Shown here in pieces: positions 1 to 64,000 of a stretch of 64,000 nucleotides of DNA (position 1 is its first letter; each line of letters begins with the position of its first letter). The stretch is taken from the NCBI GenBank assembly GCA_030066975.1, contig JASJAO010000005.1, positions 1-64,000 on the forward strand, written 5' to 3'. The notes under the pieces are model-generated. The model had not been told where the DNA came from and made no database searches. It saw only the letters and a program-made list of their open reading frames with translations. Origin of the DNA: Henriciella sp. (GTDB taxonomy: Bacteria; Pseudomonadota; Alphaproteobacteria; Caulobacterales; Hyphomonadaceae). The translations under genes were made by a program, and so were the position numbers.

Positions 1-656
1 CTGACGCCCCAGATCCGCTTATTGTCTTGTCCGATGGCAATGAAATCCCAAAGTGAGCCATCTAAAAGCGTCGCTGCCGGAACAGCCGCCAGTTTTCCGC
101 CTTCTTCCAGCTCTTCGGTCTTGATGCTTCCGGGCTTGTGATTGTGCACATGACGCCCGTCAGGCCGAATATGTTGCAGACGCCGACCATCGCCACTGAT
201 TTCGACCATGGCGACATCGTGACGAGGCACAGTCTTGAAGGCGATGCGATCCTCGATTTCTGCAAAGCGGTCCTTGATCCACTTGTCGACATCCTCCCAG
301 TCCGTTCCGCCAACCGGGTATACAAAACTTCCATTGAGGTCGGAGACCGGGTCCTTGTAGACGCTTGCGAAGGCGGGCAGCTCGGTCGGCGTGACGGCGC
401 GCATGTCCGCGTTGAGCTCATAGGGCACCGCCTCTGACGTGGAGCCGTCCAGCATGGCCTGAATCGCGCTCTGCAGCGCCTCGATATCTGATTTGATCTG
501 CGCTGTGGTTTGCGCATCCTCACTGGTCGCGCTCACAGCATTCTCAAGGGCACCGAGCCGTGTGTCCAGGAAGGTCACATATTGAGCGAACCCGGCCACA
601 TCAGGCGGGGCCGCCGCGCCGTTGGGAAATACAATCTGAAAATTCGGGTCGGACAT
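1..656 (-). CDS. Phage tail fibre / tail-tip associated protein (C-terminus outside window)
   Basis: An open minus-strand frame runs from an ATG at 656 through the left window edge, giving about 218 residues with no stop. It begins MSDPNFQIVFPNGAAAPP. The ATG overlaps the stop of the upstream tail gene (TGATATG). Residues about 30-60 have a short helical or coiled-coil character (ALENAVSATSEDAQTTAQIK). A segment near residues 155-170 (ISGDGRRLQHIRPDGRHVHN) and the end, SLWDFIAIGQD, look like a receptor-binding or glycan-acting fibre. It is the last gene of the tail module, where fibres normally lie. Exact family and enzymatic activity cannot be judged from the visible part. Confidence 0.6.
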   Translation of the reverse strand, partial: MSDPNFQIVFPNGAAAPPDVAGFAQYVTFLDTRLGALENAVSATSEDAQTTAQIKSDIEALQSAIQAMLDGSTSEAVPYELNADMRAVTPTELPAFASVYKDPVSDLNGSFVYPVGGTDWEDVDKWIKDRFAEIEDRIAFKTVPRHDVAMVEISGDGRRLQHIRPDGRHVHNHKPGSIKTEELEEGGKLAAVPAATLLDGSLWDFIAIGQDNKRIWGV

Positions 657-657
657 A

Positions 658-1365
658 TCAGGTCGGATCCTCTTCAAAGACGAGTGAATAGTCGGAAAAT
701 TGAGGCTTCACGGTGGGGTTGGCCGCGCCGGTCGGATCGACCAGGCGCATCGTGACCCCCGCCCGGTTCAGCGCGACGCTTTGTCCTTCGGCGACAGCTT
801 CGCGAAGCGGCGGGTCGATGGCGATGGTGACCGCGCCGGTCTCATCGGCGCGCACTGGGGCCGCGCCCTTATACATGTGCAAACGTCCCGTCTGCAGCTC
901 AAACAGGTCGCCCGGCGCGAGCGCTTCACCCCCGGGGATCCATCCGGTCAAAGTGAGCGTCCGCGCCCCCACCGCTGCTGCCGCCACAAAGACCGGCCGC
1001 GCAAAAATCCATCCCGTGCCATCGCTAAAGTAAGACCCGTCCAGAAAGGGCTGGCCCGGCGCAGACTGGTCCGCGTCAAGCACGGTCTCAGCCGCGCCGC
1101 TCGGACGGACCCGGCGGAATGCAGGCACTCGGACCTTCACCGCGCCGCCCTGCAATCGCGCCAGCAGCGCATCCATCGCACCTGCCTGCCGTGCGTTCAG
1201 GCGCTGAAAGCTCATTTCACAGACCCAGCGCTCACCGCGAGCGCGGCTCGCGATTTGGGTGGTGGCAGTAAAGGGCGAAACAAAGCGGGCGACGGCGGGC
1301 AGCACGTGCAGGGTCTGCGAGACCGGAAACAGGCCTAGCGGCCAAGGCTCTATCTGTCCTGACAT
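658..1365 (-). CDS. Phage minor tail protein
   Basis: Encodes 235 residues with no signal peptide or membrane segment. It is beta-rich, with alternating hydrophobic strands such as GARTLTLTGWIPGG and SVALNRAGVTMRLVD. It lies between an FN3-like tail-tip protein (12 bp upstream) and the fibre gene, whose ATG overlaps its stop. Its position argues for a structural part of the tail tip or fibre network. The N-terminal half (SFQRLNARQAGAMDALLARLQGG) resembles tail proteins found next to J-like genes in other alphaproteobacterial siphophages, but I cannot name a family with certainty. Confidence 0.6.
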   Translation of the reverse strand: MSGQIEPWPLGLFPVSQTLHVLPAVARFVSPFTATTQIASRARGERWVCEMSFQRLNARQAGAMDALLARLQGGAVKVRVPAFRRVRPSGAAETVLDADQSAPGQPFLDGSYFSDGTGWIFARPVFVAAAAVGARTLTLTGWIPGGEALAPGDLFELQTGRLHMYKGAAPVRADETGAVTIAIDPPLREAVAEGQSVALNRAGVTMRLVDPTGAANPTVKPQFSDYSLVFEEDPT

Positions 1366-1377
1366 AACGGTGGCCCC

Positions 1378-1806
1378 CTAGGCTGAGCCGGGATCAATCA
1401 CCCCGATCGCGAGGTTGAAAGCATTGGCGATGTCTTCCGTCGTTGCGCTCGCCGGATCCGCAATGGCCAGAGCAGCGAGCCCGGTGGGATCAAACGGATC
1501 ATAGGTGGTGGTCCCGGTGCCGCCATCCGAGGTTGAAAGAGGGGCGAGGACGGCCGGTCCGGCCTTGCGAAACGGGCCTTTCAGGTCGCCGCGGTCCACC
1601 GCGCGAATAAAGTACCAGACCTGCGTACTCACCGGCGCGTTTGGATCATCATAGGAGCGCGCTGTGCCGAGCGAGACTAAAGTGGCGCTCGCCTCAATTG
1701 CGGCGCTATCGGTCTCGTCCAAGTCTGCGGTGTGTCGCCAGACTTCATAGGTCAGATCGGCAGGCTCGGCCCGGCCGCGCTCCCAGCGCACAGGTATCGC
1801 TCGCAT
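1378..1806 (-). CDS. Tail-tip protein with a fibronectin type III-like domain
   Basis: Encodes 142 residues. Residues about 15-80 have the FN3 strand pattern TYEVWRHTADL ... TARSYDDPNAPVSTQVWYFIRAVD, including the buried Trp and the Tyr-x-Ile of strands C and F. FN3 modules are often appended to the J-like host-specificity protein of lambdoid phages. Here the module is a separate gene whose ATG at 1806 overlaps the end of the J-like gene. The rest (residues 85-142) is Ala/Thr/Asp-rich and unassigned. Probable role: surface-exposed decoration of the tail tip. Confidence 0.55.
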   Translation of the reverse strand: MRAIPVRWERGRAEPADLTYEVWRHTADLDETDSAAIEASATLVSLGTARSYDDPNAPVSTQVWYFIRAVDRGDLKGPFRKAGPAVLAPLSTSDGGTGTTTYDPFDPTGLAALAIADPASATTEDIANAFNLAIGVIDPGSA

Positions 1807-3419
1807 CAGATAACTCCGATCGAAATTTCACCGACCTGTCCGGGCGGGATCTGGTTACCAGACACGGTGTCGGAGTCCTCTGAGACGTACTCTGTGAGCG
1901 GGGTGGCCGCGTCGGGATCCGCAAAGTCGCTTTCGACATGCGCCGTGGATGTGATGTCACTTGCCAGCCGCCCGGTTTCGGGCTCTTCGGTCAGCGCCCA
2001 GGTTGAGATCAGGTGCGGGACCGCTTCCAGCCCTTCCGGCTCAAATGTGATCGGGACGACATCGCCCGGTGCAATCGCCATGCCCTTCATGTTCAGCGCG
2101 CCATTGCAGCCCTCGCCGCGGCGGCGTTGGCGCAGGACGATCCGTGCCACGCGCTGAGCCTGATACGGCGATGGCGTCAATGGCTGGTTGAGGTCCAGCA
2201 TACGCGGTGCCCCGGGCAGGTCCGGCTGGACGACCTCCGGATAAGCAACCCGCCGCCAATTGTCGTCTTCGCTGATAAACTCCCCGCGAATGCCACCGGC
2301 ACGGTCGGCTGACGAGGTTCGATAAGGAAACTCTGTCGGCCCAACAAAATCAGTTTCATTCAATGAAAAGCCCTGGACCGGCGGATAATAGGCCCCGGGC
2401 CAGGCGCGAAACACACCGCCCGGCCGCGCGTGCCACCCAGCCGCAGACCCGAGGATCCGCCCAAGCACCGTTTGCGGATCTTCGCTGGCCTGAATCACCG
2501 CGCTCAGGCGATAGCGTTTCTCGCTGCCTCCATTCACGGTTGGCACGATCTCATCGCAGATATCTGCCCCGTCTGCGATCTGCGCCCAGTCGGTTTCGGC
2601 GGGCGGGGCGACCTTGCCGGGCAGATGCGCCACAAGGTTCTGGCGTGGCCCATAAATCGAGCGTTCAAAGTGCGCCGCCAGAAGGATCAGATTGTCTGTC
2701 CAGGACCAGGTGGCCGGATCTACCGGATCACTGTTTGGATCCCGTGGATCATGCACTTCAAGCCCTTTGATCACCGCCCCGACATTCGGCGCGCCAACTT
2801 CGAAAACCGAGCTGTCGGATTTCATCACAAAGCCGATATAGGTCCGGCCCTGCAGGCGGTGCTCCGGCGTCCAATAGTCCCCGGCGAGCGCCAGCATCAT
2901 CGCATCGGCGACCTGATCCTCGCCGCCAAGCCCATGGCTGACCATGAGCCGCGAGGCGACATCCGTGCCGCGTGACGTGTAGGACTTATTGTAAGGCGAG
3001 CTCGTAATCGCGCCCTGATTGGGGCCCGCCCAGCTCGCGCCGTCCACCTTGTTCCAGGCCAGCGTCTCGCCATCAATCATCAGGCTTTCAATCTCGGCGC
3101 ATTTGTGGCCCGCCAGCACAATCATCCGGGCCAGTTGCTGCGGCTTACGCGAGCTGTCCCATTCATGAAAGCTGTGTTCTCCGACCACTGTGCCATAGGT
3201 CCTCGCGCGCCCCAGAATGACATCGTGTGGATTGGTGACATTCGCACTGGCAAATTCGCGTTCGCGATCGCCAAATTCCGGACGCGGCATCAGCAAGGCA
3301 TTCGCCCCATAGGCGATGCCTGCATTAATCGCCGCCGCCAGCACCACTTCGGCAATCACAGCAGAGGTTCCGGTCAATCCGGCATAAGAGACAATCGCCC
3401 CGGCGACAGCTTCACCCAT
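1806..3419 (-). CDS. Tail-tip / host-specificity protein (gpJ-like)
   Basis: Encodes 537 residues from the ATG at 3419 (MGEAVAGAIVSY). The frame is open further upstream, but that part overlaps the peptidase-like gene. An N-terminal hydrophobic Gly/Ala stretch (residues 3-40) precedes LLMPRPEFGDRE, typical of J-type proteins. The body has central-tail-tip features: GRARTYGTVVGEHSFHEW, LLAAHFERSIYGPRQ and a region around CDEIV. It is preceded by a peptidase-like and an L-like protein, the lambda L-K-I-J order. It lacks the very long C-terminal FN3 and fibre part of lambda J; those modules sit in separate downstream genes. Probable role: adsorption and triggering of DNA ejection. Confidence 0.75.
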   Translation of the reverse strand: MGEAVAGAIVSYAGLTGTSAVIAEVVLAAAINAGIAYGANALLMPRPEFGDREREFASANVTNPHDVILGRARTYGTVVGEHSFHEWDSSRKPQQLARMIVLAGHKCAEIESLMIDGETLAWNKVDGASWAGPNQGAITSSPYNKSYTSRGTDVASRLMVSHGLGGEDQVADAMMLALAGDYWTPEHRLQGRTYIGFVMKSDSSVFEVGAPNVGAVIKGLEVHDPRDPNSDPVDPATWSWTDNLILLAAHFERSIYGPRQNLVAHLPGKVAPPAETDWAQIADGADICDEIVPTVNGGSEKRYRLSAVIQASEDPQTVLGRILGSAAGWHARPGGVFRAWPGAYYPPVQGFSLNETDFVGPTEFPYRTSSADRAGGIRGEFISEDDNWRRVAYPEVVQPDLPGAPRMLDLNQPLTPSPYQAQRVARIVLRQRRRGEGCNGALNMKGMAIAPGDVVPITFEPEGLEAVPHLISTWALTEEPETGRLASDITSTAHVESDFADPDAATPLTEYVSEDSDTVSGNQIPPGQVGEISIGVI

Positions 3420-3421
3420 GA

Positions 3422-3835
3422 TCAGACCCTCCAGGCTTGCACGAGCGCGGCGGCATCGACATCGGTCAGCCCCTCCGGCGCGGTAAAGGTCTGCCAGACC
3501 CTTTCCGGGCCCAGAACACATAAGGTCGACCCGAAGACGCTGCGCTGCCCGGCAATGCCGAGCGCGCCGGTCTCTGCCTCGTCGAGTCGAACCGGCTGCA
3601 AGCCGAGGCGCCGGGCCGCCTTGGCGGCGCAGCCCGCAAGCGTACCGGCATAGGTGCGCACCGCATTCAAAGCGCCGCGCTCATCGGTCCAGGCGGGCAA
3701 GCCAAGTTCGCGCCGCACATCAAACCCCAGCTGAGCCGAGACCAGATCGAGCGCGAAGCGCACACAATCGCTGTCCCGAAAGTCAGGTCCGGACCGGCGC
3801 GCCCATTCAGCAAGCCGGGCTTCCATAGCCTCCAT
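3422..3835 (-). CDS. DUF6950 / NlpC-P60-like tail-tip peptidase
   Basis: Encodes 137 residues. The N-terminal motif RDSDCVRFALDLV (residues about 21-33) matches the D-C-x(2)-F-x(2)-D pattern of DUF6950 proteins, divergent NlpC/P60-type cysteine peptidases in tail modules. Later residues (GTLCVLGPERVW) match the C-terminal strand region of that family, although I cannot point to a clear catalytic His. It sits where lambda gpK lies, just before the J-like gene. Expected role: local opening of peptidoglycan or a structural hub part. Activity is uncertain. Confidence 0.6.
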   Translation of the reverse strand: MEAMEARLAEWARRSGPDFRDSDCVRFALDLVSAQLGFDVRRELGLPAWTDERGALNAVRTYAGTLAGCAAKAARRLGLQPVRLDEAETGALGIAGQRSVFGSTLCVLGPERVWQTFTAPEGLTDVDAAALVQAWRV

Positions 3836-3838
3836 CGC

Positions 3839-4411
3839 TCAAACCGCCAATGTGATCGGCTCAACCCCGACCGAGGGCTGGAAGTCCATGCCCTTATCAT
3901 CGGGAAACTCAGCGCGCTGATCGGCGGGTGAATAACGCCGGAACCCGATCGCGCTGCGATCGAGACCGGGCGGCTCTGCTGTCACAGTGATGGTTGCGGT
4001 ATTAGCATCATGTCGACGGATAGCGGTGTCATAGTAATCTGAGCGCAGCGTGCGGGCGGACCCAATCACCTCGCCTGTGACCGGATCAAACAGAGCCACA
4101 TAGAGCGAGACTTTCAAATCATCGCGATCAATTTGTTTGATCTTTTCAACAAGGGCCGCGCCTTCAGGCGTGTTGACGCCGGAGAGGACATAGCTTGCGC
4201 CCGACACGCGGCCGGTCAGATCTTCTGACACATCGGCCACCTGCCCCAGCAAGCCGACCCCAAGCCACTGTTTGCCGTCGACTTCAAGCACGCCATAGCC
4301 CGCATGCAGGCGCACCGGGTCGCCCGGATAGTCGAACTCAAACAAGGTCGCAATTTGGACATGCGGCGCGCTTGCCGCTTCCAATTGCTCGGGCGTCCAA
4401 CCTGGTCGCAT
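3839..4411 (-). CDS. Phage minor tail protein (gpL/DUF2163-like position)
   Basis: Encodes 190 residues, beginning MRPGWTPEQLEAASAPHVQI. The sequence contains LFEFDYPGDPVRLHAGYGVLEVDGKQ and LYVALFDPVTGEVIGSARTL, typical of tail-hub proteins that link the tape-measure/tube end to the tip. It lies 16 bp after the tape measure and 3 bp before the peptidase-like gene, as lambda M/L do. No metal-binding cysteines are seen, unlike lambda gpL. Probable role: distal tail or hub protein. Confidence 0.6.
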   Translation of the reverse strand: MRPGWTPEQLEAASAPHVQIATLFEFDYPGDPVRLHAGYGVLEVDGKQWLGVGLLGQVADVSEDLTGRVSGASYVLSGVNTPEGAALVEKIKQIDRDDLKVSLYVALFDPVTGEVIGSARTLRSDYYDTAIRRHDANTATITVTAEPPGLDRSAIGFRRYSPADQRAEFPDDKGMDFQPSVGVEPITLAV

Positions 4412-4427
4412 GATTTACCCTCCACAT

Positions 4428-6695
4428 CTACCCGCCACGGCCGCGACGGATCTGGTCATCGCGATACGTCGCGCGGATCGTCGACGGCTGCTGTTGAATG
4501 CTGCGATTGACATAGCCTTTGAAGACCTCGAACTCGGCTTGAACCGCGTTCAGATCCGCGCTGCTGGCACCTCGCGCCTGGGGTGAGAAGACAAAGGTGC
4601 TGCCGCCACCCGACGTCAGACCGGCGACCTGGTCGGGACGCAGGACAAGTTCGTCCATATCCACCATGGTCAGACGCTCTCGCGCGCCCGGCTTATCGGT
4701 TAAGGGATTGAAGGCACGATAACGGGTCGCATCCCGGCCATAGCCGCCTTCATGCTGGACCGGAATTGAATTGCCACCAATCTGAGGCAGGCCCAGCCCT
4801 CCGAAAATGCCGCCGCCAAACCCTTCAAGCAGACCGCGAAACGAGCGCGACAGGGCCGTCACGCTTTCCTGAAGCCCGATCGCATCAAACACGGCTTGCA
4901 AGGCCACGCGTTTCCAGACATCGCCAAACTCGGTCGCGCCGGTGGCGAGCCCCATCAGACTGAATTCCAGCGTAAATTGCGTGTCGCGATACTGTGAGGC
5001 CGCCTCCGCCGCGCGCTGATAGGACTCTTCGATCTCCTCAGTCGACCGCGCAAGCACATCCTCATCTATCACACCGAGCTCGGCCAGGCCGCCGACATGA
5101 GCAAGGTCCGCATCGCGGCGCTGTTCGGGCGTTTGAAAGCGCTGGGTCAGCAACTCACCCTCGCGCTGGATCGCTTGCTTCAATTGGGCATTCAGGCGCT
5201 GACGGGCACGTTCCTCGCGTTCAGCCTGGTCGGCCCAGCTCTTGGTCAGTTGATCGAGCTCCTTGCCGATCCGGATCTGTTCCTTGCCGATCGGAGTCTT
5301 GGCTTCGAGCGCGGCTTTCTCCCGCGCGAGCGCGAGCTCCATCTGCTCTTGCGTAATCAGACCGGCCTCGAGCAGCTTGTTCAGGCGCTCGCGCTCCAGT
5401 GTGAGCGCGGGCATGATATCGCCCTGTTCGACCAGAAGTTTCGCCGCTTCGCGCTCCAGCCGGTTGCGCTCAGCCCGGGCGGCCCTGCGACCCTGCTCAT
5501 CTTCGGGGTCTTCAAAACTCAGCTGCGGCGGCGTGTCTGTCGCCCCTTCCGGCAGCGGCCCGGCGTCTGAAACCGTTGACCCAAAAGCCTCGAAATAGTG
5601 GTCATAAGCATCAATGAGTTTTTCGTTCGCACGTTCGACCCGCTTCGTGGCGCGGTCTATCCTGCCCGACATGCGGTCAGCCGCCGCGTCTTTGCCATTC
5701 GCGATCAGCGTGTTGCGCTTTTCAACAAGCGTTCCCAGACGCTGTTCTGCAGCCTGCAAAACCGCGTCGCGCTGCTCTACGATCCGTTCAAGTGCGCGGA
5801 CATGGCTGTCGGTTCGGACCTCCTCAAGTTGCAAGACAAGCGATCGCCCAGAATCGACAATACCCGCTCTAAACTTGCGCCAGCGTTGCTCCATGCGGCT
5901 GACAAACACATCCCATTCGCGGTCGAGCTCAGCGCCCATGGCAATGGTCTCGTTGCTGACAATCACGCCTGCATCGACATAGCCCAGGGTCAGCGCGGCC
6001 AGCCCATCGGTCTGGTCACCGAGCACATCAAGCACATCCTCGCCATCGTCGCCAAACGCTTTCTGGGCAATGATCAGTCTGTCCTGCGCATTCGGATAGG
6101 CGTCCAGCTGCTTTAGCAGCGCCGAGAGCTTCGCCTCATAGCTGTCTACCCCATTGACCGCCTCGACCATCTCCGGCGCGACGTCCTTGAGACTGGTATA
6201 AAACTCGCCCATTCCGATCGCCGCTTCGAGCGAGCGTTTGCGAAACGTCTCGAGCCCTTTCTGGACCGACTCGATCGGCACGTCCGCCTCAACGGCGGCG
6301 AGCCCCACCGCCTGCAGGGCCTCAGCTGTAATGTCGAGCCCATCCGCGGTTTCGAGAATCTGCGAGGCATATTCATTCGACCGCTGCAGCTGATCAAACA
6401 GAACCAGAGCCGCCGCGCCCGCCGAGGCGAGGCCCGCCGCCATCGCGATCACGCGTGGATTGATGCTCGCCAGGATCCGGTCAAACGTTTCTGAGCGGCC
6501 CGACAGGTCATGCATGGAGCCTGCGGTTGCGCCGGTTTGCGCCCCGAGCTCGCCCATCTGATCGGCGGTCCCGCTTGCTGCATTGCGGATCCGCGCGAGG
6601 GTTGCATCGCCCTGGGCCTCAACCTCTCTCATATCCTGTCGCCAGGCGCTGGAATCCTGACTGAGCCGGGTGCGGACTTGTGGGCTACGTGCCAT
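4428..6695 (-). CDS. Phage tail tape measure protein
   Basis: Encodes 755 residues from the ATG at 6695 (MARSPQVRTRLSQDSSAW), preceded by a purine-rich GGAAAGGAAATGGCAG. The start lies 11 bp inside the end of the frameshifted chaperone frame. The protein is long and alpha-helical, with an N-terminal coiled coil (DMREVEAQGDATLARIRN), a hydrophobic Ala-rich segment near residues 75-105 (VIAMAAGLASAGAAALVLFDQL), long charged helices (residues about 250-560) and a Gly-rich stretch near 640. It is the longest tail gene and sits directly after the G/GT pair, the canonical tape-measure position. It sets tail length and is ejected with the DNA. Confidence 0.85.
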   Translation of the reverse strand: MARSPQVRTRLSQDSSAWRQDMREVEAQGDATLARIRNAASGTADQMGELGAQTGATAGSMHDLSGRSETFDRILASINPRVIAMAAGLASAGAAALVLFDQLQRSNEYASQILETADGLDITAEALQAVGLAAVEADVPIESVQKGLETFRKRSLEAAIGMGEFYTSLKDVAPEMVEAVNGVDSYEAKLSALLKQLDAYPNAQDRLIIAQKAFGDDGEDVLDVLGDQTDGLAALTLGYVDAGVIVSNETIAMGAELDREWDVFVSRMEQRWRKFRAGIVDSGRSLVLQLEEVRTDSHVRALERIVEQRDAVLQAAEQRLGTLVEKRNTLIANGKDAAADRMSGRIDRATKRVERANEKLIDAYDHYFEAFGSTVSDAGPLPEGATDTPPQLSFEDPEDEQGRRAARAERNRLEREAAKLLVEQGDIMPALTLERERLNKLLEAGLITQEQMELALAREKAALEAKTPIGKEQIRIGKELDQLTKSWADQAEREERARQRLNAQLKQAIQREGELLTQRFQTPEQRRDADLAHVGGLAELGVIDEDVLARSTEEIEESYQRAAEAASQYRDTQFTLEFSLMGLATGATEFGDVWKRVALQAVFDAIGLQESVTALSRSFRGLLEGFGGGIFGGLGLPQIGGNSIPVQHEGGYGRDATRYRAFNPLTDKPGARERLTMVDMDELVLRPDQVAGLTSGGGSTFVFSPQARGASSADLNAVQAEFEVFKGYVNRSIQQQPSTIRATYRDDQIRRGRGG

Positions 6696-7568
6696 CTGCC
6701 ATTTCCTTTCCCGGATCTTCGTCTTCCAGGTCATCGTCTGCGCCTGCAAACGGACCACGTCCCTGCGCCTTGTTCAGCGCCCCTCGGATCAATCCGGCTT
6801 CCGCTGCGCCGATCAGCGCGCGCAGGCCGTCGCGTGTGGCAAGCCCGTCTGGCGCGCGCGCCAGCACTTCTGTCGCATCGAGCCCGACGATCCGACCATC
6901 CATGCCGCCGCGCCGCCACGTGCCAGGCTGGAGCGCGAGATCCAGCAGGATCCGGCCCTCAACTGTGGCGGGCTTGTGTTCAGCGCGCGGGCACCAGTAG
7001 CGCACGCCGTCTCGTTCATTATAGCCCTGACTGGCACACGCCTCGCCGGTGCGATGACAGGCCGCGCACGTCTCCGCGCCGCCGCCAATCTCCCATTGCA
7101 GACGCAGGGCTAGGCTTCCCCCTCCGCACTCAGTTGCATCTCTGATCCCAGCGCCAGACTCATCACCAGTTGCAGCCGCGCCGGATCGCGGACAAAGACG
7201 GCAATATTGGCCAGGTCGAGATCGACTTTGGACATATCTGCAAAGCGCGGTTTGGTCTGCTTGCCTTTCAGAGGCACAGGCAATTGACCCGACCAGGACA
7301 CAAACATCGCCTTGGCGAAATAGATCGCCTGGATCCAGCGGGTAAACCCAAACGGGGACTCGGCGATGACGCGGGCGAAATCCTCTGGCAGGATCCCGAG
7401 ATCGGCCGTGAGTTCACCGCTTTTCTTCAAGCTTACCATGATCTCGGCCGCACTGGCGCGGGCCTGTTCCACGGCGATCGCGTCGAGCGGACGGCACGTC
7501 ACGGTAATGCCGCCGCCAAAATCATGCGGCGCGCTCGCCGCCGCTTCCGCGCCATAGATCAAACGCAT
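6685..7568 (-). CDS. Tail assembly chaperone GT (predicted -1 frameshift product)
   Basis: A second frame, -1 relative to the chaperone gene, is open through the stop of that gene at 7110 and ends at 6685. It has no ATG, GTG or TTG from well upstream down to a GTG at 7005, so it is best read as the extension reached by a -1 slip. A run of five G at 7118-7122 lies three codons before the 0-frame stop; slipping on the GGG codon (7119-7121) continues as GSLALRLQWEIGGG. The product would have about 294 residues. The extension carries a Cys/His cluster (TCAACHRTGEACASQGYN and a later YWC) and an acidic end. Lambda G/GT works the same way: the T part links the chaperone to the tail tube. The slip site is inferred. 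Confidence 0.6.
7110..7568 (-). CDS. Tail assembly chaperone G-like protein
   Basis: Encodes 152 residues in the unshifted frame. It starts at 7568 on the stop of the tail tube gene and stops at 7110. It has an alternating helical pattern (VEQARASAAEIMVSLKKSG, DFARVIAESPFGF) and ends LGSEMQLSAEGEA. Short acidic/helical proteins between the tube and tape measure in siphophages hold the tape measure during tube assembly and normally occur as a short and a frameshifted long form. The stop lies just past a run of G residues, consistent with that pattern. Assignment rests mainly on position and frameshift architecture. Confidence 0.7.
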   Translation of the reverse strand: MRLIYGAEAAASAPHDFGGGITVTCRPLDAIAVEQARASAAEIMVSLKKSGELTADLGILPEDFARVIAESPFGFTRWIQAIYFAKAMFVSWSGQLPVPLKGKQTKPRFADMSKVDLDLANIAVFVRDPARLQLVMSLALGSEMQLSAEGEA

Positions 7569-8551
7569 TAGACAATCACCGGCATGTCATAAGACGGGTG
7601 GGTGTTCTTCAGTGTGAAGCGGGCCGCCGGAGCGGTGTCTGACTGTTTGCCGCGCACGGTGAAGTCCAGATCCTCAAACCCCGGACCTGTGGTTGGCGCG
7701 CTGCGTTTTTCGACCCGCGCGGCCGGGAATTCGCCCTTAAGCCAAAGATTTTCGGACTTTTTCCAAGTCACGTCATGACTGAAATAGCCCCCTTCGCGAC
7801 CACGATCCTGCCAGGTTTCATCCGAATAACGCGCCCGCAATGTCGCATTCATTACCGTGGGCCCGGCAGACATACCGCCTGCATAAGGCGAGCCATCCAT
7901 GAAAGGGTCGGCAACGATGCCATTTTCAAGCGCCATGCCGAAACTGATCACCTTGCTTTCCGAGGCGCCATTATAGGCATAGCCCGGCGAATGGCGGGAA
8001 AAGAACTTGCCGCCCGGGCGAACAATATCGCCCGCGATACTGGCATCGGCAAACGGGTTCTCGCTGCGCCCGATCAGGCCGATCGTCGCCTGCAATTTGC
8101 CGCTTTCCTTTTGCGCGACCAGGTTCAGGGAATTGGCGGCGACGCCATTGAACACTTTGTGTTTGCCCGGACGGCGGACCTCTTCCAGCGTGGCGGTTGG
8201 CAGAATATCTGCCCCAGACTCCCAGACATGGACAAAATCATCCCCGTCTGGCGTGGTTACCGGCTGACCGAAGAGGAGAGAGAGCCAATAGCCGAACTCA
8301 ATCTCGCCCACCGGCACAACAATGTCGCCGGTCACGGTTGGCAAAGCCTCTTCATGTTCGGTCACATCGCGCTGATTGCTGATCGCTGCGCCAAGTACAT
8401 TGTCATCGCTTAGGGGGCTGCGCTCTTCCAGACTGTTGGAATAGAAACGCAGGGCCACAAAGTCGCCTGCCACCGGCTCGCCAAATGTGGTTTCGTGGCG
8501 CAGCGCCAAATGCTGGACACCGCGACCCCGCGGCGAACTTCCTGTCGGCAT
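7568..8551 (-). CDS. Major tail (tube) protein
   Basis: Encodes 327 residues from the ATG at 8551, preceded by a strong AAGGAG ribosome site 7 bases away, consistent with abundant expression. Mostly beta-rich: HLALRHETTFGEPVAGDFVALRFYSNSLEERSP near the start, a middle VTGDIVVPVGEIEFGYWL and a C-terminal DLDFTVRGKQSDTAPAARF. This is the pattern of phage tail tube proteins, whose subunits stack as beta-barrel rings. It lies between the tail terminator and the G/GT chaperones. Larger than lambda gpV (about 246 aa), which suggests an added domain. Confidence 0.75.
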   Translation of the reverse strand: MPTGSSPRGRGVQHLALRHETTFGEPVAGDFVALRFYSNSLEERSPLSDDNVLGAAISNQRDVTEHEEALPTVTGDIVVPVGEIEFGYWLSLLFGQPVTTPDGDDFVHVWESGADILPTATLEEVRRPGKHKVFNGVAANSLNLVAQKESGKLQATIGLIGRSENPFADASIAGDIVRPGGKFFSRHSPGYAYNGASESKVISFGMALENGIVADPFMDGSPYAGGMSAGPTVMNATLRARYSDETWQDRGREGGYFSHDVTWKKSENLWLKGEFPAARVEKRSAPTTGPGFEDLDFTVRGKQSDTAPAARFTLKNTHPSYDMPVIV

Positions 8552-8577
8552 GACAGATCTCCTTTACAGGCTAAAAA

Positions 8578-9021
8578 CTAGAGAATCGGATTGCTGGACT
8601 CGTAGGTGACGGTCAGGCGCAGGGTCGCCTCGACCGCCCGGTCGGAGGCGTCATCGGCATCCAGATCGTCAAACTCAACCCCCGCCATCTGGCTGTCGAG
8701 GCAAGTGCCCCCATAGGTCCAGTCGCGATCATGCTCCGCCCCGATCGCGGCCAGTGCCGCATCAAGCTCCTCATCGGCGTCCGCGCCAGTGAATAGCAGG
8801 CTGAGCGCCAGGTTTGCGACATGCGTGTAGACCGTGTCACCGGGCGCGCCGCCAAGCGCTTCCTCGTCTTCGATCGGCAGGATGCTTTCGCGATAGAATT
8901 GCAGCCGGTCATCACCGCTCGCAATCCGTTTGCGCTTCTTGGTCAGGACTTCGATATCGGTAATGCCGGGCAAGCCGAGCCAGGCGCTCGCCATCGCTTC
9001 CATAGTTGTGACAAGGCTCAT
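8578..9021 (-). CDS. Tail terminator / minor tail protein (gpU-like)
   Basis: Encodes 147 residues, beginning MSLVTTMEAMASAWLGLPGITDIEVLTKKRK. A small alpha/beta protein with an acidic middle and a C-terminal strand ATLRLTVTYESSNPIL. It lies between a DUF6441/gp10-like protein and the tail tube gene, where lambda U (tail terminator) and HK97 gp11-like proteins sit. No catalytic motif is visible. Function inferred from synteny and size. Confidence 0.55.
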   Translation of the reverse strand: MSLVTTMEAMASAWLGLPGITDIEVLTKKRKRIASGDDRLQFYRESILPIEDEEALGGAPGDTVYTHVANLALSLLFTGADADEELDAALAAIGAEHDRDWTYGGTCLDSQMAGVEFDDLDADDASDRAVEATLRLTVTYESSNPIL

Positions 9022-9060
9022 TCTGAGGGGCTCCTATCTTGTTGGGACCGCACACCAACA

Positions 9061-9705
9061 TCAAAATCCAGCCGCGTTCACAGCCGACACGACACCGCGC
9101 GCCATGGCGTCAGGCCATTGGCGCTCAAAGTCTCTGAAGATGCGCTTATAGTTGATCCGCTTGCGCAGCGTTGCCTGGCGCACCAGGACAAACATCACCA
9201 CGCGCACAGTCTTGTTGCCTTTGCGCTGACGATCCACCAGCAGGCCGGTCTTGCCTTTGTCGATCGGTACGAATTGCAGATTGATCGATTTGCTGGCCTT
9301 GGCCGTGTCCAGGGCTGACATCAGCTTGCGCCCGCGACGCTTGCGACGCGGCGCATGCTCTGTCGGGATGGCAACATACTTGCCGCCCGACGTGTTCACG
9401 ATCGTGGCCGGCTCTTCGAACGCAGCCTTGAGCACGGGCGCTTTCGACCAGAACAGGACAGCGGGCTCGAGGGAGTATTGCGCGCCCCCGGGATACGTCC
9501 GCGAGCGCCAGGTTCGCGCCAGACGTTCACCATCCGGAAACCCTTCGCGCACATCGGCGCGCAAGGCGTGCTTACCTTCCCGCTCCATCTCCCGCGCGGC
9601 CATTGTGGCCCCTTTGGCTGTGGCATCGCGCACTGCGCCCATGACCCCATTATAGGTGCCCAGGGTGCGTAAAGCGAGCTTGATGCCTGCGCGGCCCGAC
9701 ACCAT
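9061..9705 (-). CDS. DUF6441-type minor tail protein (gpZ/gp10-like)
   Basis: Encodes 214 residues. The ATG overlaps the preceding stop as TGATG at 9703-9707. Motifs include GAVRDATAKGATMAAREMEREGK, DGERLARTWRSRTYPG and, near the C-terminus, LVRQATLRKRINYKRIFRDFER, a basic stretch characteristic of DUF6441 head-tail proteins (family recognised from memory). It is strongly basic overall. Lambda Z and HK97 gp10-like proteins occupy this position between the head-tail joiner and the tail terminator. Probable role: end of the tail at the head-tail interface. Confidence 0.65.
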   Translation of the reverse strand: MVSGRAGIKLALRTLGTYNGVMGAVRDATAKGATMAAREMEREGKHALRADVREGFPDGERLARTWRSRTYPGGAQYSLEPAVLFWSKAPVLKAAFEEPATIVNTSGGKYVAIPTEHAPRRKRRGRKLMSALDTAKASKSINLQFVPIDKGKTGLLVDRQRKGNKTVRVVMFVLVRQATLRKRINYKRIFRDFERQWPDAMARGVVSAVNAAGF

Positions 9706-10037
9706 CAGGTGAGTTTCCGCAGCCTGATCGACCAGACCAGTCGGTCGGCATCGTCGCTGGCAGGATCATCGAGCACCGTGTAGCGCGCACCCGATCCCAG
9801 CACCTCACCCACTTCGATCAAAGCGCCGTCAAGCAGCTGAGGCACCTCGCTGCGCCGGAGCTCCGCGCGGCGACCGTCCGGCATGATTGTCTCACCGCCG
9901 CCAAATCCGCCAATCAGCATCTCCTCACCGATCCAAAGCAGCTTGCAGGGACTGGCCGCGCCATCGGGGTCGAACCAGGCTGCGACACCGAAGGCTTCAA
10001 AACTGGCATCAACCGCGATCGCGGCGAGCGTGGACAT
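9705..10037 (-). CDS. Head-tail joining protein (gpFII-like)
   Basis: Encodes 110 residues. The first half is hydrophobic/beta (SFEAFGVAAWFDPDGA) and the second contains RYTVLDDPASDDADRLVWSIRLRKL. The terminal alternation of Leu/Arg (WSIRLRKLT) and the length fit lambda FII and related head-tail attachment proteins, which sit on the connector and dock the tail. It is translationally coupled to the DUF6441 gene. Family assignment is from position and shape rather than a clear signature. Confidence 0.5.
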   Translation of the reverse strand: MSTLAAIAVDASFEAFGVAAWFDPDGAASPCKLLWIGEEMLIGGFGGGETIMPDGRRAELRRSEVPQLLDGALIEVGEVLGSGARYTVLDDPASDDADRLVWSIRLRKLT

Positions 10038-10043
10038 TGGGGC

Positions 10044-10808
10044 TTAAGCCTGTTCGCCCGCCGGATCCGCCGCTGGCTCGGGCGTCTCTTGCGACACGCC
10101 TGCCTCGGTGAGCTGCTTTTGCAGCGCAGCGATCTGGTTTTCCTGATCGGTGATGGTGACCCCCGCCCGCTGGTTGAGCTCTTTCATCTCCGCCGCAGAG
10201 GCCTCGAGGCTTTCGTATTCGGTTTTCAAAGCCTCGAGATCGGTGCCGAGCTGGTTGCGCTCTTCGGTCAGGGCAGTCACCTGCCCCTGCAGGGTTTTGA
10301 CTTGCTCATCGGCCTCAGCCGTCGCCTTGGCGGTTTTTTCCGCATCTGTCTTGAGCGTCGCGAGCTCTTCACCGAGTGCTTTGGCTTCAGCCTGCGCGGT
10401 ATCGCGCTGACGCCCGAGCTCGACGGCTTTTGCCGCTTCAGCCTTCAGGCCTGCGAGCTGTTGCTGCAGGGCGGCCACCTGCTTGAACGCGTCGTCACGC
10501 GCAACCTGCATCTTGGCCACTTCGCCCGCATTGGTGTTTGCAGCCGCCATGGAGGCGTTGAGGGCTTGTAGATCTGCGAGCTCTTTGCGTAACGCTTCGA
10601 CGACAGTCACCGAGCTTCCAAGGCTTGACGGTTTCGGCTCGACCTTTGGGCCGATCCAACCCAATCGCTTGTACTTTTCGAAACGGGCGGCGCCGACCTT
10701 GCCCTCACCAAGTTTCTTTGCGGTGACCGGGTCGCCAATCGGGATTTGAACCTGCTTCTTGCCAACCTGCACGGTGATGTTGCTGTATGCGACGATGGTT
10801 TCAGCCAT
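10044..10808 (-). CDS. Coiled-coil phage protein after the major capsid gene (gpFI position)
   Basis: Encodes 254 residues. Residues 1-55 form a small folded domain (TVQVGKKQVQIPIGDPVTAKKLGEG ... RFEKYKRLGWIGP). Residues 65-240 are an almost unbroken heptad coiled coil, rich in Ala/Glu/Lys/Gln (for example LKAEAAKAVELGRQRDTAQ). It lies between the capsid gene and the head-tail joiner, where lambda FI, a packaging helper, is encoded. It has no sequence resemblance to FI that I can see. It could be a packaging helper, internal head protein or scaffold-like factor. Confidence 0.55.
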   Translation of the reverse strand: MAETIVAYSNITVQVGKKQVQIPIGDPVTAKKLGEGKVGAARFEKYKRLGWIGPKVEPKPSSLGSSVTVVEALRKELADLQALNASMAAANTNAGEVAKMQVARDDAFKQVAALQQQLAGLKAEAAKAVELGRQRDTAQAEAKALGEELATLKTDAEKTAKATAEADEQVKTLQGQVTALTEERNQLGTDLEALKTEYESLEASAAEMKELNQRAGVTITDQENQIAALQKQLTEAGVSQETPEPAADPAGEQA

Positions 10809-10899
10809 GTTTGTGGCTCCTTTTGTTTCCTTGGCCGGATCCGCTCCGGATCAGACGCCGCCCGCACGCGCAGGCGACGCCAACATCCGGACCGAACCG

Positions 10900-11922
10900 C
10901 TACATGGCGATTTGGGCTGTGGCTCCGATTTTCTTCAGGACCGAGATCGGGTTGGATTGGGTCTTTAGCTCGATGCCTTCACCGTGCTTCAACACCTCTG
11001 GAGAGACGTACAATTCTTGCCCGATCGTGTTCACTTCGCGCATATCGTGGGCCGGTGCAAAGAAGGTCTCCCAGCCAGAGCGCATGCCCGCCGGGAATGC
11101 ATAGCCGACATTTTCTTCAATCAGCTTTTCCGACGTCGAACCATCCGCCAACACCACGTTTCCAAAGTACTCGACGAAGGTCAGGTTCTGGAACTCAAAG
11201 GTCCGACCGTACATACCGCCGCGCTTCTCGCGCGTCATGTTTGCAAGCGCCGCAGCCGCGGTGTGGTTCAGCCAGTACTCTTTCACCAATGGATGACCCA
11301 CAAGCCGGTTGAAAGCCGTGCTATCGCAGACGACCTGAACCGAGGTCATGGTCTCGCCAAGAAGGTTCTCTGTCACGTGATTGAAAATGTGACTGCAATT
11401 ACTGATAAAATCAGCGTTCGCGTTTTCCAGGTCTAGGTCAAAGACTTTCTGAGTCAGGTCGAACGTTTGATAGAGGTCCAAGAGTGTCTCACCGGCACCG
11501 TCCAGGACAAGCCCCTTAAGGGCCCCGACTCGGAGATACTCCAGCGTCTGGTCGTGCGGCAAGCGTGTTTCCTCAAGACGCTGGTTCAGCGCGTCCTCGA
11601 CAGTCATGCCAACCAGCTGACCGTTCTGCACTCGCTCGAGATTTTGCACATCCGCTGGCGTGAGCAGATCCTCCAATGGAAAATGCGGGATCTCGATCAG
11701 CTTGGCCTCATCAGAGAGCCGCTGGTGTTTCGCCGCCTGCCCGCCTCGCGGCGTCGCAGGGAGCACCTTGACCACAGACCCCTGAACATCAATTCGAACA
11801 TAGGTTTCGGGAATCCCGCGACCAGGCGAGACGTTCATGTCGCCGAGCAGACCATAGGTGTTCGGCACATTGTTGATGGCTTGGGTAAGGCCATAGGCGG
11901 TGTAAGCAAAATTGAATGGCAT
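10900..11922 (-). CDS. Major capsid protein, lambda gpE family
   Basis: Encodes 340 residues, the usual length of the lambda E family (341). It starts MPFNFAYTAYGLTQAINN after AAGGAT. E-family features: an N-terminal arm, FPLEDLLTPADVQNLERVQN, a central LEYLRVGALKGLVLDGAG, and a C-terminal axial-domain-like stretch VGYAFPAGMRSGWETFFAPAHDMREVNT. The next gene upstream is the decoration protein, as in lambda D-E. An intrinsic-terminator-like hairpin sits between the two genes (11951-11982). Forms the icosahedral shell. Confidence 0.9.
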   Translation of the reverse strand: MPFNFAYTAYGLTQAINNVPNTYGLLGDMNVSPGRGIPETYVRIDVQGSVVKVLPATPRGGQAAKHQRLSDEAKLIEIPHFPLEDLLTPADVQNLERVQNGQLVGMTVEDALNQRLEETRLPHDQTLEYLRVGALKGLVLDGAGETLLDLYQTFDLTQKVFDLDLENANADFISNCSHIFNHVTENLLGETMTSVQVVCDSTAFNRLVGHPLVKEYWLNHTAAAALANMTREKRGGMYGRTFEFQNLTFVEYFGNVVLADGSTSEKLIEENVGYAFPAGMRSGWETFFAPAHDMREVNTIGQELYVSPEVLKHGEGIELKTQSNPISVLKKIGATAQIAM

Positions 11923-11950
11923 TGCGGGTGATCCTTGTAATGCGGTTTTA

Positions 11951-11982
11951 AAAGAAAACCCCGCTCACAGAGGTGAACGGGG
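11951..11982 (-). terminator. Terminator-like hairpin between gpD and gpE genes
   Basis: On the minus strand the sequence reads CCCCGTTCAC, loop CTCT, GTGAGCGGGG, then TTTTCTTTT. The stem has 10 positions with a single mismatch, and a T-rich tract follows directly. It matches a Rho-independent terminator, or an RNA-protecting hairpin, placed after the decoration gene and 29 bp before the capsid ATG. Confidence 0.75.
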
Positions 11983-12017
11983 CGCACCCGCACGGCGCGG
12001 GAGGGTGTAGGTTGGAG

Positions 12018-12398
12018 TTAACGGGCGAGGATGTGTTTGGCCTCGAGGCTGGCGATGTAAGCGGCCTGGGCTGCCGCATCACCGTCCATAACGAGTTTTG
12101 ACTTATCGACAGTGCCGAGACGCCGCATGGCGACGGTTCTCACGGCATCGCCCCCCGCAGGGATCTCGACCTCGCGAACAAGGACACAGTCCGCGACAGC
12201 CAGGCCATCGGTATCACCGACCGCAACGGCGCGGAAAGACCCCGGCGTTGCTGTCAGCTGACCGAGCACCTGCCCCGGTTTGTACGACGTCGCAGCGGCA
12301 TCCCCGGGAATGGTGATCGCCTCCAAAGACATTTCATCACTGACTTTGCCTTTAACGATCCAGCTTTCAGTCAGCGGCTGCTTGAATGTTTCGACCAT
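12018..12398 (-). CDS. Head decoration protein, lambda gpD family
   Basis: Encodes 126 residues (lambda D has 110), preceded by AAAGGA. The N-terminus is flexible. The core YKPGQVLGQLTATPGSFRAVAVGDTDGLAVADCVLVREVEIPAG has the beta-rich pattern and the G-x-V-L-G motif of the family. The C-terminal helix VMDGDAAAQAAYIASLEAKHIL also matches gpD. It sits directly upstream of the E-type capsid gene. It trimerises on the expanded capsid and stabilises it. Confidence 0.85.
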   Translation of the reverse strand: MVETFKQPLTESWIVKGKVSDEMSLEAITIPGDAAATSYKPGQVLGQLTATPGSFRAVAVGDTDGLAVADCVLVREVEIPAGGDAVRTVAMRRLGTVDKSKLVMDGDAAAQAAYIASLEAKHILAR

Positions 12399-12448
12399 CA
12401 GTTTGGTCCTTTCTCAAATTATGTGCGTTGAAGTGAGTTTGGGCGACG

Positions 12449-13090
12449 CTAAGCGCGCTCGCGCATTTTAATCGCCGAGGCGATCAGACGCTCATCCGGG
12501 CTCTGCGCGCTGCGCCGCGCTCCGGCATTGCTGCCGACATCCGGATCGCTGATCTTGACCCCGGATTTGGCAGACGCTTTGAGCGTGGCTTTCGCCGCCT
12601 TGACGGACATGCGGGTTTCAAACGCCAGATGGTTGGCGAGCGGGCCACGGCCCTTAGCCTCTTTGCAGTTCAAAATCGCCTGAGCACGGGCGAGCGCCTT
12701 CTTTTCATCCTCTTCCGCGTCTGGATCTTCCTCAGCATCAGGGTCGGTCTCTTCCGCGTCCGGGTCGTCCTCTTCGGCATCCGGATCCGTCTCTTCTGCA
12801 TCAGGATCTGTTTCCTCTGCATCTGGATCGGTCTCTTGCGCATCAGGATCCTTTTCCTCGGCATCCGGATCGTCTTCCATGTCCTTCTTTTCGGCTTTGA
12901 CCTGCATCTCCAGAATCTTGACGGCACGCGAAATCCGGTAGTCTGCCTGAGCTTTCGTGTTGGTCAGGCAATCACCGGCGCGGTGACCGTCCGGCAAGAT
13001 GGCCAGCGCATCAGCGGTGCGATCGCCTTCCGTGCCTTTGCCGAGCAGTTTGGCGAGCGCCCGCTGCGCGACGGATTTTTTCTTCGACAT
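12449..13090 (-). CDS. Acidic-repeat scaffold-like head assembly protein
   Basis: Encodes 213 residues from the ATG at 13090 (MSKKKSVAQRALAKLLGKG). Residues 73-128 contain eight copies of a DPDAEE(T/D/K) unit, one written DPDAQET (DNA 12707-12874). The segment after the repeats, ILNCKEAKGRGPLANHLAFETRMSVKAAKATLKA, resembles the C-terminal extension often fused to phage S49/ClpP-type head proteases, probably the scaffold portion. Here the upstream protease lacks that extension and it forms its own gene. Inferred role: internal scaffold, cleaved or expelled during maturation; the acidic repeat could act as a DNA-mimic spacer. The D and E genes follow. Confidence 0.55.
   Translation of the reverse strand: MSKKKSVAQRALAKLLGKGTEGDRTADALAILPDGHRAGDCLTNTKAQADYRISRAVKILEMQVKAEKKDMEDDPDAEEKDPDAQETDPDAEETDPDAEETDPDAEEDDPDAEETDPDAEEDPDAEEDEKKALARAQAILNCKEAKGRGPLANHLAFETRMSVKAAKATLKASAKSGVKISDPDVGSNAGARRSAQSPDERLIASAIKMRERA
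12707..12874 (-). repeat. In-frame tandem repeat coding for DPDAEE-type units
   Basis: About eight tandem copies, mostly 21 bp (one 18 bp), encode DPDAEE plus one variable residue (residues 73-128 of the scaffold-like protein). The copies differ at synonymous positions, so the array is old enough to have drifted at the DNA level while the peptide is kept. Confidence 0.85.
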
Positions 13091-13239
13091 GGGTATACTC
13101 CTTTGGTGTCGGTTTCGGCATTGGCCCCGCCGCGGGGAAGTCATTTACACAAATGGCCCTGGTCCCCCGCGTGAGCCGCCCCGCGATGTTGGGACCATTG
13201 GGGTGGTTGGGTGGGCGCGCGAGCCCTGAGAAACAGTCT

Positions 13240-14166
13240 TTAATCAGCGACCATGGCGACCAGATCCGCGAAGGCTTCGCGCTCTGTCGTCACTTCATCG
13301 ATCAGGCCGATCGCCAGCGCCGAATGCGCCGGATCATCATGATCGGCATCGAAGATCCGGGCCTCAGTGGCCAGCGATGTCTGCGCCGTCATCATGGGCC
13401 GTCCGAGCTCAACCGCCTCAACAAACTGCCGTCCAGATTGATCGACCATGGCCTGCAAATTGGTGACCGCCTCGTCATCGAGCGGTTTGAAACTCGCAAA
13501 TTCCGTCTTGCGGGCCCCGAACTGGATAGGGGTCACTTTATAGCCCCAGCGTTCCATTGCGGCAGACTCGTCAAAATGCAGGATGACCGCACCAATAGAG
13601 CCAATAGCGGCATCAGGTCCAGCTGTGATCCAATCGGCCTGCGACCCGATCCAGTAAGCGGCGCTGGCGCAATAGCGGCAATGCACGTGAACCGGCTTGC
13701 CGCCTGCCTGGGCACGGTTGTCGCGGATCAGTTTTGCGATCGTCCAGAGCCCTTCCGAGACCAGGCCGCCTGGGCTCTGCATGGTGATGAAGACCGCCCG
13801 CACGCGCGGATCCGCAAAGGCGAGCGTGAGCGCTGCCTCGATCGTGTCATAGCCATGCCACCACCAGTCGCCAGAGCCCCAGCCTTCCGGATAGAGCGAG
13901 CTGTCAATGTTCAGGATGGCGACGCCGTCTTTCAGGGTCATGCCCCAATCGAGCACCTCGTCAGAGTCACCCATCCAGAGCGGGGCATAGGCCACCGCCT
14001 CGGTGCGCGGTTCGGCATTTGCGAACCGGGTTCGCTTTTTGGTTTCGCCGGGTCCGCCCCGCACCTCTCCGACCAGGTTGGCCAATTGCTCTGCCGCCGC
14101 AGGCGTGAGCAGAAGCGGACGTTCGGTCAGGGTTGCGAGCCCGGCCCGCAAAAAGGATGGAAGCAT
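13240..14166 (-). CDS. Phage head maturation protease, S49 (SppA/gpC-like)
   Basis: Encodes 308 residues. Motifs: LNIDSSLYPEGWGSGDWWWHGYDTI, then DPRVRAVFITMQSPGGLVSEGLW (residues about 118-140), the strand and Gly-rich turn of S49 enzymes, and VHCRYCASAAYWIGSQAD, the S-x-x-Y-W region carrying the probable nucleophilic Ser. The ATG lies just before the portal stop in this direction, matching the lambda B-C order. Unlike many family members it lacks the C-terminal scaffold extension; the next gene supplies a similar sequence. It probably cleaves scaffold and portal during prohead maturation. Confidence 0.85.
   Translation of the reverse strand: MLPSFLRAGLATLTERPLLLTPAAAEQLANLVGEVRGGPGETKKRTRFANAEPRTEAVAYAPLWMGDSDEVLDWGMTLKDGVAILNIDSSLYPEGWGSGDWWWHGYDTIEAALTLAFADPRVRAVFITMQSPGGLVSEGLWTIAKLIRDNRAQAGGKPVHVHCRYCASAAYWIGSQADWITAGPDAAIGSIGAVILHFDESAAMERWGYKVTPIQFGARKTEFASFKPLDDEAVTNLQAMVDQSGRQFVEAVELGRPMMTAQTSLATEARIFDADHDDPAHSALAIGLIDEVTTEREAFADLVAMVAD
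14021..14042 (+). repeat. Palindrome GCGAACCGGGTTCGC with T-tract (copy 1)
   Basis: A 7+1+7 palindrome (14021-14035) followed by TTTTTGG. The full 22-bp string recurs exactly, on the other strand, at 31136-31157. Here it lies inside the protease gene. Confidence 0.8.
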
Positions 14167-14168
14167 GA

Positions 14169-15800
14169 TTATGCCGCCTCGTTCTGGGTTTGCGGTTCGG
14201 GCTCAGGTTCTGACCCCATCGCCAGCGCGGCCGCTTCAGCGAGCGACTTCGGCTCCGGCAGGCCGAGGCGTTCTCGCAAGCGCTTCTCGCGAGCTTGCTG
14301 AATCTGATTGTGCTTCCAGTGACCACCTTGACGAGCAGTGACTTTTTGCAGGGTTGTCATACCGTTTTCAAGCTCAATTGCCGCGCCGGTTGGCTCTTTG
14401 ACAGGATCGATCCAGCCTCGCCCGGGACCGAGCCACTCGCCCTTCAGCCAGGCCATGGGCCGCTGATACAAATCTGGAACCCCTTCAGGTGCCTCGATCT
14501 CGCCGCTCATCAGCGCGTCCTCGAGCACACTCAACAGGACCGGCGTAGCGATCTTGGCTTTGAACAGATCCAGGAAGCTCTCAACCGAGCGGTAGACCTC
14601 GATCAGACCAGCGCGGGCACTGGAATAATTGGTGCCGGTATAGTCCATGCTGAGCTGTTCATAAGTCAGGTCCAGGGCCGAGGCCATGTGACGGACAAAG
14701 ACCCGGGTAAAGGCCTCCATATCGCCGCCATTCCGGCTCGCGGTGACCATTTCGACCCGCTCGGTCGGGAACAGTTTGGAGATCCGGGTGCCATCCATCA
14801 TGCGCGGGCCGTTCGGGCCATAGTACGCACTGCTGGCGTCGGCAAATTTTTTCATATCATCGACGTCCAGCGCGTCCTCGATACTGCCCGCTTTCTTGTC
14901 GGAATAGATGACCATGGCCATCATGGCGTGAACCAGAGCGGACTGGATCTCGGCCTCTTCACGCATGTTGAGTGATTTGAACCGACCCAGAATGGCCATG
15001 AGCGCGCTCCAGCCGCGGCGCTCACCGGCCCGTTCCTTACGGCGCAGGTGGAGCACAATGGGACGGCCATGCGGCTGTCGATACGGCAAGCGCGACCAGG
15101 TAAAACTGTCTATGCCGGTCAGCGTCCAGTCGTTCGGATGACCATTGCGGACATGAATGGCCGTCACATGGCGGCCATTGGTCTCAATCCCCGCGATCAG
15201 GTTTTCTGTGTCCGGCGCATCATTCGGATTGCTGACCCGGTCCGGATCGATGACGTGCAGACTGGTCCGGAGCGGGAAGCCGTAAAGCGGATTATCGTCC
15301 CAACGCAGCACAGCAAAGGCCTCATTGTCGCGAAAATAGTGGCGCGCCATCAGATTGCACAGCCCGCCCCAGCTTTCATCACCTTCCCAATCGCAACGGC
15401 TCAACGGATCCTCGGCCCAATCGGTCCAGACACGTTCAATCTGATCCGCGAGCACGTCAGCGTCCTCTTGGTCGATCCCCAGTTCCTCAGCGTCCGGCTG
15501 CGAGGTAAAACGCAGGCCTTGCTGACCAACCGTCATATCCAGTTTGCGATTGATCCCGGCAACCACCAGGCCTTCATTGCGCTCAAGATCCCGTGCCCGG
15601 GCGACAGCCGCGTCACGACCGCGATACTTGTGCTCCTGGTCGGCAGGCGTCAGCGACGGATGCCAACCGCCGAAGATCTGACCACGGCCAGTCGCAGATT
15701 CTGCGATCGCGGCCTGTTTGGCAGGCACCCTCTCGCCAGAGGCTTTGCGACGGCGTACACGTTTCAGCGCCGTGGATTTAGCGGTGTTGAGTACCGGCAT
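14169..15800 (-). CDS. Phage portal protein, lambda gpB family
   Basis: Encodes 543 residues (lambda B has 533). Family features: N-terminal RGRDAAVARARDLERNEGLVVAGINRKLDMTVG, central HVIDPDRVSNP and IVLHLRRKERAGERRGWSALMAIL, then the clip/stem region with DLTYEQLSMDYTGTNYSSARAGLIE, a highly conserved lambda-portal motif. The ring forms the head vertex through which DNA is packaged and the connector attaches. It is followed by the S49 protease as in lambda B-C. In lambda gpW is directly upstream; here a methylase cargo block intervenes. Confidence 0.9.
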   Translation of the reverse strand: MPVLNTAKSTALKRVRRRKASGERVPAKQAAIAESATGRGQIFGGWHPSLTPADQEHKYRGRDAAVARARDLERNEGLVVAGINRKLDMTVGQQGLRFTSQPDAEELGIDQEDADVLADQIERVWTDWAEDPLSRCDWEGDESWGGLCNLMARHYFRDNEAFAVLRWDDNPLYGFPLRTSLHVIDPDRVSNPNDAPDTENLIAGIETNGRHVTAIHVRNGHPNDWTLTGIDSFTWSRLPYRQPHGRPIVLHLRRKERAGERRGWSALMAILGRFKSLNMREEAEIQSALVHAMMAMVIYSDKKAGSIEDALDVDDMKKFADASSAYYGPNGPRMMDGTRISKLFPTERVEMVTASRNGGDMEAFTRVFVRHMASALDLTYEQLSMDYTGTNYSSARAGLIEVYRSVESFLDLFKAKIATPVLLSVLEDALMSGEIEAPEGVPDLYQRPMAWLKGEWLGPGRGWIDPVKEPTGAAIELENGMTTLQKVTARQGGHWKHNQIQQAREKRLRERLGLPEPKSLAEAAALAMGSEPEPEPQTQNEAA

Positions 15801-15810
15801 CGCAGCCTCC

Positions 15811-16011
15811 CTATTCTGACTGTTGGACCTGCGCTTCTAGGAAGGGAAACAATGCGGTCGCCATCATGGCCGCGTGCTCACCTACCGTCGCCTTCTCTCT
15901 AAGCGCTTTGGCCTGCACAAAATTCGGATCTTCAGCCAGCGCTTCTTCTTCGTAACGCGCGATGGCACGAGCCAGTGAGACGGGATCAATTTGAACGGTT
16001 CTAAGCGTCAT
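15811..16011 (-). CDS. Small hypothetical phage protein
   Basis: Encodes 66 residues from the ATG at 16011 (MTLRTVQIDPVSLARAIARYEEEALAEDPN), with GGAG about 9 bases upstream. A TTG five codons earlier is the only alternative. Helical, no signal or membrane segment. It lies 10 bp before the portal start and 26 bp after the methylase stop, so it is probably co-transcribed with the head genes. Function unknown. Confidence 0.55.
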   Translation of the reverse strand: MTLRTVQIDPVSLARAIARYEEEALAEDPNFVQAKALREKATVGEHAAMMATALFPFLEAQVQQSE

Positions 16012-16037
16012 GGCGCAACTCTCCAAAAGGCGAAAGA

Positions 16038-16865
16038 TTAAAGCAATTTCTTGTGGCCGAGATCGCTGGTGATGATGAGCTCATTCGCTTCCGTGCCCGC
16101 GCCGCCTGCGATTGAAAAACGGTGCGAGACCGGGATCAGCACAGCCCAATCGAATAGCGCGCGGATCTCTGGCACGTCATTGATTGAGAAAATGAACTTG
16201 CCCTCTATGGTCTGCAGCCGCGCGGCCAGCGTTTCGAAATCGTCTCGTGAAAACACATCCGGTCCATAATCGGTCTCGCCATTCCAATAGGGTGGATCGA
16301 GATAGAAAAGTGTGCCCGGCTTGTCATAGCGGGTGATAAACTCGCCATAGGGCAAACGCTCGATCACTACCCCTGACAGGCGTTCATGCAGATCCTGCAG
16401 CATCGGCACAATCCGCGTCACATCAAAGCGCGATGGCTTGGTCGCATCCACGCCAAACGACCGGCCCGTCACTTTGCCGCCATAGGCCATGCGCTGAAGG
16501 TACAAAAAGCGCGCAGACCGCTCCAAATCGGTGAGCGTGTCCGGATCGGTGTCGATCAGACGTTCAAACTCGGCACGGCTGGCCACCTGGTATCGCAGCA
16601 TCTCCGAGAAGGCCACGAAATGCCGCTGCAGAACGCGAAAGAAGGTCGAGACGTCCCTTGAGATATCATTGATCACTTCGACTTTTGGGCGAGACCGGCG
16701 GCGTAAGAACACCCCGCCCATCCCAACAAAGACCTCGGCATAGGTCACGTGATCGGTGGTTTCGATCAGCTGACAAAGCTGGTCGGCCAGATTTTTCTTG
16801 CCACCGAGATAAGGCGCAGCCGGCGAAACCGAGCGTACAGGCGTAGACTCCATAGCAGGTTTCAT
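16038..16865 (-). CDS. D12-class DNA adenine methylase (Dam-like)
   Basis: Encodes 275 residues from the ATG at 16865; ATG 16853 is also possible, and the frame is open upstream to 17009 without conserved features. D12/Dam signature: PAAPYLGGKK (residues 15-24), the SAM-binding FVGMGG (46-51) and the catalytic DPPYW (190-194). The C-terminal REVRALFDW-like region and NELIITS fit the family. It would transfer a methyl group to N6 of adenine; the target site cannot be read from sequence. It interrupts the lambda-like order between gpW and portal, so it is probably a cargo (moron) gene. It may protect phage DNA or change host regulation. Confidence 0.9.
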   Translation of the reverse strand: MKPAMESTPVRSVSPAAPYLGGKKNLADQLCQLIETTDHVTYAEVFVGMGGVFLRRRSRPKVEVINDISRDVSTFFRVLQRHFVAFSEMLRYQVASRAEFERLIDTDPDTLTDLERSARFLYLQRMAYGGKVTGRSFGVDATKPSRFDVTRIVPMLQDLHERLSGVVIERLPYGEFITRYDKPGTLFYLDPPYWNGETDYGPDVFSRDDFETLAARLQTIEGKFIFSINDVPEIRALFDWAVLIPVSHRFSIAGGAGTEANELIITSDLGHKKLL

Positions 16866-17094
16866 TTCTATTGCCGCGACCAGGTCGACTGGTGGCGGGA
16901 TGGTGAAACGCGACGGCGTTTCAGTGTGGGCTCTGACCAGCCCGGCCCGGAGCGTTGGCGCGCTCCAGCCCCCGTCTCGTCGGGGAAATCGTGTCGCGGG
17001 CGATTGCACAGCGTTCCCATCCGGCGCAGCCCATGTCTGGGCGGCTCATCAGCACTTGTTGCCAAAATGGTTCGGCTTCACATCCGTCTTGCCT

Positions 17095-17264
17095 TGACTG
17101 TCACCAGTCGCAGCTCAACCCGGCCTGCCTGTCAAAACAGGGGACCGGATGCTGGGCACCTTGCGAGTTCACCCAGACCCGCCTTCGGGTATTCTGTATG
17201 CAGACGCGCGAGTACCGGCGCGTGCCTGCAAATCCTGCCGGTTCAGGGTGGGCCACCGCAAAGC
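17095..17264. other. Non-coding stretch dense in short hairpins upstream of dam
   Basis: Between the methylase start and the hypothetical gene at 17288 there are about 420 bp with no convincing gene. Within 17095-17264 several hairpins follow one another: GACTG/CAGTC (loop TCAC, GTGA on the minus strand, a GNRA-type loop), CCTGT/ACAGG, CTGGG/CCCAG, ACCCG/CGGGT, ACCGGC/GCCGGT and CCGC/GCGG. On the minus strand this would be the leader of the methylase mRNA. It could be a structured leader, a small RNA or a decayed gene. Confidence 0.4.
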
Positions 17265-17287
17265 GGATTTACGGCCCTTGAAAATAG

Positions 17288-17689
17288 CTAATTGTCTTTG
17301 CGCCACCGCTCTATGACCGCTGGAATCAAGTCTTTCAGATCGTCGAAAATCCAGGCTCCACGTGGCGACGAGCCATAATCCGCCAGACCAGCGCTGCAGA
17401 CCACATATGAAATGAATTCTGCGTAAGAAGCGGGCCAGCCTTTCTCATGCGCGACCTTGCTCGCGACGAACTCATTTCGGGACATTTTGTCGAGCACAAA
17501 CATAACATCCTCGTCCACAGCGGTGCCGTACCCACCGCATTGGACATCCAGGATATCCGACCAGAAATCGTTGCGCACCTCGATCGACACAGGATCCTCG
17601 GTGTCGACGGGGGGCGTTGAGACATAATGCTCAAGCTGCGCACGGATCCCGAGGGCCCGCCAGTCTTGTTCTGAGTAAGTCCTTGCCAT
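17288..17689 (-). CDS. Hypothetical phage protein (cargo block)
   Basis: Encodes 133 residues, beginning MARTYSEQDWRALGIRAQLEHYVSTPPVDTEDP. Soluble and acidic/aromatic, with two segments likely to be helical (DEDVMFVLDKMSRNEF, FDDLKDLIPAVIERW). No motif I recognise. It lies in a minus-strand block between gpW and portal with non-coding DNA on both sides (209 and over 400 bp), and a plausible own promoter at 17724-17751. That arrangement is typical of morons expressed from the lysogen. Not a structural protein by context. Confidence 0.65.
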   Translation of the reverse strand: MARTYSEQDWRALGIRAQLEHYVSTPPVDTEDPVSIEVRNDFWSDILDVQCGGYGTAVDEDVMFVLDKMSRNEFVASKVAHEKGWPASYAEFISYVVCSAGLADYGSSPRGAWIFDDLKDLIPAVIERWRKDN

Positions 17690-17723
17690 TGATCAGTTGC
17701 TCCAGACTAGGCTTCAGTCAGGC

Positions 17724-17751
17724 AGCTTAGCTCAAATCTACCGACTGCCAA
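17724..17751 (-). promoter_or_regulatory. Possible promoter for the cargo block
   Basis: On the minus strand a TTGGCA (17746-17751) and a TAAGCT (17724-17729) are separated by 16 bp, 35 bases before the start of the hypothetical cargo gene. This matches a weak sigma-70-type promoter. The rest of the 208-bp gap 17690-17897 shows nothing clear. Confidence 0.3.
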
Positions 17752-17897
17752 CTTTTGCGCCTATCTCAATCCCGGATTGATCATGATTGACGGCACTTGC
17801 ATAAAGCAATCACCAGCGAGTCGCCGCACGAGCATCATGACCTTGGTTCTGCGCCCCATGCCGGGTCGGGCTGCGCGGGGAGGTCCCGCTGGTGAGC

Positions 17898-18155
17898 TCA
17901 GTAGCGCTGCGGTCGCCCAAACACGGGTCGGATCGGACGTCGACGCTCAAACTCCGCGCTACAATTGCATTTGGCGAGTTCTTCCTCGACCTCCTGGATG
18001 AGGCTGCGGAGGGTGGATTCCTGAGCAGGCGTGTATTCGGCATTGCGCCCGTCATAGGCGACTTTGACCAGTTTGGTGCCAAGCGCCAATTGCGTGAGTG
18101 CCGCTTTGAGCGCGGCATGGTCGGCCAGCAATTGGGGACATCTATCATTTGCCAT
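17898..18155 (-). CDS. gpW-like head-tail joining protein
   Basis: Encodes 85 residues from the ATG at 18155, which overlaps the large terminase stop as TGATG. The composition and the motif LALGTKLVKVAYDGRNAEYTPAQESTLRSLIQEVEEEL match lambda gpW: a helix, then K-V-x-x-D-G-R-x-x-E-(F/Y), then a long helix. The tail is basic (RRRPIRPVFGRPQRY). It sits between terminase and portal as in lambda A-W-B. gpW closes the connector after packaging and prepares the head for tail attachment. Confidence 0.85.
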   Translation of the reverse strand: MANDRCPQLLADHAALKAALTQLALGTKLVKVAYDGRNAEYTPAQESTLRSLIQEVEEELAKCNCSAEFERRRPIRPVFGRPQRY

Positions 18156-20338
18156 CAGCTTGTCCTCCAATTCTGTTTGCCCATCTCGCGCAGTTTGGCT
18201 TTGTCGGCCTCGCTAAGCCCGCGGGTCGGCTCTGTCTGTTCGGCAGGCGGCGGGGTCACACGGCCCCAGATCTGTTCCAGACCACCCGCATCCTTCAGCG
18301 CGGGATCCTCATCCGGCAGCGCCGCCTCATAGGCTTCGCGCCAGCGGTCCTCATCCCAATTGTCCATTTGCAGCGACCAGGCCCCGGCGAGGCAATAGAC
18401 GCCGAGGTCAAGTTGCTCATTGGCCTGGCCCGAGACTTTGACCCATTCGCCGTGCGGCTTTTTGGGATCGTCAAAACTGATCTTCTCGGCCGTCAGCTGT
18501 TTGGCTTCAGCCTCGGTTAGCCCTTCCGGAAACAGGATCGCCCGGCTCGGCAAGGGCTTGTCCGCCTCGGATATGATCCCGTCGGCGAGCCCATTGTAGA
18601 ACCGGCTTTTCAGCGTGTGCGTCCCGATCTGGAGCGGGACAATCTTGGCCACCGTGCGGCCACCGAACTTGACCTTGCGGCGTGTGCCCTGCGTCACAGC
18701 TGGCGCCTGATAGGCTTTCGGGCCTTTCGCGCCAAAAATCGCAAACACGCCCTCAGCGCCTCGGCCACGGCAATAGTGATAAACTTCCTGTGTCCAGTTG
18801 CCGGAATCGACGAAACAGCGCACCGGCATGGCGGGTTTGAAGTTCGGCCCGGCATAGGTCTGCTTGCGCTGGGCATCGAGATCGCGCCAAACGTCCAGTT
18901 TGGTGGGATCGCCCGGCAGGATGCCGGTCGCGACCCGAAACCCGAGACCGCCCCGGCCCCAGCCATAGACCGCCCATTCGAGGCGATTGACCTGGACATC
19001 GACAGCCATGGTCAGAAACGCGCAGAAAGGCGGCACCTCGTTTGGCTTTGCCCAGACCCGGCCCGCCGCAGCGACGAGCTCTTCCACTTCCGGGCGATCG
19101 ACGAGGCCTTCATAAGGCAGGCCGAGCGTTTGTTGAAAGAACACAGTGGCGTCGAGGCGGCCATCCACAACTTTGCGCCATTCGTCCCAAATCACGTCCC
19201 AACCGATAATCGTATTCATCGCCTGCCAGATATGGAAACTCGCGGCGCGGCCCTCGCAATCACGACCCGCAATCCAGCGCGAGCCGTGTTTGGCGAAAGC
19301 GTACTTTTCGATGTCGGCTGCCGGGATGACATCCGGAGGGACCGGATTGTCGTCACGATCGCTTTTGAAATACGGGACCCAGCGCCCGTTTTTGATCATC
19401 TCGTGGCGGTGATAGTTCTCAGCCAGCGCCCCGCAACCCTGATTGGGCTGATCTTTCGAACGCGCCTGGCAGTAAAACCCCACCGTCTGTTTTGGGTTCT
19501 TTTCTGTGGGCCCAGCCATGTTTTCAAAGTGCAGCGCACTATAGTCTCCGCAATGCGGACATGGGACAACGAATTGGGCCTGGTCTCCGGCTTCGAATTC
19601 CGCCGTGACCCGGCACCCCCCTTTTTCGCCCTCTTCAACCTTCTTGCCCGGCGTTGACGGAATGATGAGCTTGAACCGCGCACCCGCCATGGTTCCGCGT
19701 TTGCGCGCCTGATCGATCGGATGGCCGCGACCGTCCACGTCCTCCTCATACTCGGTTGCCTCTTCTGTCACCACGAGAGGCGCGGTGATCATCTGCAGAG
19801 GCTTTGATGTGCCCGCACTATCGATGATCGCAAATCCCCCGGCAAACCGTTTGAAAGCGCCGGTCGACCCGTCCGCAGAACGGCCGGTCTGGCGCGCCAC
19901 TTTGCGCTGGACGCGCGGGCTCGCCGCCACGGAGGCATCAAACTTGACCTTGTTGTACTTCTTCGCCTCATCTGACGACGGTGCCAGGATCAGCATACTA
20001 CACGGGGCTTGATCGATCCGACTGAGGATCGCGTTGACACCACATTCGGACTTTCCCGTCTGGGCTGACCCACGGACCGTGACTGTCTGGCTCGGATCTT
20101 CCGGGCCCATCCGGTCCATTGGGACAATCAGATAAGGCAATCGACCATTGTCCCACGGCCCTGGGAACGGCGAACCACTTTCCGGCGAAACCATGCGATG
20201 CGCATCCGCCCAATCAGAGACTGAAAGCGGGGCCTCTTCAGGCGCGGCGGCAGCGACAGCCCCCGCCACCACGACGGCAGCACTGGCCAGACCGACGAAG
20301 ATTGCATCAAGTTCAGCAGGGTCGATCAGATCGATCAT
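18155..20338 (-). CDS. Terminase large subunit, lambda gpA family
   Basis: Encodes 727 residues (lambda A has 641). The Walker A-like motif GSAQTGKSEC lies near residues 89-98, and the ATPase region continues with APSSDEAKKYNKVKF. A zinc-binding region is visible at VPCPHCGDYSALHFENM and later FYCQARSKDQPNQGCGAL, a gpA-family feature. The C-terminal part contains the nuclease domain (FLTMAVDVQVNRLEWAVYGWGRGG ... FVDSGNWTQEVYHYC). An Ala-rich hydrophobic stretch near residues 15-30 is unusual. The motor cuts at cos and drives DNA into the prohead. It overlaps the small terminase by 4 bp. Confidence 0.95.
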   Translation of the reverse strand: MIDLIDPAELDAIFVGLASAAVVVAGAVAAAAPEEAPLSVSDWADAHRMVSPESGSPFPGPWDNGRLPYLIVPMDRMGPEDPSQTVTVRGSAQTGKSECGVNAILSRIDQAPCSMLILAPSSDEAKKYNKVKFDASVAASPRVQRKVARQTGRSADGSTGAFKRFAGGFAIIDSAGTSKPLQMITAPLVVTEEATEYEEDVDGRGHPIDQARKRGTMAGARFKLIIPSTPGKKVEEGEKGGCRVTAEFEAGDQAQFVVPCPHCGDYSALHFENMAGPTEKNPKQTVGFYCQARSKDQPNQGCGALAENYHRHEMIKNGRWVPYFKSDRDDNPVPPDVIPAADIEKYAFAKHGSRWIAGRDCEGRAASFHIWQAMNTIIGWDVIWDEWRKVVDGRLDATVFFQQTLGLPYEGLVDRPEVEELVAAAGRVWAKPNEVPPFCAFLTMAVDVQVNRLEWAVYGWGRGGLGFRVATGILPGDPTKLDVWRDLDAQRKQTYAGPNFKPAMPVRCFVDSGNWTQEVYHYCRGRGAEGVFAIFGAKGPKAYQAPAVTQGTRRKVKFGGRTVAKIVPLQIGTHTLKSRFYNGLADGIISEADKPLPSRAILFPEGLTEAEAKQLTAEKISFDDPKKPHGEWVKVSGQANEQLDLGVYCLAGAWSLQMDNWDEDRWREAYEAALPDEDPALKDAGGLEQIWGRVTPPPAEQTEPTRGLSEADKAKLREMGKQNWRTS

Positions 20339-21090
20339 GCGGCTTGCTCCTCATCTCCAGGACTTGGGCCTGGTTCCGCCTCGGCCCCGACCAGAAGCTC
20401 CACCGCATACGCCTCAAGCACCCGAAAGCGCTCAAACACGTCGGCATCACCATCAGCGACGCTCTCGGCAATCTTCTGTGCGAACATGTTCCAACCGGCG
20501 CGAAAGGTCTCGTCCAAGATCGCCCGAACATCTCCGGCGCGGCTATCATCCTTGAACATGGCGGCAATCCGCTCTGACGCTGGGCCGATTTGGGCCCGGT
20601 GTAGCGCCTTGCCTTCCGCGATCGCATTGGCGAGAGCGGCTTGCACAGACGCGACCGGGACAAGTTGTCCGTTGGCTTCGAGCAGTCTTCGCTGAAGCTC
20701 GAGCGCTTGGAGGTGCGCCTTGGCCTTGGTCGGATCCTTTGGAACACCGCGTTCATCACGCTCAAGCACCGCAGAACGATTTGAACCTACGAGTGGTTCG
20801 TCTTTCGGGCCCGCCGGTTGAACCTGAACTTGTCCGCTCGGCATGATCTGCCCAGCCTCACCGGCGTGCAGCTGACGCTGGTAGTCGTCGCAATAGCGCG
20901 AGAACATCTGCGCGGCGTCGATCCACAATGTCCGGCCGGACTTTCGAGCCAGGTCTGTGTACCCATCGCGCCTGGCGAGGCGACTGATGGTCGAGAGACC
21001 GACCGTGACCCCGTGCTTGGCGAAGTAGGTGACCGTCTCTTTGCCGGTGAGCCAGCTGTCCGGAATCTCTGAAGCAACGGCGTCTGACAT
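20335..21090 (-). CDS. Terminase small subunit (Nu1-like)
   Basis: Encodes 251 residues from the ATG at 21090, preceded by GGAGG ten bases upstream. The frame is open further upstream to 21450, but that part crosses the repeat-rich gap and is rejected. Residues 12-62 form a winged-helix-like DNA-binding domain (WLTGKETVTYFAKHGVTVGLSTISRLARRDGYTD then WIDAAQMF), as in lambda Nu1. A helical segment follows (KAHLQALELQRRLLEANG). The acidic C-terminus (EPGPSPGDEEQAA) probably contacts the large subunit. It recognises cos and recruits the motor; the GTTGC repeats upstream are a candidate binding region. Confidence 0.8.
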   Translation of the reverse strand: MSDAVASEIPDSWLTGKETVTYFAKHGVTVGLSTISRLARRDGYTDLARKSGRTLWIDAAQMFSRYCDDYQRQLHAGEAGQIMPSGQVQVQPAGPKDEPLVGSNRSAVLERDERGVPKDPTKAKAHLQALELQRRLLEANGQLVPVASVQAALANAIAEGKALHRAQIGPASERIAAMFKDDSRAGDVRAILDETFRAGWNMFAQKIAESVADGDADVFERFRVLEAYAVELLVGAEAEPGPSPGDEEQAA

Positions 21091-21105
21091 GGGTGCAGGA
21101 CCTCC

Positions 21106-21253
21106 GTTGCAGGTTAGTTGCAGGCGGGTCCTATAGTTGCAGCGATGGTTGCAGGTGTTTCGAAATTTCCGCACTGGAAATCCAAAACGCGCTACGCGCC
21201 CCCCGTATTGTTTTGGGTTTGGGAAGGACCCGAAAAGTTGCGACGAAAGTTGC
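21106..21253 (+). repeat. GTTGC boxes upstream of the small terminase (candidate cos/packaging region)
   Basis: Four GTTGCAG boxes on the plus strand (21106, 21117, 21136, 21148) and two AAAGTTGC boxes (GTTGC at 21237 and 21249). Spacings are 11, 19, 12 and 12 bp. They fall in the 229-bp gap 21091-21319 directly before the terminase genes, where lambda keeps cosN and its terminase-binding R sites. No other gene is seen in the gap. Confidence 0.5.
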
Positions 21254-21319
21254 CGTGCAAGTTTCCGATGGTGGCGTTCGTCCCCGATTCTCACTTCCCG
21301 GTCAACCCCCACTCCCGGT

Positions 21320-22492
21320 TCACCGCCCCCGATTGACCCGACCCGCGACTGCCTCCAGCCCCGCCACCATTGAGATTTGAAGCACTTGAAGAATATCTGA
21401 AATTCTTCCTCCGATATGCTTGCGAGCGGCTTCCTCGACACCAAACCCACCCCGAATCACCGCCATTGCCGCCAGTCCGCAGCCCTCACGCCCCGAATCA
21501 ATCCCGGCCTGTTCTGCCGCATTGAACAGCTCGAGCCAGACCTCACCGACCCGCCGCCGCGCGTCCACCAGATCGCTCAGCCCGCCATCATGGCCCGGCC
21601 TCACGCCCTGCCCGACCCGCTCGGCAAAGCCGCCATAGGTCTCTACCCCGCAGGGAATGTCGTCCTCGCCCACCTTGTCGACCACCACCTGTTCGAACGT
21701 GCCACGCCGCACCGCGCGCCAGACCGTCACCCGGCCATCACCATCACCGGCATGCCCGGACACGCCGCCGCCGGAGCGCGCCACAGCCGCCTCATCCATC
21801 GCCAACAGTGCCTGCGCCGTGCGATAGTGCGCCTCAGTCAGATAGTTGGATCGCTGGACGATCAGAGCGAACCGCTCCCGGACCTGCCGTTTGGACGCCT
21901 TACGCGCCTGGGCACAGCTCGCCAGCTCGGCCTCAACATCCGCCAGCTCGCTTTCAAGCCGATTGCGCGCCCGGCCCAGCTCACCAATCCGAACCGCGGA
22001 CTTCGGATCACCGGGATCGCAGCGCTTCAAGGACTTTCGGCTTCCCTCGATCGCGGCCAGCAGCTTCTTGCGCTTCGCCTCGAGGTCCCTGCGCCGACGG
22101 TCTTCCCGTTTGGCCACCCGCTCCAGCGCCATACGTCCCGACTGTTCGCCTGTCAGGGCGAGCAAAGTCGATTTCAGCGATCGAATCTGGACACGCTTAT
22201 CCCCTTGCAGCTCGGCAGGCGCGCCTTCATCGACCATCTCGCGCAAACGCCGCTCGGCCCGAAACAGTTCGGCTTCAACTTGCGCAAGCTTCGCCTCCCG
22301 TGACATCCGCCGCGGTCGGCGTTTCGGGCGTTTGGCCTTGACCTCCACCGCCTCATTCGCAGCGCTGTGATCCGGCGTCGCCCGCCCAGCCACCGTGCGC
22401 TTCTGCGCCGCCATCTCGGTCTGAAACGGGGTCAGGTCATGCTCCGGCAGAAACCGCTGAGCGGTCAAAATTCCTTTGCGTCGTCGCGGCAT
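21320..22492 (-). CDS. Coiled-coil phage protein, function unknown
   Basis: Encodes 390 residues, beginning MPRRRKGILTAQRFLPEHDLTPFQTEM. Very basic N-terminus (KAKRPKRRPRRMSREAK), then a long charged coiled coil to residue about 200, then a Gly-rich segment and a C-terminal helical part AVIRGGFGVEEAARKHIGGRISDILQVLQ that could be helix-turn-helix. It follows the O-like gene by 2 bp and is the last gene before the putative cos region and terminase. That is the slot of a late regulator (Q position) or replication partner (P position), but no signature supports either. Confidence 0.55.
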   Translation of the reverse strand: MPRRRKGILTAQRFLPEHDLTPFQTEMAAQKRTVAGRATPDHSAANEAVEVKAKRPKRRPRRMSREAKLAQVEAELFRAERRLREMVDEGAPAELQGDKRVQIRSLKSTLLALTGEQSGRMALERVAKREDRRRRDLEAKRKKLLAAIEGSRKSLKRCDPGDPKSAVRIGELGRARNRLESELADVEAELASCAQARKASKRQVRERFALIVQRSNYLTEAHYRTAQALLAMDEAAVARSGGGVSGHAGDGDGRVTVWRAVRRGTFEQVVVDKVGEDDIPCGVETYGGFAERVGQGVRPGHDGGLSDLVDARRRVGEVWLELFNAAEQAGIDSGREGCGLAAMAVIRGGFGVEEAARKHIGGRISDILQVLQISMVAGLEAVAGRVNRGR

Positions 22493-22494
22493 CG

Positions 22495-23472
22495 TTAGCG
22501 CTCCTCACGTTTGAAAACAGGTTCTGAAACAGAGTGTTGCGAGGCCTCCGGCAGCGGCTTTGCCCCATGGGCATGACGGCCTCGATCGGTGATCATCAGC
22601 CCGAGATAGCCATGATCCATCGCCACACTCAGCAGCGTGTTGAAGTCTGTCCGGTTGAGCTGATCGCACTGTTTCGTGCTGCCTGCCCGGATCACCAGCC
22701 AGCCATCCAGGGTCGCCAGATGGCACCCGAGCAGGCGTTCCGCGAGGTCGGCGCGGCGTTGACCATTCAGCCGCGAGAGCCCGGCAAGCGACCGCACATC
22801 GAGCGCCGCCTCGCGCATGGGCGTGCGCGTAAGGGGATTATCCTTGAGGAGTATATCCTTATAGGGGGGTGTGGGGGGTGTGGTCTCAAAGTCCAGGTTC
22901 GCGGTCTCAGAGTCATAGTTTGTGGTCTCAAAGTCATAGTTTGGCGTCACTTGTCCACAGACCCGCTCCGGCCAGCCGGTCATGGCCTCTGACAGCGCGT
23001 TCAGCGCCTTGTCCATGCCCCGTGCCGCCGCCCGTTGATCCTCTGCCAGAAGCGCCGCGCGCAGGCTGTGAATGACGCCGCTGCAGGCCGCCTCCGACGC
23101 GGGCGCACCAAGATGGCCACCTGCCCGGATGGCCCGCGTGGCCCCGCCGCCAATCCGACGCCGCGCGGTCGCCACGGCCCCGGCCACGATCTGGATCCGC
23201 TCCCAGTGCACGCGATAGGTCCAGATCACACCAGGCCCGCCCTTTGGTCGACGCGGGATTACCAGCAGCTGGTCGCTCGCCGCGCCACACAGCCGCTCAA
23301 ACGCCCGGCTCAGGGTGCGGTTCTCATAGCGCGCCACCCCGCTCAGCGTCGCGCGGCTCACGGCCGAGAAGAGCGTGCGCCGGTCGGTATAGGTCGCGAG
23401 CGCCTGCAACAGCGAGGCTTCAACCGCGCCCTCGAGCAGGCAGGCTTTTACCGCCTCAGACAGGTCCCGCAT
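22495..23472 (-). CDS. Replication initiator-like phage protein (O-like) with internal repeats
   Basis: Encodes 325 residues. The N-terminal 100 residues have a winged-helix look (LLQALATYTDRRTLFSAVSRATLSGVARYENRTLSRAFERL) and a strand region VIWTYRVHWERIQI. A low-complexity hinge near residues 177-205 holds three copies of a seven-residue unit (NYDFETT, NYDSETA, NLDFETT), followed by TPPYKDILLKD, typical of the hinge in phage O/DnaD-type initiators. A C-terminal helical domain follows. The repeated peptide is encoded by three 21-bp DNA repeats, as in lambda O where ori lies inside the gene. Function inferred from architecture. Confidence 0.55.
   Translation of the reverse strand: MRDLSEAVKACLLEGAVEASLLQALATYTDRRTLFSAVSRATLSGVARYENRTLSRAFERLCGAASDQLLVIPRRPKGGPGVIWTYRVHWERIQIVAGAVATARRRIGGGATRAIRAGGHLGAPASEAACSGVIHSLRAALLAEDQRAAARGMDKALNALSEAMTGWPERVCGQVTPNYDFETTNYDSETANLDFETTPPTPPYKDILLKDNPLTRTPMREAALDVRSLAGLSRLNGQRRADLAERLLGCHLATLDGWLVIRAGSTKQCDQLNRTDFNTLLSVAMDHGYLGLMITDRGRHAHGAKPLPEASQHSVSEPVFKREER
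22880..22942 (+). repeat. Three tandem 21-bp iterons (putative prophage replication origin)
   Basis: Copies at 22880-22900, 22901-22921 and 22922-22942, consensus GTGGTCTCAAAGTC then ATAGTTT; copies 2 and 3 differ at two positions and copy 1 diverges mainly near its end. They lie inside the O-like gene. A purine-rich G tract (ataGGGGGGtgtGGGGGG) and an A+T-rich segment (about 22838-22864) lie immediately to the left. This layout of iterons plus a melting region inside the initiator gene matches lambdoid origins. Confidence 0.65.
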
Positions 23473-23583
23473 CGCGTGCCCCCGCAGCTAAATTTTGACA
23501 TGAAAAAGCGCCGTCCGAAAAGCGAACCGCGTTCGTATTTTTGATCATAAAACTCTCATTCACGCCTTCCCGGCGCGTGAAAC

Positions 23584-23692
23584 GATCCGATTTCGGATCA
23601 AAATGCGGGAGAGCGCGGTCGTCCAAACCCCCTCCCGCGCAATGCCAACGGATCCTCTGCGTGCACCGGGGCGCAGACGAGGACGCGCCCCG
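23584..23692. promoter_or_regulatory. Cluster of three palindromes upstream of the replication genes
   Basis: The 255-bp gap 23473-23727 has no gene. It holds a perfect GATCCGATTTCGGATC (23584-23599), a GCGGGAG/CTCCCGC inverted repeat (23605-23638) and a CGGGGCGC/GCGCCCCG inverted repeat (23667-23692). A degenerate copy of the GAACC palindrome lies at 23515-23535. Transcripts from the early operon would cross this block before the O-like gene, so it may hold operators, an attenuator or part of a control region. Confidence 0.5.
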
Positions 23693-23727
23693 CGCTTAGG
23701 GCGGTACGAGGATGCGGGGCGGGTAGG

Positions 23728-24060
23728 TCATGCGTCCTCGAGCTCCCGAGGGCTCACCAACGACATGAGCTGGCTAAGCCCCTCCCCGATCGAGGGGAGC
23801 TTTCGAAACCGCCAGCGATGGAAGCCGATTTCCCGATCGCTCCAAACGATGATTTTCGGGCCGTACTCAGAAAGCTGAACGTGTCCCAGCCCAGGATTGC
23901 ACACCTCAACCAGCAAAAGAGACTCGACCTCGTCGAAACCTCGAACGCTATAAATCTCTCCCTGAACAAGAGGCCACGCTGGAGCGGTGTCTGGCCAATC
24001 CATTGGCTCTGACGCATCCACGCACTTCACGCGTTCTCCGATCTCGAAACCCGCCATCAC
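23728..24060 (-). CDS. Hypothetical phage early protein
   Basis: Encodes 110 residues, beginning MMAGFEIGERVKCVDASEPMDWPDTAPAWPLVQGEIYSVRGF. The pattern G-x-x-V-x-C ... G-x-x-Y-x-V-x-x-F resembles small SH3-barrel-like phage proteins, but that is a shape argument only. It starts 4 bp inside the ASCH gene stop (ATGA) and is the last gene of the coupled early operon. Function unknown. Confidence 0.6.
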   Translation of the reverse strand: MMAGFEIGERVKCVDASEPMDWPDTAPAWPLVQGEIYSVRGFDEVESLLLVEVCNPGLGHVQLSEYGPKIIVWSDREIGFHRWRFRKLPSIGEGLSQLMSLVSPRELEDA

Positions 24061-24680
24061 ACCCGCCCTTCTGCCAGCAGGGCATCGACTTGGCCCTCAA
24101 TCACCTCGAAGGTCAGCGCGCCGATTTGTGGATTGTCCACCCACGCTTCGCCCGCCTTGCGCCCGTGCAGGCTATCCCAGAGCTTGCTGAACGCGCCCTC
24201 GGCTGTTTTCGCGGTCTGGCCCAGCTCACAAAAGACTCGCCCCTGTTGATCCTTGACCCAAGCCCCATGATGCGCCCAGCCACGCGACTTTGATCGCAGC
24301 AATCCCTCCGCCTCGGCATCTTCAGCAGAAATCATCTGCAGCGCCTCAAATCTGCGTTCGGTCACTTTCAGCGTCAGACGCGAGGCCCGCCGCGGCAGGA
24401 AGATGCTGGGGCGAAGCTTCCCCCAGCGCACCGGCTCGCGCTCCGCCACCGGCGTGCGATTGCGCGCCTGCTCGTAGCAGATCGGCACCGCTGCGCTGAT
24501 CGCGCTCGGTTTGACGGGGTCGAGGCCTTCCAGCGTTCGCCATGCCTCGCGCACATAGAAGAGGTCGCCCGGCTCCGCCTTGAGCATGGGCGACCCGGCC
24601 AGCCGCCGCGTCTGCGTCTTCACGCCCACCAGCAGGGCCCCGACCATGGCCTCAGAGAACAGGATCCCGCGCACCTTCAT
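24057..24680 (-). CDS. ASCH-domain (PUA-like) phage protein
   Basis: Encodes 207 residues. The start MKVRGILFSEAMVGALLVGVKTQTRRLAG is the classic opening of ASCH-type phage proteins (I-L-F-S/x-x-M-V-x-A-L-L-x-G-x-K-T-Q-T-R-R). Further blocks GDLFYVREAW and LTLKVTERRFEALQMISAEDAEAEGL fit the same family. ASCH domains have a PUA-like RNA-binding fold; some bind or process modified nucleosides or RNA. Its role in phage is not established. Overlaps its neighbours by 4 bp on each side. Confidence 0.8.
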   Translation of the reverse strand: MKVRGILFSEAMVGALLVGVKTQTRRLAGSPMLKAEPGDLFYVREAWRTLEGLDPVKPSAISAAVPICYEQARNRTPVAEREPVRWGKLRPSIFLPRRASRLTLKVTERRFEALQMISAEDAEAEGLLRSKSRGWAHHGAWVKDQQGRVFCELGQTAKTAEGAFSKLWDSLHGRKAGEAWVDNPQIGALTFEVIEGQVDALLAEGRV

Positions 24681-24877
24681 CCGCTTGCCCCCACAAGCCA
24701 GATCAGTCCGGCAGACAGCGCCAGAAAGCCGAGAAAGCCAAACATCAAACCGCCGAGAAATGCCGCAAACAGACGCCCGCGCGGGGCCGGATCCACGCGG
24801 CGTGGATAGACCGCCCCATGCAGCGCGACAATCTTGCCGTCCGCCCGGCCGAGATCATACAAAACCCGCCGCCTCAT
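24677..24877 (-). CDS. Small single-pass membrane protein
   Basis: Encodes 66 residues: a basic N-terminal half (MRRRVLYDLGRADGKIVALHGAVYPRRVDPAPRGR) followed by one strong transmembrane segment with Gly/Phe/Leu (LFAAFLGGLMFGFLGFLAL). Positive-inside rule suggests N-in. ATGA overlaps on both sides. Two such proteins lie side by side here; a lysis-related or superinfection role is possible but unsupported. Confidence 0.55.
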   Translation of the reverse strand: MRRRVLYDLGRADGKIVALHGAVYPRRVDPAPRGRLFAAFLGGLMFGFLGFLALSAGLIWLVGASG

Positions 24878-25059
24878 CGGCTGACCCCCATCAAAGCCGC
24901 CGCCAAAAGATCAATCGTCAACACCCAGATCACCAGGGAGACCAAACTCAGCCCCAGGAATAGGATCGAGCGCATGGTCGGCCCATATTTGTGCGGGTCA
25001 CGGCGCCGCGGCTGAACCGGCGGCTGCGAGCGGGCGCGCGGGAGACCAGGGGCTCTCAT
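24874..25059 (-). CDS. Small single-pass membrane protein
   Basis: Encodes 61 residues. The start at 25059 is favoured because its ATG overlaps the preceding stop (ATGA); an internal ATG at 24975 (MRSILFLGL) is an alternative. Basic N-terminus (RARSQPPVQPRRRDPHKYG) followed by a transmembrane segment SILFLGLSLVSLVIWVLTIDLLAAAL. Tightly coupled to the other small membrane gene. Function unknown. Confidence 0.5.
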   Translation of the reverse strand: MRAPGLPRARSQPPVQPRRRDPHKYGPTMRSILFLGLSLVSLVIWVLTIDLLAAALMGVSR

Positions 25060-25307
25060 TGTGCGAGTCCTCCGCTATGCGGAGGCGCGCCAGCAGGTTC
25101 CGTATCGGCGCTCTGCGCCTCACATGAACCGAGCTCAGGGCTGAGTCCCAACAAGCCGACGGTAACCGCAACAGAACTTCGCGTTAGCCATTCGTAAACA
25201 GGTCCTGCCGACCCCACCACATAAGCCTTCTCGCGGGGGTCATACATCATTCGTTCGGGAAATCGCTCAGAGAAGCAGGTGAGGTCCTTGCTGGCCTGCT
25301 TAGTCAT
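25056..25307 (-). CDS. Hypothetical phage early protein
   Basis: Encodes 83 residues from the ATG at 25307 (MTKQASKDLTCFSERFPERMMYDPREKAYVVG), which overlaps the GapR-like stop by 8 bp. A mildly hydrophobic stretch (SVAVTVGLLGLSPEL) is too short and polar for a certain membrane helix. The Pro/Gly-rich end (EPAGAPPHSGGLAQ) looks disordered. No family recognised; supported as a gene by the coupled overlaps. Confidence 0.45.
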   Translation of the reverse strand: MTKQASKDLTCFSERFPERMMYDPREKAYVVGSAGPVYEWLTRSSVAVTVGLLGLSPELGSCEAQSADTEPAGAPPHSGGLAQ

Positions 25308-25758
25308 TGCCGGCGACCTCCCAATAGATCTCAAAGAGGTCGAGCTGCTCTCGCCGATCATGCGGGTCGAGCTTGCGCTCGCGGATGACGCGTCGCAGAG
25401 CTTTCGTGTCGCACCCGACGGATTTCGCTTCGCCGTAAACGTCCTTGATCTGTTCAGCGACTTCAGCTTTCTCCTCTTCGAGGTTCTCGATCCTGGAAAC
25501 GAAATTGCAAAGCCGCTCCCTGGCCGCCTTTGTTAGACCGTTCGCGGAGACTTTATCTGCCACTTGCTTCAACTCCTTATCGGTTAACGTGACCGGCTTT
25601 CTGCCCGGCATTGTGATCGTCACCGTGCCATCTGCATTGTCGCTTACCGGGTCCTTTTTTCGACCCGCACGCTTCTTTCTCGGCGCCCCGCTGTCTTTGA
25701 CGGGCGGATAATCAGCGGCCATGTCGACGCCGCCATCAGACGGAGGTTGCCGGGTCAT
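25300..25758 (-). CDS. GapR-like (DUF2312) nucleoid protein with N-terminal extension
   Basis: Encodes 152 residues. Residues about 85-150 match GapR/DUF2312: FVSRIENLEEEKAEVAEQIKDVYGEAKSVGCDTKALRRVIRERKLD followed by a helix ending LDLFEIY. GapR proteins clamp overtwisted DNA ahead of forks in alphaproteobacteria and stimulate topoisomerases. The chromosomal proteins are about 90 residues; this one has an extra basic, Lys/Arg-rich region (APRKKRAGRKKDPVSD) and a small strand domain (GTVTITMPGRKPVTLT). ATGA overlap with the HNH gene. Possible roles: support of phage replication or interference with host GapR. Confidence 0.85.
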   Translation of the reverse strand: MTRQPPSDGGVDMAADYPPVKDSGAPRKKRAGRKKDPVSDNADGTVTITMPGRKPVTLTDKELKQVADKVSANGLTKAARERLCNFVSRIENLEEEKAEVAEQIKDVYGEAKSVGCDTKALRRVIRERKLDPHDRREQLDLFEIYWEVAGND

Positions 25759-26102
25759 TTCTTATGCTCCCCGCTCGACCAGCGTCGCTTCAGGTTCTCC
25801 GATGCGGGAACAATCTCGATATGGTCGGGATTGACGCACAGGCTGAACTCGCAGGTGTGGTCGCGGTGATGGCCGGGCGGACAGACCTTCTTTCCAATCA
25901 CCTCTGCAGCAAAAACGTGCGCGCGAACGCCCCGCCCCTGTAAACTGAACGTGCCGTAGGGCAGCGAATTGCCTTGCCCCCTGGACCGTCCACCCGTCCA
26001 GAACCAGCAGCCATTCGGCAGCTTCTTGACCTTTTTCATGAACCGATCGACGTCGGCTTGCGTCGCCTGCGCTAGGAGTTCGGCCTGTTTGCTCATCATC
26101 AA
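25755..26102 (-). CDS. HNH endonuclease-like protein
   Basis: Encodes 115 residues. The core GCWFWTGGRSRGQGNSLPYGTFS followed by GHHRDHTCEFSLCVNPDHIEIVP (residues about 77-99) is the HNH_3-type beta-beta-alpha metal finger: HxxDHxC, then CVNPDHL/I. Flanking basic residues (SENLKRRWSSGEHKK) would bind DNA. Such genes in phages are nicking or homing-type endonucleases, or repair enzymes. It starts on the overlap with the preceding stop, so it is part of the operon rather than a free-standing insertion. Confidence 0.85.
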   Translation of the reverse strand: MMMSKQAELLAQATQADVDRFMKKVKKLPNGCWFWTGGRSRGQGNSLPYGTFSLQGRGVRAHVFAAEVIGKKVCPPGHHRDHTCEFSLCVNPDHIEIVPASENLKRRWSSGEHKK

Positions 26103-26701
26103 CTCTCCTCCATCAGCTCGGAGAGCAGGACGGGCAGCGCCGTATCGCCGTCGAGACGATACGTGACGGACCCGCCGCGGCCCCGTGTACGGGCGAAGGC
26201 GACATCTTCGATCACCATCTCCATTTCACCGAAAGTGCCGTATTGGTCGACAAACTCCGTCAGACTGTCTTGCGGCTCGTTGATCGTATCGGTGTCCCAA
26301 CCGTCACCCGGACCATACCTCACCGCCATGAAGTCGCACTGAGCCGGAAGCGCTGGCTCTATCCGAAACCGAGCACCCTCAATCCGCGTCAGCGTCCGGT
26401 CCGCAATGAAATCCATTGCGTAAAGTGCTTGAGTCTCCCCAGGCTCGGCCTGACGCCCATGCCAATAGTCACCCTCGCTGGCGTTGCGATCCCCGAACGC
26501 CAGGAAAGTGGCAATCGTATCCAGCGTCGCGTGATGGCCAATCAGTTCATCATCATGATCAGGCAAATAGTAGAGCGTCTCCGTGACGGGCTCCCCGCCC
26601 AACGTCCGCCCCTGCGCGGCGACTTGCTGATCGCGCGCGACCTGCGCCAGAAAAGCGTTCAGTTCCTGCAAACTCAGTTCGTCTTGAAAGGTACTCATCA
26701 T
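26099..26701 (-). CDS. Hypothetical phage early protein
   Basis: Encodes 200 residues: MMSTFQDELSLQELNAFLAQVARDQQVAAQ, a middle with ETLYYLPDHDDELIGHHATLDTIATFLAFGDRN and an acidic tail. Soluble. The acidic/His-rich segment PDHDDELIGHH could bind metal but no known motif is matched. Coupled by 4-bp overlaps with both neighbours. No family recognised. Confidence 0.55.
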   Translation of the reverse strand: MMSTFQDELSLQELNAFLAQVARDQQVAAQGRTLGGEPVTETLYYLPDHDDELIGHHATLDTIATFLAFGDRNASEGDYWHGRQAEPGETQALYAMDFIADRTLTRIEGARFRIEPALPAQCDFMAVRYGPGDGWDTDTINEPQDSLTEFVDQYGTFGEMEMVIEDVAFARTRGRGGSVTYRLDGDTALPVLLSELMEES

Positions 26702-27087
26702 TCACCCCTTAACGACGTGCCGTTCAGCGGCGCGGGGCCGCAGCCGGGTCCGCGTGAGGCCTGTGGGCGCTTGTTCAATGTGGCGATATCGGCCTCGACG
26801 CGGACGATGACGGTCAGGTCGCGCCGGTGCGCATACGAGGCCAGGGGGCGGCTGTACCGGCTGGAAAACTGTGTTGCGCAATAGGTCGCCGTGTCGCCGG
26901 AGAAGGCAAACACCACGGTTTCACGGCCCGAGTCCGGATGCGGCCCCTCTTCGAGAACAGCAAACCCAGACTGCGAGACCAATTCATCCATCCCGGTCGC
27001 GTCGGCCCCCGACAGGGCCCGCACCACAAAACTGCGAAACTCGCGGTAGCGCGGCCAGAGGGTGCAGAGCTCAGTCGCATTCGTCAT
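26698..27087 (-). CDS. Hypothetical phage early protein
   Basis: Encodes 129 residues. The core AVLEEGPHPDSGRETVVFAFSGDTATYCATQFSSRYSRPLASYAHRRDLTVIVRVEADIATLN alternates strands and helices like a small alpha/beta domain. The end (PQASRGPGCGPAPLNGTSLRGE) is probably disordered. It overlaps the zinc-ribbon gene by 17 bp. Function unknown. Confidence 0.5.
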   Translation of the reverse strand: MTNATELCTLWPRYREFRSFVVRALSGADATGMDELVSQSGFAVLEEGPHPDSGRETVVFAFSGDTATYCATQFSSRYSRPLASYAHRRDLTVIVRVEADIATLNKRPQASRGPGCGPAPLNGTSLRGE

Positions 27088-27427
27088 GGTCGCCTCCGAA
27101 CAGGTCCGGGGTCTCTGCCTCAGACGATGCCAGATCTTCGAGAAAGGTCACCGCGGCCGGGAAGCCAAGCCGCTCCACCGTCATCACCACTTTCAGGGCG
27201 TCGAACCCGGTGCCGCAGACGCTGCAGCGGGCGCCTTTATGATCGCGCCGCTCTTTGAGCGAGAGCCCGCTCAAACAGGTCGGACAGTTCCAGCCATGCT
27301 CTGAGCTGCCCTGCAGCCCAACCGCTTGGGCAGCATCGCCAAACACCAACGCGGATTTTAGCGCCTCAATTCGGGACGAGAGATCGAGCTCTGGCCGGAT
27401 TCCATCATCGGCAAACAGACCGCTCAT
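27071..27427 (-). CDS. CHC2-like zinc-ribbon protein (primase N-domain type)
   Basis: Encodes 118 residues with two CxxC knuckles (C48-x2-C51 and C68-x2-C71), followed by FDALKVVMTVERLGFPAAVTFLEDL. The second part matches the helix after the zinc ribbon in DnaG-type primases (x-D-V-V-x-x-V-x-x-x-x-F-x-x-A-V-x-x-L). So this looks like a stand-alone primase zinc-binding domain without the Toprim/catalytic part. It may guide a host primase or act as a DNA-binding regulator. ATGA overlap with its neighbour. Confidence 0.65.
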   Translation of the reverse strand: MSGLFADDGIRPELDLSSRIEALKSALVFGDAAQAVGLQGSSEHGWNCPTCLSGLSLKERRDHKGARCSVCGTGFDALKVVMTVERLGFPAAVTFLEDLASSEAETPDLFGGDHDECD

Positions 27428-27774
27428 TCATACACCTCCTGGATCGGAATCGGCAGACGTCCTGCCCCATGTTGTTCTTGAAGACAGCGGCACCGCGTCA
27501 GACACCCGCCACAGCGCGCCTGCCAGCCACCGGACCGGCGGACGACGTGCGGACACTCCTGGGTCATCTTGTGCGGCACCTTGGGCAGCTCCGCGACTTG
27601 CATCCAGCGCAGCTCCATCGCGAGCTCTTCATCCGCCAACCGCTCTTCCGCCGTAATCAGGGCCGAAGTATTGATCTTGTATTCGTTCGCGATCCGCGAC
27701 AGCGGCTCGCCCGCGGCAACCCGTTCACGCACGCGATACGTGCGTTTTCGCACAGCCGAGGTCATCTTCCCCAT
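27424..27774 (-). CDS. Helix-turn-helix plus Cys-rich phage protein
   Basis: Encodes 116 residues from the ATG at 27774, chosen because it overlaps the preceding stop as TGATG; the frame is open upstream to 28059 but that part lies inside the next gene. Residues about 12-40 (RVRERVAAGEPLSRIANEYKINTSALITAEERL) look like a helix-turn-helix. Residues 65-95 carry CPHVVRRSGGWQARCGGCLTRCRC, five Cys plus a nearby His, a probable zinc site. Candidate DNA-binding regulator of the early operon; not assigned to a family. Confidence 0.55.
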   Translation of the reverse strand: MGKMTSAVRKRTYRVRERVAAGEPLSRIANEYKINTSALITAEERLADEELAMELRWMQVAELPKVPHKMTQECPHVVRRSGGWQARCGGCLTRCRCLQEQHGAGRLPIPIQEVYE

Positions 27775-28484
27775 CAGCTCGCCCGCCTGTCTAATCTTGT
27801 CTGTTTCTCCAGCGCGGCGGCGTCGGCCTGTTGCTTGCGACGCAAAGCCTCGCCTTTGCCCAGATCCCAGAGCCCGCCAAAGCCCTTGAACGGCACCGGC
27901 GTTGGGGTTTGCAGCGCCGGAGCGCGAAAGCACCAGACCCAACGCCGCGTCTTGCGCGCCGCATCCGGGGCGGACCAGTCGCCAACCGGCACGATCGATT
28001 TGCCGGAAAAACTCTGCCAGTCGCCGCGATAATAGTGACCCATACTGTCGACCCGCCACGCGCTCGCGCAGCGCGGTTCGCCCTGCAGACCATGCAGCCC
28101 GCCGAGAATGTACCCGCCTGCCAGAACCGCCGAACCGATGATTCGCCCTGCATGCCGGTGAAGCAGATCATCAAGACCCGCGCGCCATGCATCCGGATCG
28201 CGATTGGCGGCGAGCGCAATCAGATTGCGGCAGGACGTATCTTCTTTGATCGGTGTAATGCGAACCGCATGCTGGCCCCCGTGCAGCGCGATCCGCTTGC
28301 CCATCAACCGATTGGGCGGGGCGAGCGAGGTCGCATGGCCCCACATCTTGCCTGCCACGATGAGACCCGCCAGCGGTGCTGGCAAGGTCAGCGCCCAGGC
28401 CCGGTCCGGATCCGACGCATTCGGCACATAGGAGATCCCATTCGGATCACGCGGCCCGGGTTCACGCTTGGAAAATGCAGGCAC
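27774..28484 (-). CDS. ASCH/PUA-like phage protein
   Basis: Encodes 236 residues. It starts with GTG at 28484, preceded by GGAGG seven bases away, and overlaps the methyltransferase gene by 23 bp. Residues about 30-70 (RAWALTLPAPLAGLIVAGKMWGHATSLAPPNRLMGKRIALHGGQ) have the ASCH/PUA-like opening: a strand, P-x-A-x-L-I-x-x-G-x-K, and a strand ending in H. A Trp-rich stretch (RWVWCFRAPALQTPTP) lies further on, plus a charged C-terminal helix. It is the second ASCH-like protein of this operon. Role unknown. Confidence 0.55.
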   Translation of the reverse strand: MPAFSKREPGPRDPNGISYVPNASDPDRAWALTLPAPLAGLIVAGKMWGHATSLAPPNRLMGKRIALHGGQHAVRITPIKEDTSCRNLIALAANRDPDAWRAGLDDLLHRHAGRIIGSAVLAGGYILGGLHGLQGEPRCASAWRVDSMGHYYRGDWQSFSGKSIVPVGDWSAPDAARKTRRWVWCFRAPALQTPTPVPFKGFGGLWDLGKGEALRRKQQADAAALEKQTRLDRRAS

Positions 28485-29154
28485 GGCCCCCTCCTTCCAT
28501 CGTTAAACGGCGAAAGACGAGCGGCTGCGGGACCCGCTCCCAGCGAAACCAGGCATAGTCAAAAAAGCCAGATTGTTTGCGCCGCTCGAAATTATCGCGG
28601 TGCAGCGTGGCGCGCTCGCGAAACGGGAACACGCCGGTCAGTTCCGGGCCATCAACCAGCCGGTCGCGATGGGCACATTTTGACCCGCCATGCATGAACT
28701 TGGACGGCAGCAACATATAGACGCGCGGCGCGAGGCTTAACGCATGGACCACAAAGTCCGCCGCGAGTGACGGATCACCCGCCCGGCCAGTGCCATAGGG
28801 CGGGTTGGTCAGGATGGCAAAATCATCTACGCCGACAAACGTCATCACATCTCGCCGCCTGAGCGAGAGGAAATCGAGCCCCCAGCGGGTCCGCGCGCCA
28901 TTGCGCAGCCCTTTCCAGCGCTTGGCATAATTAAACTTGTCCGAAGCGATCACCCGGTGACCAAACCGCTGCAGCTCGCGCACGATCGCGCCGGGCCCGC
29001 AGGCAGGCTCCACAATGGTTCTTCCGGGCGTGCGCAGCCAGGGATCGGCATCAATCAGGGCCCAGACCATGGGCGGCAAGGTCTCATGCAGCTGTGGATC
29101 GCCTGCGCCATAATGGTTGGCCTTGGCTGCAAAACGCGCTGTAGAGGGCCTCAT
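28462..29154 (-). CDS. DNA N6-adenine methyltransferase (NPPY type)
   Basis: Encodes 230 residues from the ATG at 29154, which overlaps the upstream stop (ATGA). SAM-binding motif I EPACGPGAIVRELQRFG (residues 49-65), then VIASDKF, and the catalytic NPPYG at 117-121 followed by TGRAGDPSLAADFVVHAL. This is the gamma-type order (motif I before NPPY) of adenine methyltransferases. No target-recognition domain is visible, so specificity is unknown. A small early gene with no partner endonuclease, so it may be an anti-restriction methylase. It is the second adenine methylase of the prophage. Confidence 0.8.
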   Translation of the reverse strand: MRPSTARFAAKANHYGAGDPQLHETLPPMVWALIDADPWLRTPGRTIVEPACGPGAIVRELQRFGHRVIASDKFNYAKRWKGLRNGARTRWGLDFLSLRRRDVMTFVGVDDFAILTNPPYGTGRAGDPSLAADFVVHALSLAPRVYMLLPSKFMHGGSKCAHRDRLVDGPELTGVFPFRERATLHRDNFERRKQSGFFDYAWFRWERVPQPLVFRRLTMEGGGRACIFQA

Positions 29155-29297
29155 GACACACGCCCCCGGGGATGGTGATGGGTGCGGTCGCGCGGCAGCG
29201 GATGGCGGACCTCCCGGCGCACCCGGCGCTCGCACACACGCAGGGCGCTGCACTTGGCCCGGGTCGGGCAATCGCTGCAGCCCCCCTGCCCGCTCAT
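29151..29297 (-). CDS. Small Cys-rich phage protein
   Basis: Encodes 48 residues from the ATG at 29297 (MSGQGGCSDCPTRAKCSALRVCERRVRREV). Four cysteines in the order C-x2-C-x5-C-x5-C, then a basic, His-rich tail (HPLPRDRTHHHPRGRVS). Start and stop both overlap neighbours as ATGA, strong support for real translation despite its size. Possible zinc knuckle or Fe-S site; function unknown. Confidence 0.55.
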   Translation of the reverse strand: MSGQGGCSDCPTRAKCSALRVCERRVRREVRHPLPRDRTHHHPRGRVS

Positions 29298-29743
29298 GGA
29301 CGGCCCCGCGATTCCATATCGCTGACAAAGGCGCGGAGCCGGTCCTGCATCTTGACCAGGGCTGCGAGACATTTGTCGCGCTCCGCTGGCGTCAACGCGC
29401 CATCTTCAGCACTTTTGGTGACCTCACTCAGCGTTCCGCCAAAAGCCTCGGTGAGCCCGGACAGATGTGAGAGCAAGGCCGCGCGCGGGGCCTCGCCCAC
29501 TTCCAGACGCGAATCATAAAAGTCGCGCAGCGGCGTGCCCCCGCCCTGATCCATGCAGGCAATGTCCAGCTTGATCGCATCATCAAGCCGGATCCCGTCC
29601 GGCTTGTTCGGGTTGGCCGCATCGGCCAGCACGTAGCGATTGCTTTTACCAATCAGCAGCGCCGCATTCGTGACCCCGCCCAACGGCGCACAGGCCCGCG
29701 CGATTGCATCTTCCAGACTGTTTGGCGCGCGCTTCACCGTCAT
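29294..29743 (-). CDS. CII-like phage regulator (putative)
   Basis: Encodes 149 residues from the ATG at 29743 (MTVKRAPNSLEDAIARACAPLGGVTNAALLIGKSNRYVLADAANPNKPDGIRLDDAIKLD). The first 60 residues have the pattern of CII-type regulators of P2/Mu-like phages (A-A-x-x-L-G-K-S x-x x-L x-x-x-N P, then L-x-L-x-D-A). The rest is an acidic helical region, and an Asp/Glu-rich tail is consistent with a regulator. The second gene of the leftward early operon. Family assignment tentative. Confidence 0.5.
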   Translation of the reverse strand: MTVKRAPNSLEDAIARACAPLGGVTNAALLIGKSNRYVLADAANPNKPDGIRLDDAIKLDIACMDQGGGTPLRDFYDSRLEVGEAPRAALLSHLSGLTEAFGGTLSEVTKSAEDGALTPAERDKCLAALVKMQDRLRAFVSDMESRGRP

Positions 29744-30057
29744 GACCCGACCCCACAAATGGCCGAGGATTGGGGTCGTGCGGCCTCGCCCGGTGTGACA
29801 GGCTCGCCGCCATGACCAATATTCTGTTCTTTCATCCACGGCGCGGCGACCTCAGCCAGCGTCAGACCTGTGGCCTCGCAGATGCCGATAGCAATCTTCA
29901 AACTGGGCGGGTTTTTGCCATTCGCGATGCGCGACACAGAACTTCGCGATCGCTGGAGCCGTTTCGCCAGAGCGCTTCCCCTGCCCTCTTCCGCCTTTAT
30001 CCAAAGCGCCAGAGGCCAAAGCCGCGAGTCCGAATCTTGTTGCACAGTTTGAAACAT
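29740..30057 (-). CDS. Cro-like helix-turn-helix regulator
   Basis: Encodes 105 residues. Residues about 25-73 (SALAKRLQRSRSSVSRIANGKNPPSLKIAIGICEATGLTLAEV) are a clear XRE/Cro helix-turn-helix. It is divergent from the rightward XRE repressor, the classic lysis/lysogeny switch layout. The ATG at 30057 has no good ribosome site; a TATAAT on the minus strand (30074-30079) lies 16 bp upstream, so the message may be nearly leaderless. Degenerate copies of the operator palindrome overlap its start. First gene of the leftward lytic operon, so probably Cro-like. Confidence 0.75.
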   Translation of the reverse strand: MFQTVQQDSDSRLWPLALWIKAEEGRGSALAKRLQRSRSSVSRIANGKNPPSLKIAIGICEATGLTLAEVAAPWMKEQNIGHGGEPVTPGEAARPQSSAICGVGS

Positions 30058-30083
30058 GGGAGCAGTGTTTGATTATATGCAAC
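30039..30083. promoter_or_regulatory. Operator-like half-palindromes in the divergent switch region
   Basis: GTTGCACAGTTTGAAAC (30039-30055) and GTTTGATTATATGCAAC (30067-30083) are degenerate versions of the palindrome GTTGCATAnTATGCAAC found at 30868 and 30901; the right half TATGCAAC is exact at 30076-30083. Centres are 28 bp apart. A CAGTGTT/AACACTG inverted repeat also spans 30063-30090. The region holds the start of the Cro-like gene and the presumed divergent promoters. Confidence 0.55.
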
Positions 30084-30133
30084 AACACTGTCAAGCAGAA
30101 TTTGCAAATGGTGCTCACGACGCATCAGAGAGC

Positions 30134-30538
30134 ATGCGCATAATATCCAACATGAAACGGGATTCTCGACCTTACGGACGGATGCGCCTCTTTCTCGCGG
30201 AATGGCGGGAGTATCGGGCCCTGACTCAGGACCAGCTTAGCGAAACCACAGGCATCGCCAAAAGCACGATCTCGCGACTTGAAAATCGAGAGATGCCTGT
30301 CAATGAACGCCACATCTACAAGTTTGCGGACGCCTTGCGTTGCGAGCCGATCGATTTGCTGACCTGGAACCCGCTTAGCGATCGCCCCCTGCTCAATCTG
30401 TTCCAGAGCATTCCCGACACCAAACGCCGTGAAGCCCGCCGGATCCTGCAAATTCTGGCCGAGCCGGACCAGACCCCCTACGAAATCGAACCAGCTGCCG
30501 ACACCGCGGCGATCGAACAGGACGAGCGCCATGGCTAA
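30134..30538 (+). CDS. XRE-family lysogeny repressor (CI-like)
   Basis: Encodes 134 residues from the ATG at 30134 (MRIISNMKRDSRPYGRMRLFLAEWREYRALTQ); an ATG at 30152 is equally plausible and the ATG at 30056 is unlikely because it overlaps the divergent gene start. The helix-turn-helix RALTQDQLSETTGIAKSTISRLENREMPVNERHIYKFADALRCEPIDLL is textbook HTH_3. The C-terminus (ARRILQILAEPDQTPYEIEP) has no LexA-type protease domain, so induction would not be by simple autocleavage. Divergent from a Cro-like gene and followed by a coupled membrane protein. Likely ligand: the GTTGCATAnTATGCAAC palindromes. Confidence 0.75.
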   Translation: MRIISNMKRDSRPYGRMRLFLAEWREYRALTQDQLSETTGIAKSTISRLENREMPVNERHIYKFADALRCEPIDLLTWNPLSDRPLLNLFQSIPDTKRREARRILQILAEPDQTPYEIEPAADTAAIEQDERHG

Positions 30539-30803
30539 CCCCAACAAGCGTCGCTCTGCTTTTGTCTGGCTCGGCGCGATCCTGTTTCTGTTCAGCGCCG
30601 CGACTTTGATTACGATTGCGGCCGTCTCAGCCGACAGTATCTTCTTAATCAATACGGGCGGCGTAGATGCGGTCCTGCCCGGTTCCAGCCCCACCCTCAC
30701 CGCCGTCACCTGGGCGCTCGAACTCGCGCTGCGTGGCGTGTTTGCCGGGCCGATCCTAATGGCGATGGGCGGAATTATCTCCGCCTTGCGTAACCGCGAC
30801 TAG
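30531..30803 (+). CDS. Small two-helix membrane protein next to the repressor
   Basis: Encodes 90 residues from the ATG at 30531, overlapping the repressor by 8 bp. Two transmembrane helices: FVWLGAILFLFSAATLITIAAV (about residues 11-32) and AVTWALELALRGVFAGPILMAMGGII (about 58-83). Probably expressed with the repressor in the lysogen, so superinfection exclusion is a reasonable guess but not shown by any motif. Confidence 0.6.
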   Translation: MANPNKRRSAFVWLGAILFLFSAATLITIAAVSADSIFLINTGGVDAVLPGSSPTLTAVTWALELALRGVFAGPILMAMGGIISALRNRD

Positions 30804-30867
30804 CACCAAAAGAGACCTGCGCCCTTCCTGGCAGGCCAAACAGAACCTCTCACACTGACAGTCAATT

Positions 30868-30917
30868 GTTGCATAGTATGCAACTTTTCTCTTGCGCACT
30901 GTTGCATACTATGCAAT
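30868..30917. promoter_or_regulatory. Two 17-bp operator palindromes upstream of the ParB-like operon
   Basis: GTTGCATAGTATGCAAC (30868-30884) is a perfect palindrome around its central base. GTTGCATACTATGCAAT (30901-30917) matches at 16 of 17 positions. Centres are 33 bp apart, close to three helical turns, so bound dimers would lie on one DNA face. They lie 25 bp before the first gene of the rightward operon. Candidate binders: the XRE repressor (degenerate copies in its own control region) or the ParB-like protein. Confidence 0.8.
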
Positions 30918-30941
30918 TTTTCAGGCAACGGAGTGAATGTA

Positions 30942-31187
30942 ATGTTGAAATCGACAAACCCGACACGCGCCGAGCGCCCGCAATCCCCCACCCAGGGACG
31001 CGCCGCCACGAGCATCTGGCATCAGATCAAAGTGGCGGCGCACACACTGGCCCGGGCCCGGGGCGCGGCGCGCGCCGAGGCGGCGACGCGCTTGCTGACC
31101 CTGCAGGCCCGCGCCGGACAGACTTACCCAAAACGCCAAAAAGCGAACCCGGTTCGCCGTACCCCGAAAGGACACACACCCGAATGA
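30942..31187 (+). CDS. Small basic protein, first gene of the ParB-like operon
   Basis: Encodes 81 residues from the ATG at 30942, with ACGGAG as ribosome site; a GTG at 30933 is an alternative. Very basic (RAERPQSPTQGRAATSIWHQIKVAAHTLARARGAARAEAATRLLTLQARAG ... KRQKANPVRRTPKG) and probably partly helical. Its stop overlaps the ATG of the ParB-like gene (ATGA). The 3' end contains the GCGAACC palindrome (31143-31157). Perhaps DNA-binding; no family. Confidence 0.5.
   Translation: MLKSTNPTRAERPQSPTQGRAATSIWHQIKVAAHTLARARGAARAEAATRLLTLQARAGQTYPKRQKANPVRRTPKGHTPE
31136..31157 (-). repeat. Palindrome GCGAACCGGGTTCGC with T-tract (copy 2)
   Basis: On the minus strand the same 22-bp string as at 14021-14042, a 7+1+7 palindrome followed by TTTTTGG. 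Here it lies in the last codons of the small basic gene, 27 bp before the ParB-like start. A relaxed third copy (CGAACGCGGTTCG with CTTTTCGG) is on the minus strand at 23515-23535. Confidence 0.8.
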
Positions 31188-33151
31188 CGACTGTGAGTTT
31201 CGACCCGGACCTTCTGAGCGCCGTGCACCATCACGGCCCGGACGGCAAGCCGACAGAGATCGCCGCAAGCGCCGGAATCGCCCGCAACAATTATGCGCGG
31301 GCGGTCAAAACCGCGCGCACCAACAAGTTTATTGAACCCGATCGCCTCGTCCTGACCCCCCTAGGGGCGAGGCTGGCGGGGATTGAGACCCTCCCGGGAT
31401 CGCGCGAGACCACATTGCGTCTCGACCAGATCCAAAAAAGCGATCTTAATCCCCGCCGCTCTTTTGACGAAGGCAAGCTCGCAGAGCTCGCCGACGCGTT
31501 GCACGCCCAAGGCCAATTGCAGAACATTCTGGTCCGCCCGATCGCAGACGGCGGCGACCTGTATGAGATTGTGATCGGGGAGCGCCGCTTCCGCGCCATG
31601 ACCCTGCTTGCCGAAGATGGACGCTGGGCGAAGGATGCGCCGGTCAAGGTCGAAATTCGGACCCTGAGCGATATCGAGTTTCTCGACATTGCCATCATGG
31701 AGAACAATCAGCGCGAGGACATTCACCCGCTCGAGGAAGCCGACGCGATCGCACGACTGCAGGACCTGCGCCGCGCCGAAGGCGAGACGGGTAAAGAGAT
31801 TTGCGGCGAGATCGGGGAACGTCTCGGCCACACCACACGCTGGGCCCAGCAGCGCGTCCAGATCGCCCGCGATCTGTCGCCCGCCTGTCGACAGGCCTAT
31901 GCCGAGGGCGGCTTCACCAATTTCAAAACCGCTTTGCTGCTCAGCCGCCACGATCATGCAACCCAGGACGACGCCCTGGTCGCGATCACGCGCGGCTGGA
32001 ACCCACTGAACACGGTCGGCAAGGTCGAGGACTTCCTTGATCGCAAGGCTGCGCCGGTCGGAAAACAGCCTTTCGGGCTGCAGGACTATCTGGATCGCGG
32101 CGGCAGGCTGATCGAGCCGGAAGAGGAAGACGAGCCGCAGCGCTTTGCTGATCGCGGCCTCGCTGAAACCCTGACCGAGGAATGGATCCAGGCCGAGCTC
32201 GAGACCCTCACCGACAAGCACGGCCTGCAGGCCGACCCAATCCGGGCGAGCTATTGGAACGATTGGGACTACACGAAGGCCACCAAAAAGACGCCCCGCG
32301 CGCTCTGCCGGGCCTTTATCGAGCACGATCAGAACACGTTGGCGACCAAGATCCGCGCGCCGATCGTTGAGAAAGCCGCGCTGGAGCGGTATAAAAGGGC
32401 CGAAGAGGCCAAAGCCGCCAAGGCCGCGCTCGCCGAAAAGACCGGCGCGAGCGAGAAAGACACCGCCACACCGCTCAGCCGCAGCCAGTACAAGGCAGGC
32501 GCTGAGGCCCGCACCCGCGCGCTGCAGAGCACAATCGCTGAGCTGCCGCATGTCGCGATCGCACTCGCCGTGATCGGCCTCTTGCCGCGTCAGAATGCGG
32601 GTTATGGCAACAGCCTGTGCCGGATCCGCTCTGACTGGCCCACGGGCGAGGCAGGCCAGATCGGTTTCGGCAACCAGCTTGAAGCCTTGCTGTCGGACAC
32701 CCCGATCAAAGGGATCAGCCCGAAAGGCGAAATCACCGATCGGGCCACCGCCTTGAACAGCCTGCTCACCGCGAGCGACAAATTGCTGCCCCAGCGCCTG
32801 TTCGCCGCCATGATCGCCGATCGCCTGATCGATTGCGACGACCAGGCGCGTGCCGGCTCAAATGACGAGGCCGTGATCCTTGCCAAGGCAGGCCTGATCG
32901 AAGACCCGGGCGGGGCGATGGTCGATGCCGCCCACGCCAAACGCTACACAAGGGCTCAGCAAAGCGCCGCGATCGACGCCTATAACCTCCCCCTCGACAC
33001 CGTCGCCCATGCCGAACGCAAGAAAGGCGAGGCCGACAAGGTCTTCGCCGAGGCCTGGCCCAAAGACGAAACCCCGCTCGAGGCCCGCTTCCTGGACACA
33101 GCCAGCGTGCGAAAGCTCGAAGCCAAACTGCTCGCGAGGAAGCCGATATGA
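31184..33151 (+). CDS. Large ParB-like protein (ParB/Srx N-domain)
   Basis: Encodes 655 residues from the ATG at 31184 (MTTVSFDPDLLSAVHHHGPDG). Residues 1-65 look like a small DNA-binding region (TEIAASAGIARNNYARAVKTARTNKF). Residues about 78-180 are the ParB/Spo0J N-domain: LRLDQIQKSDLNPRRSFDEGKLAELADALHAQGQLQNILVRPI, then YEIVIGERRFRAMTLL and IMENNQREDIHPLEEADAI. GERRFRA is the CTP-binding box of ParB proteins. A helix-turn-helix-like region follows (IGERLGHTTRWAQQRVQIA), then a long Ala/Lys-rich C-terminal part of unknown fold. There is no ParA neighbour. It shares an operon with a PAPS-reductase-type protein. Confidence 0.85.
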   Translation: MTTVSFDPDLLSAVHHHGPDGKPTEIAASAGIARNNYARAVKTARTNKFIEPDRLVLTPLGARLAGIETLPGSRETTLRLDQIQKSDLNPRRSFDEGKLAELADALHAQGQLQNILVRPIADGGDLYEIVIGERRFRAMTLLAEDGRWAKDAPVKVEIRTLSDIEFLDIAIMENNQREDIHPLEEADAIARLQDLRRAEGETGKEICGEIGERLGHTTRWAQQRVQIARDLSPACRQAYAEGGFTNFKTALLLSRHDHATQDDALVAITRGWNPLNTVGKVEDFLDRKAAPVGKQPFGLQDYLDRGGRLIEPEEEDEPQRFADRGLAETLTEEWIQAELETLTDKHGLQADPIRASYWNDWDYTKATKKTPRALCRAFIEHDQNTLATKIRAPIVEKAALERYKRAEEAKAAKAALAEKTGASEKDTATPLSRSQYKAGAEARTRALQSTIAELPHVAIALAVIGLLPRQNAGYGNSLCRIRSDWPTGEAGQIGFGNQLEALLSDTPIKGISPKGEITDRATALNSLLTASDKLLPQRLFAAMIADRLIDCDDQARAGSNDEAVILAKAGLIEDPGGAMVDAAHAKRYTRAQQSAAIDAYNLPLDTVAHAERKKGEADKVFAEAWPKDETPLEARFLDTASVRKLEAKLLARKPI

Positions 33152-33747
33152 GTGAAACGAGGATCGCCGCCGCGATGCAACGCATGCTCAGCGCCTACGA
33201 AACCAATGTGCGCCAGAACACCAAAGGGGTCGCCCCGGACCTCATCACCAAGATGATCGAAGAAGATCCTGCTGTGGTGGAAGCGCGCGCCGCCCTAAAG
33301 GCCGCGAACGGCGAGGGGGCGATGGGTGAACACATGCAACAACATTATGTAGAGTTCTTAAGTCCCGGCACCTTCATGTCAGAATCTAGTAAGCGCGAAA
33401 TCGCGAGTTGGGACACCGCCGAAGCGATCAGGATGATGTCCGGCATCGTCGAGAGACACGGTACGCGGCCGTACGGGTTTCGCTTCTCCACGAGGGCGCG
33501 AGACCCCAACGATCTTGACAGCCGTGAAGTGGCGCGAAGCCATTTCTACTATGTCAATTGCGATGTGCTCACAGCCGAAGAGGTTCTGGCCGAAACCAAC
33601 GCAGAAAATCGCATTATGCGGGCAAACGTCGAAAACAACGGTTACAAGCGCATTGCGCGAACCCGTACAGGCTGGCTCGGCCACTTCCCGATGAACGATG
33701 CCGACGAGGTCATCGAAGCCCCGGAACTGGCGAAAGAAACACCATGA
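33148..33747 (+). CDS. Hypothetical phage protein
   Basis: Encodes 199 residues, ATGA-coupled to the ParB-like gene. Contains helical stretches (TRIAAAMQRMLSAYETNVRQN) and a middle segment YGFRFSTRARDPNDLDSREVARSHFYYVNCDVLTAEEVLAE. Soluble. No motif recognised. Located between ParB-like and PP-loop genes, so a link to that module is possible. Confidence 0.55.
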   Translation: MSETRIAAAMQRMLSAYETNVRQNTKGVAPDLITKMIEEDPAVVEARAALKAANGEGAMGEHMQQHYVEFLSPGTFMSESSKREIASWDTAEAIRMMSGIVERHGTRPYGFRFSTRARDPNDLDSREVARSHFYYVNCDVLTAEEVLAETNAENRIMRANVENNGYKRIARTRTGWLGHFPMNDADEVIEAPELAKETP

Positions 33748-34028
33748 CTGATCCATCAAGTCGGATCAAGAAGACGTTCGAAGAGACCGAGACCTATTTT
33801 CGGGGTCAATACAAGGGCTACACGATCGAGATCGAGCGCGAGGAAATTCACCCACTCATAGGGTACGACTACGACGATCCGGAAATCCTATTCAGCATTC
33901 ATGTGTACAATCCTGAGATCAGTTTCGGGACGCTCTACGATGGCTACGCCCCCAAACATGTCGAGACGATGCGTCAAGCGAAGTCTGAGGCTTTGCGCGG
34001 GTCTCAATTGGTAAAGGAAACACCATGA
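33744..34028 (+). CDS. Hypothetical phage protein
   Basis: Encodes 94 residues from the ATG at 33744 overlapping the previous stop. Begins MTDPSSRIKKTFEETETYFRGQYKGYTIEIEREEIHPLIGYDYDDPEILFSIHVYNPE. Rich in Tyr and acidic residues, probably a small alpha/beta fold. Its stop again overlaps the next ATG (ATGA). Both this gene and the previous one end in KETP, a minor curiosity. Function unknown. Confidence 0.55.
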   Translation: MTDPSSRIKKTFEETETYFRGQYKGYTIEIEREEIHPLIGYDYDDPEILFSIHVYNPEISFGTLYDGYAPKHVETMRQAKSEALRGSQLVKETP

Positions 34029-34849
34029 CCCCGCTCGATCAGGCAAAGAGAATCCTGGTGTCGGCGATCGATACCGTACATCCGACCCACATTGTGAGCA
34101 TGGTCAGCGGCGGCAAGGACAGCGCCTGCTCACACGCGGTCGCTGTCGAGCTGCTTAGCGGCATGGGCCGCAGAATTGACCTCGTGATCCATGGCAACAC
34201 GCGGTGCGGTATCCAAGAAACCAGCGAGTTCGTTGCGAAGACTTATGGCCATGGGCCACATGACTTTGCGATCGCCGACGCTGGGACCGCATACGAGGAC
34301 TATGTCATGAGAAAAGGGTTCTTTGGGCGAGGGATCACGGGCCATGCTTTTGCGTATCGGATACTCAAAGCGGCCCCTTTCCGAAGAACCATCAGCGCAA
34401 AGATTCGAAATCGCCGACGCAATATCCGTATCCTGCTTCTCAACGGCGCGAGACGAGACGAGAGCGAGAATCGCGCCAAGACGCTAAGATGGTTGAGACC
34501 GGACCCTGCGGCGCGCGGAAACGTCTGGACAAGCCACCTTTATGACTGGAGCGCCGAACAACGGGACGCTTACTTGGCCGAGCGCAGTATCCCGATCAAT
34601 CCAGTTGCGGTCCAGCTTTGTCGCTCCGGCGAATGCATGTGCGGAACCATGCAAAGCCGACAGGAACGCGCAGAAGCCGCCGCTCTTTATCCTAAGTGGG
34701 GAGCATGGCTAGATGAGCTCGAGGCTGAGTCTTTTCGGGTGCACGGCCTTCGCTGGGGCGAGTCCAGCAGCGAGCGCCGCGATCTGAGCCAGTTGGATTT
34801 GTTCCAACCTATGTGCAGTGATTGCGGCGCTGAGAAGCGAAATGTCTGA
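34025..34849 (+). CDS. PAPS reductase / DndC-type PP-loop ATPase family protein
   Basis: Encodes 274 residues. PP-loop SGGKDS at 28-33 (HIVSMVSGGKDSACSHAVAVELL), an HGNTRCGI strand (56-63), a GARRDESENRAKTL block (141-154) that equals the G-x-R-x-x-E-S motif of CysH/DndC relatives, and two Cys groups, C199/C204/C206 and C264/C267, which could hold a [4Fe-4S] cluster. CysH reduces PAPS in sulfate assimilation; DndC and SspD activate sulfur or adenylate DNA in phosphorothioation; IbrA-type proteins pair with ParB-like IbrB. Here no cysteine desulfurase is seen. The ParB-like neighbour supports an IbrA-like or DNA-modifying role. Confidence 0.8.
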   Translation: MTPLDQAKRILVSAIDTVHPTHIVSMVSGGKDSACSHAVAVELLSGMGRRIDLVIHGNTRCGIQETSEFVAKTYGHGPHDFAIADAGTAYEDYVMRKGFFGRGITGHAFAYRILKAAPFRRTISAKIRNRRRNIRILLLNGARRDESENRAKTLRWLRPDPAARGNVWTSHLYDWSAEQRDAYLAERSIPINPVAVQLCRSGECMCGTMQSRQERAEAAALYPKWGAWLDELEAESFRVHGLRWGESSSERRDLSQLDLFQPMCSDCGAEKRNV

Positions 34850-35231
34850 CCCCGCCCGTTCATTTGGGACACTGCTGACCTATCGGGAAGCCGCCGACAA
34901 GCTCGGCATCTCGGTTCGGGCGCTGCAATATCTCAAAGCAGACGGCACGCTGCCTTATGTGCAGAGCGGCAAGCGCGGGGTCCGTTTCTTGATCGATGAT
35001 CTGGACGCGTACATAGTGGCCTCCCGCCGCCAACGCAGCCCCGCCCCGCCCGCCAGGAAAGGCAGCCCCCCATGTCCATCTTCAAACGCGGAGCCATCTA
35101 CCATTACGACTTCCAATATCGTGGACAGCGGTATCGCGGCTCGACGGGTGAGACAACGAAACGCGCGGCGCAAGACGTCGAAGACAAAGAGCGCCGCAAA
35201 GCCAAGCTGGGCCGATCAACAACGCACCTGA
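34842..35231 (+). CDS. Excisionase / MerR-type recombination directionality factor
   Basis: Encodes 129 residues from the ATG at 34842. Residues 8-65 (FGTLLTYREAADKLGISVRALQYLKADGTLPYVQSGKRGVRFLIDDLDAYIVASR) form the winged helix of MerR/excisionase proteins (HTH_17). The remaining 64 residues, basic and Ser/Thr-rich, are encoded in a different frame over the first 160 bp of the integrase gene. Such xis-int overlap is known in lambda. It would bend DNA at the attachment site and favour excision. Overlaps the PP-loop gene by 8 bp. Confidence 0.8.
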   Translation: MSDPARSFGTLLTYREAADKLGISVRALQYLKADGTLPYVQSGKRGVRFLIDDLDAYIVASRRQRSPAPPARKGSPPCPSSNAEPSTITTSNIVDSGIAARRVRQRNARRKTSKTKSAAKPSWADQQRT

Positions 35232-36160
35232 CCCTTCGCGAGGCGGCGCTATCCTGGTGGGACCTGCACGCACAGTTTCTGAAATCTGCAGCAAACGTGG
35301 ATGAAGGCTTGAAGGTCTGCGATCGCGTACTCGGCTTTGACAAGCAATTGAGGGATCTCACCACGCGGGATCTGGTGGTCGCGGTCGCCAAACGCCGCGA
35401 GGAAGTCACCCAATATGGACGGCCACCCAGCAATGCAACCATCAATCGCGAAATCCCTTACATCATCCGGCCGATCCTCAACCACGCCGTTGATGTCCTG
35501 GGCGCAAAGGACGCCCCCAGCATATCGTGGAAAGCGGTGATCTTGACCAAACCCAAACCCAAACCGCGAGAATACAGCGCCGCCGAGATGAACGCGCTCC
35601 GTGACCACCTCCCAGCCCACCTGCACGCCTTACTGGACTTCTACACCGTGTATGGATGCCGCTGGAACGAGGCTTTCTTCCCGCTCAGCCATCTGGATAT
35701 CGAGGGCGGCCGGATCGCGCTGCGCCAGCGCAAGGGCGGCGACTGGCACTCCATTCCACTCACGGAATCCGACCGGCGCAAGTTTGCCGCCGCCAAATCC
35801 CGCGCGGAAGCGGCAGACCTCGACACGATCTGGTTTCGCGAGACATCCACTGGCGCGCTTGCCGCCATCACGCCACGCAGCTTTCAGCGCGCAATGCTGA
35901 AAGCCTTGAAGGATGCCGGGATAACAGACGCGCGCGCTGTACACGACTTCCGCCATCACGCCGCCATGCAGGCCATGCGCCGCTCCGGGGGCCGGATCGC
36001 GCCGGTCAGCAAGCTGCTCGGACACGAGTCCATTCAGACGACCCAGATCTATGCGCACGCCACAGAAGATGATGTGCGGGACATCCTACCGGACTCCCCA
36101 CAAAATCCCCACAATGAGCCAAGTGAAACCGATAAATATAAAGGCAAAACAAGTGGGTAG
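35072..36160 (+). CDS. Tyrosine recombinase integrase
   Basis: Encodes 362 residues. Begins MSIFKRGAIYHYDFQYRGQRYRGSTG, a DUF4102/AP2-like arm-binding part, then a SAM-like core-binding region (about 55-145). Catalytic residues are complete: R197 (YGCRWNEAFF), H291-x2-R294 (AVHDFRHHAA), H318 (LLGHESIQTT) and nucleophile Y327. The gene ends 11 bp before the tRNA-Leu fragment, so it is adjacent to the attachment site and points toward it. The first 160 bp overlap the excisionase. It integrates and excises the prophage. Confidence 0.95.
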   Translation: MSIFKRGAIYHYDFQYRGQRYRGSTGETTKRAAQDVEDKERRKAKLGRSTTHLTLREAALSWWDLHAQFLKSAANVDEGLKVCDRVLGFDKQLRDLTTRDLVVAVAKRREEVTQYGRPPSNATINREIPYIIRPILNHAVDVLGAKDAPSISWKAVILTKPKPKPREYSAAEMNALRDHLPAHLHALLDFYTVYGCRWNEAFFPLSHLDIEGGRIALRQRKGGDWHSIPLTESDRRKFAAAKSRAEAADLDTIWFRETSTGALAAITPRSFQRAMLKALKDAGITDARAVHDFRHHAAMQAMRRSGGRIAPVSKLLGHESIQTTQIYAHATEDDVRDILPDSPQNPHNEPSETDKYKGKTSG

Positions 36161-36171
36161 GCTTTAGGGGG

Positions 36172-36217
36172 ACCCAGAACCTAAATCTGGTGCGTCTACC
36201 AATTCCGCCACATCCGC
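36172..36217 (-). tRNA. Truncated tRNA-Leu(UAG), 5' half, at the prophage attachment site
   Basis: On the minus strand from 36217: acceptor 5' arm GCGGATG, D-arm GGCGGAATTGGTAGACGC, anticodon stem CCAGA, loop TTTAGGT (anticodon TAG, 36181-36183), stem TCTGG, then GTCC. The variable arm, T-arm and the matching 3' acceptor CATCCGC are absent; prophage sequence follows directly. The intact copy should be at the other prophage junction, outside this window, with its 5' half supplied by phage DNA. This junction is attR. The host side continues to tig, divergently. Confidence 0.85.
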
Positions 36218-36406
36218 ACACGGTAGAAGACCGCCCTTTAGCCGCGCTTTTCCGCGTGCTCAACCCTAAACATCTGCACGCCCTGCTAAACCACCGCCAC
36301 AACACGTGGACAGGGGCGCGCGGCTGGCCTATAGAGCGCCGTTTGAACGACCGATGACGCCGCAAATGGCAGGGTTGAATGCGACCCGGAACAAGGAATA
36401 CGCGCA

Positions 36407-37741
36407 ATGGAACTTGTCGAAACCTCAGAAGGCTTGAGCCGCAGCTATAAAGTCAGCATCCCGGCAGCTGATCTTCAGAAACGCCTGACCGATCGTATTG
36501 AGGAAATCCGGCCGCAAATGAACCTGAAAGGGTTTCGTCCGGGCAAAGTGCCGGCCTCACACGTCCGCAAGATGTATGGCAAGGATCTGATGGGCGAAGT
36601 GGTCCAGGCCCTGGTTCAGGAAACCAGCGCCAAGGCGATTGATGATTCCGACATTCGCCCGGCGGGTCAGCCGGAAATGAAAATGGAAAGCGATATGGAA
36701 GCCGTTCTGGACGGCAAGGCCGATCTCGCCTTCCAGATGCATGTCGACATCATGCCCGATTTCGAACCGGTCGATATTGCAAAGCTGAAGCTGAAAAAGC
36801 CGGTCGCCGAGGTCAGCGACGCAGAAATCGATGAGCGCCTTGCCCAAATCGCTGAGTCCAATCAGCAATATGACAAGCGCGCCAAAACCGCCAAAGCCCG
36901 CAAAGATGATGCGGTGGTCATGGACTTCCTCGGCAAGATTGATGGTGAAGCCTTCGAAGGCGGGGCCGCAGAAGGCCACACGCTGGTGCTCGGCTCAAAC
37001 AGCTTCATTCCAGGTTTTGAAGATCAGTTGATCGGTTCAAAGGCCGGCGACGATGTCGAAGTCAAAGTCGACTTCCCTGAAGACTATCAGGCCGAAAACC
37101 TCGCCGGGAAAGCCGCCGTGTTCGAAGTGAAAGTGCATGAGGTTCGCGCACCGAAAACGCCTGAGATCGATGACGAATTTGCCAAAGGCCTTGGCCTCGA
37201 AGATCTCGACAAGCTGAAAGAACTTGTCACCGAACAGATCAAGAGCGAGTTCGGTACAGCCTCTCGTAACAAGGCAAAGCGGGCCCTGCTCGATGAGCTG
37301 GATGACAAGCATGATTTCGACCTGCCGCCAAAAATGGTCGAGACCGAGTTCGAACAGATCTGGCAACAATTGCAGCAGGAAATGGATGCTGGCCGCGTCG
37401 CCGACGAGGATAAAGGCAAATCTGAAGACGACCTGAAAAAAGAGTATCGCGCCATCGCCGAACGGCGTGTGCGGCTCGGTCTGGTTCTGGCCGAAATCGG
37501 CCGCGTCGCCGAGATCCAGATCACCGAGAATGAAGTGCAACAAGCTCTGATCAACGAGGCGCGTAACTTCCCAGGCCAGGAGCGCCAGGTCATCGAATTC
37601 TTCCAGAAGAATGAGCAGGCCATGGCTCAGCTCCGCGCCCCGATCTATGAGGACAAGGTCGTCGATCACATCCTCGATGTGGCTAAAGTCACCGAAGAGA
37701 CCGTGAGCAAAGAAGATCTGTTGAAAGAAGACGAGGCTTAG
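36407..37741 (+). CDS. tig: Trigger factor, ribosome-associated chaperone and prolyl isomerase
   Basis: Encodes 444 residues. N-terminal ribosome-binding domain with the signature GFRPGKVP (MNLKGFRPGKVPASHVRKMYG). PPIase (FKBP) domain about residues 155-240 (DDAVVMDFLGKIDGEAFEGGAAEGHTLVLGSNSFIPGFEDQLIG), then the helical arm domain ending VSKEDLLKEDEA. It meets nascent chains at the ribosome exit. The gene is not followed by clpP in this window. An intrinsic terminator lies just downstream. First host gene to the right of the prophage. Confidence 0.97.
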   Translation: MELVETSEGLSRSYKVSIPAADLQKRLTDRIEEIRPQMNLKGFRPGKVPASHVRKMYGKDLMGEVVQALVQETSAKAIDDSDIRPAGQPEMKMESDMEAVLDGKADLAFQMHVDIMPDFEPVDIAKLKLKKPVAEVSDAEIDERLAQIAESNQQYDKRAKTAKARKDDAVVMDFLGKIDGEAFEGGAAEGHTLVLGSNSFIPGFEDQLIGSKAGDDVEVKVDFPEDYQAENLAGKAAVFEVKVHEVRAPKTPEIDDEFAKGLGLEDLDKLKELVTEQIKSEFGTASRNKAKRALLDELDDKHDFDLPPKMVETEFEQIWQQLQQEMDAGRVADEDKGKSEDDLKKEYRAIAERRVRLGLVLAEIGRVAEIQITENEVQQALINEARNFPGQERQVIEFFQKNEQAMAQLRAPIYEDKVVDHILDVAKVTEETVSKEDLLKEDEA

Positions 37742-37773
37742 TCAGCCCCGGTTTCAAATATTTAGAGCCTTCC

Positions 37774-37807
37774 AAAGCCCGTACTGAAAAGTGCGGGCTT
37801 TCCTTTT
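37774..37807 (+). terminator. Intrinsic terminator after tig
   Basis: AAAGCCCGTACT, loop GAAA, AGTGCGGGCTTT (37774-37801, one G-T pair), then TCCTTTT. The stem and T-rich tail fit a Rho-independent terminator of the trigger factor transcript. Confidence 0.85.
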
Positions 37808-37850
37808 GGTCACCTGTTTTTGAGGATTGTACGGCGCGGTTTGTGCAGTA

Positions 37851-38945
37851 ATGGAAATTATGGCTGATGTGAAAAAATACGGTGTCATCGGCACCGGCAT
37901 GATGGGGCGGGAACACATTCGCAATCTCGCGCTGGTGCCGGGCGCACAGCTGGTGGCGATCAGTGATCCACATGAGCCTTCCTTACAGGCTGCGCTCGAC
38001 ACCAGCGCGAAGGCTGCCATGGGCCCGGTCAAAGCCTACACCGACTATAATGCCATGCTGGACCAACACAGTTTGGACGCGATCATCATCGCCACGCCGA
38101 ACCACACGCATTTCGACATCGCGGCGGAGCTTCTGGACGAAGACATTGCGCTTCTGGTGGAAAAACCACTGTGCACAACGGTAACCGAAGCCAGCCAGTT
38201 GGTGGAGCGAGTCAAGACACGGAATGCCCTCTTCTGGACTGGGCTCGAATACCGTTACATGCCCCCTGTCGCCTCGTTTATCGACCGCATTCACGAAGGC
38301 GAAATCGGCCGTTTGCAAATGCTGTCGATCCGGGAACATCGGTTTCCGTTTCTGCGCAAAATCGGCAACTGGAATCGCTTCTCCCGCAATACCGGGGGCA
38401 CGATGGTCGAAAAGTGCTGTCATTTCTTCGACCTGATGCGATTGATTGTTCAGTCTGAACCGGTGCGCATTTACGCGTCCGGCGCGATGGACGTGAACCA
38501 CCTTGATGAGCAATATGACGGGGACCGCCCGGATATCATCGACAATGCCTATGCCGTGGTCGACTTTCGAAACGGCGTGAGAGCCAATCTGGATTTATGC
38601 ATGTTCGCGAACGGATCTGAACAACAGGAAGAAATCTGCGCCATTGGCGACACCGCCAAACTGGAAGTTGCCATACCGTCGGGCCTTGTCAGTTATGCTC
38701 CACGGGTCAGCATGGGACAGGCCAAGCAAGTCGTCCGCCACCATGTCGAAACCGACCCATCGGCGCTGGCCGCGGGCTATCATCACGGCGCGACTTATTA
38801 TCAGCTGCTTGCCTTTCAAGCCGCGCTTGTAAACGGCGCAGCGCCTGTCGTCAGCGCACTCGACGGACTACGCTCCGTGGCCATGGGGGCAGCTGCCCAT
38901 CAATCGATCGAGACCGGACAAGCGGTAGACCTGGATCTGTCATGA
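37851..38945 (+). CDS. Gfo/Idh/MocA family NAD(P)-dependent oxidoreductase
   Basis: Encodes 364 residues from the ATG at 37851 (ATG 37860, MADVKKYG, is nearly as good). Rossmann motif GVIGTGMMGREHIRN, the substrate strand IIIATPNHTHFDIAAELL and the catalytic EKPLCTTVTEA (EKP motif) mark the family. C-terminal alpha/beta sheet region FVTYY-like HHGATYYQLLAFQAALVNG. Oxidises a sugar, inositol or similar polyol; substrate cannot be read. Coupled by a 4-bp overlap to a TauD-like dioxygenase. Confidence 0.85.
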   Translation: MEIMADVKKYGVIGTGMMGREHIRNLALVPGAQLVAISDPHEPSLQAALDTSAKAAMGPVKAYTDYNAMLDQHSLDAIIIATPNHTHFDIAAELLDEDIALLVEKPLCTTVTEASQLVERVKTRNALFWTGLEYRYMPPVASFIDRIHEGEIGRLQMLSIREHRFPFLRKIGNWNRFSRNTGGTMVEKCCHFFDLMRLIVQSEPVRIYASGAMDVNHLDEQYDGDRPDIIDNAYAVVDFRNGVRANLDLCMFANGSEQQEEICAIGDTAKLEVAIPSGLVSYAPRVSMGQAKQVVRHHVETDPSALAAGYHHGATYYQLLAFQAALVNGAAPVVSALDGLRSVAMGAAAHQSIETGQAVDLDLS

Positions 38946-39892
38946 CCCTATTTTCAACTGATCTCTCTCAGCAGCAAATCGATGGTCACGCCTTTCCAGC
39001 CCTCGTGACAGGCCGCGGTGATCTAGCGGCGTTCATCCGCTCAAATAAGTCGGAGATTGATCGCCAACTCGCCGTTTCTGGCACCGTGCTGTTTCGCGGG
39101 TTTGCTGTGCCGAGCCCGCAGGCCTTTGATCAGGCGATCGGCGCCTATGGCGAGGACGGGTTCTCCTATGCTGAAAGCCTCTCCAACGCCGTCCGTGTGA
39201 ACGTCACGCCGCGTGTCTTTACGGCGAATGAAGCCCCGCCGGACGTCTCGATCTTCCTCCACCACGAAATGGCTCAGACGCCGCTCTACCCTTCAAAACT
39301 CTTCTTCTATTGCGAAATCGCGCCGGGATCCGGTGGCGCGACCCCGCTCTGTCGCAGCGATGTTCTGATGGAGAAGCTCCAACAGCGGCGACCCGATCTC
39401 TCCCAGCGGTTCGAAACGCTCGGTCTGCGCTATACCCACACAATGCCAGACTCTCCAGATCGCGATAGCGGCCAGGGACGCAGCTGGCGCGACACACTCG
39501 GCGTCGCTGACCGCGCGGCCGCAGAAACCCGTCTGCGCGACATGGGCTATGACTGGACCTGGGTCGATGACGACGCCCTGAGAGTGCGCACACCGGTGCT
39601 CGACGCGGTGAAAACCCTGCCCGATGGGCGCAAAGTCTTTTTCAATCAGTTGATCGCCGCCTTCCGCGGATGGCAGGACAAACGAAACGATCCGTCCAAA
39701 TCGATCACGTTCGGCGATGGTTCCATGATCGACCCGCATGACATGACAGAGATCATCGAGCTGTCAGACGCCCTGACCTATGATCTCAGCTGGCAAACGG
39801 GTGACGTCGCCCTGCTCGATAATTTTCAAGTGATGCACGGGCGTCGCCCCTTTAAGGGCAAACGCCGGGTCCTCGCCAGCTTGATCAGCTAG
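38942..39892 (+). CDS. TauD/TfdA (SyrP-like) Fe(II)/2-oxoglutarate dioxygenase
   Basis: Encodes 316 residues. The facial triad is visible: HHEMAQTP (H107-x-E109) and the distal His in NFQVMHGRRPFKGKRRVLASL. The 2-oxoglutarate-binding Arg is probably in RRPF or RRVL. An HxE rather than HxD proximal pair is the SyrP/TauD-family variant. It hydroxylates a small substrate. Overlaps the oxidoreductase gene, suggesting one short catabolic or biosynthetic pair. A hairpin follows at 39904. Confidence 0.85.
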   Translation: MTLFSTDLSQQQIDGHAFPALVTGRGDLAAFIRSNKSEIDRQLAVSGTVLFRGFAVPSPQAFDQAIGAYGEDGFSYAESLSNAVRVNVTPRVFTANEAPPDVSIFLHHEMAQTPLYPSKLFFYCEIAPGSGGATPLCRSDVLMEKLQQRRPDLSQRFETLGLRYTHTMPDSPDRDSGQGRSWRDTLGVADRAAAETRLRDMGYDWTWVDDDALRVRTPVLDAVKTLPDGRKVFFNQLIAAFRGWQDKRNDPSKSITFGDGSMIDPHDMTEIIELSDALTYDLSWQTGDVALLDNFQVMHGRRPFKGKRRVLASLIS

Positions 39893-39893
39893 G

Positions 39894-39922
39894 CAAAAAA
39901 AGACCCCCGCACGAGGCGGGGG
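39894..39922 (-). terminator. Intrinsic terminator of the outer-membrane gene (bidirectional hairpin)
   Basis: CCCCCGC, loop ACGAG, GCGGGGG (39904-39922) preceded on the plus strand by a long A run (39895-39901). Read on the minus strand it is a hairpin with a T tract, the end of the 39932-42976 gene. It separates two convergent transcription units. Confidence 0.85.
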
Positions 39923-39931
39923 CTGAGTGGG

Positions 39932-42900
39932 CTACGGGGCGCCGAGGATACCGGCGTTTAGATCAACGCCGCCCCCTTTCTCCAGCAGGTCGGGTGGGAC
40001 CGGTATCTGCTGGACGACAAAGGGTTCCTCATCCGCGATTTCTACGTCATGAACGACCGGCTGACCGGATATGCTCGCCTCGAGCCGGTAGCGACCCGGC
40101 ATGACATTCTCAAAGCCATATTGCCCGAATGACGCCGATTGAATGACCAGCGGCTCCCCACCTGCTTCCGGGATCAGCCGGATCCAGTGACCTTCCAGGC
40201 GCTTTTCGCCGCGATCGGTTTCTCCGTTCGCATTGTCATCGACAAACAAAGTCCCGCGTACCTGACCTGACAAGATGATCGGCACCTCAACACTGGTGCG
40301 GCGTCCATCCCCGATGGTGACGCGTGGCTCGGCGCTTTCGGCCACCATATAGCCAAGCGGCAGACTGCGTTTGCCGACGGTCACGATATAGAGACCTGAC
40401 TTGATGTTCTGGATGGTGAAGTTGCCATTGCGATTGGCTCTCAGGCCAAGCCCGGTGCCCCGCACGGAGACTTTTACCCCACCTACCCCTGGCTCACCTT
40501 CCTGACGGATGCCATCGCGATTGTGGTCGAGATAAACCGTACCGGTAAGAATGCCTGCCCCTTCTGTCGGCAAGCTGTGGCGGCGCGGTTCATTAAACGT
40601 CACCACCCCGCGCAAACCCACCGTAAGATCATTGTTGCCTGAGAAGTCGTCGCTGTACTGCGCCGTCAGCTCAACATCGCGGGTGAGCCGATACCGGGCC
40701 TGAAGATTGCCAAAGAAGCGCGTACTGGCCTCTTCCATATCGAAGTCTGACAGGGCCGACAGGCGCCCGGAAACCACCAGCCGGTCACCAAGAGCTGACC
40801 CCGATTGTCCAATAATACTCGCGCCAAGCCGGGCGTCGGTGCGGTCGCCATTCCAGTTCAGCGAAGCGGTCGGCGCGACAGACACCCGCGCGCCTTTGTC
40901 GAACGATTTCTGCACACCGCGGGTTTGCACATTGGCCACGAATTGCTGAACCGTTTCAGCATTGTCCTGCTGGGTGTTGACATAAGTTGCGTTGATTGTG
41001 CCCCAGTCAAAGCGCTGCAAGGCCCGAACCCGCGTTGTGACGTCTGTTTCGTCGTCAGCGTCGCTTTGCGTCCGGTTGGATCTGACGATCGACGCGGTCA
41101 CGCTCGGGCCAACATCGCCGATCTGGGTGGAAAACGTCCCGGACACGATCTGATTGGTCGTCTCGATATCGCCGCCTGAATGATCGATCGATGCGCGCGC
41201 GCCGAAGGAAACACGCTGCAACGCGCCCCAAGGCTCCCGCTTGCGCCAGAAGGCCGATGTCGAAACGGCTGTGCGCGCCCCGACCCGCTGATCGAACACA
41301 CCGGCAAACGTGGTCCGGCCAGCCCCGGACGCAAACTTTTCCCCATCATATGACGCGTTCGCTGTCAGACCGACCGTGTCAGACACCGCATAATTGGCGT
41401 TGGCCCGAACCCGAACGTCGGCGCCGGACTGATCACCAGAAAACGCACCAATATCGCCGGAGACATAAGCCGACTGCAGACCAGGGCCTTGCCGATCAAA
41501 GTCGAACGTCTTCTGCCCGCCGACAACCACCATCCCGGTTTCGCCGTCTTCCTCAAGGCTCGCGGCAATCCCGTAATCATGGGCCTCATTCGGGGCGATC
41601 AGTCGCGCGCCCCCGGCAAAGCCGCCAAATTCCGGACTGGTGATATTGTCATCTTCATTTGAGGCTCCCGTCAGGGGCACACCCGCCGCCACCGCGAGGA
41701 TGGCGCCGCTTGGTTTCTGCGTCCGCCAACTGCCCCCGCGGATGCGGCTTTGCCCGAGCGGGGCGAGTTCCCGGTAATTGGAGTTGTAATCGCCAACCGT
41801 GGCCGCCCAACCTTCCAGCGACTGAATGTCCGTCGACAGCCAGGCCGGCTGGGAGTCCGCGAAATTCTCAAATCCCCCATTGGTTTCAACACGGGTGCGG
41901 GCGTTATACTTGCCCCAATGGCTCGCGACTTCAGCCCGCAGCGGCCCGCGATCGCTGAGCTCATAGGTCAGGGTTTCCAGCGTGAACGGCGTTTCCTCCA
42001 CTTCCTTCGTGATCCGCTCGCCGGGCAGCGCGGTGCTGGTCAGGCGATTGTCCAGATTCACGTCAACCCGGTTGGACCCGGGTTTCAGCACAACATGCGT
42101 GCCCGTCAGCGTCTCAATCGCGGAGAAAGGCAGGATCAGCAGGTCCTGATCCGCGAGCGCGATGTCGGGGCTAACCCCCATCGGCGTGCCATTCACAGAA
42201 ACGAGCCCGGTGCCGAGCTCGAGTTGGATAACCGCCTGGTCCTGGGTGCGCTGCACAGTGACAAAGCCCGGTTCGCGCTCGATCCTCTGGCCGAGCGCCT
42301 CGACCACCGGTTCGAGCGGGACGAGCAGGATCGGACCAATCGTGCGCGGTTCGATGCCGAACGTGTCGACCGGGGCGCCATTCACCCAGAGCTCCAGTCC
42401 GAATTGCGGCTTTAACTGCTTGTCGAGGGTTAAAACCGTCCGCCCCTGTTCATCTTCCGAGGCATGCGTGCCGGTCATCACCGTCACCGCATTGAGATTG
42501 ATCCAAGGATCAGCGACCTCACGCGCCTCAAAGCCTGGCAGTTTGCCAAGCACAATCTTGTTGGCGCGGACTTTTCCATCCGACATGTCGATCGTCATCA
42601 CGGTCCCGTCCTGGAACCGGAAATAGCCAAGCAGCGTATCCTTGATCTCGATCCGGCTGCGCAGGGGCGCGGCAATGTCGCTGAGGTGATACTCGCGGTC
42701 CCGATCAGCGATGACACGGGTGCGCACCGACGTTACTTCGCCTTCAATCACCATATCAAGATGCTGAATACTGGCCGCTTCGACCGGTGCGGGGGCCAGC
42801 ACCTCTTCTTCTACAACCTCTTCCTGGACGACATCTTCCACATCGCTCTCAGGCATATCCGTCTGCTGTTCCACCTCAGCCGGTGCTGCAGGCGCAATCG

Positions 42901-42976
42901 TTTGGGCCTGCGCGCCCAGGGGGGCGACAAGCACAGCCAGCAACATGGCAACAGAAAGGACAGAACGGCGCAGCAT
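39932..42976 (-). CDS. Large outer-membrane beta-barrel protein with SdrD-B-like domains (usher-like)
   Basis: Encodes 1014 residues. Signal peptide MLRRSVLSVAMLLAVLVAPLGAQA-Q at the start. Residues about 90-330 form a periplasmic/stalk region (LTLDKQLKPQFGLELWVNGAPVD, IGPILLVPLEPVVEALG, a copper-amine-oxidase-like N-domain pattern). Residues about 340-800 are dominated by alternating, amphipathic barrel strands with aromatic girdles (for example RASIDHSGGDIETTN). Two SdrD-B-type Ca-binding units follow, DHNRDGIRQEGEPGVGGV and DDNANGETDRGEKRLEG. The layout recalls outer-membrane ushers, but no pilin or chaperone gene is next to it. An exported partner gene lies just upstream. Confidence 0.7.
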   Translation of the reverse strand: MLRRSVLSVAMLLAVLVAPLGAQAQTIAPAAPAEVEQQTDMPESDVEDVVQEEVVEEEVLAPAPVEAASIQHLDMVIEGEVTSVRTRVIADRDREYHLSDIAAPLRSRIEIKDTLLGYFRFQDGTVMTIDMSDGKVRANKIVLGKLPGFEAREVADPWINLNAVTVMTGTHASEDEQGRTVLTLDKQLKPQFGLELWVNGAPVDTFGIEPRTIGPILLVPLEPVVEALGQRIEREPGFVTVQRTQDQAVIQLELGTGLVSVNGTPMGVSPDIALADQDLLILPFSAIETLTGTHVVLKPGSNRVDVNLDNRLTSTALPGERITKEVEETPFTLETLTYELSDRGPLRAEVASHWGKYNARTRVETNGGFENFADSQPAWLSTDIQSLEGWAATVGDYNSNYRELAPLGQSRIRGGSWRTQKPSGAILAVAAGVPLTGASNEDDNITSPEFGGFAGGARLIAPNEAHDYGIAASLEEDGETGMVVVGGQKTFDFDRQGPGLQSAYVSGDIGAFSGDQSGADVRVRANANYAVSDTVGLTANASYDGEKFASGAGRTTFAGVFDQRVGARTAVSTSAFWRKREPWGALQRVSFGARASIDHSGGDIETTNQIVSGTFSTQIGDVGPSVTASIVRSNRTQSDADDETDVTTRVRALQRFDWGTINATYVNTQQDNAETVQQFVANVQTRGVQKSFDKGARVSVAPTASLNWNGDRTDARLGASIIGQSGSALGDRLVVSGRLSALSDFDMEEASTRFFGNLQARYRLTRDVELTAQYSDDFSGNNDLTVGLRGVVTFNEPRRHSLPTEGAGILTGTVYLDHNRDGIRQEGEPGVGGVKVSVRGTGLGLRANRNGNFTIQNIKSGLYIVTVGKRSLPLGYMVAESAEPRVTIGDGRRTSVEVPIILSGQVRGTLFVDDNANGETDRGEKRLEGHWIRLIPEAGGEPLVIQSASFGQYGFENVMPGRYRLEASISGQPVVHDVEIADEEPFVVQQIPVPPDLLEKGGGVDLNAGILGAP

Positions 42977-43000
42977 AAAGCGAACGGAGCGGCTGCGCCG

Positions 43001-43420
43001 CTAGTCGTCACATGGGACTTGGCGCGCGACCAGTGCCGTACACAAGCCGCTCTCGCGGCAGGCATCGTCCATCACGGCGTCAAAGCTCTGCACACCGCCG
43101 CGCCCGGCGGATTCCACCAGGATCTGCGGATTGGCGGGATTTAGCTCCAGCTCAAACCGTTGCTCCAACAGCGCCATGCCCCGTCCGACAGAGACCAGTT
43201 CGACATTGTGTGACGTCCACAGCGTGCCTGACTGTGTGGCCGGGGCCAGCTCTTTCAGGCAGACACCCGTCATCCATGCCTTGCCGGTCTCCGAGTCCAG
43301 CAGGAACCCGTCATCGCTGTTGTGAAATCCGATCCAAATATCAGCATTCGCCGGTTCGGCATATGCCGTCACCGACTGGACCACCGCCAACGCGGCAAGC
43401 CCACTCATCGCCCATCTCAT
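43001..43420 (-). CDS. Small secreted protein, partner of the barrel gene
   Basis: Encodes 139 residues. Signal peptide MRWAMSGLAALAVVQSVTAYA. Mature part with FHNSDDGFLLDSETGKAWMTG, a pair of beta-strand patterns and cysteines, C-terminus MDDACRESGLCTALVARQVPCDD with three Cys (plus VCLKE earlier) that could form disulfides in the periplasm. It ends 24 bp before the barrel gene start, so they form one unit. A chaperone- or cargo-like role is possible but not shown. Confidence 0.55.
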   Translation of the reverse strand: MRWAMSGLAALAVVQSVTAYAEPANADIWIGFHNSDDGFLLDSETGKAWMTGVCLKELAPATQSGTLWTSHNVELVSVGRGMALLEQRFELELNPANPQILVESAGRGGVQSFDAVMDDACRESGLCTALVARQVPCDD

Positions 43421-43642
43421 TTTTGACCACCATCGGTTCTAGTTTTTATGAGGCTGAGACTAGGCGGCCATGGTTAATATCGGCCTTATGCCACTGTACT
43501 TAATGCCATTTGTGAAATTGCGTCCTTGTCCGCATCAGAAACCCATTGCGCCAGGTTTCAACATAGGGCGAATTAGGGCCTTGCACTCTCAAACCAATAC
43601 GCGAATAATGACTCGAGCTTTGAAGTAAGAGACCGATTTTAA

Positions 43643-44176
43643 ATGACTTTTTTCCCGAGATCCGCGCTGTTCGGTGCCGCAATCCTGACCTTATCCGCGT
43701 GTGGAGGCGGCTCTGAGCCTTCAGCGCCTTCTGCAGAAAATCCTGTTGAAAATCGGGAGGTTACAGAGACAAGCTCGACAGATACGGCGCCTCAGCCCGC
43801 TGCTGACGAGCCTGCGGAGAACCTCTTCGCAGCTCTGCCAGCACCATATGTCGATGCCGACTATGCCCGCGGACGGCGCACCTTCAAACTCTGCCAGTCC
43901 TGCCATACGCTCGCCGAAGGCGGACAGAACCTTGTCGGCCCCAATCTGTATGGCATTTTCGGTCGCGATGTCGGAACGGTTGACGGCTTTGCCTACTCCC
44001 CGGCAGTGATGGAGGCCGACTTTATCTGGACTCCGGAAATGCTGGATGAATGGCTGACCAGTCCGCGCAACTTCCTGCCGGGTAATCGGATGAGTTTTGC
44101 AGGGGTCCGCAAGCCTGAAGATCGTCTGGCCGTTATCGCGTACATTATGCTCGAAACTGGCTACGCAGCTGAGTAG
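43643..44176 (+). CDS. Lipoprotein cytochrome c (class I)
   Basis: Encodes 177 residues. Lipobox LTLSACGGG with C20 as the modified Cys; a Pro/Ala/Ser/Glu-rich linker (residues 22-65) tethers the haem domain. Haem motif CQSCH (84-88) and axial Met in GNRMSFAG (M150). Similar to the membrane-bound cytochrome c family (cyt c-552/555-like, the NLVGPNLYGIFGR pattern is typical). It shuttles electrons in the periplasm, attached to a membrane. Confidence 0.85.
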   Translation: MTFFPRSALFGAAILTLSACGGGSEPSAPSAENPVENREVTETSSTDTAPQPAADEPAENLFAALPAPYVDADYARGRRTFKLCQSCHTLAEGGQNLVGPNLYGIFGRDVGTVDGFAYSPAVMEADFIWTPEMLDEWLTSPRNFLPGNRMSFAGVRKPEDRLAVIAYIMLETGYAAE

Positions 44177-44217
44177 TCCGGCGCGCACAGATCATCCCGA
44201 ACGCTCTCGGCGCTGGG

Positions 44218-44901
44218 TCAAAACCGCCGCGCGGCCGAAACGAACAGGCCCTGCTCTTCAAACTGGCCGCCATACTCCTGGCGATACCCAACTGAAAAGT
44301 CCAAGGCTTTACCACGCCACACAAGCTCACTTTGCAGCTTGTTGGATCGGGCATTCTGCGTCCCCTGCTCCAGCCAAACCTGCGTGACGCCCCAGAGCGG
44401 TCCGCGCAGCTGTTGCCCGAATCCGATCTCCAGCCGCTCGCGCTGGCAGTCTTCGTGGAACCGACCGGCAATCTCGGCGAACATATAGCTCTGCTGGTCC
44501 CTGACCTCACCTGACCACGCCAGACCCGTACGCACTTCACCGCCAAGGGTTTCGCAGCCATTGGCCCCGCCGATCGCTGCGCCCTCCAGTGCCCCGAACT
44601 CAACCGAGGCATTGAAGCCGTTCACTTGAAACAGTTTGCGCCGAACACTTGCGCGCCATCCGGTGGCGTTGAAATCAGACGCATCGTCATAGCGGATCGA
44701 TTCCGCCTTGGCGCTGACGGTCCATAGGTCCGTCACGCCGTACTCAGCATAGATATCCTGGCGCTGCGCCTGCAGGCCCTCCACCTCTTCAGCGGCAAAC
44801 GCAATTCTTGTGTACAAGTCTCCACCATCCTGAACCCAAGGCGCTGCCAAGGCCTGAGGCCATGGCAGTAACAAAGGAAAAGACAGGACAAGCGATTTCA
44901 C
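44218..44901 (-). CDS. Putative outer-membrane protein
   Basis: Encodes 227 residues. Signal peptide MKSLVLSFPLLLPWPQALA-A. The mature part alternates amphipathic strands (ASVRRKLFQVNGFNASVEFGAL, LDFSVGYRQEYGGQFEEQGLFVSAARRF) and ends in Phe, the OMP C-terminal signature. A small beta-barrel of about 8-10 strands is plausible. Substrate and family unknown. Confidence 0.65.
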   Translation of the reverse strand: MKSLVLSFPLLLPWPQALAAPWVQDGGDLYTRIAFAAEEVEGLQAQRQDIYAEYGVTDLWTVSAKAESIRYDDASDFNATGWRASVRRKLFQVNGFNASVEFGALEGAAIGGANGCETLGGEVRTGLAWSGEVRDQQSYMFAEIAGRFHEDCQRERLEIGFGQQLRGPLWGVTQVWLEQGTQNARSNKLQSELVWRGKALDFSVGYRQEYGGQFEEQGLFVSAARRF

Positions 44902-44957
44902 TTGGAGACCTTAACAGGCCTCCAAGTCTTAACCAGTCTGTATTTGAACTTTTCGGC

Positions 44958-45467
44958 TTAGAGCTGGAACCGGATCTGATCAGACCAGAACCGCTCAAGA
45001 CGAGAGACGGTCTTGTTCAACTGGCTGAGATCGTCCGGGCGCACACTGGCGGTCGGCTCCAGCGCGACAGCCTGACGATCAAACAGATCCTCAACCCGGG
45101 CGCGCACTTTCAAGCCACGCTCGGTCAGTTTCAGACGCACCGTCCGCTTGTCAGCCTTTGAACGGGTCTGGGTCAGATACCCGCCCTCTTGCAGCTTTTT
45201 CACGTTGTAAGACAAGCTTGTACCAGCAAACGCACCGCGGGACCGCAGCGTCGAGGCAGGCGTCTCATGCTCACCAATCTCGTACAGAAGCAGCGCTTGC
45301 ACACCGGTCAGGTGGCGCTCGCCACCCCGCTCGAGATCGTCTTTCACCACATCATGCAAACGACGATGCGCCTGCTCCAGAAGGGAAAGAGACTTCACGA
45401 ACGATTCTGCAACGCTCACGCTCTCAGTCGCAGCCTCAGCTGCGTTATAGTTATTTATCATCACCAT
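44958..45467 (-). CDS. MarR-family transcriptional regulator (LdtR-like)
   Basis: Encodes about 169 residues; several ATG/GTG codons lie together at 45461-45473, so the exact start is uncertain. Winged helix HLTGVQALLLYEIGEHETPASTLRSRGAFAGTSLSYNVKKLQEGGYLTQTRSKADKRTVRLKLTERG. The phrase SLSYNVKKL is close to the recognition helix of alphaproteobacterial LdtR-type MarR proteins. Effector unknown. The 137-bp gap upstream (45474-45610) is A+T-rich. Confidence 0.8.
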   Translation of the reverse strand: MVMINNYNAAEAATESVSVAESFVKSLSLLEQAHRRLHDVVKDDLERGGERHLTGVQALLLYEIGEHETPASTLRSRGAFAGTSLSYNVKKLQEGGYLTQTRSKADKRTVRLKLTERGLKVRARVEDLFDRQAVALEPTASVRPDDLSQLNKTVSRLERFWSDQIRFQL

Positions 45468-45610
45468 CACCACTCAACTTTTGTTGTAGTTTGACGAGAG
45501 TTACAGCATTGGTCCTGACATTTCGTTAAGCACATCTTGCGCGAGCGCCGACTTGGTTAACAAAATCGCCATAAGTCTTACTAAATAGCGTTTAGATACT
45601 TTAAATTCGT

Positions 45611-46039
45611 CTATTTCGAGCCGAGGGGCGTTCCACGCGCAGCCCAGGCAGCGGTTTCACCGTCAGCTACCGCGCTGACCGCCCGCCACGCGCCGGACAG
45701 CTTTTGCAAGACGTAAGACGCCTGCCAGGTGGCAATAAGATCGCCGCCCGGGGTGAGCATCCGGTCTTCGACCCGCATTGTCGTCGCCCTCTTCCCCATC
45801 GGGCTCGCTTCCAGCAAGACACGCTCGGCCCGGTCCACCTTCTGCCGCCGGTAGAAGTCCAACAGATTGGTCGTGTTCCGGGTAAACTTGGCTTCGGTGT
45901 CGAACACGATGCGATGCTCACCCTGCAGGATCAGCGCGGGAAAGGCCCAATGGGAAGACACCGCCGCTGCATCATAAGCCGAAAACGCAGCCGTATAAGA
46001 CGCGCACCAGGCGTCCAGCTCCGCGGCAAGATCAGTCAA
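45611..46039 (-). CDS. NTF2/SnoaL-like protein
   Basis: Encodes 142 residues: MTDLAAELDAWCASYTAAFSAYDAAAVSSHWAFPALILQGEHRIVFDTEAKFTRNTTNLLDFYRR ... ATWQASYVLQKLSGAWRAVSAVADGE. The fold pattern (two helices then curved beta sheet, ending W-R-A-V) is that of the NTF2-like superfamily. It overlaps the CoA hydrolase gene by 8 bp. Small-molecule binding or isomerase function possible; not specified. Confidence 0.7.
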   Translation of the reverse strand: MTDLAAELDAWCASYTAAFSAYDAAAVSSHWAFPALILQGEHRIVFDTEAKFTRNTTNLLDFYRRQKVDRAERVLLEASPMGKRATTMRVEDRMLTPGGDLIATWQASYVLQKLSGAWRAVSAVADGETAAWAARGTPLGSK

Positions 46040-47096
46040 AACTCAACTCATCGCTACCTAAAGGCGCAAAATACTGACCGACTTGGGCGTCGCTCACCTC
46101 AGACAGCGTCGCGGGTGACCATTTCGGCGCGTGATCCTTGTCGACGACCACCGCGCGGACGCCTTCGATGAAGTCCGGCGATTGAACCTTGCGCCAGCCG
46201 ATCCGGTATTCCATCCGCATATTGTCTTCAAACGTCGCGCAGACGGCCCCCTCACGAACCTGGCGCAGGGCGACTTTCACCGTTTCCGGACTTTTCTGGA
46301 GCAGTGTTTCGGCCTGCTTGAGCGACCATTCAGAGCCTTCAGCCTGCAGAGCTTCGACCATGGCTTCGGCATCTTCCCCGGCAAAACAGCGATCGATGGC
46401 GCCCTGTTCGGGGGCATAGGTTGCGTCTGGCAGGTCCTGATCGGCTGCACCATTGAGCAGCCCGGCCAGTACCTGGTCCGCCCCGCCGGTAAAGTCTGCC
46501 GCAAGGATTGAGGCTTTGAGCGCTTCCAGCCTGTCAGACGCCATGTAATGCGTCGCCACACCCGCGTTGGCCACATCGCTGCCCTTAAGCCGCGCCCCGG
46601 TGAGCGCTAGCCAGGTGCCAAGCTCGCCTTCGAGCCGCGGCAGGAACCAGCCGCCGCCGACATCCGGGAACAGGCCAATCCCGGTCTCGGGCATCGCAAA
46701 CAGGGTCCGTTCGGTCGCGACCCGGTAGCGCCCATGCACAGACAGACCAACGCCGCCGCCCATGGTCACCCCATCCATGATCGCGACATAGGGCTTTGGA
46801 AACGCCTTAATCGCCGCGTTCATCCGGTACTCTTCGGCAAAGAAGGCCCGGGCCTCTGAAGCGTCGCCCATGCCGCTATCGCGGAGCATGACAATATCAC
46901 CCCCGGCGCAGAAACCCCGGCTACCCTCGGCATGGTCAATCATCACAACCTGCACCGACGGATCGTGCTTCCAGACCGTCAGGGCGGTCAGGATTGCCTC
47001 ACACATTTTCAGATTCAGCGCGTGCAGCGCCTCCGGGCGGTTCAGCGTAATATGACCTACCTGGCCGGAAACGCGGGTCAGAACTTCATTCGACAT
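46032..47096 (-). CDS. 3-hydroxyisobutyryl-CoA hydrolase / enoyl-CoA hydratase family protein
   Basis: Encodes 354 residues from the ATG at 47096 (MSNEVLTRVSGQVGHITLNRPEALHALNLKMCEAI). Crotonase fold: oxyanion-hole segment GSRGFCAGGDI and DGVTMGGGVGLSVHGRYRVATERTLFAMPETGIGLFPDVGG, with the Glu/Asp of MPETGIGLFPDVGG matching hydrolase-type members (HIBCH). The C-terminal HIBCH extension (AEGSEWSLKQAETLLQKSPETVKVAL) supports hydrolase over hydratase. Takes part in valine degradation, 3-hydroxyisobutyryl-CoA to 3-hydroxyisobutyrate. Confidence 0.8.
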   Translation of the reverse strand: MSNEVLTRVSGQVGHITLNRPEALHALNLKMCEAILTALTVWKHDPSVQVVMIDHAEGSRGFCAGGDIVMLRDSGMGDASEARAFFAEEYRMNAAIKAFPKPYVAIMDGVTMGGGVGLSVHGRYRVATERTLFAMPETGIGLFPDVGGGWFLPRLEGELGTWLALTGARLKGSDVANAGVATHYMASDRLEALKASILAADFTGGADQVLAGLLNGAADQDLPDATYAPEQGAIDRCFAGEDAEAMVEALQAEGSEWSLKQAETLLQKSPETVKVALRQVREGAVCATFEDNMRMEYRIGWRKVQSPDFIEGVRAVVVDKDHAPKWSPATLSEVSDAQVGQYFAPLGSDELSFD

Positions 47097-47128
47097 GAGC
47101 CCTGCGTTAATCGCTCGATCGACGTCAA

Positions 47129-48769
47129 TCAATGCCCGCCTCCAAAGATGCCGGTGCGCACGCCGTAATCGACCGCGAGCGCATAGTCCGGGTCATCTTC
47201 TGAGTCGACCATCAACTGGCCTGCCCGCGTCAGCAGCTTGTGGCAATCGGACGAAAGATGGCGCAGGCGCAGCGTCTTACCTTTCGCTTCGTACTTGGCG
47301 GCGAGGTCTTCAATCGCTTGTAAAGCTGACTGGTCCACGACGCGTGAACGCATAAAGTCGACGATCACCACGTCCGGGTCCTGATCGGGATCAAACAGTT
47401 CGGCAAATCCATCCGTCGAGCCGAAGAAAAGCGGGCCCTCAATCTCATAAACGGTGGCGCCGGGTGTGCGGATACTGTCGCGCTGCAGGATACGGATGCG
47501 CTTGGCATTGTTCCAGGCATAGGCGAGCGCGGAGACGACCACGCCAACGACAACCGCGACCGCCAGATCGTGCCAGACGGTGACCGCGGTCACCAGAACG
47601 ATGACAAAAGCATCCATGCGCGGAATTTTCGACATGATGCGCAGGCTCTGCCAGGCAAAGGTACCGATCACCACCATGAACATCACACCGACCAAAGCGG
47701 CGAGCGGGATCATTTCAATCCATTGCGACCCGATGAGAATGAAGGCGAGCAAGAAAAGCGCGGCCGAAATCCCCGACAGCCGGGTGCGTCCGCCGGATTT
47801 CACATTGATCATGGACTGGCCGATCATGGCACAGCCACCCATGCCGCCGAAGAAACCGGTGACGATGTTTGAGGCGCCCTGGGCGACACATTCCTGCGAC
47901 GCGCCGCCGCGCTGGTTGGTGATCTCGCCAACCAGATTGAGTGTCAAAAGGCTTTCGATCAGGCCGATCGCCGCCAGGATCACTGCATAAGGCAGAATGA
48001 TCTGAAAGGTTTCCATGTTCAGTGGCACCATGGGCACGTGGAATTCCGGCAGGCCGCCTTTGATGCTGGCAAGATCCCCGACCACGGGCGTGTTCAAACC
48101 AAGGCCGATGACCAGAGCTGCGACAACGGCAATCCCGGCGAGCGGCGCCGGAACCACTTTCGTCACTTTCGGCAGCCCCCAGATGATCAGCATGGTCAGC
48201 CCGATCAGGCCCAGCATCATCAACATGTCCGGCATGGCCAGCCACTCTCCATTGGGCAAAAATCCATGCCCGTCGGGATGGGCGGTTCCCGGCACCTGAA
48301 ACTGTCCGAGCTGGGCCAGAAAAATCACAATCGCCAGGCCATTCACAAAGCCCAGCATAACCGGATGCGGCACCAGTCGGATAAACTTGCCAAGCTTGAA
48401 CACCCCTGCCCCAACCTGCAACAGTCCCATCAGAACCACGGTGGCAAACAGATATTCCACGCCATGCTGCGCGACCAACGCGACCATGACCACGGCCAGC
48501 GCGCCGGTTGCGCCGGAAATCATGCCCGGCCGTCCGCCGAACAAGGCCGTGATCAGCCCCACCAGAAACGCCGCATACAGCCCGACCAGCGGCTCCACCC
48601 CGGCGACAAAGGCAAAGGCAACCGCCTCCGGCACCAGCGCCAGCGCCACGGTCAGTCCCGCCAGCAGCTCAATCTTGATCCGCCCGGGCGTGAACGTCGA
48701 GCGCTGCGTATCGGCCCAGGCCGACAGGTTCAAACGATCTGCAAATTCAGTCAGCGGCGATTGCGCCAT
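47129..48769 (-). CDS. SulP-family anion transporter with STAS domain
   Basis: Encodes 546 residues. The membrane domain has 10-14 hydrophobic segments (AVAFAFVAGVEPLVGLYAAFLVGLITALFGG and others) with the SulP signature GGMGGCAMIGQSMINVKSGGRTRLSG. The C-terminal STAS domain covers about residues 430-530 (TVYEIEGPLFFGSTDGFAELF ... VVDQSALQAIEDLA). Such transporters take up sulfate, bicarbonate or other anions. It lies directly before the HIBCH gene (32 bp apart). Confidence 0.9.
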   Translation of the reverse strand: MAQSPLTEFADRLNLSAWADTQRSTFTPGRIKIELLAGLTVALALVPEAVAFAFVAGVEPLVGLYAAFLVGLITALFGGRPGMISGATGALAVVMVALVAQHGVEYLFATVVLMGLLQVGAGVFKLGKFIRLVPHPVMLGFVNGLAIVIFLAQLGQFQVPGTAHPDGHGFLPNGEWLAMPDMLMMLGLIGLTMLIIWGLPKVTKVVPAPLAGIAVVAALVIGLGLNTPVVGDLASIKGGLPEFHVPMVPLNMETFQIILPYAVILAAIGLIESLLTLNLVGEITNQRGGASQECVAQGASNIVTGFFGGMGGCAMIGQSMINVKSGGRTRLSGISAALFLLAFILIGSQWIEMIPLAALVGVMFMVVIGTFAWQSLRIMSKIPRMDAFVIVLVTAVTVWHDLAVAVVVGVVVSALAYAWNNAKRIRILQRDSIRTPGATVYEIEGPLFFGSTDGFAELFDPDQDPDVVIVDFMRSRVVDQSALQAIEDLAAKYEAKGKTLRLRHLSSDCHKLLTRAGQLMVDSEDDPDYALAVDYGVRTGIFGGGH

Positions 48770-48945
48770 GGTGATGCTCTTTCAGCGGCTTTCAGTCGAA
48801 GCGGGGCGTCTAGGCCAATTCACCTCTGTCGACCAGTCCCACTCTGACATAGACGCCATTCCTGACTGCCCGTTCCGACGCGGCAGAGATAGCCAAGACC
48901 GGACCGCTGTGACAGAACCACCAAAACAGAAAACGGAACTGACCT

Positions 48946-49716
48946 ATGAAAAACCTCTTCGACATCTCCGGCAAAACCGCCATCGTCACCGGCGGCTCCA
49001 GCGGCATCGGCGCAATGATCGCGCAGGGCTTTGTCGAAAATGGCGTGAAAACCTATATCTGCGCGCGCAAGCCGGGCCCGCTGATGGCGAAAGCCGAGGA
49101 GCTGTCCAAACTGGGCGAGTGTGTCGCCATCCCGGCAGATCTTTCGACCGTTGAAGGCATTGAAAAAGTCGTCGCTGAAGTTTCGGCTAAGGAAGATCAC
49201 ATCGACATTCTCATCAATAATGCCGGGGCCAATTGGGCCGAACCGATTGATACCTTCCCGGAAGCGGCCTGGGACAAAGTGATGAACATCAACATCAAGT
49301 CGATCTTCTTCATGACCCAGAAATGCCTGCCTCTCCTGCGCAAGAACGCCACCGCAGAGGATCCCGCGCGTGTGATCAACACCGCGTCAGTGCACGGTTT
49401 CGAAAATCCAGGTCTGCCGACCTATGCCTACTCGGCCAGCAAATCGGGTGTCATCCACCTGACCAAACACCTCGCCACGGATCTCGCCAGTTCGCACATC
49501 AATGTGAACGGCATCGCGCCCGGCTATTTTGTCAGCAAGATGACGGCGGGCATTGCCAGCGACAAGGCGTTCGAGCAGGAGGTCATCTCCCGTATCCCGC
49601 GCGGTCGTCCAGGGGACATGGAGGATATGGCGGGCACCGCTATCTATCTCGTCTCACGCGCGTCAGCCTGGCTCGACGGCCACACGATCGTACTCGATGG
49701 CGGCCAGATCGCGTAA
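48946..49716 (+). CDS. SDR-family oxidoreductase
   Basis: Encodes 256 residues. Rossmann motif TGGSSGIGAMIAQGF (residues about 14-28), NNAGA, catalytic S (NTASVHGF) and YAYSASKSG (Y-x3-K). C-terminal ISRIPRGRPGDMEDMAGTAIYLVSRASAWLDGHTIVLDGG fits the classical SDR pattern of ketoacyl-ACP-reductase/gluconate dehydrogenase-like members. GGAA ribosome site. Substrate unspecific from sequence. Convergent with the next gene, 11 bp apart. Confidence 0.85.
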   Translation: MKNLFDISGKTAIVTGGSSGIGAMIAQGFVENGVKTYICARKPGPLMAKAEELSKLGECVAIPADLSTVEGIEKVVAEVSAKEDHIDILINNAGANWAEPIDTFPEAAWDKVMNINIKSIFFMTQKCLPLLRKNATAEDPARVINTASVHGFENPGLPTYAYSASKSGVIHLTKHLATDLASSHINVNGIAPGYFVSKMTAGIASDKAFEQEVISRIPRGRPGDMEDMAGTAIYLVSRASAWLDGHTIVLDGGQIA

Positions 49717-49727
49717 AGCGCCCGGCT

Positions 49728-51521
49728 CTATAGCTCGCTCAGCGTCGGCACGGTGCCCTCGCGCCCCATCCAGGCCTCGTTGAACAGGCTGCGAGCATAG
49801 GCTTCAGAGCGCGCATCCCCCTTGGCGCGGAACGTCTCTGCCAGCCCGAACAGGGCATAGGCATTGTTCGGGGCCTTGATCAGCGTCTTGAAGAACTCCC
49901 GCTCGGCCCGGTCATACTGACCGTCTTGCAGCAGGTAGAGGCCGAGCGTCTGACGGGTCGGATAATACCACCAGGTCGGCTCAAAATACGGCAATTGCGC
50001 TTCAGCAGCCGCGGCGGCTTCCAGGCGGTCAATCGCAGGTTTCAGCTCGCCCTTGGCGGCAAACAGACGGCCCTCCAGGGTCAGGTGCGCGACCTCGTGA
50101 ATGCCAGACATCGGCGTGAAGTATTGCGTCTCGTAGGCATCAAAGCCCGGTTCACCGGTCAGCGCCTTGAGTTTGCTGAGTTCAGCTTTGGCCTTGTCCA
50201 ATTCGCCTTGGCGCGCAAACACCGTCCCGCGCGCATAGTGCCAGGCGGTGCGCATATACAGATGCGCAGCGGCAGGCTCCGGAATGGCAAGCACAGTCTC
50301 ATCAGTGGAAAAAACCAGATCGGTGAAAATCGGCGAGGCCGCGATGTGCTCGCCAAGCGGCGCAGGTGCACCCGGATCAAGCGCCACAATCGCCTCCAGC
50401 TTGTCCGCCATCGCCAACGCCGTGGCCGCATCGCCGGCAAACTGAGAGCTCGCCACAACGAAGTGAACATTATGGGGATAGTAGACACCGCCATAGACGC
50501 CGGCATTCTCACTTGCCGCGATATAGGCCTCATCAGCGGCAATCGCTTCAATATTGGACTTGTGCGCTTTCTTCCATTTGCCCAGCCGCAAATAGATGTG
50601 CGACGGCATATGCACCAGATGACCGACGCCGAGATGTTGGTCCAACAGCCGGTCAGCATAGGCCTCCGCCCGATACGGATCGAGCGAGGATTCCGTAATA
50701 TGGATGTAGAGATGTATGGCCGGGGCGAAATCCGGGTCGATTTCCAGCGCTGCCTCGATCAATTCCAGCGTCCGCGCGGTTCGCCCCTTCGGCTCACGCG
50801 CACCGGCCTGCCAATAGTCCCAGGGCTGGGTGTCCATATTGGCTTCCGCCGCCAGCGATAGGATCAGTTTGTCGTCTGGAAACGCGACAGCAACCTGATC
50901 CATCGCATCGGCATAAGCGGCTGCGTTCTCAACAACCTCCGCCTCATCAACGATACCATATCGCGCATCCAGCGCCTTGATCAGCGCCGCCTCGCGATCA
51001 CTCACCCCGTCGAGACGGGACACCGCCTCACTGGCAGCCACCCGGCCAGCCGCGCCGCGGGCGGGCGCGTAGGGAATGTTGATATTGCCACCAAAGGACA
51101 GCCCTTCCCCCCAATAGCACATGGCACAATCCGGGTCCTCGCCCTGCGCCTTGCGAAACGCCGCAATCGCTTCATCGTGATTGAAATTGGCCATATGCGC
51201 GAGGCCGGTATCAAACCAGAGCTGGGCCTGCGCGCTATCAGTTGAAACCGGAGTGTGAAAATGCGCAACCACCTGATCCGGCAGCGCGAACGGCTCTCCA
51301 TAGTCAAAGCCCGGGTTCAGGCGCGCTGCCGCTTCGATCACCGCCGCGGGTGTTTCGGCGATGCGTCCGCTGCACATGCTCTGCGACAGGGTCACCGGGT
51401 CGATGAAAGGTTGGGTGTCGGTCTCAGCGGTCTCGGCTTGATCGGACGTGTCAGACACGCACGAGGTGAGCGCCAAAACGCCTAAAGCGGCCCCGGCGAG
51501 CCGGGCTTTTCTACTTAACAT
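49728..51521 (-). CDS. TPR-repeat lipoprotein
   Basis: Encodes 597 residues from the ATG at 51521. Lipobox LALTSCVSD with a Cys near residue 19-21. Tetratricopeptide-like units throughout, for example AQLWFDTGLAHMANFNHDEAIAAFRKAQGEDPDCAMCYWGEG and ALFGLAETFRAKGDARSEAYARS. GHLVHMPSHIYLRLGKWKKA is a conserved block of this family, and CAMCYWG resembles a conserved Cys pair. Secreted, membrane-anchored protein; role unknown. Confidence 0.7.
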   Translation of the reverse strand: MLSRKARLAGAALGVLALTSCVSDTSDQAETAETDTQPFIDPVTLSQSMCSGRIAETPAAVIEAAARLNPGFDYGEPFALPDQVVAHFHTPVSTDSAQAQLWFDTGLAHMANFNHDEAIAAFRKAQGEDPDCAMCYWGEGLSFGGNINIPYAPARGAAGRVAASEAVSRLDGVSDREAALIKALDARYGIVDEAEVVENAAAYADAMDQVAVAFPDDKLILSLAAEANMDTQPWDYWQAGAREPKGRTARTLELIEAALEIDPDFAPAIHLYIHITESSLDPYRAEAYADRLLDQHLGVGHLVHMPSHIYLRLGKWKKAHKSNIEAIAADEAYIAASENAGVYGGVYYPHNVHFVVASSQFAGDAATALAMADKLEAIVALDPGAPAPLGEHIAASPIFTDLVFSTDETVLAIPEPAAAHLYMRTAWHYARGTVFARQGELDKAKAELSKLKALTGEPGFDAYETQYFTPMSGIHEVAHLTLEGRLFAAKGELKPAIDRLEAAAAAEAQLPYFEPTWWYYPTRQTLGLYLLQDGQYDRAEREFFKTLIKAPNNAYALFGLAETFRAKGDARSEAYARSLFNEAWMGREGTVPTLSEL

Positions 51522-51603
51522 AACTGGTCCTCCCTGCAGCGGAGTATGCCACAAATCGGGAGAATCGTTAACCAGCGCAGGATAACCAACTCGGGCCTCA
51601 GCC

Positions 51604-52467
51604 CTAGTTCAGCGCGCAGCCTTCAATCGTAATCCGATGCATGATGCGGCGCTGACCCTGATAATCGTTCAGCGCCCAATGCCAGGTCGAACGGTTGTCC
51701 CACATCGCGATACTGCCGGGCTGCCACTTGAACCTTGTGTGGAACGCATTGCCCTGAAACACATGCGTATAGAGCTTGTCTAGCAACGCCTTCGAGGCGG
51801 CTTCATCCATGCCGACAACAGAGCGCGTGAAGGCCGGATTGACATACAGCGCCTTCTTGCCGCTCAGCGGATGGGTGATGACGATCGGATGCACCGGGTC
51901 TTCCAGTGTTGCTGCCACAGCCGCATTGCCGATGCGGTTTGACCCGTCCTCGCCGCTGCCAGCATCTGACTGTTTATAATACGTGTCAGGACCTTCGCCA
52001 AAAATATGTTTGCCGGAATGGACCGCATATTTGCCTTCAATCTCGGCTTTCAGATCGTCTGGCAGCGTTTCATAAGCGGTATACATGCTGGCAAACATCG
52101 TATCGCCGCCGGTCTCAGGCAGCACGCGCGCGACCAGAACAGATCCGAGCGCCGGCTCATGATCATAAGAATGATCGGTATGCCAGCCGCCGCCAATATT
52201 ATCCGTGTCACCCGGCTCCTTGGCGACCATGGCGATCTGGGGATAATCGGGATGGGCGGCGAAGAACCGGTTCACATTGATCTCACCCCAGCGCTCGGCA
52301 AAGGCAATATGATCCTCTTCAGAGATGCTCTGATCGCGAAAGAAAATCAGGCCATGATCGGCAAATGCCGTTCTCAGCGTGTCAAAGTCCGCGCCACTCA
52401 GCGATTTCAGGTCGAGGCCTGAAATTTCCGCCCCAACACCCTCGATCGGCGTCACCTCAACGGCCAT
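51604..52467 (-). CDS. TauD/TfdA-family dioxygenase
   Basis: Encodes 287 residues, the usual TauD length. Facial triad: H96-x-D98 in GGWHTDHSY and the distal His in NRSTWHWALND; the 2-oxoglutarate Arg is in GQRRIMHRITIEG. N-terminus VTPIEGVGAEISGLDL and IFFRDQ are typical of the alpha-ketoglutarate-dependent taurine/2,4-D dioxygenase family. Hydroxylates and releases sulfite or an alkoxy group from its substrate, which is not known here. Monocistronic. Confidence 0.85.
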   Translation of the reverse strand: MAVEVTPIEGVGAEISGLDLKSLSGADFDTLRTAFADHGLIFFRDQSISEEDHIAFAERWGEINVNRFFAAHPDYPQIAMVAKEPGDTDNIGGGWHTDHSYDHEPALGSVLVARVLPETGGDTMFASMYTAYETLPDDLKAEIEGKYAVHSGKHIFGEGPDTYYKQSDAGSGEDGSNRIGNAAVAATLEDPVHPIVITHPLSGKKALYVNPAFTRSVVGMDEAASKALLDKLYTHVFQGNAFHTRFKWQPGSIAMWDNRSTWHWALNDYQGQRRIMHRITIEGCALN

Positions 52468-52691
52468 ACTCGTCTCCCAAACATTGTATCGACACTCGCT
52501 ATGTCAGAACCTTATACCGAATTTCCGCATCCGCCAAGGTCCGCCGCGTCGGTCGCAGGCTCAGCGCACCGGGCTGAAACTCCCCTACACCCTGTGTCTT
52601 CGACAGCAATTCGCGATACAGGTGAGCGTGATTGGCTTTTTGCACCTGCTGGTCTATCGCGGGGTGTGGGACAAGTATAAGGCGGGTCGTC

Positions 52692-53264
52692 ATGTATGCA
52701 CTTCCCGAAGGTTACGCGATAACAGAAGCGGGCATTGGGGACATCCCTGCCATTGTCGAAGCCGACAAGGCGGCGGCAAAGCTGTTTGCGCCCACCGGGC
52801 TGCTCCGCCCGGAAGCCTTGAACGATCACGTGCCGGTGGATGTCCTGACCACCGAAATCACCGACAAAAATGTCTTTGTCATGCGCGACGAAGCTGACAT
52901 CGCGGTCGGGTTCATCCTGATCCGACCGCGCGGTACGGGTCTCTATCTCGACCAGATCAGCGTGCATCCCGATCATGGCCAGAAGGGGCTGGGCAGTGCG
53001 CTGATGCTGACCGTGATTGAACAGGCTGAGGAGCGCCGCCTGCCGCATGTGTCCCTGTCGACGTTTCGGGACCTGCCCTGGAACGGACCTTTCTATGCCT
53101 CGCTTGGCTTCAAGGAATTGCCACGCGACAAATATGAACCTTACATGTTTGAGATCGAAGAGGCACAAGAACCTCTGATGGACATCACCAAGCGCTGCTT
53201 CATGCGCCGCCGGGTGCGCCGTCCCTTGTTCAGATTCAAGAAACCGGTTCAGGCCCGCATATGA
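52692..53264 (+). CDS. GNAT-family acetyltransferase
   Basis: Encodes 190 residues from the ATG at 52692 (MYALPEGYAITEAGIGDIPAIVEADKAAAKLF). GNAT core: VGFILIRPRGTGLYLDQISVHPDHGQKGLGSALMLTVIEQAEERRLPHVSLSTFRDLPWNGPFYASLGF, with acetyl-CoA pyrophosphate loop Q-K-G-L-G-S-A. A basic C-terminal tail (RRRVRRPLFRFKKPVQARI) is unusual. It overlaps hemB by 4 bp, so expression is tied to haem synthesis. Substrate unknown. The 224 bp before it (52468-52691) show no clear gene. Confidence 0.8.
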   Translation: MYALPEGYAITEAGIGDIPAIVEADKAAAKLFAPTGLLRPEALNDHVPVDVLTTEITDKNVFVMRDEADIAVGFILIRPRGTGLYLDQISVHPDHGQKGLGSALMLTVIEQAEERRLPHVSLSTFRDLPWNGPFYASLGFKELPRDKYEPYMFEIEEAQEPLMDITKRCFMRRRVRRPLFRFKKPVQARI

Positions 53265-54259
53265 CCCCTTTTCCTCAATCGTTTCCCGCCACTCGCCTGC
53301 GCCGCCTGCGTCAGGCCGACTGGGTGCGCCGCCTGACGGCAGAGAACACACTTACACCCAGCGATCTGATCTGGTCGCTGGTTGTGCATGATGGCGAGGC
53401 GGCCAGGATCCCGGTCGCGGCCATGCCCGGCGTCGATCGCCTCAACGTGGCCGAAGCTGCCGCCGCCGCGAAACGCGCCAAAGCCCTCGGCATTCCCGCC
53501 ATCGCCATCTTCCCGCACATCGACCCGGCGCATAAAGACGCCGATGGTCGCGAGAGCCTGAACCCGGACGGCCTCATCCCGACCGTGATCAAAGCGATGA
53601 AAGACGCTGCGCCAGAGGTCGGTGTAATCTGCGATGTCGCCCTCGACCCGTTCACGACCCATGGCCATGACGGCCTGATCGATGAAGCGGGCTATGTCCT
53701 GAACGATGAAACCACGGCGGTGTTGATCGACCAGGCGCTGGTCCAGGCCGAAGCCGGTGCAGACGTCGTCGCCCCGTCTGACATGATGGATGGCCGCATC
53801 GGCGCGCTGCGAACCGCGCTCGAAGCCGACGGCTATATCAACACGCTGATCCTGTCCTATGCGGCGAAATATGCGAGCGGCTTTTACGGCCCATATCGCG
53901 AAGCCATCGGCTCAGCCACCGCGCTGATCGGCGACAAGAAGACCTATCAGCAAAACCCCGCCAACACGGACGAGGCCCTGCGCGAGGTGGCCATGGACAT
54001 TGCCGAGGGCGCAGACATGGTCATGGTCAAACCCGGCCTGCCCTATCTCGATATCGTCCGCCGCGTCTCAGAAACGTTTGCGATCCCAACCTATGCATTT
54101 CAGGTCTCCGGCGAATATGCGATGATCCAGGCCGCCGCCCAGAATGGCTGGATCGATGGCGAGCGCGTCATGCTGGAATCCCTGCTCGCCTTCAAGCGCG
54201 CCGGCGCCAGCGGCATCATAACCTATTTCGCCGAAACCGCCGCACAGAAGCTTGGCTGA
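53261..54259 (+). CDS. hemB: Delta-aminolevulinic acid dehydratase (porphobilinogen synthase)
   Basis: Encodes 332 residues, the usual length. Schiff-base lysines K203 (LSYAAKYASGFYGP) and K257 (MVMVKPGLPYLD) are present. The metal region CDVALDPFTTHGHDG (124-138) lacks the Cys cluster of the zinc type, so it belongs to the Mg/Asp-rich bacterial class. Condenses two 5-aminolevulinate molecules to porphobilinogen, the second step of the tetrapyrrole pathway. ATGA-coupled to the GNAT gene. Cytoplasmic. Confidence 0.97.
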   Translation: MTPFPQSFPATRLRRLRQADWVRRLTAENTLTPSDLIWSLVVHDGEAARIPVAAMPGVDRLNVAEAAAAAKRAKALGIPAIAIFPHIDPAHKDADGRESLNPDGLIPTVIKAMKDAAPEVGVICDVALDPFTTHGHDGLIDEAGYVLNDETTAVLIDQALVQAEAGADVVAPSDMMDGRIGALRTALEADGYINTLILSYAAKYASGFYGPYREAIGSATALIGDKKTYQQNPANTDEALREVAMDIAEGADMVMVKPGLPYLDIVRRVSETFAIPTYAFQVSGEYAMIQAAAQNGWIDGERVMLESLLAFKRAGASGIITYFAETAAQKLG

Positions 54260-54269
54260 GGCGCTTTCC

Positions 54270-54376
54270 GGTCTCTTTCCTCCCTCGCAGGAGCGGGGGA
54301 AATGGGCGCGCAGCGCTCGGAGGGGAGGAAGTGTTTTTCTCACCGCGCTAAGAGGCTTCGCCTCACGCGGTGAAAC
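54270..54376. repeat. Compound palindromic intergenic repeat
   Basis: In the 209-bp gap after hemB: a CTTTCCTCCC ... GGGAGGAAGTG inverted repeat with an internal GGGCGCGCAGCGCTC palindromic part, followed by a second hairpin TCACCGCG ... CGCGGTGA with a GAGGCTTCGCCTC core. Two hairpins in a row suggest a mobile REP-type element or double stem. Function unknown; it could also act as a terminator for hemB. Confidence 0.65.
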
Positions 54377-54468
54377 ATGTCGGATAGGTCTTCATTTACC
54401 TTCCAATTCAGGTATCGTTGGAACGGCAGCCTCGAAAATCGACGGGATGATGTGGGAGGCACCGGCAA

Positions 54469-54852
54469 ATGAAGCGCGTCCTCATATTGGTGTACCTTCT
54501 CGTGGCGGTCCTGTCGGTGTACGCATCCGCACAATCAACCAAGGTGATCGTCGACATCGATAGCAATCCCTGGGAGCTGACTCGACGGGCCGATCACTGT
54601 TCGGACCGCGTGGCCACGGCCGTTCAGCACTATCAGACAGCACCAATCTATCACCCTACACGGAGGGTTTATGGCGATCGATTTCTGATCAACTCTGGTT
54701 CCGACTGTTGGATTGAACTGTCAATCGAAGGGGTTGATGACGTATCACTGCTGATCAGGGTTTCGGAAGACAGGATGGTTTTAGACCAGCGGTCTCTTTC
54801 TTCATGGGGATTGAAAGTGTATCCGTATCCAAGTGAGCCCAACGGGCTCTAG
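54469..54852 (+). CDS. Hypothetical secreted protein
   Basis: Encodes 127 residues: signal peptide MKRVLILVYLLVAVLSVYASA-Q, then a small domain with C-x(n)-C (RRADHCSDRVATAV, SDCWIELSIEGVDD), which may form a disulfide. Base composition is more A+T-rich than its neighbours. The upstream gap carries the palindromic repeat. No family recognised; possibly acquired. Confidence 0.6.
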   Translation: MKRVLILVYLLVAVLSVYASAQSTKVIVDIDSNPWELTRRADHCSDRVATAVQHYQTAPIYHPTRRVYGDRFLINSGSDCWIELSIEGVDDVSLLIRVSEDRMVLDQRSLSSWGLKVYPYPSEPNGL

Positions 54853-54951
54853 TAAGCGACGCTCAGCGCCGCTTTAAGGGAGTACCTGCCACATGACGCC
54901 CGAAAATCATGGATAGGCCTGCCCTCAATCCCCGCCCTCAGAAACTCGCGT

Positions 54952-55338
54952 ATGCTTCCCGCCATGGAAGTCCGCTTCACCTTGTCTGCTGTTGCCCATG
55001 TGCCGATCTATTATTGGCCCTGGGTCTGGTGGCAGCTTTATCGCCTCCGGCAGCAATGCCGGGTGGCGGGCTGTGAGGTGCTGTGGGAAGTGGACGAACG
55101 CGGATTCGTCTATGTGCCGTTTGTCTCGGACTCTGAATCCGACCTGCTCGCCTGGTTCTACAAAGAGGTCAGAAAGACCCGCGCCCATTGGGCCCCGATG
55201 GATAATGCATCCGGCGAGATGCACCTCAGTGCGATCCACTATTGGATGGGCCGGATCATGGAATGCGGCGAGCGGGTCATGCGCCGCGCGGGGTCCAAAG
55301 CGGCGCTCATGGCGCCCGCGATCGAAGACTCAAGCTAA
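54952..55338 (+). CDS. Hypothetical protein
   Basis: Encodes 128 residues; an ATG at 54964 (MEVRFTLSAVAHVPIYYWPWVWW) is an alternative start. The aromatic-rich N-terminal segment is unusual; a coiled helical end (YKEVRKTRAHWAPMDN ... MGRIMECGERVMRRAGSKAALMAPAIEDSS) follows. Perhaps a peripheral membrane protein. No homology recognised. A repeat-rich 460-bp stretch follows. Confidence 0.5.
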   Translation: MLPAMEVRFTLSAVAHVPIYYWPWVWWQLYRLRQQCRVAGCEVLWEVDERGFVYVPFVSDSESDLLAWFYKEVRKTRAHWAPMDNASGEMHLSAIHYWMGRIMECGERVMRRAGSKAALMAPAIEDSS

Positions 55339-55354
55339 AACTCCGCCAATGCCC

Positions 55355-55550
55355 GCGCAGGCGGGCATCCATGGACCCATCTCAGCCTCAAGCGCTCGAG
55401 GAACCTGCGGTCCATGGACACCCGCCTGCGCTTGTGTCAGCGAAACCCTAACCACAAACCGTTCCCCAAACGCCGCATCCGCGGCAGCACGTGCTGCGCA
55501 AAAATATGCCGGCGTGCCTCGGGCAAGGGGGATCCAAGGCACGCTGGCTT
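55355..55550. repeat. Repeat-rich intergenic region with large inverted repeats
   Basis: The 460-bp gap 55339-55799 has no gene. CGCAGGCGGGCATCCATGG (about 55358-55378) pairs with a near-exact inverted copy (GTCCATGGACACCCGCCTGC, about 55411-55431, 20 of 22 identical). A second inverted pair GGCGTGCCT ... AGGCACGC lies near 55510-55545. Such GCCTGC/GCAGGC elements look like dispersed REP-type repeats. The rest shows a promoter-like, A+T-poor tail. Confidence 0.6.
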
Positions 55551-55799
55551 GCCGTTTTTGGGAGGAGAGCAACGGCAATTGAGATCACCGGGCCCGTGAG
55601 GGAACCGCGCCAGGCGATCATGCACCTACAACGAGGCAGATCGGCAAATCCGGCGCGTCGGTTCGCAATCTCACAGAAGTTTAACCTTCCCGCACGGCTC
55701 GACCTGTATGCCGCGAGCCGCCCATCGCCTCGCGTCAGGGCTTGCTCTCGCCACCTGCTTTTGCGCTAGCTGGCTAAAACACGCTTACGGAGGATCAGT

Positions 55800-56477
55800 A
55801 TGGAGTTCGAAGAGGTCGTCAAAGGTCGGCGCAGCATTCGCGGCTACCAACAAAAACCCGTCTCAAAAGAGACGATCCGCGAGGTTCTCGAAATGGCCAT
55901 TCGCGCACCGTCTTCTTTGAACACACAGCCTTGGAACTTCTATGTCGTCTCCGGCGAACCGCTCGATCGTATCCGTGCCGGAAATGTTGAACGTAATCTC
56001 GCAGGGGTGCCCGACACGCGCGAGTTTCGCCGTGGCCCGGGTTATGAAGGCGTCCATCGCGAGCGTCAGATCGAGATCGCGGTTCAGCTTTTCGGCGCGA
56101 TGGGGATTGAGCGTCATGACAAAGAAAAGCGTCAGGACTGGGTCTTGCGCGGCTTTCGCCAGTTTGATGCCCCCGTCTCCATCGTGGTGACCTATGATCG
56201 CTCTATCCATGGCAGCGATATTGGCCCGTTCGACTGCGGCGGCGTGGTCAATTGCCTGGTCAATGCCGCCTGGTCGAAAGGCTTGGGTTGCGTCATCAAC
56301 TCACAAGGCATCATGCAGTCGCCCGTCGTGCGCGAACATGCCGGTATTCCGGACGATCAGGTCATCATGATCTGCGTCGCCATGGGCTATCCCGATGACA
56401 GTTTCCCCGCCAACGCCGTCGTCTCGAAACGCAAATCTGTTGACGAGGCCGCGACTTTCGTGGGCTTCGAGGATTAG
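55800..56477 (+). CDS. Nitroreductase-family flavoprotein
   Basis: Encodes 225 residues after a GGAGG ribosome site. N-terminal R-R-S-I-R-G-Y and IRAPSSLNTQPWNFYVVSG are the FMN-binding signature of nitroreductases; C-terminal CVAMGYPDDSFPANAVVSKRKSVDEAATFVGF completes the family pattern. Reduces nitro compounds, quinones or halogenated substrates with NAD(P)H. Convergent stop overlap of 4 bp with the cupin gene. Confidence 0.9.
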   Translation: MEFEEVVKGRRSIRGYQQKPVSKETIREVLEMAIRAPSSLNTQPWNFYVVSGEPLDRIRAGNVERNLAGVPDTREFRRGPGYEGVHRERQIEIAVQLFGAMGIERHDKEKRQDWVLRGFRQFDAPVSIVVTYDRSIHGSDIGPFDCGGVVNCLVNAAWSKGLGCVINSQGIMQSPVVREHAGIPDDQVIMICVAMGYPDDSFPANAVVSKRKSVDEAATFVGFED

Positions 56478-56914
56478 ACCTCCGGGCGCCAATCAGGCGC
56501 GGCAAGCTCAAAGCCCGAGAACTCAAATCCCGGCGCGACAATACAGCTGACCAGGGTCCACGCGCCGAGGCTTTCAGAGGTCTGCCAGTAATCCTTCGGC
56601 ACGGTCACTTGCGGGCGCTGACCCTGACGCAGATCCGGGCCGAGAATTGACGCCGTCGCGCCTTTCCCGTCGGGCGGTGACAGCGTGATCGAGAGCGCCG
56701 CGCCCGCGTGCCACAGCCAGTGCTCATCTGCATCCACCCGGTGCCAGGCTGAAACTTCATCAGCCTGCAACAGATAGTAGATCGCGGTCGAATGGCCCCG
56801 GCCCTCGCCCTCTGTGCGATAGGTCTCGGCATAATGCCCACCTTCGGGATGGGCTTTCATCTTGAGCACGCGGATGATCTCGTTCGCGCCGAGATCGCCT
56901 GAAATCGCCGTCAT
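56474..56914 (-). CDS. Cupin-fold DUF985 protein
   Basis: Encodes 146 residues from the ATG at 56914, just after the gloB stop. MKAHPEGGHYAETYRTEGEGRGHSTAIYYLLQADEVSAWHRVDADEHWLWHAGAALSITLS is the cupin_5/DUF985 signature, with WHRVDADEHWLWHAG as a candidate metal site. Function of the family is not firmly known. Co-transcribed with gloB. Confidence 0.85.
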   Translation of the reverse strand: MTAISGDLGANEIIRVLKMKAHPEGGHYAETYRTEGEGRGHSTAIYYLLQADEVSAWHRVDADEHWLWHAGAALSITLSPPDGKGATASILGPDLRQGQRPQVTVPKDYWQTSESLGAWTLVSCIVAPGFEFSGFELAAPDWRPEV

Positions 56915-56915
56915 T

Positions 56916-57677
56916 CTAAAACCGGTCCTTTCGCCCACGCACTTCGGCAAAGGTCGCCACCGGATCGCCCGGATGCCCCATCGCCGCTTGCAGGTCTGGA
57001 TTGTCCGCGCGCAGGAACGGATTGGTCGCAAGCTCCCGCGCCAGTCCCATCGGCACGGTCCGCTCTCCGCGCGACCGCTTATCATCAATCTCCCGGATAT
57101 AAGCCATCAAGTCAGCATTGCCGGTCTCGATCGTCTCAGCAAAGCGCGCGTTGGCCTGTGTGTATTCATGCGCACAATAGAGCGTGGTTTCCGCTGGTAG
57201 CGCCTTGATCGCGGTCATACTGTTCCACATCATCTCCGGATTGCCTTCAAACACGCGGCCACAACCAAGCGCAAACACCGCGTCACCCACAAAGGCCAAC
57301 GCGGCTTCCGGCACATGAAACGCGATATGCCCAAGTGTATGGCCTGGCACGTCGATGACATGCGCCTCAACCGCACCGAGCTTCACCATGTCACCGCCAC
57401 CGACCTGGTGATCAATTCCGGGGATCTTGTCTGCCTCTCCGCGCGGGCCGTAGATCGCGCAACCCGTCGCCTCCTTGATCTTCATATTCCCGCCAGCGTG
57501 ATCCGGATGCCAATGGGTGTTCCAGATCGCGGTGATCGTCCAGCCCTGCGCCTTGGCCTCCGCGAAATACTTGTCCGCATCCGGCGTATCAATCGCCGCG
57601 GTTTCCCCAGACGCTGGATCATGGGCGAGATAGCCATAATTATCATTCAGGCAGGGGAATTGATGTATTGTCAGCAT
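56916..57677 (-). CDS. gloB: Hydroxyacylglutathione hydrolase (glyoxalase II)
   Basis: Encodes 253 residues. Metallo-beta-lactamase motif THWHPDHAGG (H55, H57, D59, H60) and further metal ligands in IDVPGHTLGHIAFHV (H-x-x-G-H) and LYCAHEYTQANARFAE (H). Hydrolyses S-lactoylglutathione in methylglyoxal detoxification. Ends 2 bp before the cupin start. Divergent from a SAM-methyltransferase, an arrangement common in alphaproteobacteria. Confidence 0.95.
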   Translation of the reverse strand: MLTIHQFPCLNDNYGYLAHDPASGETAAIDTPDADKYFAEAKAQGWTITAIWNTHWHPDHAGGNMKIKEATGCAIYGPRGEADKIPGIDHQVGGGDMVKLGAVEAHVIDVPGHTLGHIAFHVPEAALAFVGDAVFALGCGRVFEGNPEMMWNSMTAIKALPAETTLYCAHEYTQANARFAETIETGNADLMAYIREIDDKRSRGERTVPMGLARELATNPFLRADNPDLQAAMGHPGDPVATFAEVRGRKDRF

Positions 57678-57720
57678 GGCACCATCTCTGTCGAAGTCAT
57701 TGTGAGTTGAACAAAGCCAT

Positions 57721-58551
57721 ATGCGCCAATCTGCGGCAACCCTACAAACCTTCTATTCGACCCGGCTCGGACATGCCGCGAGTGGACTGATCGGTCAGAG
57801 GCTGCTTGATCTGTGGGGCGCGTGTGAGGGGCATTCTGTTCTTGTGGTTGGCTATCCGCCGCCCATCTCCAAGCTCTGGATCGATACCGCCCGCGCCTGT
57901 GTCGGGGTTCTGCCAGAGGGTATGGGCGATTTGACCGCGAGCAGTGCCCGCGGCGGCATTGTCACTACCTCACCTGAGAACCGCCTGCCCTTCTCAGACA
58001 ATGTGTTTGATCGCATCGTCCTGCTGCACGCGCTTGAAGAGGCCGACAGCCCGCGCCGCATGATGCGCGATGTCTGGCGGGTCCTCGCGCCGGAAGGGCG
58101 TGTCGTGGTGGTTGCAGCCAATCGCCGGAACTTCTGGTCGATCAATGATAGTCAGGCTTTTGGACACGGCCGGCCCTGGACTCGGCGTCAGCTCATCCGC
58201 TTTCTGGGCGATGGTCTGTTCGATATCACGGCGAGCACAACCGCGGTCTATATGCCCCCGCTCAACTGGCGTATCATTACCGCGGCGGCCCGCTCGTGGG
58301 AACGGGTCGGCGAAGCTGTCCTGCCCGGTCTTGGCGGTGTGGTGCTGGTCGAAGCGGTGAAACGCCTTTACGCCAAACCCGGCGGCAGTGCACCTGCGAC
58401 TGTCAATCAGGCAGCCCCTGCTCAAAATGGCGTCCAACCTCTCCCAATCAAAAAAGCCGAGCGTGTTTCAAAAAAAGAGATGCCGAAAACAGATTCTGAG
58501 GTTAACACTGTAGCTGACAGAAATTCGATGCAGAATAAGGAGATGGGCTGA
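57721..58551 (+). CDS. SAM-dependent methyltransferase (type 11-like)
   Basis: Encodes 276 residues. Class I signature: HSVLVVGYPPPI, NRLPFSDNVFDRIVLLHALEEADSPRRMMRDVWRVLAPEGRVVVVAANR, i.e. motif I region plus D-R-I-V-L-x-H-A-L. The Gly of motif I is followed by Tyr-Pro, so motif I is atypical. The Gly/Ala/Lys-rich end (PATVNQAAPAQNGVQP ...) is disordered. ATG-coupled to a PII gene. Substrate unknown. Confidence 0.75.
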   Translation: MRQSAATLQTFYSTRLGHAASGLIGQRLLDLWGACEGHSVLVVGYPPPISKLWIDTARACVGVLPEGMGDLTASSARGGIVTTSPENRLPFSDNVFDRIVLLHALEEADSPRRMMRDVWRVLAPEGRVVVVAANRRNFWSINDSQAFGHGRPWTRRQLIRFLGDGLFDITASTTAVYMPPLNWRIITAAARSWERVGEAVLPGLGGVVLVEAVKRLYAKPGGSAPATVNQAAPAQNGVQPLPIKKAERVSKKEMPKTDSEVNTVADRNSMQNKEMG

Positions 58552-58895
58552 TGAAACTCATTACTGCGATTTTCAAACCCAGCCGATTGGATGCCGTGAT
58601 TGATGCTTTGGGTGAGGTCGGCGTTTCCGGGCTGACCGTCACCGAAGTGCGCGGCTATGGCCGCCAGCAGGGCAAGACTGAAGTGTACCGCGGCGCAGAG
58701 TATGAAGTGCGCCTGCTGCCAAAGGTCAAAGTCGAAGTGGCCTGCACAGCAGAGGAAGCTGACCGGGTGCTCGAAGTGGTCACTGCGGCAGCGAATACCG
58801 GCACGATCGGCGACGGCAAGATCTTCGTGACGCCGATGGATACGGTCGTGCGCATTCGCACGGGTGAGCGTGATAGCCAGGCGATTGGTGGCTAA
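58551..58895 (+). CDS. PII signal transduction protein (GlnB/GlnK family)
   Basis: Encodes 114 residues (112 is usual). T-loop RGAEYEVRLLPKVKVEV with Tyr51, the uridylylation site; C-terminal GTIGDGKIFVTPMDTVVRIRTGERD is the B/C-loop signature. Senses 2-oxoglutarate and ATP/ADP and controls nitrogen metabolism proteins. It starts on the stop of the methyltransferase gene and not beside amtB or glnA, an unusual neighbourhood. An intrinsic terminator follows. Confidence 0.95.
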   Translation: MKLITAIFKPSRLDAVIDALGEVGVSGLTVTEVRGYGRQQGKTEVYRGAEYEVRLLPKVKVEVACTAEEADRVLEVVTAAANTGTIGDGKIFVTPMDTVVRIRTGERDSQAIGG

Positions 58896-58920
58896 AAGCG
58901 TCTACTGAACCATCTTGAAG

Positions 58921-58955
58921 CGCCTGTTTCCTAATCTGGAAGCAGGCGTTTTCGC
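58921..58955 (+). terminator. Intrinsic terminator after the PII gene
   Basis: CGCCTGTTTCC, loop TAATCT, GGAAGCAGGCG (58921-58948, one G-T pair) followed by TTTTCGCTTT. Confidence 0.85.
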
Positions 58956-59031
58956 TTTGGCCACGATACTGCAGAGGTCTTGATTTTATTCGCGCGACGC
59001 TACAGGTGATGGCGCAGAACAGGAGCGCAAA

Positions 59032-60111
59032 ATGGCGGGCCCGCAGCCACTTTCAAACATCCTTGAAATCACCCCTTATAAAGGGGGGCAGAAACTTGAG
59101 TCCGGTTGGAAGCTCTCTTCCAACGAGAACCCACTCGGTTGCAGCCCAAAGGCTCAGGAGGCGGCAATCGAAGCCGCCAAATCCTTGCACCTCTATCCTG
59201 ATGGCGGGGCGACGAAGTTGCGCGAGGCGATTGCGGGCAAGTATGGCATCGACGCTGAGCGCATCATTTGCGGCGCCGGGTCTGACGAGATCTTCCAATT
59301 GCTCGGCCGCGCTTACCTTCAGCCCGGTGACGAGATCCTGCAGTCACAACATGGCTTTCTGGTCTACCGGCTGGTCGCGCAGCAATCGGGCGCCGAGACG
59401 ATCAGCGCGCCTGAGACAGATCTCCGCACAGACGTCGATGCGCTGTTGGAGCGGATTACGCCCCGCACTAAGATCGTGTTTCTGGCCAATCCGAACAATC
59501 CAACAGGCTCCTACATTCCTTATGAGGAAGTGAAACGCCTGCACGCTGAAATCCCCGAGAATGTACTGCTGGTCCTCGACGGCGCCTATGCTGAATATGT
59601 CCGTCACAATGACTATTCTGCGGGCATGGATCTCGCCGGAGAGATGCCAAACGTACTCGTCACGCGCACGTTCTCGAAAATTCACGGTCTGGCCGCCCTG
59701 CGCCTTGGATGGGCTTACGGTCCTGCCAGTGTAATTGATGCGCTGAACCGCACCCGCGGGCCGTTCAATGTCAGTGCGGTCGCACAGGCCGCCGGGATCG
59801 CAGCCATCGCAGACGACACGTTTCAAGCCCAATCCATCGACCACAATATTGCGGAGCTGGAGCGCGTGCGCTCGGCGATCGACAAGCTCGGCTTTGAAAC
59901 TTTCACCAGCGTCGGCAATTTCTTTCTGGTGAGATTTGAACAAAGAGACGGACGCCGCAGCACGGACGCCGACGCCTTCCTCCGCGCGCGGGGGATCGTT
60001 GTGCGCGATGTGAATGTCTATGGACTGCCGGATTATCTGCGCATCTCTATCGGCACCAAACCGGCTAATGATGATGTGATCGCAACGTTTGAAGCCTTTG
60101 CGGCGCGCTGA
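59032..60111 (+). CDS. hisC: Histidinol-phosphate / aromatic aminotransferase
   Basis: Encodes 359 residues. Fold type I PLP aminotransferase: SSNENPLGCSPKAQEAA, GAGSDEIFQLLGRAYLQPGDEIL, ANPNNPTGSYIP, D183 (LVLDGAYAEYV) and PLP-lysine K216 in TFSKIHGLAALRLGWAYG. Closest by pattern to HisC; followed directly by a prephenate dehydrogenase-type gene, as in hisC-tyrA clusters where HisC also serves Tyr/Phe synthesis. Overlaps the next gene (TGATG). Confidence 0.9.
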   Translation: MAGPQPLSNILEITPYKGGQKLESGWKLSSNENPLGCSPKAQEAAIEAAKSLHLYPDGGATKLREAIAGKYGIDAERIICGAGSDEIFQLLGRAYLQPGDEILQSQHGFLVYRLVAQQSGAETISAPETDLRTDVDALLERITPRTKIVFLANPNNPTGSYIPYEEVKRLHAEIPENVLLVLDGAYAEYVRHNDYSAGMDLAGEMPNVLVTRTFSKIHGLAALRLGWAYGPASVIDALNRTRGPFNVSAVAQAAGIAAIADDTFQAQSIDHNIAELERVRSAIDKLGFETFTSVGNFFLVRFEQRDGRRSTDADAFLRARGIVVRDVNVYGLPDYLRISIGTKPANDDVIATFEAFAAR

Positions 60112-61040
60112 TGACGGCTCCGGTATTTGATAAGATTGCGATCATCGGCGTCGGCCTGCTCGGGGCGTCGATTGCGCATGCGGCAACAGCTTATGAAGCG
60201 GCGCAGCGCATTGCCTACTATGATGCCAGCCCGGACGCGATGGCGCTCGCCGCGCGGGTCGTGCCCGGTCTCGGCGCCAACAGCGCCAGCGACGCAGTGC
60301 GCGATGCCGATGCGGTGTTTCTCTGTACACCCGTTGGGGCCTTTGGTGCAGTGACCGCAGAGATCGCTGATGCCCTCGCCCCGGGCGCAATCCTGACCGA
60401 TGTCGGGTCCGTCAAAGCCAGAGCCGCGAGCGACATGGCTGCTGCCTGCCCGAATGGGGTTCATCTCATCCCGGGCCATCCCGTGGCCGGAACCGAACAA
60501 TCCGGTCCCGATGCCGGTTTTGCCAGTCTGTTTCAGAATGCCTGGCATATTCTCACCCCGCTGGAGGATGAGAGCGAAGACTACCGCGATGCAGTCGGCC
60601 AACTCACGGCTTTCTGGGAAACGCTCGGGGCAAAGGTCGAGACGATGAGCACGCGTCGCCATGATCGCGTGCTCGCGATCACCTCACATCTGCCCCACCT
60701 GATCGCCTTCAACATCGTCTCGACGGCCTATGACATGGAAACCGTGGAAGAAGGCGAAGTCGTCAAATACTCGGCCGGCGGTTTTCGCGATTTCACCCGG
60801 ATTGCCGCCTCCGATCCAACCATGTGGCGTGATGTCTTTCTGACCAATAAGGACGCCGTGCTGGAAACGCTTGGCCGTTTCAGTGAGGATCTCGCCGCGC
60901 TGCAGCGGGCCATTCGCTGGGGAGATGGTGATACGCTGATGCAGGAATTCACCCGCGCGCGCGGCATTCGCAAGGCCATCATTGATGCCGGTCAGGATAC
61001 AGATGAAGTCGATTTCGGTCGGCGTCCCATCGAGGACTGA
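60111..61040 (+). CDS. tyrC: Prephenate / arogenate dehydrogenase (TyrA/TyrC type)
   Basis: Encodes 309 residues. NAD(P) motif IAIIGVGLLGASIAHA (residues 9-24), VFLCTPVGAF, the substrate-binding HPVAGTEQSGPDAG and SHLPHLIAFNIV region. No chorismate mutase or ACT domain is visible. Catalyses oxidative decarboxylation in tyrosine synthesis; cofactor and substrate preference (prephenate or arogenate) not readable. Operon with the aminotransferase. Confidence 0.9.
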   Translation: MTAPVFDKIAIIGVGLLGASIAHAATAYEAAQRIAYYDASPDAMALAARVVPGLGANSASDAVRDADAVFLCTPVGAFGAVTAEIADALAPGAILTDVGSVKARAASDMAAACPNGVHLIPGHPVAGTEQSGPDAGFASLFQNAWHILTPLEDESEDYRDAVGQLTAFWETLGAKVETMSTRRHDRVLAITSHLPHLIAFNIVSTAYDMETVEEGEVVKYSAGGFRDFTRIAASDPTMWRDVFLTNKDAVLETLGRFSEDLAALQRAIRWGDGDTLMQEFTRARGIRKAIIDAGQDTDEVDFGRRPIED

Positions 61041-61053
61041 AGTCGCGTGGCTT

Positions 61054-61092
61054 AGAGACGGACAGCACTCCCCTTCTGCGCCGTCCGTCTCT
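61054..61092 (+). terminator. Hairpin after the hisC-tyr operon
   Basis: AGAGACGGAC ... GTCCGTCTCT, a perfect 10-bp stem with a 19-base loop (61054-61092), 13 bp after the stop. A second hairpin, GGCCTTG ... CAAGGCC (61125-61152), follows. The remaining gap to 61331 shows no gene. The T tract is weak, so termination may be Rho-dependent. Confidence 0.55.
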
Positions 61093-61331
61093 TGTGCCTT
61101 CCCCTCGGGCACCGCCGCCACGTTGGCCTTGCACCTACGGATGTACAAGGCCCTCGCAACTCGGACGCCAGCGAACACGTTGAGATCCCTCAACTTGCTG
61201 CCCCCCGTCCTGGACACCTGTCTAAAACACCCAACCTGAACGATATGTCATGAAGCCTGTTGGGGTTTGTTCATGTTCCCGGCCTGCGTTTGAAATTGGA
61301 CGCCGCTTGGTGAATGTGGCAATGTTTCGCC

Positions 61332-61811
61332 ATGCGTATTACATCGGCTCTTCTTGCATTTGCGCTGCTTGTTGGCTGCGCATCGAACCAGGTTTATGGT
61401 CCAGCGGCTTCCTCCAACGCGGTGGGCTACAGCGATCAGGTGATCGAAAACAATCGCTACCGGATCAAATACAAGGATAGCGATATTGAGCGCGCCCGTG
61501 TCCGCGCCCTGAAACGCGCGGCAGAGATTACCGATCAGACCGGGGCAGAATGGTTCCAGATCGTCAGCGCGTACGATGATGTTCCCGGCGCCTATCGGGA
61601 GAACCAGCCCAGTGTCACCATCGGCGGCTCAACCGGGTCAAGCGGACGGACAAGTGTCGGCGTTGGCTTAGGAATCGGATTTCCCGTCGGCTCATCTCGC
61701 GCCCCCGCCGGAACCCATTCTCTGGAAATCATCACCGGGTCAGGTGAGGCACCGGAAGGCGAAGACATTTACATCGCCCGGGATGTGCTCGCCAATCTAG
61801 CAGAGGTTTAG
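61332..61811 (+). CDS. Lipoprotein of the CC0125/CC1285 type
   Basis: Encodes 159 residues from the ATG at 61332. Lipobox LLVGCAS (Cys near residue 16). Central block YRIKYKDSDIERARVRALKRAAEITDQTGAEWFQIV is the family hallmark, followed by a Gly/Ser-rich linker and GTHSLEIITGSGEAPEGEDIYIARDVLANL. Such lipoproteins are widespread in Caulobacterales/Hyphomonadaceae; function unknown. Stop overlaps the convergent SDR stop by 4 bp. Confidence 0.8.
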   Translation: MRITSALLAFALLVGCASNQVYGPAASSNAVGYSDQVIENNRYRIKYKDSDIERARVRALKRAAEITDQTGAEWFQIVSAYDDVPGAYRENQPSVTIGGSTGSSGRTSVGVGLGIGFPVGSSRAPAGTHSLEIITGSGEAPEGEDIYIARDVLANLAEV

Positions 61812-62518
61812 GCTGGGACTTCCACCCCGGCCCAATCAAAGACTTTTCCGCTTGCCTCGGGCGTCAGACCTTCAATCACTCCAATCAGCGCGGAGGCGGA
61901 ACGCTCCGGCGTGAACAATTTGCCGTCGGGCACATTGCCTTGAAACGGTTTGGACAAAGCCGTGTCCACAGTTCCCGGATGCAGGCCAACTGCAATGAAC
62001 TGATCATTTCGACGCGCCTGCTCAATCGCATAATTGCGGATCAACATATTCAGCGCCGCTTTTGAAGCGCGATAGGCGTGCCAGCCGCCGAGCCGATTGT
62101 CAGAGATTGACCCGACCCGCGCCGACAGCGCCGCAAACACAGCCCGCTCCTTGCGGGGCATAATCGGGATGAAGTGTTTGGCGACCAGTGCCGGACCAAT
62201 CGTGTTGACCGCAAACACTTGTTCAAACGCGGAGCCGCCCTGCTGGCGCATCGATTTTTCCGGCTGCAAGCCATCTGAGTTGGAAAGGATCCCGCTCGCC
62301 ACGATCACCAGATCGGGTGCGCCTTGCGCGCCAATATCGGACGCGGCCGTTGCGATACTGTCCTCATCGCTAAGATCAATCCGGCCGGGATGGACATGCG
62401 CGGAAGAGCCCTCCACGGGCCGACGAGACAAGGCATGAACGGTGTGCCCGGCACTGGCATAAGCAGAGACAAAAGCGGCACCAATGCCACCACTCGCGCC
62501 GATAATCACAATCCGCAT
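61808..62518 (-). CDS. SDR-family NAD(P)-dependent oxidoreductase (CsgA-like)
   Basis: Encodes 236 residues. GASGGIGAAFVSAYASAGHTVHALSRR, the SDR coenzyme site, NTIGPALVAKHF and catalytic AYRASKAALNM (Y-x3-K) with preceding S (AALSARVG). The length and the C-terminal GVIEGLTPEASGKVFDWAGVEVP are typical of C-factor/CsgA-like SDRs. Substrate unknown. Confidence 0.85.
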   Translation of the reverse strand: MRIVIIGASGGIGAAFVSAYASAGHTVHALSRRPVEGSSAHVHPGRIDLSDEDSIATAASDIGAQGAPDLVIVASGILSNSDGLQPEKSMRQQGGSAFEQVFAVNTIGPALVAKHFIPIMPRKERAVFAALSARVGSISDNRLGGWHAYRASKAALNMLIRNYAIEQARRNDQFIAVGLHPGTVDTALSKPFQGNVPDGKLFTPERSASALIGVIEGLTPEASGKVFDWAGVEVPA

Positions 62519-62571
62519 AACCGCTCCCTCACTTGACTGAGGGAGCTAGGTCGCCACCTGATAAAGTACAG

Positions 62572-63108
62572 TCAGACGCGCACACCGGCCTTCTGGCGAT
62601 AGATTTCCAACAGATCGAGCTGTTCAGGCTTAGGGCTGCCTTCCGCCTCCGAAACCGTGACCAGCATACCGTCCAGATCAACCATTTCCTTGCGGCCCAT
62701 GCCGGGAGATCGTTGCACAAAATCGGTCATTTTCGACATGATGACATGCGGCGCCGCTGTTTCTCTCGCCAGCCAACCGGCTTGCGTGATTAAGGCGTTG
62801 GCATCGGCTTCATTCAACTCGAAGTGATGCATGATCTCACCGCGAATGCTCGCCTCCTGCCGCTCTGTCAGCGGCCCGCGCGCCTGCGCGATTTCGAGCA
62901 TCAATATGGTCGCGGCTTCGCGGGGATCGTCCACGACCTGTAGTCCGCCTCTGCCTGAGCGCCGCTTGAACGCCAGTTTCCGCGGCAGGTTCGCTACCGT
63001 CTCCGCCGCCTTGATCCCGTCCTTGGCGACGCCGCTCAGCATTTTCAGACGCCAGTACCAGACGGCCAGAAAACCAATAAATCCAATGATCATTGCTATA
63101 ATAGGCAT
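62572..63108 (-). CDS. TerB-like protein with N-terminal membrane anchor
   Basis: Encodes 178 residues. One transmembrane segment MPIIAMIIGFIGFLAVWYW at the start, then a basic linker and a helical domain with acidic clusters (ILMLEIAQARGPLTERQEASIRGEIMHHFELNEADANALITQAGWLAR), the TerB/DnaJ-like tellurite family pattern. Inner-membrane-anchored, cytoplasmic domain. Function in alphaproteobacteria unknown. Confidence 0.65.
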   Translation of the reverse strand: MPIIAMIIGFIGFLAVWYWRLKMLSGVAKDGIKAAETVANLPRKLAFKRRSGRGGLQVVDDPREAATILMLEIAQARGPLTERQEASIRGEIMHHFELNEADANALITQAGWLARETAAPHVIMSKMTDFVQRSPGMGRKEMVDLDGMLVTVSEAEGSPKPEQLDLLEIYRQKAGVRV

Positions 63109-63255
63109 GCTGCACTCTTGTCCGTCATCTGAACCAACTCACTCGATCCAGTCTTGGTGGGCCTGAATAGAAGATAAAGCAAGCGCGTTCTTCAAACAAC
63201 GCAGAAGGCGGTCAAAAACCTTGAAAAAAGGTCACGCTTCTGGGTTTATTGAGCG

Positions 63256-63621
63256 ATGATTCAAGACGATTTCAACACATTCTGTCAGGGTCTGACCGCC
63301 ACTACGTATGTCGTCCAATGGGGCGATTCTGATGTCTGGAAAGTTGGTGGCAAAGTCTTCGCGATCGCAGGCTGGAACGATACGTCGGAGTTTGCGGTCA
63401 CGTTTAAAGTCAGCCCGCTCTCTTTTGATATCCTCAAGGAGCAACCGGGACTGCGGCCTGCGCCCTATCTCGCCTCACGTGGGATGAAATGGATCCAGCA
63501 CTATGCGCAACCTGGCCTCGCTGATGACGATCTGAAAGCCTACATTCAGGAAAGCCACCGGCTGGTCGCCAGTGGCTTGTCCAAAAAGAAACAACGCGAA
63601 CTCGGATTGCTCGAAGCCTGA
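63256..63621 (+). CDS. MmcQ/YjbR family DNA-binding-like protein
   Basis: Encodes 121 residues. VVQWGDSDVWKVGGKVFAIAGW ... FAVTFKVSPLSFDILKEQPGLRPAPYLASRGMKWIQHYAQPGLADDDLKAYIQESHRLVASGLSKKKQREL, the CyaY-like fold pattern of MmcQ/YjbR proteins. Their role is not well defined. The stop abuts the convergent next gene (63622). Confidence 0.85.
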   Translation: MIQDDFNTFCQGLTATTYVVQWGDSDVWKVGGKVFAIAGWNDTSEFAVTFKVSPLSFDILKEQPGLRPAPYLASRGMKWIQHYAQPGLADDDLKAYIQESHRLVASGLSKKKQRELGLLEA

Positions 63622-64000
63622 TTAAGGCGCGCCGCCCTCGATTGCCTCGTTGATACCATCCGGATTGTGCGCCTGTTGGACGACATAGGCGCGGATCGCC
63701 TCAATCTCGTCTGTGGACAGAACGTCAGCAAAGGACACCATACCAATCGACTGTAGATTGCCGTCGGCGACGACGCCTTTCCACGCCTCCGCACTCGCGG
63801 TGTAGGCTGACCAGCGTAGATCCGGCAACACGCCGGAACTCACCGCAAACGGGCCATGGCAGACCGTACAGTTGCGGGCATACTGCACCAGGCCAATCGC
63901 CAATTGCTCATCGGTACCAAACTCTTCGGCCTTGGGGGTGGGCTCGACCATGGGGATATCAATATCCGCGATCACCTGATCCCCGCCGAGCTTGAACGTG
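63622..64000 (-). CDS. C-terminal part of a PQQ-dependent quinohaemoprotein / cytochrome c (N-terminus outside window)
   Basis: The minus-strand frame is open to the right edge (...FKLGGDQVIADIDIP) and ends at 63622, so only about 125 residues are visible. Haem motif CTVCH with an upstream helix (ATRNARN-like LVQYARNCTVCHGPFAVSSGVLPDLRWSAYT) and a Met-containing loop NLQSIGMVSFADVLS. The linker PMVEPTPKAEEFG before the haem is typical of the C-terminal cytochrome domain fused to PQQ alcohol dehydrogenases. Periplasmic electron transfer. Confidence 0.7.
   Translation of the reverse strand, partial: TFKLGGDQVIADIDIPMVEPTPKAEEFGTDEQLAIGLVQYARNCTVCHGPFAVSSGVLPDLRWSAYTASAEAWKGVVADGNLQSIGMVSFADVLSTDEIEAIRAYVVQQAHNPDGINEAIEGGAP

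Follow-up and report, generated by a model that had tools for sequence, protein, structure and literature searches.

Orphan ParB-type and PP-loop genes in a Henriciella prophage operon are probably neighbours, not partners

Introduction

In IbrA/IbrB, as at the prophage locus described here, members of the PP-loop and ParB superfamilies adjoin, and IbrA carries a DUF3440 (PF11922) domain. IbrA/IbrB have been described from glacial phages, and a PF01507 gene and a PF02195 gene are reported to lie a few kb apart in Psychrobacter phage Y8A. Phage genes labelled “cysH” or “PAPS reductase” are often presented as sulfur-assimilation auxiliary metabolic genes (PMC10434257, PMC8651126). Type IV-B CRISPR systems include a CysH-like protein for which adenylation without sulfur addition has been proposed (PMC8175902).

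An earlier note on the 64,000-nucleotide stretch of Henriciella sp. DNA analyzed here (“the window”) read a ParB-like protein and a PAPS-reductase-type protein in one prophage operon as an IbrB/IbrA- or Dnd-like module, with the two genes between them as possible further parts. We find that the ParB part and the PP-loop part are both of known kinds. The two are probably neighbours rather than partners, because the PP-loop family travels without ParB.

Prophage setting and gene order

Just upstream of a prophage integrase lie four genes with ATGA overlaps; they encode a ParB-type protein of 655 aa, two orphans and a PP-loop protein of 274 aa. The starts of P0002, P0003 and P0004 each share four bases (ATGA) with the preceding stop, and the start of the ParB gene overlaps the 81-aa ORF in the same way. 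The translational coupling described in the earlier note is thus confirmed. The features of this region are as follows.

30942..31187, + strand: 81-aa ORF that opens the coupled run, with no Pfam match
31184..33151, + strand: P0001, orphan ParB-type protein, 655 aa, with CTPase motifs and a ParB_N domain
33148..33747, + strand: P0002, orphan protein, 199 aa, with no family match
33744..34028, + strand: P0003, orphan protein, 94 aa, with no family match
34025..34849, + strand: P0004, PP-loop protein, 274 aa, PHROG 424-type “PAPS reductase,” with SGGxDS and invariant C204, C206, C264 and C267
34842..35231, + strand: HTH_17 protein (Pfam HTH_17 E 2.1e-7)
35072..36160, + strand: tyrosine integrase (Pfam E 7.4e-16; PHROG 1 E 7.8e-38)
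36174..36217, - strand: 5′ part of tRNA-Leu(TAG), a 44-bp attachment-site candidate recognized by identity to contig C24

The 44 bp of the attachment-site candidate are identical to C24:4753-4796, where ARAGORN predicts a whole tRNA-Leu(tag). Prophage genes for terminase, portal, protease, capsid and tail are located between 1806 and 20338. Based on the gene overlaps, the cassettes probably share one prophage transcript, and the position of the HTH_17 protein suggests that it may be excisionase-like. Searches of four libraries gave no family for P0002 or P0003 at E<=1e-3 (Pfam was run a second time for P0003), and exact peptide patterns, which reach close relatives only, identified no relatives of either in viral_contigs.

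A conserved phage family of PP-loop proteins

P0004 has a Pfam PAPS_reduct match (E 1.5e-9, 38.6 bits against a cut-off of 22.5) and carries SGGKDS, GARRDES and Cys residues at 199/204/206 and 264/267, so the earlier note's description of a PP-loop protein with two Cys groups, two small genes after the ParB gene, holds. Residues S28, G29, G30, D32 and S33 are invariant across 42 family sequences, and C204, C206, C264 and C267 (a CxC and a C-terminal CxxC) are kept in 42/42 members. The family also has a G-R-ES-NR motif besides SGGxDS. PHROG 424 is matched by 38 of 39 family members, and the protein EVB98_041 of Rhizobium phage RHph_N3_2 shares 61.6% identity with P0004. Judged by sequence, P0004 is a member of a tight, strongly conserved phage family that is mobile and standalone. 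At E<=1e-12 the family was detected in one of 372 genomes of the class, the window's own genome.

The SGGxDS loop and Rossmann-like fold place P0004 in the PP-loop (N-type ATP pyrophosphatase) superfamily. The structure model has a pLDDT of 84, and the tail with C264 and C267 reaches only about 31, so a metal site shared by the four Cys remains a prediction. Structural neighbours of the model include PAPS/APS reductases (Z 15.7, rmsd 3.6-4.0 Å, 189-196 residues), ATP sulfurylase (Z 15.4, 2.9 Å, 167 residues), TilS (Z 14.7, 3.2 Å, 182 residues) and NcsA (Z 13.3, 3.6 Å, 181 residues). None of the 50 fold matches listed carries the name of a DndC or SspD structure, which leaves room for such a likeness. 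When the family profile was searched against PDB sequences, all matches were weak, the top two being interferon gamma and clearly spurious.

In the phylogenetic tree the P0004 family forms its own clade (support 100/99), separate from all CysH, CysD, DndC and DUF3440 proteins included; DndC as its sister is weakly supported (83/38). The tree used 19 of 41 distinct family rows, with second copies and several CysH and CysD rows removed by name. The earlier note's suggestion of closeness to DndC stands in profile comparison (hhalign 95.7%, E 1e-8, residues 9-188) but does not single out DndC, as CysD is about as near (95.7%, E 8.5e-9); the CysD side was a single sequence, so these two scores are only roughly comparable. 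Of the four comparisons, the one with DUF3440/IbrA scored lowest (69.9%).

The 48 other loci with a gene of this PP-loop family (42 distinct, the remaining six being second copies or mostly identical DNA) contain no relative of P0001, P0002 or P0003. ParB_N scored above cut-off in 0/32 virus records with a gene of the family, many virus records being fragments. The 24.8 kb examined in RHph_N3_2 contain no relative of P0001-P0003 and no annotated ParB, and ParB_N was not found in the whole record. As far as the searches reach, the adjacency of ParB and PP-loop genes is specific to this prophage.

The commonest neighbour cluster of the PP-loop gene occurs in eight of 49 loci; in this clustering the simple gene caller found no PP-loop gene in L007, L028 and L046. 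A scan of 36 loci, L007 not among them, yielded 127 neighbour proteins (from 35 loci), with each Pfam family in three or fewer and each PHROG in four or fewer. A conserved neighbour as a clue to the substrate was dropped, since none was widely shared.

An orphan ParB-type protein

The 655-residue protein with a ParB N-domain and GERRFRA box was correctly recognized in the earlier note. P0001 exceeds the cut-offs of ParB_N (Pfam E 4e-17, 62.5 bits against 26.3) and TIGR00180 (84.1 bits against 58.45). Both motifs of canonical ParB CTPases are present, GERRxRA (C) as GERRFRA (residue 132) and ENxQR (P) as ENNQRED (residue 173), and its PDB relatives are Spo0J/ParB. The C-terminal half had no match at E<=1e-3. 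P0001 is thus an orphan canonical ParB with a predicted CTPase.

The ParA-binding motif, given as (L|F|I)G(K|R)G(L|F|I) (PMC12704722), was not found in P0001, and no ParA-like match was detected among the window genes scanned, a subset of the ORFs. Both results agree with the earlier remark that no ParA is nearby, and they argue against a ParABS partition system. Orphan ParB, KorB and large plasmid ParB proteins likewise combine ParB_N with a long C-terminal part and have no ParA motif. Among the matches listed (30), plasmid ParB proteins cover 43-62% of the length of P0001 at 26.5-31.7% identity, and P0001 differs from them in being encoded in a prophage. Exact peptide patterns, reaching close relatives only, revealed none of P0001 in viral_contigs.

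Alternative explanations

The explanation that we consider best, giving it an even chance, is that the prophage transcript carries two separate cassettes, a PP-loop enzyme and an orphan ParB clamp. The ATGA coupling counts against it, being equally expected of a functional operon, and the pairs in Y8A and the glacial phages may speak against purely separate cassettes. Translational coupling likewise favors the module of the earlier note, in which the ParB and PP-loop proteins would jointly modify DNA or control lysogeny genes, and so does the reported occurrence of both superfamilies together in IbrAB, Dnd systems and other phages. The distant profile similarity to DndC counts in the same direction. 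P0004 also resembles DndC, SspD and BrxP in its SGGKDS and G-R-ES-NR motifs and, by eye, in the position of a Cys group, and its match to BrxP (E 7.3e-7) was the only one obtained with the PADLOC defence models for the four operon genes. However, DndC has FGCWVCT where P0004 has CxC, P0004 is shorter and falls in a separate clade, and the DndC model TIGR03183 did not match P0004 at E<=1 or anything in the genome at E<=1e-3. No DndD/DndE, SspB/SspC or desulfurase was detected among the genes scanned, and the earlier note, too, saw no desulfurase or DndD/E-like gene; the PADLOC models covered 14 prophage proteins, and the sole match among the ten outside the operon was Mads methylase-like. Unlike IbrA, P0004 has no DUF3440: PF11922 matched neither P0004 at E<=1 nor its genome, whereas it did match in four of 240 genomes from the class. 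P0001, a canonical ParB, is not of the DGFHR type of IbrB; one IbrB-like control, encoded downstream of a DUF3440 gene, has DGFHR and a ParB_N match below threshold, and BLASTP of P0001 against it gave E 5.5. Co-conservation, a test set by the earlier note, failed in the 48 loci (42 distinct) for the two intervening genes as well as for the pair. On the co-conservation, domain and clade tests we rejected the IbrAB/Dnd-like module, which we now regard as improbable, and one tempting “module” is struck from the candidate DNA-modification systems.

A true PAPS/APS reductase, serving sulfate assimilation as an auxiliary metabolic gene, would fit the Pfam PAPS_reduct and PHROG 424 labels, the best structural matches and the four cysteines, which are reminiscent of APS reductase; for two remote homologues from archaeal viruses, PMC8651126 suggests a role in sulfur assimilation. 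P0004 shares the CysH fold but has the ATP-type SGGxDS in place of the CysH loop, and it stands in a separate clade; the grouping with CysH that the earlier note named as refuting its reading is not seen. The C-terminal ECGLH with the catalytic cysteine occurs in 17 of 19 CysH matches, duplicates included (L115 and L104 have none), against ECGL in 0/41 relatives read to the stop codon and its absence from P0004. Moreover, the host genome already has its own cysD and its own CysH with CC, CxxC and ECGLH. CysD shares GARRDE with P0004 and differs in clade; the four-cysteine set belongs to the phage family. The missing ECGLH and the clade led us to reject a sulfate-assimilation reductase, by now very improbable, and the label “PAPS reductase” looks wrong for the P0004 clade. 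Somewhat unlikely, in our view, is an ATP-type PP-loop enzyme that adenylates its target without adding sulfur and in phages could block host defence. SGGxDS without the CysH catalytic cysteine is compatible with this, as are methylases, a Lar restriction-alleviation protein and exonucleases among the 127 neighbours (one or two cases each), but the four invariant Cys point to a metal/sulfur site that would be superfluous for such an enzyme.

A clade with no catalytic-Cys motif, an ATP-type loop and four Cys, moving alone among unlike neighbours, points to nucleic-acid chemistry or counter-defence. Under the two-cassette explanation, P0004 would be an enzyme, probably with a metal cluster, that uses ATP to adenylate or thiolate nucleic acid and depends on the host for its sulfur donors. 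Working alone or with host proteins, it would split ATP and adenylate a nucleic-acid target (phage DNA or tRNA), and a predicted metal cluster on the four Cys would relay sulfur from a host cysteine desulfurase, so that phage DNA might be protected or translation adjusted. In the titles and abstract openings of the papers listed we found no functional test of the PHROG 424-type phage family.

Candidate binding sites in the prophage

Two palindromes recur in the prophage, one of them 26 bp before the ParB start, and are candidate binding sites of P0001:

30869..30883, no strand: perfect 7-1-7 palindrome TTGCATAGTATGCAA, candidate operator
30902..30916, no strand: TTGCATACTATGCAA, the 30869 palindrome again at a distance of 33 bp (roughly three turns of the helix)
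31143..31157, no strand: palindrome GCGAACCCGGTTCGC, candidate parS/operator-like site, 26 bp before the ParB start codon
14021..14035, no strand: second exact copy GCGAACCGGGTTCGC of the 31143 palindrome, located in this prophage's gene for the head protease
23522..23536, no strand: third, imperfect copy (two mismatches) of the 31143 palindrome, ~50 bp upstream of the minus-strand ORF 22495-23472

The 31143-type palindrome has three matches against 0.37 expected, a number reached in 0/100 shuffles. A repeated palindrome arm of any kind was seen in 0/150 simulated windows. Within the 3.57-Mb genome, exact sites of the other palindrome occur only at 30869 and 30902, with two further sites at two mismatches, and the pair has no occurrence in viral_contigs. 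The prophage palindromes are odd-length with a central S, resembling the KorB OB oligonucleotide.

P0001 may have a regulatory role. As a ParB-type CTPase clamp, probably KorB-like, it would load at the prophage palindromes and regulate its own operon or prophage genes. A bolder joint proposal, rather unlikely as a whole, is that the conserved phage “PAPS reductase” family consists of metal-cluster PP-loop enzymes acting as single genes, which would draw on host sulfur donors to thiolate or adenylate either phage DNA or the tRNA of the host and hence be mislabelled auxiliary metabolic genes, while the adjoining orphan ParB clamp would load at GCGAACCSGGTTCGC sites and silence the prophage over long range, like KorB on plasmid RK2.

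An XRE regulator is encoded at 30056-30538 and is an equally possible binder of the TTGCATA palindromes. These are themselves also terminator-like: TTTTCTCTT comes next after the copy at 30869, and a terminator-like match was obtained there.

A run of linked genes at the prophage end

The first 36 kb of the window are a tailed prophage, with terminase, portal, protease, capsid, tape measure and tail fibre genes. A plus-strand gene run is flanked by divergent phage regulators, near 30056, and by the integrase. In this run an 81-aa ORF is followed by four genes, and the prophage closes with the integrase:

31184-33151 (+), P0001, ParB-type protein, 655 aa
33148-33747 (+), P0002, 199 aa
33744-34028 (+), P0003, 94 aa
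34025-34849 (+), P0004, PP-loop protein, 274 aa
35072-36160, integrase, prophage end

Overlaps of 4 bases between start and stop codons join successive genes from the 81-aa ORF to P0004, and an HTH_17 protein follows P0004 with an overlap of 8 bases. Thus far the earlier note, which had described ParB-type and PP-loop genes in a prophage operon, is confirmed, and the motifs and coordinates it gave are right. The most likely reading is that P0004 is a standalone phage PP-loop enzyme, probably acting on nucleic acid, beside a putative orphan ParB-type regulator.

The PP-loop protein belongs to a separate clade

The PP-loop family is firmly a clade of its own, with four invariant cysteines and without the CysH catalytic motif. 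SGGxDS and residues C204, C206, C264 and C267 are invariant across 42 aligned members, and ECGL occurs in none of the 41 relatives of P0004, each read to its stop codon. In a maximum-likelihood tree, 19 family members form one clade (support 100/99), and 13 CysH, 17 CysD, 5 DndC and 4 DUF3440 proteins all fall outside it. The link of this clade to DndC is unsupported (83/38), in a part of the tree for which treekit gave a long-branch warning. In profile comparison, DndC and CysD score equally, and host CysH (86.8%) and the DUF3440 set (69.9%) score more weakly; these scores are only roughly comparable, because CysH and CysD were each entered as a single sequence. The host genome has its own cysH and cysD. 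The AlphaFold2 model of P0004 (pLDDT 84), in which the tail with C264 and C267 is not resolved, matched PAPS/APS reductases (Z 15.7, rmsd 3.6-4.0 A, 189-196 residues), ATP sulfurylase (Z 15.4, 2.9 A, 167 residues) and TilS (Z 14.7, 3.2 A, 182 residues), with rows less than 1 Z apart counting as tied.

Searches with exact peptide patterns found relatives in 31 viral contigs (41-64% identity) and in 14 loci among 84,980 species genomes (42-64% identity); both counts are lower bounds, since both scans rely on such patterns. Six of the 14 loci are second copies of, or mostly the same DNA as, viral contigs. The host's taxonomic family lacks the PP-loop gene in 104 of 105 genomes, and its class in 371 of 372 sampled; in both cases the single genome that has it is the one from which the window comes. 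Thus, rather than a host gene, it is a patchily distributed phage gene. Haloarchaeal and Arthrobacter viruses carry more remote homologues (29-31% identity). The one in Haloferax tailed virus 1 (29.6% identity) has the full set of four cysteines; a DNA methylase lies downstream of it, with one small gene between.

Part of the literature touches on such proteins: two distant archaeal-virus homologues could serve sulfur assimilation (PMC8651126), CysH-like proteins of CRISPR type IV-B are argued to have retained nucleotide binding but not sulfonucleotide reduction (PMC8175902), BrxP and SspD relatives are described (PMC12839542), and DndC is stated to have no close equivalents in ThiI, TilS and CysD (PMC10853773). 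Orphan ParB proteins are reported to be common on mobile elements; of 80,326 parB homologues, 872 are encoded by prophages (PMC12704722). Given this literature, both the phage PP-loop gene and the prophage orphan ParB are of known kinds.

The ParB-type and PP-loop proteins as a possible unit

The earlier note had also proposed that the two proteins form an IbrB/IbrA- or Dnd-like module. Both superfamilies do occur together in other phages: in Psychrobacter phage Y8A a PF01507 gene lies at 1,959-2,720 and a PF02195 gene at 6,521-7,132 (PMC10434257), and IbrA/IbrB are listed on glacial phage scaffolds (PMC4490671). The evidence from the family itself speaks against a unit. tblastn detected relatives of P0001-P0003 in 0 of 48 P0004-family loci (L002-L049, 42 distinct; flanks were unequal and some loci short, e.g., L008). 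A ParB_N match was found in one of 32 whole records with the family, many perhaps fragments (E 1.2e-5); it scores under the curated cut-off, and the PP-loop gene is some 7.5 kb away. None of the listed phage records with a P0001-like N-domain (30 of 39) is among the 17 with the PP-loop protein. Apart from the PP-loop gene, no neighbour cluster reached more than 8 of 49 loci (simple gene caller). In the 127 proteins that neighbour the gene at 35 loci, the top Pfam match was integrase (3), followed by helicase, ResIII, HNH and DUF3799 domains (2 each), and the top PHROG (n=4) is of unknown function. In a control from the host's class, a DUF3440 protein has an IbrB-type ORF about 400 bp downstream (DGFHR; ParB_N E 0.033), which bears no likeness to P0001. 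We conclude firmly that the PP-loop family has a standalone distribution in the loci examined.

The ParB-type protein and candidate binding sites

P0001 is firmly a canonical ParB by its scores, and contains no ParA-binding motif. On plasmids it matches large ParB proteins, including those of E. coli plasmids at 28.5-30.0% identity among the matches listed.

Two palindromes are candidate protein-binding sites on sequence grounds. TTGCATASTATGCAA, a perfect 7-1-7 palindrome, occurs in two copies 33 bp apart ahead of the gene run. It has no exact copy elsewhere in the genome and two more sites at 2 mismatches (one site for the reversed-pattern control); the pair is also terminator-like. GCGAACCSGGTTCGC lies 26 bp ahead of the P0001 start, again at 14021 and, with two mismatches, at 23522 (3 matches against 0.37 expected; 0 of 100 shuffles reached 3). 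Palindrome arm recurrence was seen in 0 of 150 simulated windows. The KorB OB oligonucleotide similarly contains a palindrome of odd length with G/C at its centre (PMC11790492).

Other features of the prophage

Three ORFs of 325-390 aa at 20335-23472 (-) adjoin the terminase gene and had no PHROG (E<=1e-3), above-cut-off Pfam or PADLOC match. A phage-encoded GapR-like DNA-binding protein lies at 25300-25758 (-) (Pfam E 2.4e-24); GapR is a nucleoid protein family. The ORF at 28462-29328 (-) is DNA-methyltransferase-like (PHROG 799, E 2.7e-21) and partially matches mad2, a Mads defence protein (E 2.2e-6).

The called start codons of the divergent HTH regulators at 29740-30057 (-) and 30056-30538 (+) overlap in CATG and therefore leave no promoter space; the true start of at least one is probably further in. 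The HTH_17 ORF (34842-35231) shares 160 nt with the integrase ORF, which is in another reading frame; for a phage operon this is a long overlap.

The prophage end at 36174-36217 is the 5′ part of a tRNA-Leu(TAG) gene. These 44 bp are identical within a whole tRNA-Leu(tag) at 4712-4796 of C24 (L121), another contig (7,974 bp), where the tRNA and the final part of a 614-aa ORF overlap; by eye, this ORF appears serine recombinase-like. C24 may hold the opposite junction of the prophage, or it may be another element that sits at this tRNA.
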